A stretch of 46,561 nt of DNA from a bacterium (lineage in GTDB: Bacteria; Patescibacteriota; Saccharimonadia; Saccharimonadales; UBA4665). The notes under the pieces were generated by a model. It did not search any database. It worked only from the letters and a program-made list of their open reading frames with translations, and was not told the origin of the DNA. A program made the translations under genes and the position numbers. The stretch lies in NCBI GenBank assembly GCA_021799575.1, contig JAJZAD010000002.1, forward strand, positions 1 through 46,561, read 5' to 3'. Positions 1 through 46,561 of this stretch are shown piece after piece (position 1 is the stretch's first letter; the number at the start of each line of letters is the position of its first letter).

Positions 1-1
1 C

Positions 2-115
2 ATAGATAATTGGTTACACAAATACCATACTTACCGGCCACATCAGGCACTTAATTACTTGACGCCGGATGAATACAAGGCCAAACTACAAGACAACGAA
101 GTGGCGCTCATGTAG
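2..115 (+). CDS. IS3/IS481-type transposase, C-terminal fragment
   Basis: Only the last 37 codons are visible; the gene is cut by the left edge of the window. The reading frame includes YHTYRPHQALNYLTPDEY, which is the typical end of the rve integrase core of IS3/IS481-family DDE transposases (W-x-n-YN-x-x-RPH-x-ALxYxTPxE). The catalytic residues lie outside the window. Because insertion sequences are multicopy, this probably explains why the sequence begins here. The right terminal inverted repeat should lie just after the stop, but it cannot be recognised without the other end. Confidence 0.8.
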   Translation: MDNWLHKYHTYRPHQALNYLTPDEYKAKLQDNEVALM

Positions 116-168
116 TGAACCTCCACATAAAATTGACTTCTCTATCGATTTGTTATATCGTTAAATTC

Positions 169-687
169 ATGGAGAATTCGAAAATTTTAGATTGGGTGGA
201 TGCGACAGCAGTTAGAATAGCTTTAGACGGAATCTCAGAGTTCGATCCTCTAATCAGCGAGGTAGTAGAAGCCAGAAAAGAATTAGTCCTGACAGCTATG
301 GAAGTCGCTCTTTTTGAACGCTATGACCAAGCTCTTAAACAAGTAAACATATCTAGAGAGACCCTAGGTAGAATGGGAGTCGGTAATCTCACCCAGGAAA
401 TAGTTGAAATGAAACAGGACCAGGAAGAGGAAGTACTGGTTTCGAAAGACGAATATGATAACCTGGCGTTATTAATCAGAGGCTCTATTCATAGTTTTCC
501 AGAGCGTGTATGGCGGGCTTTATATAGGAATAGAAAAGACAACAATTTATTTGATGACAATAAATTATCTCTACAGCGGTTGTCTGGCCTGTTAAATGAC
601 GGAGCACATCTACCGGGCATAGGCGAAGCCGGATTACATTTTCTTAAACAAATTATGAATTCTAAAATACGCTCAGAAGATAGCTAA
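169..687 (+). CDS. hypothetical protein with HhH-like C-terminus
   Basis: A 172-residue protein starting at ATG 169 (MENSKILDW). An in-frame GTG at 115 would start inside the transposase stop region and is less likely. There is no Shine-Dalgarno sequence, and a TATATC hexamer lies 9 nt before the ATG. The protein is rich in charged helices with no signal or membrane segment. Its last 40 residues (RLSGLLNDG then HLPGIGEAGLHFLKQI) resemble a helix-hairpin-helix or RNA polymerase alpha-CTD-like unit, which would fit nucleic-acid binding. I recognise no family. It stands alone after an IS end, so it may have been separated from former neighbours. Confidence 0.55.
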   Translation: MENSKILDWVDATAVRIALDGISEFDPLISEVVEARKELVLTAMEVALFERYDQALKQVNISRETLGRMGVGNLTQEIVEMKQDQEEEVLVSKDEYDNLALLIRGSIHSFPERVWRALYRNRKDNNLFDDNKLSLQRLSGLLNDGAHLPGIGEAGLHFLKQIMNSKIRSEDS

Positions 688-1225
688 AGAACTCTATTTT
701 TATTCCTTTGGTAAGTTAAAATTAAAATCAAGTTTAAGCTAATGACAACTCCACGAAAAATTTCTTTACCTTCACAAATATATATTTTTATTAGGCGAAT
801 AAATAGTTTGATTGCACCGTCTTAGATATAAAGTTTTTTAGCAGCCGCTCTGTGTTGTGTTTTAGGATTATAGCAAGCCTGAGTAGAGTATATTGAAGTG
901 GTCCAAGTGAAGCAAAAAAACAGGAGGAAACACCTTTAGGGGCTAAACGGCTTTAGGGACATCTAGGCAAAGCATCGCTTTTTGTTTATTCCCGAAAGAA
1001 AGAAAAGCAGTGGTCAAACAATAAGTACTTAAACGGTTAAGAATACGCAAAGATAGATTGACTCAAGGGAAAACTTAACGTATCAACGCTTTTGTCTGGC
1101 GGGAAACGCAAGCTTAATTTCAAAAACCTATGATTGAAATTAATAATTAACTGATTGACTCTGATTACTTTAACCGGTCGCCGTATGATAAGTCAGACTA
1201 ATGCCTAAATCGGCATAAGCAAAAG
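688..1225. other. gene-free stretch, possible structured RNA
   Basis: No plausible coding frame fills these 538 bases. The part near 918-985 contains short self-complementary pieces (GGAGGAAACACC at 922-933, AAAGC-ATC-GCTTT at 969-981 followed by a T-rich run) that could form an RNA with a terminator-like end. AATTTC and GAAATT at 1116-1121 and 1135-1140 can pair. It matches no RNA I can name: no tRNA T-loop, no RNase P or SRP core. It could equally be decayed sequence left by the neighbouring IS. Confidence 0.3.
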
Positions 1226-1489
1226 TCAGGCTTGGACATTTAGACCCAACTTTTCAGCTAATTGGTTGTTACTGGGTTCAACCAAAACACTTCCATCGGA
1301 AAAAACAATAGTGGGTATGCTTTTGTATCCCTTATTAATTTTACTTACCTCTTCCGCCGCTCCGGCAACGGAGTCAATATCAATATAGTTATAGCTAATT
1401 TGCCGACTGTCGAGAAAGTCTCGACTTCGTTTACAGTCAGCGCACCAAGCAGCTCCGTATAATTTATCAATCTTAACTGGTTCATTCAT
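1226..1489 (-). CDS. mrx1: mycoredoxin (glutaredoxin-like thiol oxidoreductase)
   Basis: An 87-residue cytoplasmic thioredoxin-fold protein with the active site WCADC at residues 15-19. The strand-loop after it (KSIPTIVFSDGSVL) holds the cis-proline and the DGS pattern. Layout and length match actinobacterial mycoredoxin-1, which has the same VPT...FADGS...NPS arrangement and reduces protein-mycothiol mixed disulfides. Known for the family: the N-terminal Cys attacks mycothiolated proteins and electrons come from mycothiol. The start ATG at 1489 lies 5 nt after the stop of the PIG-L gene, and its Shine-Dalgarno (GAGGT) overlaps that stop, so the two are translationally linked. A glutathione- or bacillithiol-linked glutaredoxin is possible, but the divergent MshC-type gene favours mycothiol. 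Confidence 0.82.
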   Translation of the reverse strand: MNEPVKIDKLYGAAWCADCKRSRDFLDSRQISYNYIDIDSVAGAAEEVSKINKGYKSIPTIVFSDGSVLVEPSNNQLAEKLGLNVQA

Positions 1490-1494
1490 ATTTT

Positions 1495-2223
1495 TTACCT
1501 CACGTCTATTCTTACAAAAGATTCTGCAAATTGAAAGTTGGCTTTGCGCCCGGCTCGCCGTGATATATCTTTAACGAATCCGAAGATCTCATCCATATCG
1601 GGAATTTGACTCGCGTGAGCCTTAAGTGCTGAGAGTTTATTAGTTAGAGTTTCGGAAATATCTACATAAAAGTTGGATTGATCAAAGTTTATAAGCAATA
1701 CAGTTTTAGTCTTATGCGGTAAATAGCCGTCTTTAAGTAATTCGGGAAAACTTAAATGATCGCGTGCAAGCGGGAAGACCGCATCCAGGGCGGCTTGACC
1801 TGCTGCCCGATGATCTGGATGGTTGATAAAACCCCGGTTGGCGGAATAAAGCATTGAGGGATCCATCGTGATCACAACATCTGGCTTAACCGATCGAATT
1901 ATCCTGACGATATCCCTTTTAAGATCCATAGTAACTTCGAGCATGCTGTCTGGATAGTTTAAAAAGCTAACACTTTTACCTCCGACTGCTTTTACTGCGG
2001 CCCGTTGTTCGGTTTGACGTATCTTAATCAGCTCTTTTGGACTGACTTTTAAGTCATCGGTGCCTTTGCTTCCGTCGGTAATAATAAGGTAATGAACTTT
2101 AGCGCCTTGTTTGGCAAACCATGCCATCGTACCTGAAGCGCCGAAGTCTAGATCATCCGGATGGGCGGCGATTCCTAAAACTGTTTTTGGTCTTAATGGA
2201 GCGAATAAATTGTCTTTGTGCAT
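1495..2223 (-). CDS. PIG-L family deacetylase, MshB candidate
   Basis: A 242-residue zinc-dependent LmbE/PIG-L deacetylase. The metal and catalytic motif AAHPDDLD lies near residue 20 (His, Asp, Asp), and the third zinc ligand is in NHPDHRAAG near residue 155. No signal peptide, so cytoplasmic. In mycothiol synthesis MshB removes the acetyl group from GlcNAc-inositol, giving the substrate of MshC. The position head-to-head with an MshC-type gene and in operon with a mycoredoxin supports that role, but the sequence is closer to the general PIG-L family than to classical MshB/Mca, so the substrate is inferred. Start: ATG 2223 is preceded by TACACT (2230-2235) with 6 nt between, a leaderless arrangement. 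An upstream in-frame TTG at 2247 lies before this promoter element and was rejected. Confidence 0.75.
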   Translation of the reverse strand: MHKDNLFAPLRPKTVLGIAAHPDDLDFGASGTMAWFAKQGAKVHYLIITDGSKGTDDLKVSPKELIKIRQTEQRAAVKAVGGKSVSFLNYPDSMLEVTMDLKRDIVRIIRSVKPDVVITMDPSMLYSANRGFINHPDHRAAGQAALDAVFPLARDHLSFPELLKDGYLPHKTKTVLLINFDQSNFYVDISETLTNKLSALKAHASQIPDMDEIFGFVKDISRRAGRKANFQFAESFVRIDVR

Positions 2224-2271
2224 GGATTTAGTGTACCACTTAGGCAAATGCTTAAGATATAATTGTCCCTA
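2224..2271. promoter_or_regulatory. divergent promoters of PIG-L and mshC genes
   Basis: Only 48 nt separate the two start codons. Minus strand: -10-like TACACT at 2230-2235, 6 nt before the PIG-L ATG. Plus strand: perfect TATAAT at 2258-2263, 8 nt before the mshC ATG. Both imply transcription starting at or next to the start codon. No good TTGACA is seen for either. Confidence 0.6.
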
Positions 2272-3438
2272 ATGCGTATTTATGACACTAGCCAAAACAA
2301 TTACTGCGATTTTAATCCGTCCCATATAGTCAAAATTTATGTTTGCGGCATAACTCCATATGACTCGGCGCACCTCGGCCATATTTTTACGTTTATGACC
2401 TATGACTTATTGCAACGCAGGCTTGAAGATTTGGGTTACGAGGTGCACATGGTAAGGAACATAACAGATGTAGACGACCCACTGTTCGCTAAAGCTAAAG
2501 AATTAAACACTGACTATATAAGCCTGGCTGAGGCTGAAATCGCTTCGTTTCAAGAAACTCTGAATAAACTTAATTTCCGGCCCGCATTCGCCGAACCAAA
2601 AGCCAGTGATTATATATTTAAAATTGCTGGGGCCATTAAAACGCTAATCGACAATCATTACACCTATTATATTGATCAGGATATATACTTTAATACTTCT
2701 AGGTATCCTAATTTTGGAAAGTTCTCCGGCTATAGTGATAAGTTACTGCATACGTTAATGGCGGAACGTGGCGGCAACCCCTACCTGAAATCTAAGCGTC
2801 AAGCTTTGGATTTTTTATTATGGAAGCATACCTCCGATCCGAAGGATAAAGCCCAATGGACTACCGTAATTGGTAACGGCAGGCCGGGATGGCATATAGA
2901 ATGCAGCGTTATGTCAGCCGACATTCTAGGGAATACGTTTGATATTCACGGGGGAGGAGCTGATTTAATTTTTCCGCACCATGAATCTGAGATAGTCCAA
3001 AACGTGGCTCTGCACGGCAGCCAGTTAGCTCGGCATTGGCTGCATGTAGCACCGTTGTTCATGGCCGGTGAAAAAATGAGTAAATCACTCGGTAACATGA
3101 TATTCGCTAAAGACTTGCTGAGAAAATATGAGCCGTCAACTATCCGTTTAGCCCTTATGTACTACCATCACCGCACTGGCGGAGAATGGCAGTCGGAACT
3201 ATTAATTGAAGCCGAGCGATTACTGCATAGCTTACATAAAGCCGGCAGTCAATGCGACGACATTGCAGCTACTAAGCTTTTGAGTGAAGTGAGAGTGGCT
3301 CTTGACGATGATATCAATACTGTAAAGGTCATAGAAGCCCTACGGGCTTTCACAAACCAAGCGCCCAAACATCAACATAACCAATCTTCTCTCAATCCAA
3401 TTGTGTCTAAAACTTTAGAGCTGTTGGCTTTGATCTAG
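2272..3438 (+). CDS. mshC: L-cysteine:GlcN-inositol ligase (MshC)
   Basis: A 388-residue class I aminoacyl-tRNA-synthetase-like ligase. MshC activates cysteine with ATP and joins it to glucosaminyl-inositol, the third step of mycothiol synthesis. Diagnostic points: CGITPYDSAHLGH near residue 25 (MshC has CGITPYDATHLGH, whereas CysRS has CGPTVY-x-x-xHIGN), RNITDVDDP, GRPGWHIECSVMSADILG, HGGGADLIFPHHE and the KMSKS loop. Zinc ligands are visible as Cys in YVCG and IECS and His in FPHHE. The protein is short and lacks the long anticodon-binding tail of CysRS; its end (RTGGEWQSELL, LDDDINTVKVIEALRAF) matches MshC layout. The start is ATG 2272, 8 nt after TATAAT. A shorter CysRS paralogue is the alternative, but the HLGH/GITPYD signature argues against it. 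Confidence 0.85.
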   Translation: MRIYDTSQNNYCDFNPSHIVKIYVCGITPYDSAHLGHIFTFMTYDLLQRRLEDLGYEVHMVRNITDVDDPLFAKAKELNTDYISLAEAEIASFQETLNKLNFRPAFAEPKASDYIFKIAGAIKTLIDNHYTYYIDQDIYFNTSRYPNFGKFSGYSDKLLHTLMAERGGNPYLKSKRQALDFLLWKHTSDPKDKAQWTTVIGNGRPGWHIECSVMSADILGNTFDIHGGGADLIFPHHESEIVQNVALHGSQLARHWLHVAPLFMAGEKMSKSLGNMIFAKDLLRKYEPSTIRLALMYYHHRTGGEWQSELLIEAERLLHSLHKAGSQCDDIAATKLLSEVRVALDDDINTVKVIEALRAFTNQAPKHQHNQSSLNPIVSKTLELLALI

Positions 3439-3569
3439 TTTTTAATAATGCTAGTAAAAACTCATTAAAAAATCTTACAGACGTTTATTAAATAGATAGG
3501 GATAATAAAATTGTGCATGGAATTTAGCGGACGTTCAAGCGTTCGCCCATATGGATATATAGCACGAAA

Positions 3570-3590
3570 AATCCCGCGGAATGCGGGATT
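3570..3590 (-). terminator. intrinsic terminator of the Ham1-type gene
   Basis: Perfect 8-bp stem AATCCCGC / GCGGGATT with a 5-nt loop. Read on the minus strand it is followed by a run of T (ATTTTTCG), placing it about 90 nt after the stop of the minus-strand gene at 3682. It may also slow transcription from mshC on the other strand. Confidence 0.65.
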
Positions 3591-3681
3591 CTATGTTATG
3601 TAATAAGTCTTTAATACGGACTGTGTTGGCTTATACACACCTCTTTAAATATAATTGTATGAGCAGCTAATCAGTCTCTAG

Positions 3682-4266
3682 TTATTTAACTAAACCGACT
3701 ATTTGATACCATTTAATAAATTTGCTCCATACGTCAGGTCTAGTCAGATATCGCTTTTTTAATTCGTAATCTTGGCGCTCAAATACTTCTGCGAGTGTGA
3801 GGCTGTTATCCTGTTCAAGCGCTATAACACTCATGTTCGGCGAATTATTATTCATACCCCGTGGCTCAGACACAATCTCTCCGTGGATACGGTTTGAAAA
3901 AATGCGCAGGCACTGTCCGTCATAATAGGCTAAATACTGGTGTAGAATTATTGTTCTATCCTTTATTCCGTGCATTAAACGTATGAAATCCTGTGGTTCA
4001 AACCATTGATTAATCGACTTCATATACGGCCCTGGAAAACCTTTAAGCGACGGTATATCCCATGAATCATCACTGACTACTATCGGTTTTAAGACCTTCT
4101 TATAGGCTTGCTTTACTTTGTCCTCGATAATGATTCGCGGATCTTCTCCTTGAATTTCGTTAATATCGACTAGGATCTGTTCCACATCGATTCCTGACTG
4201 ATTGCAAACCGTTTTAGCTATCAGAAGTTTTTCTTTATTTGAGGTTGCGAAATAAATTCTTGACAT
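3682..4266 (-). CDS. Ham1/RdgB-type non-canonical purine NTP pyrophosphatase
   Basis: A 194-residue soluble protein of the Ham1/ITPase family, which hydrolyses dITP, ITP and XTP to monophosphates so that they are not built into nucleic acids. Visible family marks: the N-terminal ATSNKEKL loop (residues 7-14) that binds phosphate, VSDDSWDIPSLKGFPGPY (about 63-80) with the substrate-gripping acidic pair and the GFPGPY turn, and a C-terminal region ending after the FERQDYELKKR helix. It lacks the usual SHR ending of RdgB, so specificity may differ. -10-like TAATCT at 4276-4281 lies 9 nt before ATG, suggesting a leaderless message. No operon partner. Confidence 0.78.
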   Translation of the reverse strand: MSRIYFATSNKEKLLIAKTVCNQSGIDVEQILVDINEIQGEDPRIIIEDKVKQAYKKVLKPIVVSDDSWDIPSLKGFPGPYMKSINQWFEPQDFIRLMHGIKDRTIILHQYLAYYDGQCLRIFSNRIHGEIVSEPRGMNNNSPNMSVIALEQDNSLTLAEVFERQDYELKKRYLTRPDVWSKFIKWYQIVGLVK

Positions 4267-4602
4267 TGCTTGGCGAGATTAAGCTGCTGTGATTGATAAA
4301 GGACATTTGTTCATAGTTGGATCTACGAACATCTCCATATTAACACTTATATAACGGTCGAAAAATCTTGTTAACCGTTGCCGGCTTACCGGCAGCAGTA
4401 TTCATATTTACAGTGTGATTGCGAAATAAGAAAAACGCCAGGAGTTAATAAGAAGGCGTCTCTTAAAACTACTGGGTCTTTAAAATCATAGTTGCCATAC
4501 CGGTTAAGCATACGGGTTTGAGCTACCAAAGGGTTTTTATTTTTTCATAAACGGTAACTTGCTTTAGTTGAAGCTTAAACCATAAACTGCGCCGGCATTT
4601 CA
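4267..4602. other. gene-free stretch with two small hairpins
   Basis: 336 bases between two minus-strand genes. It holds a tight hairpin TGCCGG-CTTA-CCGGCA at 4379-4394 and a looser ACGCC...GGCGT pairing at 4435-4459. Either could end the transcript of the alpha/beta hydrolase gene, though no strong T-run follows. No convincing gene or RNA family is visible. Confidence 0.35.
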
Positions 4603-5466
4603 CTATCTCGATACGGACTCCAACTCATCCGAATATAACCGCATGAACTTTTTAAGCTCATGCACATAGACTTCATTTCGATCAGGAAAACTATGAGACG
4701 CAGGAAGAAATTCGGTTTGTACCGAGGTGTTGCTAAACATAGTCGTAATCGAATGACGTAAAGCTAGGGTAGTGGCTTTGCTGCGATCGCCTAGGACTAA
4801 TTTGACCGGAACATTACGGTAGTTTGTAGATAATTCTTTTAATAACCTCATGCATACGTCACTGCAGTAGACATTCCTATAAGCCAGGAATTCCTTCAAA
4901 ATGTTTTTGTTCATTTCGGCTTTTGCTATAGCCGACTTTTCCGGTCCTGCAATCTTAGGCAGACTTCGGTACATCGGATCATCAATATCTGTTTTGTCGG
5001 CTTTCATTTCAGCTTTAAAGTATTGCCATAATTCCCTGTTTGAAGTACCTATGTCGCTATCCTCCTGTGTATCCCGCATTCCTACCGGTTCCAGGGAAAG
5101 TATCCCTTTAACGGCAATGTCGCCGATTTTAGAAAACGCTACACCCTGGGCGATCGCCTCTAGTCCGGCAGCAGAGTTTCCGGTGATAACTAACTCCGAG
5201 ATGCCGATGGCTGACAAGTACCGGCTTAGTTCGTATGATCTAGCTTCAACGTTATCAAGATATCCTTCTACACTAAACGGCATCTGCTTATGTTGACTGG
5301 CTGTTGAAGGACGTTCGTATGCTATAGTCGGTAGACCTGTGGCTTCAGATAAACATTTTGCCCTGAATCCGGTATCACCATCTATTAACCCCGCCATTTG
5401 ATTTGGCAGTAAGATACCTATACTGCCGTTGGATGATGAACCGAAAATTTTGTAATTTATGCTCAT
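4603..5466 (-). CDS. alpha/beta hydrolase
   Basis: A 287-residue cytoplasmic protein with the alpha/beta-hydrolase layout. The nucleophile elbow is GNSAAG (Ser near residue 98) after the strand SELVIT. A late acid is probably Asp in LGDRSK, and the catalytic His is in ASHSFPDR near residue 262. The N-terminal segment LPTIAYERPST fits the oxyanion and strand-4 region. The reaction cannot be deduced; the family includes esterases, lipases and haloperoxidases. -10-like TATATT at 5475-5480 stands 8 nt before ATG, again a leaderless pattern. Two hairpins lie downstream at 4379-4459. Confidence 0.72.
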   Translation of the reverse strand: MSINYKIFGSSSNGSIGILLPNQMAGLIDGDTGFRAKCLSEATGLPTIAYERPSTASQHKQMPFSVEGYLDNVEARSYELSRYLSAIGISELVITGNSAAGLEAIAQGVAFSKIGDIAVKGILSLEPVGMRDTQEDSDIGTSNRELWQYFKAEMKADKTDIDDPMYRSLPKIAGPEKSAIAKAEMNKNILKEFLAYRNVYCSDVCMRLLKELSTNYRNVPVKLVLGDRSKATTLALRHSITTMFSNTSVQTEFLPASHSFPDRNEVYVHELKKFMRLYSDELESVSR

Positions 5467-5594
5467 TAATAAACAATATAATGCTAATTAAGGCCTATGG
5501 CTGTGAACAATTATCCTTTCCTTCGGATAGGAGAGTGGCTGTACAACAGACACTACTTGGTTTTTGACCTTTAAAGTCGTAAGTAGACTATCCC

Positions 5595-5630
5595 TTGACA
5601 ACATGTATACAGGGGTGTAGACTGTAAGTA
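5595..5630 (+). promoter_or_regulatory. consensus promoter of the IS1595-type transposase
   Basis: TTGACA at 5595-5600, exactly 17 nt, then TAGACT at 5618-5623, and 7 nt to the ATG. A near-ideal sigma-70-type promoter whose start point would fall on the start codon. Confidence 0.7.
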
Positions 5631-6485
5631 ATGAGATACACTATAAAAACCTTTAATGAAAGATTCCCTGATGACGATAGTTGTCTAGACTATATGTTTG
5701 AGCAAGCTTATGGCTCTATGCCAGCTTGTCCTAAGTGTGGAGTTGTTAATCCTAGCTATTACCGTGTTAAGAATCGTAAGTGTTATGAATGCAAAGACTG
5801 TGGTAATCAAATACATCCACTGGCAGGTACTATCTTTCATAAGTCCTCTACTTCACTACGAGAATGGTTTTACATTATCTATCTATACTCAGTATCTAAG
5901 AATGGTATGTCAGCTAAAGAAGTCGAGAGACACCTAGGCGTCACCTATAAATGTGCTTGGCGAATAGCCAAACAAGTTAGAGAGCTGATGAATGAAGGCG
6001 GCAGTCCCTTATCTGGCGTAGTTGAGACTGATGAAACTTACATAGGCGGACGTAAACGCGGAAAAGACATAACCTTCCAAGATAAAGAGATCGTCTTTGG
6101 TATGGTCGAACGCAAAGGCAAAGTTAAAGCTAATCATGTTGCTAGCGCTGGTACTAGAGTTCTTTTACCCAGACTTCGTGAAAGTGTAGCTATAGGTACG
6201 ACTGTCTACAGCGATCAGGCTAGAGTTTACAGTACTTTGAAAAGACTGGGTTATTTGCACGCCAGTGTTAACCACAGTACCGGCGAGTATGGACGAGGCG
6301 TTGTGCATACCAATACTATTGAGGGTTTCTGGGGACAGTTAAAGCGCTCGATTAATGGCACCTACCACTGTGTTAGCCCGAAATATCTTCAGTCTTATGT
6401 GAATGAGTTTGTCTATCGGTATAACCATCGTCAGAATCCGATCTTTCCGGTTTTGATTGCTTCTGCTTCGCGGCGCGTGCGATAG
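5631..6485 (+). CDS. IS1595-family (ISXO2-like) transposase
   Basis: A 284-residue DDE transposase of the IS1595 group. It has an N-terminal zinc ribbon (CPKCG near residue 28 and CYECKDCG near 48), a helix-turn-helix (MSAKEVERHLGVTYKCAWRI, about 98-117) and the DDE core with VETDETYIGGR (first Asp), YSDQARVY (second Asp) and HTNTIEGFWGQLKR (Asn/Glu region). It ends with NEFVYRYNHRQ. The coding frame is intact. No matching right-hand inverted repeat is seen downstream, and the 3' end runs antisense through a small gene (6373-6585), so the element seems truncated on the right or its end has decayed. Confidence 0.9.
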   Translation: MRYTIKTFNERFPDDDSCLDYMFEQAYGSMPACPKCGVVNPSYYRVKNRKCYECKDCGNQIHPLAGTIFHKSSTSLREWFYIIYLYSVSKNGMSAKEVERHLGVTYKCAWRIAKQVRELMNEGGSPLSGVVETDETYIGGRKRGKDITFQDKEIVFGMVERKGKVKANHVASAGTRVLLPRLRESVAIGTTVYSDQARVYSTLKRLGYLHASVNHSTGEYGRGVVHTNTIEGFWGQLKRSINGTYHCVSPKYLQSYVNEFVYRYNHRQNPIFPVLIASASRRVR

Positions 6486-6585
6486 CTTCTTCAAAAGTCT
6501 CTTTAGCCTTAGGGTTAACTTGATCTTCAGGCAAGCTGTCGATATAGGCTTGTCGTTCGTCATCGTTTAGTGGTTTCTTAGGCAT
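6373..6585 (-). CDS. small protein gene probably disrupted by the IS
   Basis: A 70-residue frame whose first 40 residues (MPKKPLNDDERQAYIDSL at the start) look like a genuine small helical, highly charged protein. The rest is the antisense of the transposase 3' end and has unnatural composition (QTHSHKTEDISG at the end). A perfect TATAAT at 6592-6597 stands 6 nt before the ATG, so this start is promoted. The reading is that the IS landed in the gene and replaced its end. The family is not recognised. If the true product stopped near KQKQSKPE it would have been about 48 residues. Confidence 0.5.
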   Translation of the reverse strand: MPKKPLNDDERQAYIDSLPEDQVNPKAKETFEEAIARAAKQKQSKPERSDSDDGYTDRQTHSHKTEDISG

Positions 6586-6639
6586 ACAAGTATTATACCT
6601 GTTTGAAAAGTCACAGGTTTTGCACTTAATCTAGACATA

Positions 6640-6667
6640 AAAGTTGGTATATCGGTATACCAACTTT
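6640..6667. terminator. 12-bp perfect inverted repeat with TCGG loop
   Basis: AAAGTTGGTATA / TATACCAACTTT around a TCGG loop. On the minus strand the stem ends in ACTTTTATG, so it probably ends the serpin transcript. It may also protect the small gene starting at 6585 from read-through. Confidence 0.55.
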
Positions 6668-6688
6668 ACCCAATGCCCGTATTGGGTA
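6667..6688. terminator. second hairpin abutting the first
   Basis: TACCCAAT / ATTGGGTA with loop GCCCGT, followed on the plus strand by TTTCTAT. It abuts the 12-bp repeat (they share one base), making a tandem, possibly two-way, terminator between the converging transposase and serpin genes. Confidence 0.5.
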
Positions 6689-6877
6689 TTTCTATCTGTA
6701 ACTATCTCTGTTTTTTCTTTCTTCTTTTTCTCTTCCTTCTATATATAAATATACAGAAGAGAAATACAATGGAAATTAACAGATTAAAATTGAAAAGATA
6801 ATAGCAATAACGGAAACGTTACTTATTTATAAGCATTTTGTTCGCATAGTACGAGCAGCTAGTGTTTTGAAGCAACA

Positions 6878-8239
6878 TTAAGATTGAACAGGATTCTGAA
6901 CAACACCCACAAACAGAACTTCTTTAGTTGAGCTATCCTGTATTGTTAGCAAAAATGGTTTATTAACTTCCATATAGAAACCATTTGGAACTTCAGATGA
7001 GTCAGTCGTTACACCTACGCTTGTTGCAGCAGCAGCCACAGTACCTTGTTCGTCTACATCAATATATGTCTTATGCTCAACATCAGATATGTGTACATTC
7101 CTGGCTATCCCATCAAAGTTAGCTGCTCCATTGGGGTTAAAAGCAACACCCATACCTAAGGCTTGCAGGGTATCGTTAAGATTCTGGCTGTAAGTAAGTG
7201 TAAACTTCGGAAGCAATATAGTGCCTTGTTGCTTGGTATATTTACTGTCAATGGTCGCAAGTTGGTTGTAGCTTAGATTCTGTAAAAATGTGGTCATGTC
7301 GGTCGGTAAGTAGACGTTCATGCTTATTCGCTGATTCTTACCATAGGGTAGCTGTATAGCCTGAACTGAGTTATCTGAATAGTAGTTATAGGTTCCTGAT
7401 TGTGACATCAATGGGGTTTGTATTTGCGAACTACGACCAGTTGTAAACGGAGAGTTTTGGGTTTGACTAGGGTCAAATTTAGTATGCCAAGCTCCATTAA
7501 AGTACACGGCGTTAATAAGATACATTATCTCTGAAGATGGTATATTGTTGACTATTGAGGTGATTTTACCGTCAGTCGCACCACTCACCCAATTATTAAT
7601 CGTGGTTGGAGCTGAGGGACTATTGAAGTTAAGCGTCGTAGCCTTAGCCTGATAATCGTTTTGTGTAGTATTCAAAAATGATTTGTTAACTGATACCCCT
7701 TGCTTTAGCCAGACACTATTAGCAATTGATAAAGTTACTTTTGTATCGGGCTTTTTCAGACTTGAAATAAGTGCTGCACTAGAATTGTTAATTGTGTTAA
7801 GGCTCAACCCTTGATAGTTCAATACATTTCGCATAGCTGTTTGAGTAGAACCATCAGCGCCGTTATAAACCATTGAGAGTGCCATAGCGATACTAGCTGG
7901 CGAGATGAAAATATTGTTCTGTGGCGACTGTTTAACAAGCTGGTTAAAAACATTGATACCGAAATTGTTATTGGCACTCGTTACACTGGCACTCACATCT
8001 TTAATTGTAGCTGTAGGGGTACTCGTATTATTCCGAACCGTAAAGTAATAAACACCGCCTAAAATAATGGCTACTAACAGTAAACCCCCGATTATGCCAA
8101 GGATTTTCTTATGTGATTTTATAGGTGGGGCAGCAAGTGGAGATGAAGTTATAGCAGTTGGTTCGGAATTAGCAGATGAGATTAAAATATTCTTTGGATT
8201 GGATTCAGGCTCTGATCTTTGAGTTTCATTGGGTCGCAT
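6878..8239 (-). CDS. membrane-anchored serpin (inhibitory type)
   Basis: A 453-residue serpin. Residues 1-45 form a Pro/Ser-rich cytoplasmic tail, 46-68 a single membrane helix (IIGGLLLVAIILGGVYYF), and the rest an extracellular serpin domain with NIFISPASIAMALSMVYNGA, INAVYFNGAWHTKF and the hinge DEQGTVAAAATSVGV. The small-residue hinge (E-x-G-T-x-A-A-A-A-T) is the mark of inhibitory serpins, which trap serine or cysteine proteases by inserting this loop. The reactive loop continues as TTDSSEVPNG, so the scissile bond probably lies among Thr/Asp/Ser residues. ATG 8239 is chosen because TATAAT (8246-8251) lies 6 nt upstream; an in-frame TTG at 8275 lies before the promoter. Confidence 0.92.
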   Translation of the reverse strand: MRPNETQRSEPESNPKNILISSANSEPTAITSSPLAAPPIKSHKKILGIIGGLLLVAIILGGVYYFTVRNNTSTPTATIKDVSASVTSANNNFGINVFNQLVKQSPQNNIFISPASIAMALSMVYNGADGSTQTAMRNVLNYQGLSLNTINNSSAALISSLKKPDTKVTLSIANSVWLKQGVSVNKSFLNTTQNDYQAKATTLNFNSPSAPTTINNWVSGATDGKITSIVNNIPSSEIMYLINAVYFNGAWHTKFDPSQTQNSPFTTGRSSQIQTPLMSQSGTYNYYSDNSVQAIQLPYGKNQRISMNVYLPTDMTTFLQNLSYNQLATIDSKYTKQQGTILLPKFTLTYSQNLNDTLQALGMGVAFNPNGAANFDGIARNVHISDVEHKTYIDVDEQGTVAAAATSVGVTTDSSEVPNGFYMEVNKPFLLTIQDSSTKEVLFVGVVQNPVQS

Positions 8240-8245
8240 GGGGTT

Positions 8246-8275
8246 ATTATAAGTCAGCCTTACTTTTTTTACCAA
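8246..8275 (-). promoter_or_regulatory. serpin promoter
   Basis: Minus strand: TTGGTA at 8275-8270, 18-nt spacer, TATAAT at 8251-8246, then 6 nt to ATG. It defines the serpin start and implies a leaderless message. Confidence 0.6.
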
Positions 8276-8507
8276 TATACGTACTTAACTATGTATATAG
8301 ATTACATGGGATAAGGGTATACTCTCGAGTCGTAAATATAGACTTATACTACGTATTATTTGCTAGTGGCAAAAACTAAAACCAGACGTCCGTAAATAGC
8401 CGTTTTATTGTTTTCTTCAGACAAATTAATCGTTATTTTTAAACCACTTTTTTAGTGATTTTAAAAAAGCTTAATTTGTTATATTAAACTTTTAGCACTG
8501 TCTATAT

Positions 8508-8795
8508 TTAATACGATCTGCGATAACCACCGCTCGATCGTCTATCTTCTTGCGGCCGAGCTTGATTTACCATAATTGCTCTTCCACTTAACTCTTTTCC
8601 GTTCAGATTCTTAATCGCTCCCTGGGCTTCCTTTAAGTCCTCCATTTCAACAAAACCGAATCCCTTAGATTGCCCGTTAAACTTATCTTTAATGATAGTC
8701 GCGCTAATGACCTTTCCCTGTTCATCGAAAAGCTGCTTCAGTTCTTGATCGGTAACGCTATAGGCTAATCCGCCTACGTACAATTTCATTGCCAT
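8508..8795 (-). CDS. RRM-domain RNA-binding protein
   Basis: A 95-residue protein consisting of one RNA-recognition motif with RNP2 LYVGGL (residues 5-10) and RNP1 KGFGFVEM (about 44-51), and a short Arg/Gly/Ser tail (RRSSGGYRRSY). Such single-RRM proteins in bacteria bind single-stranded RNA and are often induced by cold. It has a Shine-Dalgarno (AAGGAAGG) and a long apparent leader: a TATACT-like -10 is seen on the minus strand near 8922-8927, about 125 nt upstream. This contrasts with the leaderless genes around it and would suit post-transcriptional control. A second in-frame ATG at codon 3 is possible. Confidence 0.9.
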   Translation of the reverse strand: MAMKLYVGGLAYSVTDQELKQLFDEQGKVISATIIKDKFNGQSKGFGFVEMEDLKEAQGAIKNLNGKELSGRAIMVNQARPQEDRRSSGGYRRSY

Positions 8796-9165
8796 AATAT
8801 TAATTAATCCTTCCTTATAAAATTATTATCGCTAGCTCTCAATATTGCTGCTCGCGATGATATTTAGTTTCGGATCAACTAATTATGACAACGGAGTGGT
8901 AATAGTAATTACTTGCTTTAATGAGTATAGCATAAAGATCCGGATAATATGAGCGCCTTATTTTCATATTATCGTTAACCAAAAAGTGCTAGCTTAAATC
9001 CAGGCGAAAAATCATACCTCTTTTACTCATTGAGAAGCTGGTAGCTGTTAGTGTTACTTTCCGCATTCTGTCATTTTTATTGCAGTACTCTCGTCGGGAA
9101 AAAGTATCGCGAGACTCTGCCGTTTATTGGCTTAGCGGTTTATGTGCGCGTATACTTTAGAAGTA
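8796..9165. other. divergent intergenic region with leader and hairpin
   Basis: It holds the putative leader of the RRM gene, then a 10-bp inverted repeat GATAATATGA / TCATATTATC at 8943-8952 and 8964-8973 with an 11-nt loop. The repeat sits upstream of the RRM promoter and could be an operator or a terminator-like structure. The rest, to the promoter of the next gene (TATACT 9151-9156), shows nothing recognisable. Confidence 0.4.
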
Positions 9166-9663
9166 ATGTATAGGTATGTTTTGGATGATACGAACAGAGA
9201 CTACTCGGTTTATGTTAACCTTATTTCCTCGTCAGCGGGACATTATTTAAACCGCCGTCCTTACGTAATAGCCCTGATCAAAGACGTGCTATACAGCCAT
9301 CGTCTTCAAGGAGAAAGAATCATCATCGAGCACGATATGGGCCGAAACATTGGGACGACAGATATCGTAGACACCACCGATAAGGATACGATTTTTTATG
9401 CGCAGGCTTCAAAATCGAACGTTTATTTGCGTTTTGCAAGAAACCGGTATCCTCAAACCAGCAGTTTACTAACTATAGTCGCATTAAAGGATAGTAGGGG
9501 CGACTATGAAGTAAGTGACGTGTGGATCGGGGGTGCTCACCCAGCCTTTCCGGGAGACCGATATGAAACCTCTGACAGTAGGGAGTATTGGGGAACGCAT
9601 GCCATGGTTCAAGATGCCCAAGTAGTACAATCCAAATCTGTAACCAAAACATGCCCGTACTAA
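9166..9663 (+). CDS. hypothetical soluble protein
   Basis: A 165-residue protein I cannot assign. Strand-rich, Tyr/Asp/Arg-rich, no signal peptide or membrane helix. The second half (VALKDSRGDYEVSDVWIGG, AHPAFPGDRY, EYWGTHAMV) has the density of Gly, Trp and His expected of a conserved enzymatic or binding pocket. Start: ATG 9166 has TATACT at 9151-9156 nine nt upstream; an in-frame ATG at 9142 precedes that element. A terminator hairpin overlaps its last codons. Confidence 0.6.
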   Translation: MYRYVLDDTNRDYSVYVNLISSSAGHYLNRRPYVIALIKDVLYSHRLQGERIIIEHDMGRNIGTTDIVDTTDKDTIFYAQASKSNVYLRFARNRYPQTSSLLTIVALKDSRGDYEVSDVWIGGAHPAFPGDRYETSDSREYWGTHAMVQDAQVVQSKSVTKTCPY

Positions 9664-9674
9664 AGCTCGGGCAT
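9651..9674 (+). terminator. terminator overlapping the preceding stop codon
   Basis: ATGCCCG / CGGGCAT with a 10-nt loop, then CTTGTATCTTTT. The 5' arm lies in the last codons of the upstream gene. The converging ATPase gene ends about 120 nt further on. Confidence 0.6.
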
Positions 9675-9790
9675 CTTGTATCTTTTAATTTAAGATCACC
9701 AATTTGCAACCTACAGTAAAGACATCTTTAGCAAAAATACAAAACTCTAAGTAGTAATTGATTTTAGCAAGTGCTCGGGCGTCTTAAGTG

Positions 9791-12289
9791 TTATTTGCCT
9801 ATACTGGTCTTATAGAACCAGACTTTAACCGTATCAACCACTACAAAGTAAATAAGTGTCAATATAGCCGTAACTCCCAATAGTTGCAACGAAAAATGCG
9901 AGAACGACAGGAAACTTTTTGCAACTGGAAGATAAACCAGAGCAATAGATAAGATCGAGATTAAAGCAAAGCTTAACTTCATCGGTTTGGATAGTCTAGG
10001 AGCCTGCCAAAAATGATTTTTGCTACGGATGGAAAATATAACTATCAACGCGGTGAAAGTCAGAAACAGATAAAGACCGGTTGACGCTACTCCCGCTGAA
10101 TGGCTTTTTATGAGATTAAAGTACATTATCTCAAATACCGCCGTTATCGTACCCATGAACATGGATATGAACATGAGTGAATGAATATTGAATTTGCTGG
10201 GGCTTTGCAGTTCTTCAACATCGACATTATCCGTAGCTATGGTTATACATGGCAGATCGGTTAACAAGCTGGTCAGAAGTACTTGGACGGGTAGGATCGG
10301 TAGGCTGGACACAGACATTAGGTACAATGCTGAGAGTGCAAAAAAATTACCCCAGTTACTAACGAATGTGAACCGTATATATTTGTTTATATTGCTAAAT
10401 ATTCCCCGGCCATATTTAATGCCGTTTACAATTACGCTTATATCATTTCTTAGCAATAGGATGTCGGCGCTTTCTTGTGCGACATCGGTAGCATTACTGA
10501 CTGCAATAGCTACATCAGCCAGTTTTAAGGCCGGAGCGTCATTGATACCGTCTCCCTGATAGCCAACTACGTTGCCGCGTAATTTAAGCAATCTAATAAT
10601 TCGGTACTTTTGTTCAGGGTTAAGCCTGGCGAAAGCATTATTTTCCGTTGCCACCTTAGCTAATTGCTCATCAGTCAACTTATCTATCTCATCGCCGGTA
10701 TAAGTAATGTGCTGCTTGTCTACAAGTCCGACTTCCCTGGCCACATATTGTGTTACTTCCGCGCTGTCTCCGGAAAGAATCTTTATTTCGACGCCCAGTT
10801 TTTCTGCTAGAGAAACGGTCTGTTTAGCCGAATCTCTCAGCGGATCTTCTAGCGCCACAAAACCTACGAACTGTAAATTTTGTTCATGTTTTAAGATGTC
10901 AAATTTGCCAGAGAGAGAATATTTAATTTCCTTGTAAGCGATAGCAAGATGCCTTAACCCGAGTTCTCCGTCCGATTTGACAATTTTTAGAAATTCGGAC
11001 TGTTTATGACACTGGGTTATTTCAAGCAGTGTTTCTACGGAACCGACTTCAATAAGTAGGGTTTGGTCGGAACTGCTTACAACCACGCGTCTGCGTCTTG
11101 CGGCAGGGTCAAAGGGAAGTTCCTCAAGTCTCTTAAAAGACTTTGCCTTATCCTGTATTTCTTGAGGCACATAGTCTAAAAACGCCTTATCGAAAGCGCT
11201 CTGGAACTTCTTGCGTTTTTCATCCATGCTTTCAAGGCTGGCAATAGCCAGTAACTGAAACAGGGACGGGTCATCGGCCACCAGCTTCTTAATAGTTTGT
11301 TTGTTTTGGGTTAGAGTCCCGGTTTTATCGCTGCACAGTATATTGATATTACCGAGATCCTCTACTGCGGTCAGTGTCTTGGCGATAACATGGCGTTTAG
11401 CCAGATTAAGCGCTCCTCTGGATAACGTGACCGTAACTATGACCGGCATGGCTTCTGGCACTACAGCAATTGATAAAGCAATGATAAATAGCGCTAGAGT
11501 ACCGATATGTGACATATCGTGGTCGATAATAATTTTTAAGATAAATACCGCCAGTAGTGTTAAGAAAGTGACTTTGACTAAAAAGCCACTAAAAGACGAA
11601 AGTGATTTCTCGAACTGGGTAGTTCTTTTAGTAGAACCGGACAAGTGGGCAATTTTTCCTAGTTCAGTACTGCTGGCTATGGCGTAGACAAAACCGTAAC
11701 CTTCGCCTTGCTCTATTATGCTACCCGCATAAACAAACCCGTTTTCCGCCGAGTCGGCGTTCTTAGCTACTGCAGCCGATTCGCCGGTTAACTGGGATTC
11801 ATTGACGTTCAAATCATCAGCGTTAAACAAGCGGATGTCCGCGGGGACGATGTCTCCTTCCCTAAGGATAACCACATCGCCCGGTACCAATAAACTCTCG
11901 CTAACCAATGTCTGCTTCCCGTCTCTTAGGGTTAGCACTTCTTTACCGACCAGTTTTTGGAGCTTTTCTACGGCTTTTTCAGATTTATACTCTTGGTAGA
12001 ATCCAAGTCCGGCGTTAATTATAAGAATTACGGCAATCACGATACCGTCGTTGAAGTCCTTTAAGATGAACGACAGGGCCGAAGCCACAACCAATAAATA
12101 GACCAGTGGACTGACAAACTGTTGAATGAGCATTTTAAGAGCGCTGTGTTTAGATTCATTCTTAATTATGTTAAAGCCGTACTTAACCTGGCGAAGCTTC
12201 GCTTCGGAAGTAGACAGGCCGTTAACAGAAGAATTGAGTAGCCTAACTAATTCTTCCACTGAAAGATGCTTAATTTTATTTTTGTCCAT
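9791..12289 (-). CDS. cation-transporting P-type ATPase
   Basis: An 832-residue membrane ATPase that moves cations at the cost of ATP. It has the cytoplasmic N-terminus typical of P2/P3 types (GLSTSEAKLR), the actuator loop with NESQLTGES, the membrane motif PEAMP, the phosphorylation site CSDKTGTLT (Asp near residue 320), the hinge GYQGDGINDAPALKLADV, and a C-terminal bundle of about six helices. The last part (VSNWGNFFALSALYL, LLTDLPCITIATDNVD) resembles Mg2+ transporters of the MgtA type more than Ca2+ pumps or H+ pumps, but the ion is not certain. -10-like TATAAA at 12297-12302 lies 7 nt before ATG. Divergent from the DUF998 gene; no accessory gene nearby. Confidence 0.88.
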   Translation of the reverse strand: MDKNKIKHLSVEELVRLLNSSVNGLSTSEAKLRQVKYGFNIIKNESKHSALKMLIQQFVSPLVYLLVVASALSFILKDFNDGIVIAVILIINAGLGFYQEYKSEKAVEKLQKLVGKEVLTLRDGKQTLVSESLLVPGDVVILREGDIVPADIRLFNADDLNVNESQLTGESAAVAKNADSAENGFVYAGSIIEQGEGYGFVYAIASSTELGKIAHLSGSTKRTTQFEKSLSSFSGFLVKVTFLTLLAVFILKIIIDHDMSHIGTLALFIIALSIAVVPEAMPVIVTVTLSRGALNLAKRHVIAKTLTAVEDLGNINILCSDKTGTLTQNKQTIKKLVADDPSLFQLLAIASLESMDEKRKKFQSAFDKAFLDYVPQEIQDKAKSFKRLEELPFDPAARRRRVVVSSSDQTLLIEVGSVETLLEITQCHKQSEFLKIVKSDGELGLRHLAIAYKEIKYSLSGKFDILKHEQNLQFVGFVALEDPLRDSAKQTVSLAEKLGVEIKILSGDSAEVTQYVAREVGLVDKQHITYTGDEIDKLTDEQLAKVATENNAFARLNPEQKYRIIRLLKLRGNVVGYQGDGINDAPALKLADVAIAVSNATDVAQESADILLLRNDISVIVNGIKYGRGIFSNINKYIRFTFVSNWGNFFALSALYLMSVSSLPILPVQVLLTSLLTDLPCITIATDNVDVEELQSPSKFNIHSLMFISMFMGTITAVFEIMYFNLIKSHSAGVASTGLYLFLTFTALIVIFSIRSKNHFWQAPRLSKPMKLSFALISILSIALVYLPVAKSFLSFSHFSLQLLGVTAILTLIYFVVVDTVKVWFYKTSIGK

Positions 12290-12488
12290 GCTTATGTTTA
12301 TAATAGCAGACCTGCGGTAGTAGCAAGGTTATTTATCTCTTGCGACATGCTCCACTAATAACATCGGCGTGGTTTTGAACGCTATCTGAGTCAGAACAAA
12401 ATCTTCATTTTAAAGGTTTTAAGGTTCCGTTTTTTCGAATTATAAAATATCACAGACTATTTTATGGATTATAGAATATCCTGACTGC

Positions 12489-13196
12489 ATGACTATAGCT
12501 CAAAGACTTAAGCATTATGTGAAACGCTATCCGCTGATAGGGCCGATTTTTTGGGCGGTTAGTATCCAATATATCGTAATTCAGTTTATTGTCGCCGGCG
12601 CATCGAAAAGCTATAGCTACGCCAGAGATGCTATCAGTGATTTGGGTAATACCGCCTGCGGCAATTTCGACGGGCATTATGTCTGCTCGCCGCTACATGA
12701 TTTAATGAACGCCTCATTTATTATCTTAGGGGGTTGTATAATGATCGGATCGATATTTTTATACTTGAGAGCTCCTAAAAAGCGGCCGAATACTATCGGA
12801 TTTGCTTCCATAGCCATATCCGGTATCGGTATGATAATAGTCGGTTTCAGCCCTGAAAACCTTAATGCCTGGCTTCATATAACCGGAGCCGGAATTGCCT
12901 TTACTGCGGGCGCGCTATCGATGTTGATATTGGGCCGATCCCTACAGTTACCGAAAACTATTAAGCGGTACGCCCTTGCCTCCGGATCCATATCGTTTTT
13001 AGCCCTATTCGCACTGGCTTTTATTGATTTCGACAGTCATTTTCCCGGCGAAGGTACCATAGAGCGCCTGGTTGTAATTCCGCAAGTATTATGGCTGATT
13101 ATCTTCGGCGGATATATTTTCTATAAAGAACTGAGGAGGCTCTATGCGCGCCGTTCAGAACCTAGGATATTAAGTGAGATAGCACATAATCAATAG
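12489..13196 (+). CDS. DUF998-type integral membrane protein
   Basis: A 235-residue protein with about six membrane helices. After a short basic N-terminus the first helix carries the DUF998 pattern, followed by SYARDAISDLGNTACG and the external SPLHDLMNASFIILGG segment; a later part has GFSPENLNAWLHITGAG, again family-typical (conserved His and Pro). DUF998 proteins are of unknown function, though related to frizzled-like or Cyt-b561-like folds. A TATAGAAT stretch lies about 10 nt before the ATG, so the message is short-leadered or leaderless. Its own promoter region is shared with the divergent ATPase. Confidence 0.75.
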   Translation: MTIAQRLKHYVKRYPLIGPIFWAVSIQYIVIQFIVAGASKSYSYARDAISDLGNTACGNFDGHYVCSPLHDLMNASFIILGGCIMIGSIFLYLRAPKKRPNTIGFASIAISGIGMIIVGFSPENLNAWLHITGAGIAFTAGALSMLILGRSLQLPKTIKRYALASGSISFLALFALAFIDFDSHFPGEGTIERLVVIPQVLWLIIFGGYIFYKELRRLYARRSEPRILSEIAHNQ

Positions 13197-13288
13197 CCGT
13201 AAATATCTATTTGCTGCTGTTTAACATTTATCCTGAGCCGGAACTAACAATGACAACTTTTTTTCAGGGATTAGTCTAATTTTTGTCT

Positions 13289-14005
13289 TTATTCAAAAGT
13301 GACTTCCCACTTACAATTCGCTTGCCTACCGAGTGTGCCAAACGACATCAGATTGGTCGCTTTGAATTGGCTTTTAAATTCGTGCATCGATTCATTTTTC
13401 AGTTTTTGTTCTAAGTTGTTAAGTTCGCTAATCCTGGCGGTTAACTTAAACTTTAATAACTTAGAGGCTCGCCGGCTCATGCGCACACGATAAGCACTTA
13501 TAGGGCCGAAAGGCATTTGCATATAGGGTATATCGGCGTAAAAAATCACCTTTTTGCCGCGTTTTTTTAGCTCTTTGCCTAAATCCCTGATAGTTACATG
13601 GTCGGGATGACGCCACAGTTTTCCACCAGCTAACGGAGCGTAAAATACCGGGTTGGATTTAATCTGCGCCAAAAGGCGATCGGCCATTTCGGCCACATTG
13701 TATTTTACCGGTTTGTACTGACGATCCAAGTAATCAAAATTAATATAATTCACGCCGGTATTTTTTAAGACGGTTTTATTTTCGGATAGTCTTTTATGCA
13801 TCATGGCTACACTATCGGGTTCGCCGCACATCCAATCCCATAGTGTTTTTGTTCCGGATTTCGGTATGCCCGCGAACACATTTATGACTGTTACGTCCGG
13901 TTGGCCTAACAAATGCCAGCAGCTGAATATGGCATCATCAATATGCGGTGAGAGTACAGCTATAGGATCATGAGCTTGCATTTTTATCTTCAGTTTAGCA
14001 TGCAT
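13289..14005 (-). CDS. PIG-L family deacetylase (second copy)
   Basis: A 238-residue member of the PIG-L/LmbE family, probably starting at the internal ATG 13981 (MQAHDPIAVLSPHIDD) because the domain begins with that strand. Motifs: SPHIDDAIFS (zinc His and Asp pair) and WRHPDHVTIRDLG (second His). The pattern SPHxDD is closer to sugar-lipid and antibiotic deacetylases than to MshB. The C-terminal third is helical and basic. It lies divergent from a GT2 glycosyltransferase, suggesting joint work on an N-acetylated glycan or glycolipid. It is clearly distinct from the copy at 1495, so the genome has two PIG-L enzymes with different partners. Confidence 0.78.
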   Translation of the reverse strand: MHAKLKIKMQAHDPIAVLSPHIDDAIFSCWHLLGQPDVTVINVFAGIPKSGTKTLWDWMCGEPDSVAMMHKRLSENKTVLKNTGVNYINFDYLDRQYKPVKYNVAEMADRLLAQIKSNPVFYAPLAGGKLWRHPDHVTIRDLGKELKKRGKKVIFYADIPYMQMPFGPISAYRVRMSRRASKLLKFKLTARISELNNLEQKLKNESMHEFKSQFKATNLMSFGTLGRQANCKWEVTFE

Positions 14006-14176
14006 ATCATCGGTTTTTTAGGTCAATGTTCAATTAAATTTGGCTTAGTAGGTTGATGTAGGTAAAATAAAATCTAGGTTAGATTATTTTAAGGTGCAGT
14101 TTAAAGATTACCCTAATAGTGATTTTAAAAGATTTACGATACCGGTTATGCTAAGTGGTTTAATTTGTGTAATAAT

Positions 14177-15055
14177 ATGACGATGAGTAGTATTAGGCCA
14201 CGTTTTAGCGTTGTTATCCCCTGCTATAACGAAGAAAGATTCATCACCAAAACATTACTTTCTTTAAAGCACCAGACTTTTTCCGGTAATTATGAAATTA
14301 TTGTCGTAGATAACAACTGTAGCGATGAAACGGTTAATATTGCTCGTAAATTTAGTGCAGTGATAGTAACCGAAAACAACCCCGGCGTGTGCTGGGCCCG
14401 CCAAGCGGGAACTGAGATGGCAAAAGGAGAAATTATCGTGTCCACTGATGCGGACACGGTTCACTCTAGCGACTGGCTTGAAAGCATTGACCAATCCTTC
14501 AAACGGCACAGTGACTGCGTCGCCGTAGCTGGGCCTTGCACCTACTTAGACGGACCCTGGTGGGGTAAAAAATATACTAAGCTGCTTTTTGGAAGTGTAA
14601 GTATTGTTGATAAGTTAATCGGTTTTCCGTTCTATGTTACGGCTACTAATATAGCATTTAAGAAGTCAGCCTGGACCGGATACCACACTTCAATGACGCA
14701 AGGCGGAGACGAACTAGCACTCCTTCACGATTTAAAGTCCGAAGGTAAAGTAGTTTTTAACAATAGCAATCCGGTCTTTACGTCGGGTAGAAGACTAAAT
14801 AAAGGCTTGCTATACAACATTTTCGTCTCCTTCCTCTTATATTACTTGATGGCTTATTATGTAAACAAACTGTTTAAGCGGCGGGTGATCGGTACTGCGC
14901 CAGCTTACCGCACATTTAAGCCGGCAAACAAATACCGAGTATTGGCTTACGAGAGCGCCATAGCTGCAATTGCATTAATTTTCATTCATTTGCCCGGACA
15001 TGATACTTTGCTGCAGCAGGCCTTTGAAACTCTAAAGAAAGTAAACTTCTTTTAA
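14177..15055 (+). CDS. family 2 glycosyltransferase with C-terminal membrane helices
   Basis: A 292-residue GT-A fold enzyme. It starts with FSVVIPCYNEERFITKTLLS (nucleotide-binding strand), then IIVVDNNCSDET and STDADT, the DxD-type motif for metal and sugar nucleotide. The acceptor side has GGDELALLHDLKSEG (acidic base candidate), and two to three hydrophobic helices at the end (LLYNIFVSFLLYYLMAYYV, IAAIALIFI) put it at the inner face of the membrane, as in dolichyl- or undecaprenyl-phosphate sugar transferases. ATG 14177 or 14183 is likely; an in-frame TTG at 14165 is poor. Partner candidates are the divergent PIG-L protein and the DMT permease that follows. Confidence 0.82.
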   Translation: MTMSSIRPRFSVVIPCYNEERFITKTLLSLKHQTFSGNYEIIVVDNNCSDETVNIARKFSAVIVTENNPGVCWARQAGTEMAKGEIIVSTDADTVHSSDWLESIDQSFKRHSDCVAVAGPCTYLDGPWWGKKYTKLLFGSVSIVDKLIGFPFYVTATNIAFKKSAWTGYHTSMTQGGDELALLHDLKSEGKVVFNNSNPVFTSGRRLNKGLLYNIFVSFLLYYLMAYYVNKLFKRRVIGTAPAYRTFKPANKYRVLAYESAIAAIALIFIHLPGHDTLLQQAFETLKKVNFF

Positions 15056-15187
15056 GAGATAGGTTAAAGGTTCTCATCGTTGATTACGAAACGATCAGTA
15101 CTTTTATAACAACCTCATCAGCGCCATATAATGGTCATATTTGTACTATAGGTTCTGCAACCCTGTTAAAATAAACGGGTTAGAACA

Positions 15188-16069
15188 ATGATTATATCCA
15201 TACTAGCATCTTTAGTCGCGGGTTTTTTGAATGCTGTTTCAGGTGTATTCCAAAGAAAAGGCATCGGGTCTCCCGAACCTGAAAGATTGTATACCAAGAC
15301 CCAGATTACTACTACAAGTAAAAATAAATTCTGGCAAATAGGAGCTCTGGCGGAAGGTTTAGCAGCCATCATAGAACTGGTGGCTTTGTATTTCGGGAGC
15401 CTGCTTCTGGTAGAGCCCTTGCTTATGACTAATCTGGTATTCTTATTGATAATCGTGCACTTTCGCTTAAAAAAACTGGTTACTTTACATGAGTGGATCG
15501 GTATCGGTGCCATTTGTATCGGAGTCAGTTCTTTCCTGATTGCCGCAAACCCCCACGGTGGTAAAGGGTCGTATGGAATAATTTGGCTGGCCCCTGTCTT
15601 GACTATTGTTCCTTTAATGTTCTTTGGGGCAGTGGCAGCAAGACGTATCCACAATCAGAAATCTCGAGGTCTGATCGGTGCCTTAGTTGGAGGACTGAGT
15701 TTAGGTTTAACTGCCGCTTTAACCAGATTGGCCATGCTTCAGCTGCATAGCGGGATTATTCCCACTCTAACACATTGGCCGCTTTACGCACTGATAGCCA
15801 GTGCGATAGTATCCCTGTTTGCCGTACAAGTCGGATACGGGTCCGGGCCTTTAACAATCACTCAGTCGATTCTGGAAATCTCTTCACCAATAGTCAGTAT
15901 ACTGCTCGGCTTGCTGTTGTTCGGCGACCGGATAGATACTTCGGGTGTAGCTATTTCGGTAGAGACCTTCAGCTTTTTGATAATTATTATTGGGGTTGTA
16001 ATTCTAAGTGCTTCCAAGCGTATTTTAAGTTTAGAGTCAACAGTAACCTCAACGGAACCTACGGGTTAA
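15188..16069 (+). CDS. DMT-superfamily (EamA-like) permease
   Basis: A 293-residue protein with nine to ten membrane helices in two halves, the layout of drug/metabolite transporters. The first half ends with SSFLIAANPHGGKG and the second contains GGLSLGLTAALTRLAM and SQS-like helices (LTITQSILEISSPIVSILLGLLLFGD is cut here by convention, positions 15856-15927). The motif of Gln, Glu, Pro in that helix resembles EamA and NIPA-type members. A role in exporting a small polar metabolite, or flipping a lipid-linked sugar made by the preceding GT2, is possible but not shown. It stops about 20 nt before the convergent histidine kinase. Confidence 0.7.
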   Translation: MIISILASLVAGFLNAVSGVFQRKGIGSPEPERLYTKTQITTTSKNKFWQIGALAEGLAAIIELVALYFGSLLLVEPLLMTNLVFLLIIVHFRLKKLVTLHEWIGIGAICIGVSSFLIAANPHGGKGSYGIIWLAPVLTIVPLMFFGAVAARRIHNQKSRGLIGALVGGLSLGLTAALTRLAMLQLHSGIIPTLTHWPLYALIASAIVSLFAVQVGYGSGPLTITQSILEISSPIVSILLGLLLFGDRIDTSGVAISVETFSFLIIIIGVVILSASKRILSLESTVTSTEPTG

Positions 16070-16091
16070 CTCTTCTTTAAGAAATTTACTT

Positions 16092-17537
16092 TTAGGAAGT
16101 TTTAGGAGTGTCTACGCGGTAAGCATGCTTAGGGTTCGGAACGGTTGCGCTGCCGCTGATCGGTTTTAATTTGGGAAAAATAAATTCAAATGTCGTACCT
16201 TTATTGAGTTCTGATTTTATAAAGTAATGCCCGTCAGTTTTAGCCATGATGCTTCTCATTAAATAAAGACCGACTCCGCTACCGTCAGGATACATCTTCA
16301 CTCCGCGTTCCAGCCTAGAGAATTTTTTAAATAATTGCTTTTGCTCGGCGGGTTTTATTCCTACCCCGGCATCTTTAATCCGTAAGCTATATGATTGAGT
16401 ATTAGCTTTGAGGCTGACAGTTATAGACTTTCCGGGTGAACTGTATCGACAGGCATTATCAATTACGGTTTCAAAAACAATCTGCAAGTAATTTTCATCC
16501 CCTTTAATAATCGCCGGTTTGTCGGGAAGGATCTTTCTTAGTGACAGTCTGCTGTTCTTGATCGTAGAATTATAATTTTCCAGGGTCTTTTTTATTACCT
16601 CCTTTAAATCACACGGCTCTTTCTTTATGACGGCCAGTCCGCTGTCAATTTGTGAGGTGTATAGCAAATTATTCGCAATGCTTATACTGCGGTTATTAGC
16701 TCCTTCAATCGTGTCAAGAATAGCTTTTTGTTTAGCACTGACATTACCGAAGAATCCGTCTTTTAACATTGCTACATACTGTTTTACTGTAGTAGCCGGT
16801 GTTCTCAGTTGGTGCGAAGCAATAGATATGAATTCCGACTGCTCTCTTTCCAGCCGCCTTTCTTTATTGATGCCGCTACGAAAAATGTAAATAGTCAGAA
16901 TAAAGATTACCGCATCAAAAATGATCAGAAAAGGCAGTGCCACACTGACTAAGTGCTGATAAAGGCTAGCTTCGTTCTGGTAGTTATTCAAGATTCCTTG
17001 TTGTGCGGCTTGTATATCTTTGACTAGGGCTTCAATTCTACTAGTGGAATATTCTGATCTGGAGAAGGTGGCTACGGCTGCAGCCGTTCCGGACTGTCGG
17101 TATATAGCCAATGTGTTAGACAATTGCTTTTCCTTGCCTTTAGTTAAGCTAATTAGCTCGGATTTGTCCCGATCCACGTTGCTAACATAAGTCGGGGTTT
17201 TAAGTTCCCTGATATCCAAATTAATCTGGGAATCTAGTTCTTGCTGGTTCTGTAAATACCGACTGTTGTTAGTTAAGATGTAATCGCGCTGGGATATGTC
17301 GGCGGACTGGACGGAAGTCAGCAAGTTATTAGCTACAATCAGCTGGTTCCTGACCGCATCTCTACGGCTGTTGATTCCGGCTATGTTATGGTTGGCATAG
17401 ATCTCGATCGACGATAGAGTTATCGTGGCTATTAAAGCAATGCTTAAAATCACCGAGATTATATGAGTCGGGTAATTCTTCCATCGGCTAATCTGTTTTA
17501 GGGCTTTTTTATTTGAGCGTTTAGTTAGAAAACGCAT
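16092..17537 (-). CDS. orphan sensor histidine kinase with CHASE3-like domain
   Basis: A 481-residue membrane sensor. Helix 1 at about 24-46, an extracellular helical domain of about 150 residues rich in Gln and Ser (QSADISQRDYILTNNSRYL, the CHASE3 pattern), helix 2 around 200-222, then directly the HisKA domain with FISIASHQLRTPATTVKQY (phospho-His). The ATPase follows with the N box ETVIDNACRYSS, the G1 box DAGVGIKPAEQ and the G2 box GSGVGLYLMRSI. There is no HAMP linker and no response regulator gene in the window, so its partner is elsewhere. The upstream gene (17630-18331) ends 92 nt before the start and may be cotranscribed. Confidence 0.88.
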   Translation of the reverse strand: MRFLTKRSNKKALKQISRWKNYPTHIISVILSIALIATITLSSIEIYANHNIAGINSRRDAVRNQLIVANNLLTSVQSADISQRDYILTNNSRYLQNQQELDSQINLDIRELKTPTYVSNVDRDKSELISLTKGKEKQLSNTLAIYRQSGTAAAVATFSRSEYSTSRIEALVKDIQAAQQGILNNYQNEASLYQHLVSVALPFLIIFDAVIFILTIYIFRSGINKERRLEREQSEFISIASHQLRTPATTVKQYVAMLKDGFFGNVSAKQKAILDTIEGANNRSISIANNLLYTSQIDSGLAVIKKEPCDLKEVIKKTLENYNSTIKNSRLSLRKILPDKPAIIKGDENYLQIVFETVIDNACRYSSPGKSITVSLKANTQSYSLRIKDAGVGIKPAEQKQLFKKFSRLERGVKMYPDGSGVGLYLMRSIMAKTDGHYFIKSELNKGTTFEFIFPKLKPISGSATVPNPKHAYRVDTPKTS

Positions 17538-17629
17538 GCTGCCCCCTTTGCCTTTATCCGATCCAATAGGTAATGGCGGTAAGCTCCATTATCTCACGCC
17601 GGACCTAACAATAGCTGAAAAATGCAAGG

Positions 17630-18331
17630 CTAGATTTGTCTTGGTGTAACGCTCCAGGTCTCGTTAACGGTACCTGCGTTTTCGGGCAATGTAACCTGAC
17701 AGGCTGAAATTAACCCGCCTAATTCCTTGGTGTTTACTTCCAAAACTTCTTTGAATGCCACCAGTGATTCGGCTTCCATTGTGTTACAGCTTAATTTGCC
17801 GGCTATATACCCCAGTAATTGTCCTTTTAAAGATTCCGCCGTCAAGGCGGTATCGCTTTCCTGACCCTTAGGCAGAGTAACCGACATTTCTAAACGTTCT
17901 GTTACTACCTGATCGTAAGCGGGACCTAACGCCTCGCGCAAAGCATCCTTATCCCAATCCTTAAATTCATAACTGGGAAACACGCTAACACTGAAACCTC
18001 CAGTTCTAGACAAAAGACCCCTAAACCCAGAGCTAATAGCCTGTCCCTTGAATTTATTGGTCCTTTGGGACTGTTCTGATGTAAGTTTAGTTATTCGACG
18101 GCTTGCCCTAAAGACTGTCCTACCGGTGTTAAACAGGCTTCTGATTGCCGATTTGCCGAGGTAGCGCACAACGTCTTCGTCATCAGGAACTTTATCGTCT
18201 TCCAATCTGACTGCAACACCGGGTATATGAGTTGGTAATTCGGGGTACTGCATGGTTCTTGACTGTCTGATTAAAGCTTGGGTTAATGATAGTGAACTGG
18301 ACCTGTCTTTTTTAGCGTCCTTTAAAACCAT
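17630..18331 (-). CDS. hypothetical protein upstream of the histidine kinase
   Basis: A 233-residue soluble protein of unknown family. The N-terminal third is Ser-rich and basic (KKDRSSSLSLTQALIRQSR, RASRRITKLTSEQSQR). The rest alternates strands and helices (FSVSVFPSYEFKDWDKDALR), with a final strand rich in Thr and Val. No signal peptide or membrane helix. Start: ATG 18331 has a perfect Shine-Dalgarno AGGAGG with 5 nt spacing; a GTG at 18337 is in frame but overlaps that site. Co-direction with the histidine kinase suggests a link, but nothing shows what it is. Confidence 0.6.
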   Translation of the reverse strand: MVLKDAKKDRSSSLSLTQALIRQSRTMQYPELPTHIPGVAVRLEDDKVPDDEDVVRYLGKSAIRSLFNTGRTVFRASRRITKLTSEQSQRTNKFKGQAISSGFRGLLSRTGGFSVSVFPSYEFKDWDKDALREALGPAYDQVVTERLEMSVTLPKGQESDTALTAESLKGQLLGYIAGKLSCNTMEAESLVAFKEVLEVNTKELGGLISACQVTLPENAGTVNETWSVTPRQI

Positions 18332-18500
18332 GGACACCTCCTGTCTACTAAAATTAGTTACCTATTTAATTATATCCCTACCAAACGTATTTGACTCGTA
18401 TCGGCGTTATTTTAGACTATAAGCCCTGACATTTTGCTGTTTAATTTTGTTGTGGCCGTCTTTTACTGAAAGCTGACGTTATTTTAAGGTCCAGTATGTA

Positions 18501-18513
18501 TATAATATTGCCA
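18501..18513 (+). promoter_or_regulatory. -10 element deciding a GTG start
   Basis: TATAAT at 18501-18506, 7 nt before GTG 18514. The in-frame ATG at 18496 lies upstream of the expected transcription start, so the GTG is preferred. Confidence 0.55.
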
Positions 18514-19086
18514 GTGAACAATCATCATCACCACCACAGATTTGTCTATTCGGAAGAAGAACGGCGTAAACGTCAAAACCCGGAACATATACTTGAGAGT
18601 ATAGGCTTAAAAAGCGGCATGCGTTTCATAGATGTTGGCTGTAACGACGGATTTTTTACCCTTCCGGCCGCCCGCATAGTCGGATCTGAAGGTAAGGTTT
18701 TTGCCATTGATATTGATAAGACGGCCCTAGCTAAGTTAAGCGAAAAACTCCTTTCGGAGCAGCTTGTCAACACAACAGTTATCTGCCGTCCTGCGGAGGA
18801 TGTAATAATCGATAACGAAATTGCGGATATTATCTTCTACGGTACAGTTCTGCATGATTTTAAAGATCCGCTTAAGGTCCTCAAAAACGCTAGTCGAATG
18901 TTAAAGCCTGACGGAATAATCGTCGATTACGATTGGCGGAGGCAAAACAGTCCAATAGGGCCACCATATGAAATACGCTTCAGTCAAGAATACGTTGAAC
19001 AACTGGCAAACGAGGCAGGGTTAACTATCATCTCCTCGGAAGTTGTAGATAGTAACTTTTACTCTATGACTTTTAAAAAACACTAA
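18514..19086 (+). CDS. class I SAM-dependent methyltransferase with poly-His N-terminus
   Basis: A 190-residue Rossmann-fold methyltransferase. Motif I is FIDVGCNDGFFTLPAA (SAM binding), the acidic end of strand 2 is FAIDIDK, motif II/III DIIFYGTVLHDFKDP, and the last strands carry LKPDGIIVDYDWR. This resembles the UbiE/arsenite-type group. The very N-terminus has five consecutive His residues (NNHHHHHRF); it is encoded by the genome and close to the start, so it may be a metal-binding patch. The substrate is unknown. With the GTG start the protein begins VNNHHHHH. Confidence 0.8.
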   Translation: MNNHHHHHRFVYSEEERRKRQNPEHILESIGLKSGMRFIDVGCNDGFFTLPAARIVGSEGKVFAIDIDKTALAKLSEKLLSEQLVNTTVICRPAEDVIIDNEIADIIFYGTVLHDFKDPLKVLKNASRMLKPDGIIVDYDWRRQNSPIGPPYEIRFSQEYVEQLANEAGLTIISSEVVDSNFYSMTFKKH

Positions 19087-19292
19087 GCCTATTCTTAAGA
19101 TAGCCTTGGATCGAACTCCGTTTTCTTTAAGGAGAATTTGATATTGTTTATCAGTTTATTTACCAATACGGATCGAGGGATATATCACTTACAGATAAAG
19201 AACTTTTTTAGGGTCATCGTTTAGGATGCTTGGTTACGATCAGTTCGTTTGATCTATATATCCGATAAAACAACAATAATCGCTCGCTTAAT

Positions 19293-19922
19293 TTAAGTTT
19301 CAGATGGAGTAGTGTTTTGTTTCGAATTGCCACCAATAAAAACCTTTAGCGGAGTCTTCTCTAACCAATCCATGAGTTTGGCCACCGGTTTCTTGGTTAG
19401 CACGTATAACAGCAAAACAACTACCGATCCGACAATCATACCGGCAATCAAGTCGTGTGGATAATGGGCCGCGGTATAGACGCGCGAGAAAGCAATCAAT
19501 AAGCCGATTATTAACGATATCGTTCCTAAGATAGGATTAATCAGATATAGTCCCGCAGTTACCGCGCCTACCATAACTCCGTGATCACTTGGAAAGCTGT
19601 AGTCGTGCACTCGGTTAATCAGAACCAAAATATGCGGTAAGGAGTTAAAGGGTCTAGGCTCTTTAAAGATATGTGTAAGAGGTTGATTGATACCGACCGC
19701 AATAACCGTACCGACTCCGGTGATGGCAATTTTTACCATATTGTTTTTCGTGGTCCACTTAGGTATAAAACGCACTAGCAGGTACGCCACAATCAGGAAT
19801 GCAATAAAAATAAACACGCCTTCGTTGGATAGAAAACGCATAATACCGTGCAGGCCAGGAGTACGCTTAGCAAACCGATTAATACTTAAAAACTCCGCTT
19901 TATCTATGTTTTGAAGTGCCAT
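19293..19922 (-). CDS. PAP2-family membrane phosphatase
   Basis: A 209-residue integral membrane phosphatase of the PAP2 family. The three signature motifs are present: KEPRP (near residue 88), YSFPSDHG (about 108-115) and SRVYTAAHYPHD (about 145-156), which hold the Lys/Arg, His and His/Asp of the active site. About five membrane helices. In Gram-positive-like bacteria such proteins recycle undecaprenyl pyrophosphate (BcrC) or dephosphorylate lipid phosphates, in line with the cell-wall genes nearby (LCP, alanine racemase). The acceptor lipid is inferred. The C-terminus is Lys-rich and cytoplasmic. Confidence 0.85.
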   Translation of the reverse strand: MALQNIDKAEFLSINRFAKRTPGLHGIMRFLSNEGVFIFIAFLIVAYLLVRFIPKWTTKNNMVKIAITGVGTVIAVGINQPLTHIFKEPRPFNSLPHILVLINRVHDYSFPSDHGVMVGAVTAGLYLINPILGTISLIIGLLIAFSRVYTAAHYPHDLIAGMIVGSVVVLLLYVLTKKPVAKLMDWLEKTPLKVFIGGNSKQNTTPSET

Positions 19923-20062
19923 ATAGTTATCTATAATACCATTTTTCGCTTGGCTAAAATCCTAAAAAAACCGCCGGCTGAACACTTGATGTAAGACCCG
20001 CATTTGCAATTTTTAAATATAATGGTTGATCTTTAAATATTAACTGGCTTAATATTAGCAGC

Positions 20063-20416
20063 ATGAAGATTTTAGGGGCGGAAGCAACAAACGAAACTAA
20101 CTTGTGTCATGAATTATTAGATCTCAGCGGATACGTATTAAGAACCTGCCCAGTATTAACCGTCAACAACAACTCAAGAACATCTATCAGCTGGCGGGGC
20201 CAACATGATCCGGTACTTGCCGTCAGAGCCGACCTGGACAGACCCATCGGGATCGAGGCCGGTTTTAATATATTGGCATCAAAATTATCAGTTAGCTACC
20301 CCGACATCGGTTTTTCAATAAATATTGCCAAGTATTACGAAATGGCTCTACTGCCTGATAATGACCCGATTGGTATGATAATATTAGAAGAGTTTGTAAA
20401 GCACTACCGGAAATAA
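20063..20416 (+). CDS. hypothetical protein, leaderless
   Basis: A 117-residue soluble protein of unknown family. One stretch, SISWRGQHDPVLAVRADLD, recalls the strand at the start of M20 peptidases (xLRADxD), but no metal ligands follow, so this may be chance. TAATAT at 20050-20055 stands 7 nt before ATG. It precedes cofE by 130 nt and has the same direction, yet cofE has its own TATAAT, so coexpression is uncertain. Confidence 0.5.
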   Translation: MKILGAEATNETNLCHELLDLSGYVLRTCPVLTVNNNSRTSISWRGQHDPVLAVRADLDRPIGIEAGFNILASKLSVSYPDIGFSINIAKYYEMALLPDNDPIGMIILEEFVKHYRK

Positions 20417-20546
20417 CCGTCAACTAATCATAGTTGGTTTCGTTACTTGATTAGAGCCAATGTACCGGTTTTTCATAAAAAGCCGGACTTTGTTTAAAGT
20501 TATCATTGCCTAAATACATATATAATACAATCGATAAAGCATTCAA

Positions 20547-21308
20547 ATGATTGTTAAACCTATAAAGACATCAACTATCCGTGCTGGAGCCATGCAGCTG
20601 GTCGAATTGCTAAATAGGTACCTTCCCGACGACATACCTGATCGCAGCGTTATAGCTATAACATCAAAAGTCATATCTTTATGCGAAAACCGGGTAGTGC
20701 CGGTAATCAGCATTGCAAAAGACCAACTAATAAAACAAGAGTCGGATTTATACATTCCTAAAAGCGGTAAGTACGGGTTTACCTTTACGGTTACCAACAA
20801 CACTCTTATCCCCTCGGCAGGAATAGACGAGTCTAACGGCGACGGTAATTACGTGCTGTGGCCATCGGATCCTCAAGCAACCGCTAATTCAGTCAGGGAT
20901 TACCTAACAACGCGTTTTCCAGGACGGCAGATAGGGGTTATTGTTACCGATAGTACTAGTACTCCGATGCGCCGTGGGACAAGCGGGATTTGTATCGCGC
21001 ATAGCGGGTTTAATGCTTTTAACGATTATGTAGGTAAGCCCGATTTATTTAACCGCATTTACCGGACCAGTAAAGCGAACGTTTCCGGCGGTTTAGCTGC
21101 AGCTGCCGTAGTCACTATGGGTGAAGGTACTGAATCTGCACCTCTTTGCCTGATAAGCGACATCGACTTTGTCCAGTTTCAGGACCGTCCGCCGAATTCC
21201 ACCGAGCTCGAGGAACTTAGAATTTCAATTGACGACGATGTCTTTGCGCCGTTTTTGTCTGCCGTGAACTGGAAGAGCGGCAAGCAACCTGAAAAGCCAA
21301 ACGACTGA
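20547..21308 (+). CDS. cofE: coenzyme F420-0:L-glutamate ligase (CofE-like)
   Basis: A 253-residue member of the F420 ligase family, which adds glutamate to F420-0 using GTP. Visible signatures: VIAITSKVISLCENR near residue 41-55, SAGIDESNG (about 90-98, metal and nucleotide site), LWPSDPQATAN, GVIVTDSTSTPMRRGTSG, and AAAAVVTMGEGTESAP near the end. There is no C-terminal nitroreductase domain, so it corresponds to archaeal CofE and to the N-terminal half of mycobacterial FbiB. In some CPR genomes similar genes are labelled folate gamma-glutamate ligase, so the substrate could differ. The presence of two LLM/F420-type oxidoreductases in the window favours F420. TATAAT at 20521-20526, ATG 21 nt later. 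Confidence 0.8.
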   Translation: MIVKPIKTSTIRAGAMQLVELLNRYLPDDIPDRSVIAITSKVISLCENRVVPVISIAKDQLIKQESDLYIPKSGKYGFTFTVTNNTLIPSAGIDESNGDGNYVLWPSDPQATANSVRDYLTTRFPGRQIGVIVTDSTSTPMRRGTSGICIAHSGFNAFNDYVGKPDLFNRIYRTSKANVSGGLAAAAVVTMGEGTESAPLCLISDIDFVQFQDRPPNSTELEELRISIDDDVFAPFLSAVNWKSGKQPEKPND

Positions 21309-21376
21309 TCAATTAGCAAAACGTACAAAAGCAGGATATCACTAACACCAAGAGCGCCTTGTGATAAGATTTAATA

Positions 21377-21676
21377 ATGCCTTATTCCCCAGAAAAAGCA
21401 GTCAGCAGAAATGAATTCCCTCAATTAACACCAGAAGAGCGGATAGAGCTTATTCGCTCTCGGCTTAAGGCTGATTCGATGCTGTTTGATATAGTAATTA
21501 CTACCTGGGGCGAACTCCATATCAGAAACTGCGCCCGAATTTCAGACCGGCAGGTTGATTGCAGTCAATTTTGCGCATCCGTACAACCGGTACTGCAGTT
21601 ATTAGCGGATCCGAATTTTTCCAGATCCTCCGATATTCGAGCCGTATATTCTAATAACGGATCGCTTGATTATTAA
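21377..21676 (+). CDS. small hypothetical protein
   Basis: A 99-residue soluble protein of unknown family. N-terminal half helical (TPEERIELIRSRLKADSM), second half strand-rich with two Cys (IRNCARISDRQVDCSQFC, three Cys). TAAGAT at 21365-21370 lies 6 nt before the ATG, so it likely has its own leaderless promoter. Its distance of 68 nt from cofE would also allow cotranscription. Confidence 0.5.
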   Translation: MPYSPEKAVSRNEFPQLTPEERIELIRSRLKADSMLFDIVITTWGELHIRNCARISDRQVDCSQFCASVQPVLQLLADPNFSRSSDIRAVYSNNGSLDY

Positions 21677-21787
21677 ACGTAATTTTTAGCTGTAGGTACG
21701 TTGTAAGAGCAAGTAGTCAAATAATATAGCGCTAGCTTTAGAGAATTACTCATAGACAAGCTTAGTTAAAGCTTTGCTTTGAATTAG

Positions 21788-22267
21788 TTACATGTCTTTA
21801 AGCTTTTCAAGTGCTTCTTTAAGCACCTGTTTAGCCTGATTGGTTTTTTGCTCTGATTCTTCGCCAGCAATGCGTCGTAGCGTAGCCATAAGTTCGATGA
21901 AAGTCGGCTTTAACTCAATGAAATGACGAGCCATACGGGCCCGTTCATCCCAACGATCACGTCGTTCGGCATCGACGTTATTGGCTCTTTTTTTACCGTC
22001 TGCAGTCAACTCGTAAATACGCTTACCATCCGCTTCTTTAGAGACTACCAATCCCTGTTCTTCGAGCATTTGTAAATTGGGGTAGACAGAACCGGCACTG
22101 GGCCGCCAAAGGCCGTGGTGTTTTTCTTCCAATTTAGTGATGATTTCGTAACCATGCATGGGTTTTTCCAGCAGGACCTGCAGTATAAGCGGACTGATGT
22201 CTCCTCTTCTAACCCTGTGACCATGCCATCCGTAACCGTACATTCCGTTCCAAGCATCTTTATACAT
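21788..22267 (-). CDS. PadR-family transcriptional regulator
   Basis: A 159-residue regulator. Winged helix at about 20-95 with PLILQVLLEKPMHGYEI, the recognition region RPSAGSVYPNLQMLEEQGL and the wing DGKRIYELTADGKK; then a C-terminal helical dimer region. PadR proteins usually repress nearby genes and their own, and are released by a ligand. The start has Shine-Dalgarno GGAGG and a strong promoter with two GATATATC sites (22289-22319), so autoregulation is likely. No cotranscribed efflux gene is seen, so its target is unknown. The N-terminal Tyr/Gly/His-rich patch (WNGMYGYGWHGHR) is like the N-extension of efflux-linked PadR members. Confidence 0.87.
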   Translation of the reverse strand: MYKDAWNGMYGYGWHGHRVRRGDISPLILQVLLEKPMHGYEIITKLEEKHHGLWRPSAGSVYPNLQMLEEQGLVVSKEADGKRIYELTADGKKRANNVDAERRDRWDERARMARHFIELKPTFIELMATLRRIAGEESEQKTNQAKQVLKEALEKLKDM

Positions 22268-22288
22268 ATCAATTCCTCCTATCTTAAT

Positions 22289-22328
22289 GATATATCTTTA
22301 TTATATATAACGATATATCGTATGTCAA
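22289..22328 (-). promoter_or_regulatory. consensus promoter with two GATATATC operators
   Basis: Read on the minus strand: TTGACA (22328-22323), exactly 17 nt, TATAAT (22305-22300). A perfect 12-bp palindrome ACGATATATCGT (22310-22321) fills the spacer and a second GATATATC lies just downstream at 22289-22296. The centres are 23 bp apart, about two helical turns, suiting a dimeric repressor covering the -10. Confidence 0.7.
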
Positions 22329-22439
22329 TAACAGGGGGCTTTTACGGTACGATTACCATTATTGTTAGCCGTCGTTTTTAATTCTGAATATCAACGGCTT
22401 AATTCGTAAAAAGTTTTAAATCTTTAGCGATTTAGGGCT

Positions 22440-23810
22440 CTAATTTTTGCTCGACGTAATAGAGTTATAGTAATTCTGAATTTGGCTGTAATTGCCTATC
22501 CCGGCTTTTGGAATAAGCGAGTCACCGGTTGTCGGAGAATAATAAGTTGTTAACAGTGCCGACTGACCCGGGCCGTAAGTTAAGCCGTACGACTTGATAT
22601 TGCTCACGTTAACTTTCTTGATTAGTTTAGCAAAGGCGATAGCATCAGCCAGACTTAAATTAGTTGTCACGTTATTGCCCAGGGCGTCAAACAAATGTGT
22701 TAACGCAACCGGGTTTGCGAGTACGCCGGCACTTAATGCCTTCTGTTCCAGTGCCGCCAACTCCTGTCGTTGGTGTTGTTCACGATTGATATCGCTCTGA
22801 GGGAAACCATAAGCGTATGGTGAATCACCTCTAGCAAGGGCTAGTGCCAAGGCCTGCAAACCGTCCAGTGTAACCGGACCGTTGGGCAACTTCAAAGGTC
22901 CGCCGTGGGCCTTATCGACATTCGGGTCATACAGTCCTCTGGGATCGGGACTTTGAATATCTACCGTAATGCCACCGACAGCATTAACCGCATCTTCAAA
23001 AGCTTTGTAGTCGATTAATGCATAGTATTGGATGGGAATATTAAAATCCTGTTCGATAATCTGCTGCAGTTGGCCCATTCCACCTTTAAAATATCCGGAT
23101 TGATTAAAATTACTGACTGTATTGGCATAATTTATCTTTTGATAACCCGCTCCGGGGATATGTACCAGTAAATCTCTCGGTATACTTAGCATGAAAGCGG
23201 TATTGTTCTTAGTGTCTACACTGACCACCATAATTGAGTCGGTGAGTGCACCTTCGTCACTCTCAGCCCCCTGATACCCGGCTAAAAGAACATTCACCCT
23301 ACCCTGAGCCTCACCGTTCAAGGTAGTAGTACTAAAGAGGGCCTGTACATCGCTAAAGATATTGCCGTGGAAAACTTTATTCAGATCGCCTACAATCCTT
23401 GTCCCGAACCAACCGCCAACTCCGAACAAAATTAACACAATCAACAGAAAAGACGAGATAACTTTATGCCTACCCACCCAGTGCTTTCTTTTACTCTTAG
23501 GAATAGGAACAGATCCGCCAATGCTGCGACCGTACGTACTGTTTGGCAGGGTAGTATTTAGCATCGGTTTAGGCTGGTTTACTAGGTTATTATCTAAGCT
23601 CATCGTACTAGATAAATTAGCAGAAGATGTTGATCTTTGGCTGAATTGTTTATATTGATTACTGCTTAAAGGAGGAATTCTGGTTCGACTGACGGTTACT
23701 CGTTGCTTAAATCTATCGGTATTGATTTTGTCTTGTTTGCTTTGTCCCGAATTAACACGGCCGCTACTAATGTCCTCGATAAATCTTGGTCTGAAGCTTC
23801 GATCGTCCAT
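22440..23810 (-). CDS. LytR-CpsA-Psr (LCP) family protein
   Basis: A 456-residue membrane-anchored phosphotransferase. A long cytoplasmic Ser/Arg/Pro-rich N-terminus (1-115), one helix (about 115-138, VISSFLLIVLILFGVGGWF), then the extracellular LCP domain with GRVNVLLAG, EGALTDSIMVVSVDTK, MLSIPRDLLVHIPGAG, QKINYANT and DINREQHQRQELAAL. The Arg and Asp in these motifs bind pyrophosphate and Mg2+. LCP enzymes attach glycopolymers from an undecaprenyl carrier to peptidoglycan or proteins. This fits a Gram-positive-like envelope, with PAP2 and alanine racemase in the same window. No tandem LytR_C domain is seen. Confidence 0.9.
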   Translation of the reverse strand: MDDRSFRPRFIEDISSGRVNSGQSKQDKINTDRFKQRVTVSRTRIPPLSSNQYKQFSQRSTSSANLSSTMSLDNNLVNQPKPMLNTTLPNSTYGRSIGGSVPIPKSKRKHWVGRHKVISSFLLIVLILFGVGGWFGTRIVGDLNKVFHGNIFSDVQALFSTTTLNGEAQGRVNVLLAGYQGAESDEGALTDSIMVVSVDTKNNTAFMLSIPRDLLVHIPGAGYQKINYANTVSNFNQSGYFKGGMGQLQQIIEQDFNIPIQYYALIDYKAFEDAVNAVGGITVDIQSPDPRGLYDPNVDKAHGGPLKLPNGPVTLDGLQALALALARGDSPYAYGFPQSDINREQHQRQELAALEQKALSAGVLANPVALTHLFDALGNNVTTNLSLADAIAFAKLIKKVNVSNIKSYGLTYGPGQSALLTTYYSPTTGDSLIPKAGIGNYSQIQNYYNSITSSKN

Positions 23811-24045
23811 TATTGCCTAAAAATATCAGCTTATATTTTAATCAATTAAGTTAACCTAAATATTGTTTCTTACAATTAGTTCCGTTAATAAACCTAGAAA
23901 CAATTGTAATGAAATGTTTTTTAATAAAACTTAATTCATTATACCAGTTACTAATCGGACTCCAAGTCCTGATTGTAGTACATTAATCCAAACGGATTGG
24001 CTATTTAAGCGGTTCGCTACTTTGTTAAAAATAGCTAAATAATCT
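23811..24045. other. spacer with inverted repeats between LCP and GH5 genes
   Basis: ATTGTTTCT at 23862-23870 and AGAAACAAT at 23896-23904 form a perfect 9-bp pair with a 25-nt gap upstream of the LCP start. Small hairpins (GGACT-CCA-AGTCC near 23958-23970, AATCC-AAAC-GGATT near 23985-23998) may end the GH5 transcript. None has a clear T-run. Confidence 0.35.
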
Positions 24046-25284
24046 TTATATCGGCGCAGGGTTGTCTGCAAAATATTGCTTGATAAGTGCGCCACTTCCT
24101 TGGCCGAAATGATCGCTGCAAGCGTAATGACCTAAAAACCTGTTTGGCGTTTGCAACTGGTTTGCACTACGAGTATCTTGCGGTGAGTTATTATTTGCAG
24201 GTACCAGACGCGGTAATCCCTTTAACAGCGATCCGGGCTGCAAAGACCAGGCAACCAGACCGATATGGTTAGCAAGCAAAAAGTTAAGATAAAGTGGTAC
24301 GGTTTTCGGCGCCGAAGAAAAACATTCCTCCCATGGTGACTCGTATTGAGCCCACTCTCCGTCCACCACCGGTTTAGTTTGCGCTAATACCGCTATTCTA
24401 GTCCAGGATGAAGGCAGGTTCAAATTAACATGATGGTAGGCGTACTCAAGATTGTTTCCAGAAAGAAACCTACTCTTTGACGGCAAAGCTCCCGCCCAAT
24501 TCGGTCCTTCAATCCATATCAGATTGTTGATTCCTCGATCGCGGATTTGATTAACCAACGTCTGCATGCCTATATACCTTACTCCGTTCAAAGTGCCTCC
24601 GTACTCCCATAATTTCCAGGTCAGGTTAGCGGCAGACTTTGTCTTACGACGGACATACCGATGCCGCAAAAATAGTTTGAGCGGTTGAAAATTACCGCTA
24701 AGTTGATCTAATACCGGATACGACTTACCGACTTTCACGCTCAAGCGCGGTTCGTTAAATAGATCAAAGACAATATACGGCTTATTTCCAAAAGTATTAC
24801 CGATAATGCGCCAAAATTTAAGTGTTTGCGCTGTAGGAGCGGGAAGATTGGTAGTGAATTCGGTCTGGTCGTTAATTACAACGACTTGATTAAAGCTCCG
24901 CGCGTAATCAACCAGGTTAATCAAAAGTTTAAGAAAATTAACGTTGTAGGTTTTTCCGGATGTTATGTGGGAAAATAAATTACTTTCGGCTATCTGTAAA
25001 CGAATGGTGTTGGTGTGCCAGTAATCTGCCGCGGCTTTAATTTGGGCTTTTAAATTCGGAATATTCTCAGAATAATCCGTGTCCTCTAGCCCGCCGTAAA
25101 TAGATATCCCCCTTGGAATATATGGCAGGCCATTAGCCAGTAAAACCCTGTTTCCAACGGCCCTCAACGACCCGCTTAAGGCAGGCTGGTCGGCTACCAG
25201 GGCATCAGCTCTAGCGAGCTGCCCTAAACTTAAGGCATTTAATAGAAAAACTATAATTAATACTAAAGTCAGTCTTTGGCACAT
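24046..25284 (-). CDS. secreted glycoside hydrolase family 5 enzyme
   Basis: A 412-residue protein with an N-terminal signal peptide (hydrophobic LVLIIVFLLNALSLGQLA, cleavage near ARADA) and a GH5-type TIM barrel. The acid/base Glu is in VFDLFNEPR (about residue 177) and the nucleophile Glu in VVDGEWAQYE (about 317). The intermediate strands NLIWIEGPNWAG and YAYHHVNL carry the conserved His and Trp. GH5 covers cellulases, mannanases and related beta-glycosidases; the polysaccharide cannot be named. It is secreted and probably degrades glycans of the surroundings or of a host cell. Confidence 0.85.
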   Translation of the reverse strand: MCQRLTLVLIIVFLLNALSLGQLARADALVADQPALSGSLRAVGNRVLLANGLPYIPRGISIYGGLEDTDYSENIPNLKAQIKAAADYWHTNTIRLQIAESNLFSHITSGKTYNVNFLKLLINLVDYARSFNQVVVINDQTEFTTNLPAPTAQTLKFWRIIGNTFGNKPYIVFDLFNEPRLSVKVGKSYPVLDQLSGNFQPLKLFLRHRYVRRKTKSAANLTWKLWEYGGTLNGVRYIGMQTLVNQIRDRGINNLIWIEGPNWAGALPSKSRFLSGNNLEYAYHHVNLNLPSSWTRIAVLAQTKPVVDGEWAQYESPWEECFSSAPKTVPLYLNFLLANHIGLVAWSLQPGSLLKGLPRLVPANNNSPQDTRSANQLQTPNRFLGHYACSDHFGQGSGALIKQYFADNPAPI

Positions 25285-25635
25285 AAATACTACTTCTAAA
25301 CTGTAGGATACTTTAACGTTTGTGCTTTAGCGTTACCTATGAAAGAAAAAAACCGGAAGAAAAAGTAATACTTACTTTTTCTAAACCTAATGTCTTTTAA
25401 GCCAGATTTTATTTTTCATTATACATCGGTTGTTTTTATAATTTTAGGCCCTTTTTTTTAAAAAAAATGGCTCCTTCTGAAGTGGTAGCAAACGATTATT
25501 AAATAGCTGTGATTTGGATTAATTTATATGGCGGTAATCCATAAAAAAGTTATATCTACGATAAAATTAACGAATACGCTTGTGTCATAGGCCTTGCATT
25601 ATTAAAGTATTAAATGGTATAAATAGCTTATTCCA
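25285..25635. other. intergenic region with hairpin and A/T runs
   Basis: AGAAAAAGTAA / TTACTTTTTCT at 25358-25368 and 25372-25382 form an 11-bp stem with a 3-nt loop. It lies 5' of the GH5 gene and upstream of the plus-strand coiled-coil gene. A long T/A run follows near 25451-25467. TATAAA about 12 nt before 25636 could serve as -10 for the next gene. No gene is seen. Confidence 0.4.
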
Positions 25636-26268
25636 ATGGGTGATTATGAAAGACCAGACATAATCGGTGAACAAGATCCTATAAAGTTGGGATTAGCAAT
25701 TAACATTTTAGTTCATTTATGTGATGAGACTCCGTGGCAAGGCAAAGAAGTAGTAATGCCTGCCGAAGAATACGGTCGCTTTCGATCGGCAGCTAAAACT
25801 TTGGTTGACGCATTTTTAGACGGCGCTCCATCATATGATAAAGTTACTTGTCAGGACTGCCCAAACGATCAATGTACCCTAGATCAATTAAAAGCTCAGC
25901 TTGTGGCGACTAAAGCATCTAGTGCAATCGAAATCCAAATTCTTTCCAGTAAACTGGAAGCTGCAAAAAGGCTGATCGGCGATCTGAATCGGGAACTAGA
26001 TCGTTCCGGGATAATCGAAGAAGCATATAACGGAGCATTCTCGATTTTAAAGCAAGCGACTCAAGAAACTATTGCAATATTAGACGAAAAAATTAACATA
26101 ATAGATGAAAACGATACTTTCGAGCCCATATCCGTAGAACCATTAACTGTCGCAACCGATTCGGTAAGTCGACGTTTCCCCATTCCACCCGAAGTCGAAG
26201 AACCGGAAGATAATAGTTATGGGGAGAATAATGTTTTTCCATTAAATTCACCGTTTTATAGATACTGA
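25636..26268 (+). CDS. hypothetical coiled-coil protein, sigma-operon partner
   Basis: A 210-residue soluble protein. It contains a Cys-rich motif (VTCQDCPNDQC near residues 74-84) that could bind zinc or respond to redox, then a coiled-coil stretch of about 60 residues (AIEIQILSSKLEAAKRLIGD), then an acidic, Pro-rich tail. No family is recognised. It ends 24 nt before the sigma factor gene and both are co-directional, so it may be an anti-sigma factor or sigma modulator (a Cys switch would fit) although no known anti-sigma fold is visible. Confidence 0.6.
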   Translation: MGDYERPDIIGEQDPIKLGLAINILVHLCDETPWQGKEVVMPAEEYGRFRSAAKTLVDAFLDGAPSYDKVTCQDCPNDQCTLDQLKAQLVATKASSAIEIQILSSKLEAAKRLIGDLNRELDRSGIIEEAYNGAFSILKQATQETIAILDEKINIIDENDTFEPISVEPLTVATDSVSRRFPIPPEVEEPEDNSYGENNVFPLNSPFYRY

Positions 26269-26292
26269 TAAAACCAGAATTGGGAGTACGCA

Positions 26293-26976
26293 ATGAACGG
26301 AGAGGTTATTACTTTTGTAAATCCAGAGATGGCACCGGATACGGATCCCCTAACAGAATCGGTAAGTAGATTCCAGAACTTATGCCGAAATAATCCTGAA
26401 GATAAAGACGTTATCAGTAGCGCTTTTGCAGATATAATTAATGAAACAAATCCTTTAATTTACAGGGTTCTAGTCTCTACCGGACTTCAAGAACACGATG
26501 TTAATGATCTGATGCAAGAAGTCAACATCAGGATGTTCAAAGCTTTTTCGCGCGGTTTATTCGAGGGTAGAAGCAAAGCTAATACTTATATTTATACGCT
26601 GGTACATAACGCAATGTATACTCATCAAGAAAAGGCTAGCCGCAGATCCAGAGTAGAAGAACTTATAGGAGAGAAAGCTATATTCGAGGAGGTTGCTGTG
26701 GATGCGGCGGATGTCGAAACCGCTGCAATCGATAATGTAGAAAACGGTGTTAAGAGTATTCTCGACGGGCTAGATATTGACGAAAAAGATAAACAGCTAC
26801 TTTTTCTCAATGCAGTTAAAGAGCTGTCGCCTAAAGAAATACTCGGGTTGCTGGCGGCAGGTTTTCTGGGCGGCTACGCCATTTCAAAAATCGCTCGTAA
26901 TCACGGAGCAATCAAGGTCGCTACCAAGCGGGCGAGAGACCGTGCCAGCGCAGCTTACAAGCATCCGCAAAATTAA
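26293..26976 (+). CDS. RNA polymerase sigma factor, ECF-like
   Basis: A 227-residue ECF-like sigma factor. Region 2 is clear: IYRVLVSTGLQEHDVNDLMQ followed by EVNIRMFKAF and TYIYTLVHNAMYTHQEKASRR (-10 recognition). A linker (EVAVDAADVETAA) leads to region 4-like helices (VKELSPKEILGLLAAG, then AISKIARNHGAIKVATKRAR) with a glycine-rich, unusual recognition helix. Shine-Dalgarno GGGAG lies 7 nt before ATG. The paired coiled-coil gene upstream probably regulates it. Region 4 departs from the usual pattern, so its promoters may be atypical. Confidence 0.75.
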   Translation: MNGEVITFVNPEMAPDTDPLTESVSRFQNLCRNNPEDKDVISSAFADIINETNPLIYRVLVSTGLQEHDVNDLMQEVNIRMFKAFSRGLFEGRSKANTYIYTLVHNAMYTHQEKASRRSRVEELIGEKAIFEEVAVDAADVETAAIDNVENGVKSILDGLDIDEKDKQLLFLNAVKELSPKEILGLLAAGFLGGYAISKIARNHGAIKVATKRARDRASAAYKHPQN

Positions 26977-26981
26977 ACCGG

Positions 26982-28139
26982 TTAAACAAGAACCCTCCTA
27001 ACGTCAGGACTGAGCGCCGTTAGTAAATTATAATTAAATAAACCGAACTTTGAGGCTAGTTGATCTATCGAGTTCGGGTCGTCGGGATTGTCGCTGTAAA
27101 TAACAACTGCGTCACCGATTTTAGTGCTCAGGTTTTCCAGACTGATAATCGTGTGATTCATACATACGCGTCCGATAATCGGCGTAAATTCAGTTTTAAC
27201 CTTTACTAAACCTGCATTACTAAGCTGCCGATTGACACCTTCGTAATAACCCAGTGGTAAAACTCCGATTTTCATTGGCCGATTGGCGGTAAAGGTATAG
27301 TTATAGCTGACCTTTTCTCCTTTACTCAAATTTATAATCTTAGTTATAGTGCTTACCAGTTTAAGTGCTGGAATCAGCGGTTCAAGCTCGGAGTGTAGTT
27401 TATGTTGCGGCCCGAATGGATTAATTCCGTAAAGGCCTATCCCTAATCTCATACAATTGGCATACCGGGATTTAGCCTTAAGGCTGCCTGCGGTTTGTGC
27501 CAAATGTATCAGCGCGGGTTGACAGCCGCACGCAATAACCTCTTCGACGCAAGCATCAAATACAGCTGTAGCTTCGTCTACGGTGCCCGGATCATCACCG
27601 TCGCTATCGGCTAAATGACTCATAATGCCTTCTAACTCAAGGTTAGGATAGCTTAATATCCGTCGGGTCAGTTGTCTAATTTCCCCGATCTTGGCACCGC
27701 GACGATTCATGCCGCTGTTGCACTCAAGATGAACTTTAACCCTCTTGCCGGTCCGACCCAAAGCATCAATGGTTACAAGCTCATCAACAACGAAAGCAAA
27801 ATTATCAAACTTGATTCTAGTATAGTTTTCGGGTGCTATCGCCCCCATTATTAGAACCGGTTTATCGCTGACGCGTCGGATTCGTAACGCTTCAAAGTAA
27901 CCGTCAACTGCAAAATACGGGAAAATCCGCTCATTAAGTGATTCGGCAACTAAACTAATGCCATGCCCGTAAGCGTTGGCCTTAAGTACAGGAATAATCT
28001 GCATACTTCCCGCACTGCTCAGCTTGAAGAAATCAAAATTGTTAAGCAGGGCCTGCTTAGAAACTTCGATTCGGTTATAAGTAATGAACTGATGCTCAAA
28101 TTTGGCTAAAAAATCATTAATATCCTGCCGTATACCCAT
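26982..28139 (-). CDS. alr: alanine racemase
   Basis: A 385-residue PLP enzyme that interconverts L- and D-alanine for peptidoglycan. The PLP lysine is in VLKANAYGHG (about residue 50) at the N-terminal TIM barrel. MSHLADSDGDD, GIGLYGINPFG and VSYNYTFTANRPM are the other barrel marks. The C-terminal beta-domain has IGRVCMNHTII, where most family members have GRVCMD; the Asp to Asn change is unusual but at the edge of the site. It is downstream of two LLM oxidoreductase genes (56 nt after the second) and likely in one operon. The final stop lies just 6 nt from the stop of the convergent sigma factor gene. Confidence 0.88.
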   Translation of the reverse strand: MGIRQDINDFLAKFEHQFITYNRIEVSKQALLNNFDFFKLSSAGSMQIIPVLKANAYGHGISLVAESLNERIFPYFAVDGYFEALRIRRVSDKPVLIMGAIAPENYTRIKFDNFAFVVDELVTIDALGRTGKRVKVHLECNSGMNRRGAKIGEIRQLTRRILSYPNLELEGIMSHLADSDGDDPGTVDEATAVFDACVEEVIACGCQPALIHLAQTAGSLKAKSRYANCMRLGIGLYGINPFGPQHKLHSELEPLIPALKLVSTITKIINLSKGEKVSYNYTFTANRPMKIGVLPLGYYEGVNRQLSNAGLVKVKTEFTPIIGRVCMNHTIISLENLSTKIGDAVVIYSDNPDDPNSIDQLASKFGLFNYNLLTALSPDVRRVLV

Positions 28140-28195
28140 GGTTTTTTTGCTAACGTCTCAATTCTAATGACATTAAAGTGATATATACCGGGTTA

Positions 28196-29074
28196 TTAAT
28201 TAAGTTCATGTATCTGTTGAACCGTAGAAGCAAATTTTTCAAATGAGCTTACTGACCCGTCTTTACTGGCCGCATAGATCACGTGTTCAATCCCTAATTC
28301 ATGGAGTTGAACAACCGTTTTAAGTGTTCCATCTTGATTCATCGCCGCTTCGGTAATGCCGACTCCGGCGAGACATGTCTTTTCGATCTGATTATAATCG
28401 CGTCCGATATCGCTGCAGTGTTTAGCCAGCACTTGTAATTTATGCTGCAGTTGTGCTTTGTCTTGGGCGAAAAGATTGCAGGCGTCTCCGTACTGAGCCA
28501 CAAAACGTAACGTTTTCTCTTCCCCGCTGCCTCCGATCAATATTGGCGGATGTGGTCTTGTTACAGACTGAGGGGATAAGTACGGCTCGGGCAATTTGTA
28601 GATTTCGCCATTAAACGGTTTTGAATCTCCCGACCACATCTGAAGCGCTAACTTCAATGTATCTTCCAGCCTCACGAAACGTCTGCTGTGAAGCGGATCA
28701 AGCAGGCCTAAGGCGATAGCTTCTTGATTATTCCAACCGGCACCGATACCGAAATACGCCCGTCCTCCTGATACCACGTCGAGCGTGGTAACAGCATTAA
28801 TCAGGACTGCCGGCTCTCGATAGATTACTCCCGTAACCATTGTTCCTAGGGTTACTTTCTGAGTTACACCGGCAAGATAACCCAGTGCCGTATAGGCTTC
28901 TAGCATCGGGTCGGTATAGGGACCTATACCCGGAAGCTGAAAAAAATGGTCCATAACCCATAGACTATCGAAGCCTGCGCTTTCAGCTGCTTGGGCAATT
29001 TGTTTTAAGTGCTGATGGATAGATGCGTCACCGCCTGGATAATCGAAACGGTTAATTTGTAAGCCTACCCTCAT
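28196..29074 (-). CDS. LLM-class F420-dependent oxidoreductase (Rv1855c-like)
   Basis: A 292-residue luciferase-like monooxygenase-fold enzyme that uses reduced or oxidised F420 (or a flavin in some relatives). Features: GLQINRFDYPGG, SLWVMDHFFQLPGIG near residue 39-53, AVTTLDVVSGGRAYFGIGAGW, and the cofactor phosphate strand PHPPILIGGSGEEKTLR. The pattern MDHFFQ...GIGPY...PMLEAY is that of the Rv1855c group of actinobacteria. The substrate is unknown. Shine-Dalgarno AAGGAGG lies 6 nt before ATG, and the gene follows the FGD-like gene after 14 nt, so the two are translated from one message. Confidence 0.82.
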   Translation of the reverse strand: MRVGLQINRFDYPGGDASIHQHLKQIAQAAESAGFDSLWVMDHFFQLPGIGPYTDPMLEAYTALGYLAGVTQKVTLGTMVTGVIYREPAVLINAVTTLDVVSGGRAYFGIGAGWNNQEAIALGLLDPLHSRRFVRLEDTLKLALQMWSGDSKPFNGEIYKLPEPYLSPQSVTRPHPPILIGGSGEEKTLRFVAQYGDACNLFAQDKAQLQHKLQVLAKHCSDIGRDYNQIEKTCLAGVGITEAAMNQDGTLKTVVQLHELGIEHVIYAASKDGSVSSFEKFASTVQQIHELN

Positions 29075-29088
29075 TAATGCCTCCTTGG

Positions 29089-30063
29089 TTATAATCGTTT
29101 GAGCCGCGGCAATAATTGTTCGCCTAAAATTTTAATCGTCGATATTTGGTTTAATGAGGTAGTTTGAATGCCGACGATATCTGCCTTCAGCTGACTAATA
29201 AGCGGCGCATAGATATTATAGTAATCATCCACGCTAGAAGCTATGGAATAACGTTCCAGGATTGCTGATTTTGGTAAAGCATCGGCTTCCGTCTGCAGTT
29301 GCTCCGGATCAATAGCCCGATCTCTGTCCGGAGCTCTGAGGCCTCTTTGAGGCGCAATTGCTTGCCAAGCTTCGGCTTCTGAAGTCGCGAAAATGGACCA
29401 GTGGGTTGCTACAACTTTAAAATCGGCTTTAGTGGTTAAGGTTCTAGCCGGCTTTAAAACATTTGTGAGTGCCTCTTGGAGATTTTTGACACTGATCAAT
29501 ACCCCGTCAAAAGCCTCTCCCGCCCAGGAAGCGCTTTTAGGCCCACCGGCGGCTAAGATAAGAGGTATCTTATGTATCGGCTCGCTATACAGTTTAGCCG
29601 ATTTGGTTTGATAGTAACGTCCGTCGTAGTCTAATTTTTCTCCGTTTAAAAGTCGACTGATAATCGATATCGCTTCTCGCATCCTGGCTTGGCGTTCGGC
29701 ATATGGCGGCAAAAGGTATCCTAGAGGACCTTCATTGATATTTTCACCGCTACCAACTCCTAGTTCAAACCGCCCGCCAGATAAGCGGTCAAGCGTAGCC
29801 GCTGCCTGGGCTATAACTGCGGGGTGAAAGCGGAATAGTGGAGATATTACCGCAGTCATTAATTTGATCCGTTTTGTGGTGACTGCCATTGCACCTAGAA
29901 TAGATAAGCTAAAACCTGCACGGCCCTTGTCAGCCACCCAAGGATGAAAATGCTCAGATAGCATTACACCGTCAAAACCGGCCTGTTCTGCCGCCAAGGC
30001 GTGCTCTATTAGCTCTTCAGGCTGAAACTGCTCGTCCGAGCAAAACCAATAAATAGCTGCCAT
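29089..30063 (-). CDS. FGD-like F420-dependent dehydrogenase (G6PDH family)
   Basis: A 324-residue TIM-barrel enzyme of the LLM class. It matches the F420-dependent glucose-6-phosphate dehydrogenase group: LSEHFHPW (residues 36-43, with the His and Trp that face F420), FHPAVIAQAAATLDRLSGGR, VGSGENINEG (about 104-113, with the catalytic-type Glu) and RYYQTKSAKLYSEP. Known FGD reduces F420 with glucose-6-phosphate. The sugar-phosphate residues of mycobacterial FGD1 are not clearly conserved here, so another alcohol substrate is possible. It is the first gene of a likely operon with an Rv1855c-type enzyme and alanine racemase. TAAATA at 30072-30077 lies 8 nt before ATG. Confidence 0.82.
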   Translation of the reverse strand: MAAIYWFCSDEQFQPEELIEHALAAEQAGFDGVMLSEHFHPWVADKGRAGFSLSILGAMAVTTKRIKLMTAVISPLFRFHPAVIAQAAATLDRLSGGRFELGVGSGENINEGPLGYLLPPYAERQARMREAISIISRLLNGEKLDYDGRYYQTKSAKLYSEPIHKIPLILAAGGPKSASWAGEAFDGVLISVKNLQEALTNVLKPARTLTTKADFKVVATHWSIFATSEAEAWQAIAPQRGLRAPDRDRAIDPEQLQTEADALPKSAILERYSIASSVDDYYNIYAPLISQLKADIVGIQTTSLNQISTIKILGEQLLPRLKRL

Positions 30064-30316
30064 ATATTATCTATTTAACCCCGAAACTGTTAATAAGACT
30101 AGCTTAGAAAAAAAAGATCCGGCTGATAGAGGTTTCTAAGTCAACTAAGAGCCTTAGAAATAGACGTAAGCATACCTTACAAGATTGTCGATGATCGTAT
30201 GATTAGTCCGTCAGCGGTTTATCGGCTCCCGAACCAAAAACAGTTCGGTCTAGAAACGTTTTACGTATAGCGACTACCTGGATTTCTATTGAGCTGGTTA
30301 AAATATTTTTATGGTT

Positions 30317-30949
30317 TTAAAAACTGCCTCTATCCGTACTTAATACGTCCGGTCCGCTACTTCCTCTACCGCGCTTTAGTTCGTAAAAAGCATCATATGC
30401 ACTAATCCCGACTAGAGAATCCCATAGCTTAACCGACTGCTCCGGATCGGGTAGTCTACCTAGAACAGGACCGAAAAAAGCCGAGTTCGCGCCATAACTA
30501 TCTGTGAATATTATTGCGGGTACGCCTATATCATCACCAACCGCTTCTAGAGCCGACTGGCTGGATTCGATCAACTCCACGTCCAGGCCAACATCATCAG
30601 CGGCGGCTATTAACCCTGGATTAAGCTTATTTTTTTCAAGCACTTCCCGGATAAGTTCATTGTTGTAAGCGACTCCGTCAATAAAATGTCGTTTACCGAA
30701 GTGGGAATATAAGTCGATAATGTTAACTCCGGTTTTAGACGCTTTAAGTATAACTCTTTCTACTCGGTGCGAGGGCATATGTTGGTCGTCTTGAATAAGA
30801 TCATTACTCTCGAGCTCACCGTTTTGGTAAGCCAGGCTAAACATCCGCCACTCTATAGCGAGCTCTCTTTTTTCAGACACCGTTAATATGAATCGGCTGG
30901 CAATCCAGCACCACGGGCAACCCGGATCAAAGTAAAAAGCGATATTCAT
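30317..30949 (-). CDS. DsbA-fold mycothiol-dependent reductase (Rv2466c-like)
   Basis: A 210-residue thioredoxin-fold protein with a helical insert. Active site FDPGCPWCWI near residue 8-17 is the same CPWC as in Rv2466c of mycobacteria. EAVGDDIGVPAIIF holds the cis-Pro loop, AFFGPVLGRLP and KLWDSLVG follow the same order as in Rv2466c, and FYELKRGRG matches its tail. Rv2466c is a mycothiol-dependent oxidoreductase that can reduce nitro compounds. This protein has no signal peptide, so it is cytoplasmic. ATG 30949 is chosen because TATAAT (30959-30964) lies 9 nt upstream; the ATG at 30976 precedes it. FrnE-type DsbA proteins are the main alternative. Confidence 0.8.
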   Translation of the reverse strand: MNIAFYFDPGCPWCWIASRFILTVSEKRELAIEWRMFSLAYQNGELESNDLIQDDQHMPSHRVERVILKASKTGVNIIDLYSHFGKRHFIDGVAYNNELIREVLEKNKLNPGLIAAADDVGLDVELIESSQSALEAVGDDIGVPAIIFTDSYGANSAFFGPVLGRLPDPEQSVKLWDSLVGISAYDAFYELKRGRGSSGPDVLSTDRGSF

Positions 30950-31013
30950 TTGACTTAAATTATAGCAATGACTCAAAACGTGATCGACCGGTTAAATACC
31001 AAAACTCAAGGCG

Positions 31014-33284
31014 CTATTTCTTACTCGCAGCTGTTCGTTTTGAGATTATTCTCTCAACTATTAGCAATGCTACGCCTAAGAAAAGCAGAGCTGCTACCAG
31101 ATAGTTAAAGCTACTGCGATTGTTTGACGTCTTCGGAGCTATAGCCGCAAGCGCCGGATCAAGTTTCTCAACTTGACTGACTAAACCTGATGAAGGGTCT
31201 TTAACAGTGTAAACTCCTGCAAGCGTATTAGTGGTGCTTGCCGTGTTGCCACTACTGGTTACTGAAGTCGGTGTAAAACCGAAAACAGCTGAAGCCGATA
31301 TATTGCCCTCGTTACCCGGCATCGATTGGGACTGGTTAGAAACGTTTCCATTATTAGAGCTAATCGTTCCTGGCGCTGTCGATTGAGTTAATGGCGAGAA
31401 GTCGCCCAACCAGTTCCCGAAGATGTTAATGAAAAGTATACCGAACCAGTTAGTTAAGCTAAACTGGTCGTTTACCATGTTACCGAGATTAACTGCCGAA
31501 TAGGCGTTGCCTGTTGTGGCATTGCCGCCGGTAGTGTTGTTTGTAACGGACGCGTTGCCGCTTTTAGCGGAAACGTTGATGTTATTATTGATGGTATTAT
31601 TCGTTTGATCAGTCAGGTTAGCATTCGTGTTAACCGTATTATTTTCGGTGAGATTTGACCCGTAAGCAGCAGAGGTAGATCCAGCCGGCGCGTTCATCAT
31701 TAACCCGATCCACTTTCCTGAAACATTAATGAATACCAGGAGCGTATCCGCGCCGACCACCTGATCGCCGGTAAGGTTAAGGATCGTAACGTTAGTTGAA
31801 GAATTGCCGGATGTGGCATTGCCGCCGGTAGTGTTGTTTGTAACGGACGCGTTGCCGCTTTGAGCAAGCGCGTTAATTGAGTTATTGATCGCCGTATTGT
31901 TGGTGAGATTGGCGTTTATATTAGTAGTGGCACCGGAGTTGACTGTAGTGGTAGAATTAGGCCCATTAGAACCAATCAGCTGACTCAGCAATTGGCTCGG
32001 TACCTCTATATTACCGTTAAGATTGCCGTAAACATTAATGGTCCCGACAAAAGAGTTTTGAGCTCCGATCATTGAATTTATCATGTTTAGGACGTTAGCT
32101 ACCGATTCGGCATTTCCGGATGTGGCATTGCCACCTGTGGTATTGCCTGTAACCGACGCATCGCCACTCTGAGCAGCTAAAACTATATTATTGTTTATTA
32201 GGTTGTTGCTGCTTGTATTAATAGTCAGATTATTGTTCGTATTCTGGTTCACACTGGTATTGCCGTTAATATTAGACAGTAAAACACTTGGGTTAATTAA
32301 CAGATTGCCCTGGATGTTGCCGTATAGGTTAGTGGTAAAAGTATCGACATTACCTTCGGTCATAGGCGTAGTAGACTGTAAAACGTTAATTACGTTAGCT
32401 ACAGTACTCGCGTTGCCGGATGCGGCATTACCGCCGAGTGTATCATTTATCACACTGGCGTTGCCGGATGCGGCATAAGAATTAATGTTATTACTTATAG
32501 CAGCGTTATAAAAACCGTCAAAGGTAGTGTTGTTATTGTTATTTAATGTGATAGACGGATCGGATGCTCCAGTCGGAGCGGGAGGACTGGTTACGCTGAC
32601 GGTATTTGGGACGTAATGACCGCTCGCGGGATCGTAAATCCACTGTGTCGTATCCCACATGCCGGTAGATGGATTGTAACTATAATTTTGGGGAGTTATT
32701 GGCGTAGTCTGACCGGTCGAGGGATTCCAAATATAGTATTGGTTTTGCCACATTCCTGTCGAGGGATTATATATAAACGTATTGGCTGCCGGACCAGTGG
32801 GACTAGTAGGACCCGTTTGGTTAGCTGAGTTGCTTGACGAATTGCTATTAGCACTAGTGTCGGTAGCAGTTGACGAATGAGTTTGATTATTATCTGTAGC
32901 TGATTGACCGGTTGTGCTTTGGTTTGTTGAGTTAGAAGACAGATCAGAAGGTACAACACTGCTTAATTTAGTGTTGGTTGTGGCTGTAGATCCTGTGCTG
33001 CTAGCGGTTGAGTCAGAGCTGCCATTGCCGGCTGATGAGGATGTTTGAGATGACGTTCCAGAAGAGGATGTATTATTGCCGGCATTGCTGCCGGTATTAG
33101 TATTGGACACCTGATTGTTGGACGCACTTTGGCTGCCGCTAGCAGAGGTATTGGTACTGGTATTAGTAGTAGTAGAGTCTGCCAATACAACAGGAACATT
33201 CCATCCTAACGCTAGCATTAAGGCCAAAAAATAAATCAATATAATCTTGCACTTGCCGACTGAATTATAAATTGCTCTGCTCAT
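31014..33284 (-). CDS. large secreted repeat protein with C-terminal membrane anchor
   Basis: A 756-residue surface protein from ATG 33284, with Shine-Dalgarno AAGGAG about 10 nt upstream. It has a signal peptide (ILIYFLALMLALGW) followed by a low-complexity Ser/Thr/Asn/Gly region of about 150 residues, then a Trp/Tyr module repeated four times in variants (YNPSTGMWQNQYY, YNPSTGMWDTTQW), then four copies of a 100-130-residue module built on SGNASVTNNTTGGNATSGNA with a following hydrophobic strand (INVYGNLNGN, INVSGKWIG, INIFGNWLGD). It ends with one helix and a basic tail (LVAALLFLGVALLIVERIISKR), a membrane anchor. The composition suggests a beta-solenoid adhesin. In-frame start codons further upstream are unlikely. 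Confidence 0.75.
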   Translation of the reverse strand: MSRAIYNSVGKCKIILIYFLALMLALGWNVPVVLADSTTTNTSTNTSASGSQSASNNQVSNTNTGSNAGNNTSSSGTSSQTSSSAGNGSSDSTASSTGSTATTNTKLSSVVPSDLSSNSTNQSTTGQSATDNNQTHSSTATDTSANSNSSSNSANQTGPTSPTGPAANTFIYNPSTGMWQNQYYIWNPSTGQTTPITPQNYSYNPSTGMWDTTQWIYDPASGHYVPNTVSVTSPPAPTGASDPSITLNNNNNTTFDGFYNAAISNNINSYAASGNASVINDTLGGNAASGNASTVANVINVLQSTTPMTEGNVDTFTTNLYGNIQGNLLINPSVLLSNINGNTSVNQNTNNNLTINTSSNNLINNNIVLAAQSGDASVTGNTTGGNATSGNAESVANVLNMINSMIGAQNSFVGTINVYGNLNGNIEVPSQLLSQLIGSNGPNSTTTVNSGATTNINANLTNNTAINNSINALAQSGNASVTNNTTGGNATSGNSSTNVTILNLTGDQVVGADTLLVFINVSGKWIGLMMNAPAGSTSAAYGSNLTENNTVNTNANLTDQTNNTINNNINVSAKSGNASVTNNTTGGNATTGNAYSAVNLGNMVNDQFSLTNWFGILFINIFGNWLGDFSPLTQSTAPGTISSNNGNVSNQSQSMPGNEGNISASAVFGFTPTSVTSSGNTASTTNTLAGVYTVKDPSSGLVSQVEKLDPALAAIAPKTSNNRSSFNYLVAALLFLGVALLIVERIISKRTAASKK

Positions 33285-33319
33285 ATTCTTGGCGCTCCTT
33301 ACTCTAGTAAAGGGTTTGA

Positions 33320-33356
33320 TGCAGGACGAGTTAATGTTGGCTTTAACCGCCCTGCA
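33320..33356 (-). repeat. long imperfect hairpin before the large repeat protein gene
   Basis: Arms TGCAGGACGAGTTAA and TTAACCGCCCTGCA around an 8-nt loop. On the minus strand the pairing is nearly complete with one G-U and one bulge. No T-run follows, so it is more likely a regulatory or RNA-stability element than a terminator. Confidence 0.55.
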
Positions 33357-33402
33357 TATAGGTCCTTTTTGCACCCTAGCAAAAAGCTCGAACTAAAAAT
33401 CC

Positions 33403-34002
33403 TTAGTTGGAGTAGTTAATGCTAAGTGTAGTGCTGCTAACGTTATTGGCGTTGCCTGATGTGGCATTGCCGCCAGTAGTATTGTCCGCAACTTTTACAT
33501 CACCGCTGCTCGAATTTTGAGTATTGTTGTTCTCAATTTCCACGGTATTGGTATTGGTAACCGTAGTGGTTACGTCGTTAGCTGACTTAACCACATTAAC
33601 CGAATCAGGGCCGGTTGTTCCGACTGTTACGTTCGGTGTAGTAGTGCTGCTGTTGCCTCCGCTTACGGCGGTTGATCCGGACATCGTGTTGTTGTATGTC
33701 ACTGCCGCACTAAGCGTAGAGGTGTTAGATGCAGTACCGCTGGTAGCGCTACCACCGGTAGTGTTGTGTTCGACTCTGACGTCGCCGCTACCGGACCACT
33801 GCGGGTTATTGTTAGTTGCACTCAATTGGTTAGTATTGCTAACCGTCGTATACACGTGGTTAAAGTGCTTCACAATATTTGTCGAGTCCGGACCGGTATT
33901 GTTTACCGTTGTCATCGCACCCGCTGTAGATCCCAGGCCCGCCAACAGACCCAAGGATGCTACCGTTGAACCGGTTATCTTGAGTAACCTTAGGTGGTTC
34001 AT
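33403..34002 (-). CDS. secreted protein with two tandem TGPDS/NTTGG modules
   Basis: A 199-residue secreted protein. Signal peptide at 1-29 (VASLGLLAGLGSTAGA). The remainder is two copies of a module of about 80-90 residues: TGPDSTNIVKHFNHVYTTV...NTNQLSATNNN...SGSGDVRVEHNTTGGSATSG...NTST and TGPDSVNVVKSANDVTTTV...NTNTVEIENNN...SSSGDVKVADNTTGGNATSG. The sequence is poor in charge and rich in Asn, Thr, Ser and Gly, pointing to a beta-strand-rich extracellular part. It belongs to the same repeat family as its neighbours. Shine-Dalgarno AAGGAGGG stands before the ATG. There is no membrane anchor; it may attach to the other proteins of the operon. Confidence 0.7.
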   Translation of the reverse strand: MNHLRLLKITGSTVASLGLLAGLGSTAGAMTTVNNTGPDSTNIVKHFNHVYTTVSNTNQLSATNNNPQWSGSGDVRVEHNTTGGSATSGTASNTSTLSAAVTYNNTMSGSTAVSGGNSSTTTPNVTVGTTGPDSVNVVKSANDVTTTVTNTNTVEIENNNTQNSSSGDVKVADNTTGGNATSGNANNVSSTTLSINYSN

Positions 34003-34050
34003 TATTTCCCTCCTTTTATTAAATTAATAGTTTTTTTTGGCTCGGGTTTT

Positions 34051-34112
34051 CCGCCCGACGGAAGCGAGCGAGTCTATTAAAGACAACTGCACCACTCACT
34101 CCGGCCGGGCGG
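34051..34112. repeat. GC-rich extended inverted repeat in spacer
   Basis: Outer arms CCGCCCG (34051-34057) and CGGGCGG (34106-34112). Inner arms such as GCGAGT (34068-34073) with ACTCAC (34094-34099, allowing a G-U pair) also match. The patch is strikingly G+C-rich in AT-rich surroundings. It lies in the spacer between two co-directional genes of the repeat-protein cluster. Confidence 0.5.
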
Positions 34113-34136
34113 CAAGCCCGTCGTGTTTATTTTGTA

Positions 34137-34673
34137 TCAAGGGTCAGGATTCGACATGACACTAGTATTGGATGAGCTGTAGCTATCCACCGACAGGTTA
34201 GTCGAGGAGTTAACGGAACCGTTATTACTTGAATTGGTCGAGGAAATGTTAATCGTAGTTTTGCTACCGTCAGGAGACGTGGTGGTTTGGCTGAATGAGC
34301 CGTTCGGCGGTACAGGAATGTTTTGACCGTTGACGTTAAGACTAGTGGAACTTTGAGAAGTTGTTGGCTGCGAGTGACTGTTCACAACCATGTTAAGTGA
34401 GGTTCCCGAGCTAACCTGGCTGTCACTATTCGTGCTTGAATTATCGCCTGCCGAACCGGTCGATTGACGATGCAGATTTACATTAGTTGTAGATCTGGCC
34501 ATGGTAAGCGGTTTGGTGGGAACATTAGGATTCGAACTACCACTGGAAGACAACACGCTAAGGCTGATAGCTGCACCGACCGGAAGAACAAAGGCAAGCA
34601 GAGGTATTATGTTCGTGCTACGCCTTAGCCCTATATGGCTACATAGCTTAGGTGACCGGTTTTGACTGTCCAT
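34137..34673 (-). CDS. membrane-anchored Ser/Asn-rich surface protein
   Basis: A 178-residue protein with a short basic N-terminus, one hydrophobic segment (IIPLLAFVLPVGAAISLSV, about residues 22-40) and a long extracellular tail with many Ser, Thr, Asn and Gly (SSTNSSNNGSVNSSTNLSV). No enzyme motif and no Cys in the tail. Without a clear cleavage site it could be anchored by its N-terminus or secreted. It lies between two secreted repeat proteins with strong Shine-Dalgarno (AGGAGGGG). The tail lacks the TGP/NTTGG module, so it probably has a different structural role. Confidence 0.65.
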   Translation of the reverse strand: MDSQNRSPKLCSHIGLRRSTNIIPLLAFVLPVGAAISLSVLSSSGSSNPNVPTKPLTMARSTTNVNLHRQSTGSAGDNSSTNSDSQVSSGTSLNMVVNSHSQPTTSQSSTSLNVNGQNIPVPPNGSFSQTTTSPDGSKTTINISSTNSSNNGSVNSSTNLSVDSYSSSNTSVMSNPDP

Positions 34674-34705
34674 GTGTCCCCTCCTTTTTAATATTTAGCC
34701 CCTCT

Positions 34706-34741
34706 AGATCTTTTGGTGTTTAGTTTTTAAACCGAAGATCT
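34706..34741 (-). repeat. spacer hairpin with AGATCT arms
   Basis: AGATCT at 34706-34711 and 34736-34741, with further partial pairing inside (TTGG and ACCG region, T/A-rich loop). It lies upstream of the gene at 34673 in the transcript direction and is the third structured spacer of the cluster. Confidence 0.45.
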
Positions 34742-34773
34742 GTTTTGTGGTGTATTTTGAATGAATCCGGGTT

Positions 34774-35439
34774 TTAATTGCTGACGGAGACGTTAAAATC
34801 TGTCGAACTGCTATTGTTAGAAGAGCCGCTAGTAACCTGACCGCTACCTGTATTAGCTTTTGAGCTGCTGCTGCCCGATTCTGAAGACTGTGCGTTATTA
34901 TTCTCAATATTAAGCGTATTGGTATTGGTTACTTCGGTATTCACCGTATTGGTAAAGCTAACATTGTTGGTTGATTCCGGCCCGGTATTGCTTAAGGTTG
35001 CTTCTTCTTTATTGAACACACCGCTAACCAACTTATGAACAAAGGTATAAGTCGGGGCTGCCGGTGTTTGTGGTGTAGTGCTAGAAGTCGGGGTCGTAGA
35101 AGTAATTGAAGCGGTTGTGATACTTGGCACACTTGTTGGGGTGGTAACACTACTTGGAACAACGCAGGCATTATTCAAACTTGTGCCTGTAGTTGCTGAC
35201 GTATAGCTGGCTGCTGCCGGTCTAATTGATAGCAATTGGCTTCGTAGAGTTGCAGTGTCAGCCATCATTTGTGAATGAATGGTTGAGCTTAAAAATCCTG
35301 CCGATCCCGCTACGCCTAGGGCTACACCTACGAAAGCAGCCACTAAAGTATATAGATGATTTGTTAATGGTTTGAGGGTTTTTTTATTATTGCTTGTGGA
35401 CCTATTTTTTGCTTTTCTGGTACGTACCTGTGCTGACAT
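34774..35439 (-). CDS. first gene of the repeat-protein cluster, anchored
   Basis: A 221-residue protein. Basic N-terminus (RTRKAKNRSTSNNKK), a membrane helix at about 30-52 (LVAAFVGVALGVAGSAGFL), a Thr/Pro/Ser-rich linker (TPTSSTTPQTPAAPTY) and a C-terminal copy of the shared module: NTGPESTNNVSFTNTVNTEV, then NTNTLNIENNNAQSSESG and GQVTSGSSNNSSSTDF. The module is the same as the one doubled in the gene at 33403. Shine-Dalgarno AGGAGGG lies 9 nt before ATG, and TATAAA about 65 nt upstream, so this gene probably opens a transcription unit reaching 31014. Its N-terminal anchor could tether the assembly. Confidence 0.68.
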   Translation of the reverse strand: MSAQVRTRKAKNRSTSNNKKTLKPLTNHLYTLVAAFVGVALGVAGSAGFLSSTIHSQMMADTATLRSQLLSIRPAAASYTSATTGTSLNNACVVPSSVTTPTSVPSITTASITSTTPTSSTTPQTPAAPTYTFVHKLVSGVFNKEEATLSNTGPESTNNVSFTNTVNTEVTNTNTLNIENNNAQSSESGSSSSKANTGSGQVTSGSSNNSSSTDFNVSVSN

Positions 35440-35604
35440 ACACTCAGACCCTCCTAATATTTAGATTATTGATCACCCACCACCGACTTTAATGTTATTT
35501 ATAGGTTAGGCAGCGAAAAATATTACAGTCATTTTAGTTAACACCTTAATTTGTTTTTAAAAATCGCAACATTTTTTTAGTGTGTGATCTTTAGCACGTT
35601 TTGC

Positions 35605-36075
35605 TCACCGAGTATGGTATTCCGGAATACGCCGGCCGGTGAAGAAACGACTTTTAGACTCAAATCGCAATCTCCGGCTCATTAACGTGTTACGGATAAG
35701 ATGCCGCTTCGGAGCTAAAAGTAAACTGCGCTCCAACCCGGCTATTGCGTAGCAGATACCGATTTCCAGCAGAATCATATCATTGGCGTAGGTTGTGCTT
35801 TTAGGATAAGCACCGAAATAGGTCGGAGATACAAACCCGATAAAAGCGCTAGCTAGGATTGACAGCCCGCTTATAATAAGTAAGTTGCAGAAAAAACGGG
35901 TCACAATATATCCCGACAAAAGGCTTAATAGAAACAATAAAATCAGCAGTCCGAAGCCGACAACGGCTGCAAAAACAGTTGGAAACATAAAGCCAATCAG
36001 CGATTCCTTAGGGACTGCGAATGCCAGTCCGCATACTGCCGCCGCAAAAAAGCCGATATAAAAAACACTCCACAT
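35605..36075 (-). CDS. small membrane protein, four helices
   Basis: A 156-residue protein with four predicted membrane helices and a basic C-terminus (SRRLRFESKSRFFTGRR). The pattern Gly/Ala/Phe-rich helices followed by a charged tail resembles DUF4203/TMEM198-like proteins, but I cannot assign it. It stands alone, 165 nt downstream of the surface-protein cluster promoter and 135 nt from the Crp/Fnr gene. Confidence 0.55.
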   Translation of the reverse strand: MWSVFYIGFFAAAVCGLAFAVPKESLIGFMFPTVFAAVVGFGLLILLFLLSLLSGYIVTRFFCNLLIISGLSILASAFIGFVSPTYFGAYPKSTTYANDMILLEIGICYAIAGLERSLLLAPKRHLIRNTLMSRRLRFESKSRFFTGRRIPEYHTR

Positions 36076-36210
36076 AAAAACTACCTTTTTAAGATCTCAA
36101 GAAATCCTAGAATTAGTTGGATAAACTAACTTACATCATTACACCTATTTAAGACAGTCGACTATAAGTTTAGCCACAATCGGGCAAGAGAAATCTTTTT
36201 AGTATGTTAG

Positions 36211-36861
36211 CTAGATTGTAGACCCCAGCTGATTTTCAATGTAAGCCAAATCTTTGACAATAAAATGATTGTGGTCAATCTCCAATATTCTTTGTTTTCT
36301 TAATTCTCCGAGTTCCCGGCTGACGGTTTCTCTTGCCAAGCCGCAGCGATGCGCCAGTTCGTCTTCATGTAATGACAGAATAAAAGAACCGTCACTTCTT
36401 TGAACTGCAAAACGTTTGCACTCCAAAGCTAACTCGAAAAGTATTCTGCTCCGGCTATTGCCTCCCATGAGATGTGCCATTCGTCTTTGCATGCCTTCTA
36501 CGCCAGAATACAGTCGGCTTAAAAGATCAAAGGTTACGTCAGGGTTGGATTTAACAAATCTCACTGAATCTGCAGCCGGTGCAATTCTGGCCTCGACAGC
36601 GGTTGACGCCTCATAGAAATACTGGTTAGGGGTTTTATTAATCGCCCACAACATAGGGAAAAAAGCAGGAGGTTTGAAGACGTTGACAACTACCTCATCA
36701 CCTTTGTCGGTAATATCATACTGGCGCACTTGACCTTTCAGTAGGTGAATTATTCCTACTGGTTCCTCGCCTGCGTGGATTAGTATTTGTCGTACATCAT
36801 AAACTTTAAGCGGATATGCGCTGAAGAATTTTTCGATCTTGGCACTGACAATCTTGTCCAT
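36211..36861 (-). CDS. Crp/Fnr-family transcriptional regulator
   Basis: A 216-residue regulator. N-terminal cyclic-nucleotide-binding-like beta-barrel (ILIHAGEEPVGIIHLLKGQV and EVVVNVFKPPAFFPMLWAI), dimer helix (YSGVEGMQRRMAHLM), and C-terminal HTH with SLHEDELAHRCGLARETVSREL (recognition helix RETVSREL). The barrel lacks the Arg-Ser phosphate-binding cassette of cAMP receptors and the Fe-S cysteines of FNR, so the signal is unknown. An inverted repeat ACACT-N5-AGTGT lies between this gene and the divergent DUF2795 gene and is a candidate site. Confidence 0.85.
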   Translation of the reverse strand: MDKIVSAKIEKFFSAYPLKVYDVRQILIHAGEEPVGIIHLLKGQVRQYDITDKGDEVVVNVFKPPAFFPMLWAINKTPNQYFYEASTAVEARIAPAADSVRFVKSNPDVTFDLLSRLYSGVEGMQRRMAHLMGGNSRSRILFELALECKRFAVQRSDGSFILSLHEDELAHRCGLARETVSRELGELRKQRILEIDHNHFIVKDLAYIENQLGSTI

Positions 36862-36983
36862 GTGGTGTGTAGTATCTACCCTTATGGTTACTTTTACTTT
36901 AAGTTTATTTAATTATACCGGCACTGACAGTCTGGCAAATAGCACTGTGACTATACTCATAGATTTTCGTACTAAAAACATTG

Positions 36984-36998
36984 ACACTTAAATAGTGT
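36984..36998. promoter_or_regulatory. ACACT-N5-AGTGT inverted repeat, candidate Crp/Fnr site
   Basis: A perfect 5-bp dyad with 5-nt spacer, about 125 nt from the regulator start and about 110 nt before the DUF2795 gene. Weak by length alone; supported by its position next to a Crp/Fnr gene. Confidence 0.35.
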
Positions 36999-37110
36999 AG
37001 CGGGAGGAATATGCCTATGAAATAGCTTTTAAAAAAACCTAAGGTTAGATATTTCGTTCATGTCCGAAATATAAAACAAGGTCATTTTGTCTAAATAAAG
37101 GAGGTAGGCC

Positions 37111-37371
37111 ATGAAATACACTAAAAAACTTCCACCGGTCAGATATATTTTAAGTCTTGCACAGGATAGCACGTTTCCGGCTAGCGGTTCGGAATTATTA
37201 CGCACCGCCATGACCTGGGGTTTCCCCAGGTCTGTAATCGAATTCGTCAGTTTATTCCCGAAGGATGAGATTTTTAAGAGCCGAACCGAATTTGAAACGC
37301 GTAGCGAAGAGTTGGAAATGCTCATAAATGAAGAGCGCAGCATGCCTAAAGAACTACTAAAAATACTATGA
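37111..37371 (+). CDS. DUF2795 domain protein
   Basis: An 86-residue protein with a DUF2795-like core: YILSLAQDSTFPASGSELLR, then AMTWGFPRSVIEFVSLFPKD, a helical unit seen in many actinobacteria and CPR genomes and often duplicated. The N- and C-termini are charged helices. Function unknown; often near stress genes. A perfect Shine-Dalgarno (AAAGGAGG) lies 8 nt before the ATG. It begins a run of four genes on the same strand and may be controlled by the divergent Crp/Fnr protein. Confidence 0.7.
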   Translation: MKYTKKLPPVRYILSLAQDSTFPASGSELLRTAMTWGFPRSVIEFVSLFPKDEIFKSRTEFETRSEELEMLINEERSMPKELLKIL

Positions 37372-37425
37372 GATTAGTATGGTTATTCAGAAGATAATCA
37401 GTAAATCTTTAGGAGAGCTTAATTC

Positions 37426-38265
37426 ATGGTAACCTTAACGACAAAGGACCAGTTGCGCGAATTAAGATCTATCAACAATCATTTTTGCCTAACGGTTTAC
37501 GCGCCGTTAATTGATCCTAACGGAGCTACCAACCCGAACAGGATCGTAATTAAAAACTTACTCAAGAAAGCTGAGCAAGCTTTGTTAGATAGTGGAGCGT
37601 CGGCGAAAGAGGTGAGAAAACTACTGCGTCCCGGATTTTCGCTGCTTAACTCTTATCAGTTCTGGCCGCTTCGTGGTGGCAGTATAGCAATGTTTATGGC
37701 AACCGATCTGTTTCGGATATACCATGTTCCCGATATACAATTGGCCGCTAAAATCAGTACCGGCCAAAATTTCAATTTTCAACCTATAGATAGAGTGTTA
37801 GACAATAATCGTTCATTTTTTGTGTTGGCTTTAAGTCACAACAACGTCCGTTTATATGCCGGTAACCGCTTCAAATTACAGCTGTTACCGTTAAAGGGTC
37901 TGCCGACTAATCTTAAACAGGCTCTGCGAATTGATGAGTATCCCAAGTCCAGACAACCGCACCGTGTCGCTTCGGCAATGATGGGAAAAGGATCGCAAAC
38001 TTTCCACGGGCAGTATAACGTAAACCAAGTCGATAAAACGATGTTACAGGAGTTTTTCCGCCAGATAGATAAATATATACGTTTGCATCTGGCTAAAGAT
38101 AAGTATCCACTGGTTTTAGTAGGTGCCGGATATCTGCTGCCTATTTATCGCAGGGTAAATACTTACCATTATTTACTGGATAAGGGTATAGAAGGTGACG
38201 TTAAAAAAACTGATTTAAACCAATTAAGAGAGAAGGCTTGGTCTTTGCTCTCTAACAGCAAATGA
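37426..38265 (+). CDS. baeRF family 3-like protein
   Basis: A 279-residue protein resembling bacterial archaeo-eukaryotic release factor family 3, a group related to eRF1 domain 2/3 proteins. Marks: CLTVYAPLIDPNG near the start (family LYxPxxxP), SYQFWPLRGGSIAMFMATD, FRIYHVPDI, SFFVLALSHNNVRLYAG and LVGAGYLLPIYRR. The GGQ-like loop of true release factors is not seen, consistent with baeRF proteins of unknown role, proposed to act on stalled ribosomes. It follows DUF2795 by 54 nt with a Shine-Dalgarno (AGGAGAG). Confidence 0.72.
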   Translation: MVTLTTKDQLRELRSINNHFCLTVYAPLIDPNGATNPNRIVIKNLLKKAEQALLDSGASAKEVRKLLRPGFSLLNSYQFWPLRGGSIAMFMATDLFRIYHVPDIQLAAKISTGQNFNFQPIDRVLDNNRSFFVLALSHNNVRLYAGNRFKLQLLPLKGLPTNLKQALRIDEYPKSRQPHRVASAMMGKGSQTFHGQYNVNQVDKTMLQEFFRQIDKYIRLHLAKDKYPLVLVGAGYLLPIYRRVNTYHYLLDKGIEGDVKKTDLNQLREKAWSLLSNSK

Positions 38266-38354
38266 ACAGTGTGTAATAAATGTTGGCGTTCATATTATTA
38301 CCACCCTGCTTATTTATGTTAAAGGAATCTAGAAGAGGAGGCAGTTAAGTAACT

Positions 38355-38804
38355 ATGCCGAGCAATAAGCCGTATTTAAATTCCCGGGACTTAGGGATTG
38401 ATCTCGACTCGAAAAATGAATCCCAATTGTTTAGGTGGCTGCTCGCCTGTCTGTTGTACGGGAAACCAATTCAGGGGATCATTGCTAAGCGGGCTTATGA
38501 AAAAATTACCGGTAACGGCATAACATCTCTTAAGAAACTGGTTTCTACCGAATGGCATACGCTTGTCTCAATACTGGATGAAGCACGTTATGTAAGATAT
38601 GATTTCTCCACTGCCTACAAGCTGCTGGATGTTGCGAAAAACTTACAGCAGCAGTACGGCTCAGTATCCAATATGCTTAAAAAGTCCGGGTCGCTTAAAA
38701 ACTTGAAACAAAACCTGCTAGAGTTTAAGGGTGTAGGACCGGTTACGGTAGATATTTTTGTCAGGGAGATCGGCCCGATATGGTATAAAAAGCCTACATC
38801 ATAA
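38355..38804 (+). CDS. HhH-GPD-like DNA-binding protein
   Basis: A 149-residue protein with a helix-hairpin-helix near the end (LLEFKGVGPVTVDIFVREIG) as in endonuclease III/GPD glycosylases. The upstream helices (LFRWLLACLLYGKPIQGIIA) match the first part of that fold. The catalytic Lys/Asp and the Fe-S cysteines of true endonuclease III are missing, and the protein is about 60 residues shorter, so it is probably a DNA-binding relic or a glycosylase-like protein of unknown activity. Shine-Dalgarno GAGGAGG is 12-13 nt before the ATG. Confidence 0.65.
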   Translation: MPSNKPYLNSRDLGIDLDSKNESQLFRWLLACLLYGKPIQGIIAKRAYEKITGNGITSLKKLVSTEWHTLVSILDEARYVRYDFSTAYKLLDVAKNLQQQYGSVSNMLKKSGSLKNLKQNLLEFKGVGPVTVDIFVREIGPIWYKKPTS

Positions 38805-38821
38805 ACAGTTGATATGAGACT

Positions 38822-39316
38822 ATGGAAGATCCATTAATCGAAACGCGTGAGCAATCGGAGTGTTTAGATATCGTTATGCGGTTTGCCTCCCAAGTTATAT
38901 TGTCCCGATTCCAACGGCAAGCGGCAGGAGATACTAAAGATTATGCTTATGATCGGTTCTTTCTCGGTGTCGCCTACCTGGCGGTTGAAGCGGACTTAAG
39001 ACCCAATCCGCTAGCGACTTCAGTATGGGACCGATCGCCATCCGCCTGGAACCGCCTGCACGATCGGCTACTGGAACGTGCGGCGACCCGGGAGCGAATT
39101 CCGTTAAACGAAGCGGTGCGTAAAATATACCCGGCGCACTACTCGTCAGATGATTGGTATAAAATGGTATTAAACCGCAATGCCCGGCTGAAGCTTAAGA
39201 AGTACAGCCGCAGCTCAGCTGTAACCGATTCCACAACGCTAAATATCCTAAGATCGATTGAAGACCGATCGCTAATCATAATTCCAAGCTTAGAATTTGA
39301 AAATCTTAAACGCTAA
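38822..39316 (+). CDS. hypothetical protein
   Basis: A 164-residue soluble protein of no recognised family. Helical N-terminal half (CLDIVMRFASQVILSRFQ), then Arg/Leu-rich helices (SAWNRLHDRLLERAATRER) and a basic C-terminus. Its start lies 18 nt after the stop of the HhH protein, so the two are likely cotranslated. Together with the preceding three genes it forms a co-directional unit. Confidence 0.55.
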   Translation: MEDPLIETREQSECLDIVMRFASQVILSRFQRQAAGDTKDYAYDRFFLGVAYLAVEADLRPNPLATSVWDRSPSAWNRLHDRLLERAATRERIPLNEAVRKIYPAHYSSDDWYKMVLNRNARLKLKKYSRSSAVTDSTTLNILRSIEDRSLIIIPSLEFENLKR

Positions 39317-39409
39317 ACCGTTAAGGTTAATAAAGTCCAGGCACAAAAAGGATTGTTAGTCTTTTTCGTTGCCGTCGAGCAAGGGCGTGCTTGAAGCTTC
39401 TTTAAAAAT

Positions 39410-39880
39410 CTAACGGGCGTACCTGCCGATTAAACTGGCTTGGGCTATGACCTTGTCTTCCATGGCTGCTTCCACATCTTGCTTAGTGACATTCTCATTA
39501 AGCGTAAGCGGTTGCGATAAAGCATACAGTTTAAAATGGTAACTATGAGTTCCGTTTGGAGGGGACGGACCGAAGTAGCTGTTTTTTCCGGAGCTGTTTT
39601 TGCCTACCACCGAATTGTCCGGAAAAGAATCCTCCTCTATCACTCTAGTTTTCGGCGGTATATTAAATACTACCCAATGATCATACGTTTTACCGGGTCC
39701 ATCGGGGTCGTTAGCAGCATCCGGGTCATCGACAATTAGTACTAACGTTCTAACCTGTTGTCCTACGCCGCTAATAACCAGCGGCGGGTTGATATTGTCT
39801 CCGTCGGCCGTATAGCGTATAGGTATAAGTCCACCGTCAGTAAAAGCGGGGCTGCCAATTGCTAAGTTACTGTCTACCAT
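39410..39880 (-). CDS. YbhB/YbcL-family PEBP-like protein
   Basis: A 156-residue single-domain protein of the phosphatidylethanolamine-binding-protein fold. Marks: YTADGDNINPPLVISG near residue 23, TLVLIVDDPDAAND (DPDxP-type anion site), YDHWVVFNIPP and YFGPSPPNGTHSYHFKLYAL (the GPxPPxGxHxYxF motif). YbhB-like bacterial members have no firm function. No signal peptide. TACATT about 9 nt upstream of the ATG suggests a leaderless start. It lies downstream of the cytochrome b gene but with an 86-nt gap. Confidence 0.88.
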   Translation of the reverse strand: MVDSNLAIGSPAFTDGGLIPIRYTADGDNINPPLVISGVGQQVRTLVLIVDDPDAANDPDGPGKTYDHWVVFNIPPKTRVIEEDSFPDNSVVGKNSSGKNSYFGPSPPNGTHSYHFKLYALSQPLTLNENVTKQDVEAAMEDKVIAQASLIGRYAR

Positions 39881-39966
39881 ATCAGATTCAATGTAGTGCT
39901 TGAGTTTCGAAAGGGATATTAATTTTCTTACGCTAAGGTTAAATTGTTAGGTAACGAAATAGTCGT

Positions 39967-41724
39967 TTATTTGGACGCATGCCATTCCCGCCATATCAGT
40001 CGGTGGATAGGGACAAGACGCGGAATATCCCTTATACCGGGTATAAACGGCACTAGCAGCAAAAAGATAGTGGCGACACCGGTAAGATAAATCGCTATGA
40101 GATCCGCATTTGCAGAGGTGCTAAATCCGGGCACATGGTACCAGAGAGTATACAACCATAACCAGGGTTGTCCCGGATAGGATCCGGTTTCATTCATTAC
40201 CCCCCACTGGGTGCTATATAAATGTTCTTTTTTGGCGATAGAACTGAAGTAGTTGCCGTCTTCAATAAACAGTAACGGCTTCGTGTAGTCTGTTCCGTAA
40301 AATTGCTGCTGGGCTAACAAGCTGGCATCTAGTGCCCCGCTTCTAGCCATAGCCAACTCGCTGTCGACCAGTTCCGGAACCGGTCCGTCGTTTGCCTTCG
40401 GTATCACGGGTTGATGGTTTTTAAATTTTACTTTCGTTATAACCTTCAGATAGTTAGATGCCCAAGCTCTCTGTAGTGACAAATCCGCATTATTATACCG
40501 TCTTAAGGCTAAAGTAAGCTTTTTGTTTCCGGGAGACAGATTTTTTAAAGGCTTTAAAACGAACGTTTGAGCTGAGTTTATAGGCGTATGTACCCCTGCT
40601 AACAGTTGCCAGCTTACGCCTATCTTTTGAACGTATTGTGTGCCGTGATTGTATGGCGGACCATAATTGGCGGTCTCACTCGTACCGGCAAGCTCACTGG
40701 CTGCAGTAGCCATAAAATCCGCTGGTGCCAGTTTAGACCAGGTTTCAATTGTCAGACTCGGCGTATCGGGAGAAGACATAATCGTCGCCAGCGCAAACAC
40801 CACTATCAGCACGATAACGGTTGCAATTGTACCTTCTTTTAAAATGTCATATCTTTTGGTCGGTCCTCGCCACGCAGCAGCTTCGGCCGCTTTAAGCGCC
40901 CGCTTGGCAGCTCTCCCCTTAGCCTTTTGGATGGGGTGAGATACGCCTCTAATCCTAACTAGAATAATGTGCGCCCCGACCAGAGATAATAGTATTAAAG
41001 GCATCAATACTATATGCCAGGTAAGCATTTGACCGAAATTTGTAAGTTTAAAAAATGATCCGAGCCCGGTAGCGTTAACGGCATCCTTGCCATTGGTCGC
41101 AATCCATTGCGAGTCAAAGTTTTGTTGTGACAGGTATCCTGTAAAACACTCTACTATAGAGGCTAGGAAAGCCAGTACGCCGCTCATCCAAGTTAAAGCA
41201 CGCTTACCTCTCCAGGCAGCCATCCAGAACTTACCCCACAAATGAATAACCATGAAGGCCATAAACATTTCGACACCCCAAAGGTGCAGGCTATTGAAAA
41301 AATGCCCTACGCTGCTATCGTGCCACCAATTAACTCCGCCGATCGCTAGCACTATACCTGAAGCCACGACTACCCCTAAGGATGCCAAAGTAGCTACACC
41401 GAACACATATATCCACGATGCTACATAAGCCGGCTGGCGATCAGGTAATAATTTAAGCGGGGGTAATACTTTAAGTAAAGCGGTCCTGGCTCTAGCCGTC
41501 CACATCTGCTTAGTTTCCGGAGGTGGCAGCGGAATAGGTGTGTGCTCTTCCGGAGGTAATAATGTCTTACTTTTAGGAAACGGTAAGGTAACTGCCAGCC
41601 CGAAAATTACCAGCATCACCGCAATTAAGATTAGATTGGCCAATGAAACAGTAAATATCGACCAGTGGATATATTTCTGAGGCTGGTTTAAGTTAACCAG
41701 TGCGGCCGTTATGTTCAGTAACAT
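39967..41724 (-). CDS. diheme cytochrome b (QcrB/PetB-like) with periplasmic insert
   Basis: A 585-residue membrane protein. An N-terminal helix and a Pro-rich linker precede a cytochrome-b core. Helix B has SLHLWGVEMFMAFMVIHLWG with His-His spacing 14, and helix D has LTWHIVLMPLILLSLVGAHI with spacing 15: the two bis-His haem pairs of cytochrome b of the bc/b6f type. A large extracytoplasmic region (about 330-530) and final helices follow; the quinone-site PEWY is not seen. In actinobacteria the partner genes are Rieske and cytochrome c, and none is in the window. Role: electron transfer with quinones, inferred. Confidence 0.8.
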   Translation of the reverse strand: MLLNITAALVNLNQPQKYIHWSIFTVSLANLILIAVMLVIFGLAVTLPFPKSKTLLPPEEHTPIPLPPPETKQMWTARARTALLKVLPPLKLLPDRQPAYVASWIYVFGVATLASLGVVVASGIVLAIGGVNWWHDSSVGHFFNSLHLWGVEMFMAFMVIHLWGKFWMAAWRGKRALTWMSGVLAFLASIVECFTGYLSQQNFDSQWIATNGKDAVNATGLGSFFKLTNFGQMLTWHIVLMPLILLSLVGAHIILVRIRGVSHPIQKAKGRAAKRALKAAEAAAWRGPTKRYDILKEGTIATVIVLIVVFALATIMSSPDTPSLTIETWSKLAPADFMATAASELAGTSETANYGPPYNHGTQYVQKIGVSWQLLAGVHTPINSAQTFVLKPLKNLSPGNKKLTLALRRYNNADLSLQRAWASNYLKVITKVKFKNHQPVIPKANDGPVPELVDSELAMARSGALDASLLAQQQFYGTDYTKPLLFIEDGNYFSSIAKKEHLYSTQWGVMNETGSYPGQPWLWLYTLWYHVPGFSTSANADLIAIYLTGVATIFLLLVPFIPGIRDIPRLVPIHRLIWREWHASK

Positions 41725-41810
41725 ACTTTGATAGAGTTATATTATCGACTTATAAAACTACCTAGATCTAAGCATAAGAGTTATATCTAAGTCAATCTAC
41801 GCGCTCACAG

Positions 41811-43634
41811 TTATAGCTTCAAAGCGGTTAAAATGCTGGCCGGCATCTGCTGAATTTGCGTCCCTGTTAGCTGAGGGATAGCAGGACTTTTTTGAACAGT
41901 GTTTGGATTTAAGTATTGTAGTGACATCAAACCGTTCAAAATAGATGTCAGCGGAATCGCTCCAGTAGGAGGGGTCACTTTAAGAGTTTGAGTAATCGGG
42001 GCAAAAGACAGATTGCCGTTAAACGAGTAGTTTGAATTAGGTTGATTGCCTTTAAAATTGGCCCGAGCCGTAAGGTTAACTTGGTTGGTGCGTGAATTCA
42101 GCGTAGCGTTAATATAAGCTGCAGCCGAACCGGTTTTGTCGTTGCCTACCGGATTTATGAAGAAATCATAGTTGTTACCGCCGTTATAGTTAAACCCGAT
42201 ATCTATATAGTTAGTCAAAGGGTTGTATCCGCTTTTATATATCGGTATACGTAATTTATAGAGCGTGCGAGTACTTAGATTAACCCAGGCAGTAAGATAA
42301 TCCGATGCACTAATGTGACTCGCATTGTTTTCCAGTGTCTTGCAGGCATTAGTGATAGCTGCCGAAGCGCTCAGACCGGTTTTCAGATACTTGCCTAGGC
42401 CGCTCCGGTTAAGGTTATTACATAGGGCACCGATATACGATGCAAAATGTGCATCATTTATCCCAAGCTTATAGCTGTAGGTGTCAATTCCGTCCACCTT
42501 CTGCCGATTATAGTTTTTCACCACCCGGAAAACCGCAGTCTGCTTATTAGTGGTAAACAAGTATTGCTGGTTGGTTAAATTCAGTGCGCGCAAGAAAGAT
42601 ATGACATCCGACTTGGTCAAAGTCAAATTATTCGCCGACCCTGATTGTTGAATGCTGTTTTCAATGTCCGATATGAAATTATGATCGATTTCAATCCATT
42701 TTCCGTCGAAAGCAGTAATTTTCGGTGACAGTGTTCCGCCTAATATGTTGTTATTCAATGTTTTAAGCCCGCTGAGTTTAAAATATATATCCGGAGTATT
42801 GTTGCCGGGCGTAGTTATTCCCCGCTCTTCAAGATTTAAGTTTGCCACACCCAGGTCGATATTAGCCGATACCGTACTGTCCTGATTATCACCATAGCTT
42901 GCGTCTAGATTGCCGGTAATGTTTTTACCGGGCAACGATAAATTAAAGTGACCGTTTAAATTGACTCCTGAATTGTGAACCGCCTGACTTTGGTTCAGAT
43001 AATTTACAAGCATAGTGGTTCCCAGATTCATATTGCTCAGGCTCTGGTTCCAGACGAATGACGGGCTCATGTACACGCCGAAATATGCGTACGCTCCTCC
43101 ACCCCCTAATAACAGGATGAATGCTGAAACAATTGGTATAACCAGTCGTTTGGTGAAACGCTTTCGTTTTTGCAGCACGGGTGGTGTTTGTCCGGGCGGA
43201 TTGGAAAAATTGCTTTGATTACCGCTTGGAGGAGATACCACGATGCCTGCAGACAAATCGCTAGCCGTGCCAGGAGGAGTTTGTGCTGTCATTTCCGCAA
43301 GATCCGTGGTATTCGCTAGAGATAAAACATGCTGGCTTGTGGTTGTGTTTGTGACGGCTGGCTCTTCATTACCTAAAGACGAAGCGAGGTTACCGGATAG
43401 GGCGGGCTGGGAATAGACAGGCCGGCTGACTGTTGCCGAAGATTCTGGATTTTGCAAGCCTATTTCCTCCGACAGAGGATGACTGATTGGACTTAAAGCC
43501 GGCTGGTTGATAACGTTAGGAGTCTCGGATTGAACTGGTGGAACCGGCGAATTTAACTTTAAGTCCGGAGATAACGGTTGAATTACTTTCGGTTTATGTT
43601 GGTTAAGTAAAGGTTGTTGGTCAGGAGGCGGCAT
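41811..43634 (-). CDS. large membrane-anchored surface protein
   Basis: A 607-residue protein. Long Pro/Ser/Gln-rich cytoplasmic N-terminus (about 1-165), membrane helix near 170-190 (LVIPIVSAFILLLGGGGAYAYF), then a large extracellular region rich in Asn, Leu, Ser, Thr strands (LNGHFNLSLPGKNITGNLDA, ADYLTAWVNLSTRTLYKL). The part around 205-480 resembles the LolA/LppX-type half-barrel of lipoprotein carriers in its alternating strands and small hydrophobic residues, but only loosely. No catalytic motif. It sits between the cytochrome b and a secreted peptidase. Confidence 0.65.
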   Translation of the reverse strand: MPPPDQQPLLNQHKPKVIQPLSPDLKLNSPVPPVQSETPNVINQPALSPISHPLSEEIGLQNPESSATVSRPVYSQPALSGNLASSLGNEEPAVTNTTTSQHVLSLANTTDLAEMTAQTPPGTASDLSAGIVVSPPSGNQSNFSNPPGQTPPVLQKRKRFTKRLVIPIVSAFILLLGGGGAYAYFGVYMSPSFVWNQSLSNMNLGTTMLVNYLNQSQAVHNSGVNLNGHFNLSLPGKNITGNLDASYGDNQDSTVSANIDLGVANLNLEERGITTPGNNTPDIYFKLSGLKTLNNNILGGTLSPKITAFDGKWIEIDHNFISDIENSIQQSGSANNLTLTKSDVISFLRALNLTNQQYLFTTNKQTAVFRVVKNYNRQKVDGIDTYSYKLGINDAHFASYIGALCNNLNRSGLGKYLKTGLSASAAITNACKTLENNASHISASDYLTAWVNLSTRTLYKLRIPIYKSGYNPLTNYIDIGFNYNGGNNYDFFINPVGNDKTGSAAAYINATLNSRTNQVNLTARANFKGNQPNSNYSFNGNLSFAPITQTLKVTPPTGAIPLTSILNGLMSLQYLNPNTVQKSPAIPQLTGTQIQQMPASILTALKL

Positions 43635-43857
43635 AATTTTTTTTTGTTTATTTAATTATATTTTCACGCTTATGCTTTAAAAACTATTATTGCATAACCC
43701 TTAGTAAACACATAGTGCTAATTTAAAAATTTATTTAAGTTATGGAATTTTAGTTCAAGTTAACTGGTAGCTACTCGGGTTTAAAATTAACACCTGGCTA
43801 TAAAAAAACAGTCTTGGCTAAGAACAGGTGTTTAAGGTATGATTAGATAATCTAGAT

Positions 43858-43998
43858 ATGGAAGAGTTAGAAATTTCACAATCGGGTGAAGGTCAGGATA
43901 ATAACCCGTCCCCGGCCAAACGGGCAGCCAAGCTTGCAGTAGAGCAAGTTGTGAATTTCCCGGAAATTGGCGATCACATAACCTTAGGACAAGAATAA
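43858..43998 (+). CDS. 46-residue small protein
   Basis: A short frame, ATG GAA GAG TTA..., ending TAA. GATAAT at 43846-43851 stands 6 nt before the ATG, in line with the leaderless pattern of this window. The product is acidic at first (MEELEISQSGEG) then mixed (PAKRAAKLAVEQVV). The stop lies directly next to the stop of the convergent peptidase gene, so the space is used on both sides. Unknown function; moderate confidence because it is short. Confidence 0.45.
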   Translation: MEELEISQSGEGQDNNPSPAKRAAKLAVEQVVNFPEIGDHITLGQE

Positions 43999-45135
43999 TT
44001 ATTGGGTTGTACCCTGCCAACTGACCGTAAAACTGGCGCCGTCATTGCCTAGATTCGACGGGGTGGCTATTACTTGTCCGGAACTACTGACCATAGCTAC
44101 ACTGAACGAACCGGCGGTAGCTATAGTATCTGTGACACCGTTAATCACTACCGAACCGTTACTGAAAGGAATGGTTCCGAAATCATCCAGCGGATACAAT
44201 TGACCGGTATTGCTACTAGGATCTTCTTCTATCCACTCGGCGGAAGATAGGTTGGAGACATAAGAAACGTCCAGGTTAAACGTCTGGTTATTTGTTGTAT
44301 CTTCCAGCGTGATATCCCATTTACCAGAAGAAACTTGTTTCAATGAAGCCTGAATCGTATCACCCGGTTTGACCATCAGGTTCGGAATATTAACCGCGGC
44401 ATCAGGTAACATTTCGTAAAAAGCCCCCTCTGTTGCCTTTCCGTTAGCGCTGACCGTGTCATCCGTACCGACTTGTATTAAGTCGCTAGAAGTAATTCCG
44501 CCGATTCCGATCCAAGTAGCATCGGTAGAGGTCGTGCTGCCGTTGCCCGTCGGTGACGGTGTAACCCAGGTAGCGGAAATACCGCTGTAACTTAATCCTG
44601 ATTGATCAGCAAAATATCCTGCCCAGTTAGTTGAAGTATAGTTGCTGCTATTAGTAGTGGAAGAGCTTCCCGTAGACGAACCGCTACTGCTGCCGCTTGA
44701 TGTGCCGGTACTGTTAGTAGAAGTGTTGCTACCGGAGCTTGTACTGGTTGAACTGCTACTCGAAGATGACGGAGTCAACGTCGGTACACTGCTATCGGGA
44801 GATGGCGATACTGTTGCTGTAGTTGGCGGTACAGCGGCAGGTTTAGTAGCAACGGATACAGGTTTGGGGGATATAACAGGCGGCGATACGCTTGGGGGTT
44901 CAACGATGGTAATCGTAGGCTTAGGTATAGTTTTTGGCGTAGCAGGTCGAATCGGACTGATCATTTCTTGAGATTTGTTTGAACTGGAGGATGGTAAAAG
45001 CGTAAGCCGTATCAACGGTGGTGCAAATAAAGTAGTGATTAATAAGACAAAGGCTACTACACCGAATAACGGTATTAGACGCTGATGCGCTAACCGTACC
45101 AGTTGACCGACCAGCTTGCCTAAAAGTTTTAACAT
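43999..45135 (-). CDS. secreted/anchored G1 (eqolisin) peptidase
   Basis: A 378-residue protein. A hydrophobic segment at about 20-45 (LIPLFGVVAFVLLITTLFA) anchors it or is a signal. A Pro/Ser/Thr linker (PKPTITIVEPPSVSPP, then a long SSSTSTSSGS run) leads to the G1 domain: NWAGYFADQSG (strand 1), ATWVTPSP, WIGIGGITSSDLIQVGTD (catalytic Gln) and AEWIEEDPSS (catalytic Glu). These are the Gln/Glu dyad residues of eqolisins, acid-active endopeptidases first known from fungi. The extracellular location implies protein degradation outside, at acid pH. Confidence 0.88.
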   Translation of the reverse strand: MLKLLGKLVGQLVRLAHQRLIPLFGVVAFVLLITTLFAPPLIRLTLLPSSSSNKSQEMISPIRPATPKTIPKPTITIVEPPSVSPPVISPKPVSVATKPAAVPPTTATVSPSPDSSVPTLTPSSSSSSSTSTSSGSNTSTNSTGTSSGSSSGSSTGSSSTTNSSNYTSTNWAGYFADQSGLSYSGISATWVTPSPTGNGSTTSTDATWIGIGGITSSDLIQVGTDDTVSANGKATEGAFYEMLPDAAVNIPNLMVKPGDTIQASLKQVSSGKWDITLEDTTNNQTFNLDVSYVSNLSSAEWIEEDPSSNTGQLYPLDDFGTIPFSNGSVVINGVTDTIATAGSFSVAMVSSSGQVIATPSNLGNDGASFTVSWQGTTQ

Positions 45136-45249
45136 GATGGTTTTTGTTTTGGGTTAGGACACCTCGATTATATCATTAAAACAAGTAGTTAGAGGTTATC
45201 CGAGGCAACTAACCAAGACATTCGGTTTTTTGTTATACTGGTGCTTAAT

Positions 45250-45609
45250 ATGGATAAAAATACAAGTAGCTTTGAGGACTATGACAACCGAGAGCTAGCC
45301 TTAAAATTCACCGAATCAAGAGGTACGGATAAAAATACAGGCGCCGAAATTATGCGCCGGGTAATTATTAAAGCCGGATTAAATCCGGACGAGTGGAGTG
45401 AACGGATATTGAAATCTAATTCCGGCGAACCGGTTAGGGACTCGGAGGGTAATCTGGTAAAGGTAGCCGACTATTTATGCGACACCCCATTAGACCCAAT
45501 GCATCAGCGAATGGCGGCAAGAGGAATACTGGAATTCTTGCTGGCAGGTAGTATTTCCCCTGAAGAGAGAATGGCAATGGCAGATACAATAATACAGCGG
45601 ACGCTGTGA
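45250..45609 (+). CDS. hypothetical protein
   Basis: A 119-residue soluble protein, start ATG 45250 preferred over the in-frame GTG 45241, since TATACT lies at 45234-45239. Helical and charged (NRELALKFTESRGTD, EERMAMADTIIQRTL), no Cys cluster. Similar in style to small phage- or plasmid-borne accessory proteins, but no family is recognised. Its stop is 14 nt before the start of the repeat protein gene, so the two are probably cotranscribed. Confidence 0.5.
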   Translation: MDKNTSSFEDYDNRELALKFTESRGTDKNTGAEIMRRVIIKAGLNPDEWSERILKSNSGEPVRDSEGNLVKVADYLCDTPLDPMHQRMAARGILEFLLAGSISPEERMAMADTIIQRTL

Positions 45610-45623
45610 CGCAGGGATCATAA

Positions 45624-46561
45624 ATGAGCCCGGAGTCGTTGCCCGGCACAGGATCAAATGAGGTCCTATCTTCGAACAGTTTAGGGCATCCCGAAACAGT
45701 CATTAACCAGTCACTAACCTCAACCGAGAGCCTTACCTTCACTGCTTCGTTGTCAGAGGGCAGTCACAGCAACATAGATTTGTCTAACATTACCCCCGAA
45801 CAAATAATCAAAAACTGCCCGTATTTTAGTAACCTGGCTAGACAGGATCCCGAACTGGCTAGAAAAAAGGCTGAAACATATTCGTCCGACCCGGAAAAAA
45901 TACGGGGCGCACATCCTGATCTGTTTTTGTCAGCCAATCAACAAGAGGACAGTGAAGATAACTTCTGGGAGGCTTTGAGTAAACAATATGCTTCTTCGAA
46001 ACCAGCAGCAAACCACGATAAAGCAAAAGCTGACGAAAGTATACGGGAGCATAAAAAATCACCATCAAAAGTAAGGCCGGAAACGCAACCTGATCAAGAT
46101 TCAAAGCTCCCGGAGCAACCATTATCTCCCGCAGTTAGAGAACCGTCGATTGATCCCAAGCCAAACCGCATAAGTCATCGAGCCACTAATCACGAACCCG
46201 ATTCTGTTAACCGAAAAGATACAGCTGCGGTATACAGTGTAAGCGAAGATGGTTCTAAAAAGACCGAACCGAATAATACCCGAACTAAGCAAACGATTCA
46301 TGAACCGCAAACTAATATAGCTGATCGGTTATCCAAAACTGCTGAACTTAGAGACATCACTTTCCAAAAGGAAACGATAGTTGGTGGGGCTGACAAACAG
46401 CGGCGAGAATCGTTAACAACACTGCGGGGATTCAGTTCTAAAAAGACCGAACCGAATAATACCCGAACTAAGCAAACGATTCATGAACCGCAAACTAATA
46501 TAGCTGATCGGTTATCCAAAACTGCTGAACTTAGAGACATCACTTTCCAAAAGGAAACGAT
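45624..46561 (+). CDS. repeat protein, cut by the window end
   Basis: At least 312 codons, no stop before the window ends. Start ATG 45624 follows the preceding gene by 14 nt. The N-terminus is Ser/Thr-rich, then EQIIKNCPYFSNLARQDPELARKK (positions 45801-45872) looks like a short structured helix bundle, then a Glu/Lys/Pro/Gln-rich disordered part. Near the end a 61-codon unit begins to repeat (SKKTEPNNTRTKQT, TNIADRLSKTAELRDITFQK). Unknown function; composition suggests a long unstructured cytoplasmic protein or a secreted tail. The real end is outside the window. Confidence 0.6.
   Translation, partial: MSPESLPGTGSNEVLSSNSLGHPETVINQSLTSTESLTFTASLSEGSHSNIDLSNITPEQIIKNCPYFSNLARQDPELARKKAETYSSDPEKIRGAHPDLFLSANQQEDSEDNFWEALSKQYASSKPAANHDKAKADESIREHKKSPSKVRPETQPDQDSKLPEQPLSPAVREPSIDPKPNRISHRATNHEPDSVNRKDTAAVYSVSEDGSKKTEPNNTRTKQTIHEPQTNIADRLSKTAELRDITFQKETIVGGADKQRRESLTTLRGFSSKKTEPNNTRTKQTIHEPQTNIADRLSKTAELRDITFQKET
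46252..46378 (+). repeat. direct repeat, copy 1
   Basis: 127 bp identical to 46435-46561, in the same frame; the offset is 183 bp (61 codons). Confidence 0.9.
46435..46561 (+). repeat. direct repeat, copy 2, ending at the window edge
   Basis: Exact copy of 46252-46378. The base before each copy differs (G and A), so the visible identity is exactly 127 bp and is cut by the window end. Confidence 0.9.

Follow-up and report, generated by a model that had tools for sequence, protein, structure and literature searches.

The window, that is, the whole stretch of 46,561 nucleotides analysed here (contig JAJZAD010000002.1 of assembly GCA_021799575.1), comes from a Patescibacterium of the order Saccharimonadales. 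The genome assembly amounts to 0.81 Mb in 16 contigs with a completeness of 91.9%, and many families in the sampled phylum have genomes of about 1 Mb. A preliminary description of the window had singled out a CofE-like ligase gene and two genes for LLM-class oxidoreductases, one FGD-like and one Rv1855c-like, and had taken the three together as a sign of F420 chemistry. All three open reading frames are present, and they are listed below with the other features discussed in the text, in the order of their positions.

1495-2247, minus strand: PIG-L deacetylase (PF02585, 111 bits), encoded divergently from the MshC-like gene with which it is paired
2263-3438, plus strand: short MshC-like cysteine ligase, 391 residues (TIGR03447, 356 bits for a cut-off of 485; cysS, 334 bits)
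20547-21308, plus strand: PF01996 gamma-glutamyl ligase of the TIGR04132/FolC2-like branch, 253 residues (PF01996, 103 bits)
28196-29074, minus strand: LLM2, second of the two paired genes; Rv1855c-like oxidoreductase of the LLM class (TIGR03560), 292 residues
29075-29088, minus strand: 14-bp gap between the LLM1 stop and the LLM2 start, with an AAGGAGG ribosome-binding site, read from the sequence
29089-30063, minus strand: LLM1, first of the two paired genes; FGD-like oxidoreductase of the LLM class (TIGR03557-type), 324 residues
30317-30976, minus strand: Rv2466c-like thioredoxin-fold protein of the mycothiol-dependent nitroreductase family, with a CPWC motif (PF22234, 121 bits for a cut-off of 27)

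LLM1 and LLM2 are probably co-transcribed, since the gap between them is only 14 bp long and carries the AAGGAGG site just before LLM2. We looked for the two genes in the window genome and 60 relatives. The pair was found in 11 of these 61 genomes, always in the same order and never as one gene alone. The ten pair-bearing relatives, which comprise nine of the 18 congeners and one genome from another genus of the family, all share the tight spacing as well as the gene order. The search of the 60 relatives revealed no pair elsewhere in the sampled family and order, and no neighbouring gene was conserved next to the pair across the other pair-bearing genomes. As judged from these sequences, the LLM pair is kept by one genus-level group within a Saccharibacteria-like lineage and has kin in actinobacteria. 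A single partial relative of LLM1 was also encountered among viral contigs.

In profile searches LLM1 scored 209 bits against TIGR03557, about 1 bit under the cut-off of 210.4, and its counterparts passed this cut-off in six of the ten other pair-bearing genomes, with a best score of 233 bits. The closest solved structure is that of Mycobacterium tuberculosis FGD1 (PDB 3b4y, E 6e-51; TIGR03554/TIGR03557), to which LLM1 is about 35% identical. The SEHFHPW motif, already pointed out in the preliminary description, aligns with Asp39-His40...Trp44 of FGD1, Asp39 being replaced by a glutamate. His40, Trp44, Glu109 and Asn112 (FGD1 numbering) are retained in all 11 LLM1 proteins. In FGD, Adf and Mer, a bulge formed by a non-prolyl cis-peptide acts as a backstop to the deazaflavin ring (PMC5352752); it is numbered Ser74-Val75 in one place of that paper and corresponds to Ser73-Val74 in our alignment. 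The Ser73 position is occupied by Ala, Gly or Met in 11 of 11 LLM1 proteins and is followed by Val at the Val74 position; LLM1 keeps the cis-peptide bulge of FGD1. The two enzymes differ at the phosphate site, where Lys198, Lys259 and Arg283 of FGD1 are replaced by Asn, Arg and Arg in the window LLM1, with further variation among its relatives. LLM1 as FGD1 proper was rejected on this glucose-6-phosphate site. Because Lys198 is not conserved and Arg283 is only partly retained within the LLM1 clade, FGD (glucose-6-phosphate) activity appears doubtful for LLM1.

The second-best profile for LLM1 was TIGR03885, an FMN-dependent LLM family which, like LLM1, is close to TIGR03557. Its score of 195.6 bits lies far below the cut-off of 398.7. 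In the tree the LLM1 clade (100/100) is separate from the FMN-type TIGR03885 proteins, which join an F420-type Thermomicrobium enzyme (support 100/99). All four TIGR03885 references share a one-residue deletion at the Ser73 position, in the deazaflavin backstop, which is absent from LLM1. LLM1 was therefore rejected as a TIGR03885 member, and the view that the two enzymes carry F420-type features and do not group with this FMN-dependent family is borne out. A Streptomyces protein also fell inside the LLM1 clade (95/94), on a long branch that makes its placement unsure.

LLM2 scored 272 bits against TIGR03560 (F420_Rv1855c), above the cut-off of 231.4, and nested in the tree among actinobacterial TIGR03560 proteins. 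Both LLM proteins are of the types named in the preliminary description. Its best 40 plasmid matches were all actinobacterial or haloarchaeal. Actinobacteria and haloarchaea are groups known to make F420. LLM2 differs from other Rv1855c-type LLM oxidoreductases in belonging to a Patescibacterial genome, in its fixed pairing with an FGD-like gene and in the absence of cof genes.

The preliminary description had reasoned that a reduced genome retaining F420 chemistry would need the deazaflavin core genes or would have to rely on import. These genes were searched, and profile searches gave no match to CofH/G and no match to CofC in this genome. Its only CofD homologue, a PF01933 match, proved to be YvcK (252 bits, cut-off 196). 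CofH exceeded its cut-off in 0 of the 60 relatives; three weak partial matches were seen, none of them in a pair-bearing genome. The same profile was over its cut-off in three control genomes, where it also matched other radical SAM proteins. F420 synthesis is absent: with CofC and CofG/H missing and the CofD homologue being YvcK, the LLM pair either needs F420 imported from outside or uses FMN or another flavin. LLM1 is in this respect unlike M. tuberculosis FGD1, as its cell does not synthesise F420. No article was found that deals, by its title or abstract, with F420 or with mycothiol in Saccharibacteria, Patescibacteria or CPR; the F420 passages of one of the matching papers concern SAR324 and Crenarchaeota.

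We propose that F420 or F420H2 would be supplied by neighbouring or host cells, that the FGD-like LLM1 would reduce F420 with a sugar phosphate or a similar alcohol as donor, and that the Rv1855c-like LLM2 would consume F420H2 in a reductive step. The ligase, 8 kb away, would be unrelated to the pair and would act as a folate-type gamma-glutamyl ligase, adding glutamate to salvaged folate. We estimate the probability of this explanation, taken as a whole, at about 0.5; in it we infer the identity of the cofactor, its import, the redox direction, the substrates and the folate role. The bulge of LLM1, its placement in the tree and the kin of LLM2 favour F420 without proving its use, and a host-derived supply appears to us the favoured source of the cofactor. 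The lineage is probably host-dependent, and we tentatively picture a host-dependent Patescibacterium whose two-enzyme F420 redox module would depend on cofactor acquired from foreign cells, as a kind of cofactor piracy. We know of no F420 transporter, and none was found.

FMN-dependent LLM enzymes also carry the bulge, so that its presence in LLM1 is compatible with FMN as well. The pair could have been acquired from an F420-using donor and now work with FMN or another flavin, F420 playing no part in the cell. Such a history would fit the absence of F420 biosynthesis here and of CofH from the 60 relatives, and also the 196 bits scored by LLM1 against TIGR03885, a family for which such a cofactor reversion has already been proposed. 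It fits less well with the position of LLM1 outside the TIGR03885 grouping and without its one-residue deletion, nor would it be expected from LLM2, whose best 40 plasmid matches come only from F420-making groups. We regard this switch to another flavin as a possible but somewhat unlikely course of events.

The ligase, which had been read as part of the F420 chemistry, did not keep that role. Its best profile was TIGR04132 ('putative folate metabolism gamma-glutamate ligase') with 249 bits, against 96.8 bits for TIGR01916, the F420 CofE profile, which is under the cut-off of 180.65. The TIGR04132 cut-off of 350 bits was exceeded in 0 of the 287 Patescibacterial genomes scanned; as all Patescibacterial matches lie below it, the ligase can be filed only as TIGR04132-like and not as a full member. 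In a tree built from sequences other than those of Chlamydia, it falls in a Patescibacterial clade of 26 rows (100/99), apart from the CofE clade of F420 makers (98/94), and thus groups with the folate-type branch. A named Saccharibacterial sequence (L004) is placed among those from the genus, family and order to which the window belongs; taken with the genomes of about 1 Mb in many families of the sampled phylum, this makes a Saccharibacterium the most likely source. The ligase shares with CofE (TIGR01916; PDB 2phn, 7uld) the PF01996 domain and the RRG and MGEG motifs of the A. fulgidus enzyme, but a segment of about 18 residues found in the CofE of F420 makers is missing from it, and it is only 25-32% identical to the CofE proteins of F420 makers on plasmids. 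On profile, tree and distribution the ligase was rejected as an F420 CofE. Neither is it part of the LLM module, since the window genome is the only one of the 11 pair-bearing genomes to have such a ligase (0 of the 10 others carry a TIGR04132-type protein).

The best reading of the ligase is a FolC2-like role, in which it would probably add glutamate to salvaged folate. FolC2 of Chlamydia (CT611; COG1478; TIGR04132-like) is likewise homologous to CofE, and its genome too lacks folC and all other cof genes. CT611, which belongs to the same COG as the ligase, restores folC function to an E. coli mutant (PMC1971073). In the window genome, no match to the folC profile TIGR01499 was obtained at E 1e-40. 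Among the 287 Patescibacteria, a strong ligase match was found in 39 genomes, folC in 54 and both in two, compared to 7.3 expected (p = 0.015, uncorrected for relatedness), which suggests that the ligase tends to stand in for folC. The window ligase differs from CT611 by its TIGR04132 score below the cut-off and by its surroundings, as no cluster of DHFR-like or other folate genes was seen around it in the window.

The neighbourhoods of 32 other ligase loci were also inspected, mostly over 1.5 kb on each side, and the resulting counts are lower bounds. A DHFR-like gene was found at at least five of these loci and a queuosine-precursor transporter gene (PF02592/TIGR00697) at at least eight; both were present at two loci, and TGT at one. 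The transporter and TGT neighbours would suit a ligase acting on a queuosine-related compound or on another salvaged vitamin instead of folate. We consider such a substrate unlikely, given that the closest solved relative of the DHFR-fold neighbour seen at five loci is T. maritima DHFR (6e-22), that the name of the TIGR04132 profile and the CT611 precedent favour folate, and that the ligase so rarely coexists with folC.

Ligase and LLM enzymes could in principle make up a partial F420 pathway, CofE finishing an imported F420-0. The ligase is indeed a PF01996 protein, and four congeners encode true CofE-type PF01996 paralogues (about 141 bits against TIGR01916); the LLM pair is present in three of these four. 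The sole PF01996 protein of the window genome is, however, of the TIGR04132 type that no other pair-bearing genome has, and the CofE-type paralogue is missing from eight of the 11 pair-bearing genomes, with no significant association within the genus (p = 0.58); we hold such a pathway to be very improbable. That F420 would be made by undetected genes, or by genes in the 8% of the genome left unassembled at 91.9% completeness, is hardly credible, with CofH above its cut-off in 0 of 61 genomes (including 43 with a completeness of 90% or more and little contamination) by a search that was positive in the three controls, and with CofC also absent from this genome.

The preliminary description had further combined the F420-type genes with mycothiol into an actinobacterial redox package, of which only the proximity of some genes was retained. 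The MshC-like protein missed the TIGR03447 cut-off, and a separate CysRS (CysS) is encoded elsewhere in this genome. Its PIG-L partner remained below the cut-offs of BshB1 (92 bits, cut-off 182.5), Mca (60 bits) and MshB (45 bits). The cut-offs for MshC and MshB of the mycothiol pathway were thus both missed. The divergent MshC-like/PIG-L pair occurs in seven of the 61 genomes and directly adjoins the LLM pair in two relatives (G290 and G295), which lends weak support to a package. The Rv2466c-like gene, whose product has the PDB relatives 4wkw, 4nxi and 5xur, adjoins the LLM pair in this genome only; it is present in seven of the 11 pair-bearing genomes but in only one of the seven genomes with the MshC-like/PIG-L genes, and the two mycothiol-related elements therefore do not travel together. 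Over the 61 genomes, co-occurrence with the LLM pair gave p values of about 0.016 for the MshC-like/PIG-L genes, 0.003 for the Rv2466c-like gene and 0.016 for the CofE-type paralogue. Inside the genus the corresponding p values were 1.0, 0.18 and 0.58, none of them significant, and lineage effects and incomplete genomes can therefore account for the co-occurrences seen across the 61 genomes. The MshC-like/PIG-L genes may be unconnected with the LLM pair, and the link with mycothiol is weak.

As a rule, F420 use and F420 biosynthesis are inferred jointly. The result obtained for the ligase is a caution against reading Patescibacterial PF01996 genes as F420 ligases. If the LLM pair has switched to FMN, it would represent an independent change of cofactor outside TIGR03885 and would warn that F420 use should not be concluded from an LLM annotation. 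If instead the pair uses F420 without the pathway, a complex cofactor would be taken from other cells, and the import of F420 by epibionts from actinobacterial hosts would become testable.

CofE-type PF01996 proteins (L120-L123 and L127) were found in four congeners (G293, G295, G298 and G299) and scored about 141 bits with TIGR01916, the F420 CofE profile (cut-off 180.65 bits). No CofH was detected in these four genomes, and their CofE-type proteins are possibly linked to imported F420-0. At two other Patescibacterial loci (L012 and L033), a folate-type, TIGR04132-like ligase is grouped with a DHFR-like reductase and a queuosine-precursor transporter, a three-gene arrangement that may represent a Patescibacteria operon for vitamin salvage.

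The window encodes a 585-aa cytochrome b-type protein (39967-41724; PF13631, 52 bits), whose homologue in G298 lies immediately upstream of the LLM pair (L096:10939-12699).

Several other proteins were observed in the window. A complete serpin with a membrane-type N-terminus (6878-8275; PF00079, 366 bits) is encoded in this tiny genome. The glutamic peptidase of the Peptidase A4 family (43999-45135; PF01828, 104 bits) carries a Ser/Thr-rich linker, and the cellulase-type protein of glycosyl hydrolase family 5 (24046-25284), which starts with a signal-like N-terminus, is kept across several relatives. Consecutive proteins of secreted appearance at 31014-35439 contain many NNTTGGNATSGNA-type repeats; neither of the two scanned against Pfam was matched.

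In the relative G310, genes for 6-phosphogluconolactonase-like, Gnd-like and G6PD proteins adjoin the MshC-like/PIG-L pair (L095, 8915-13920), and this adjacency suggests a thiol-NADPH cluster.
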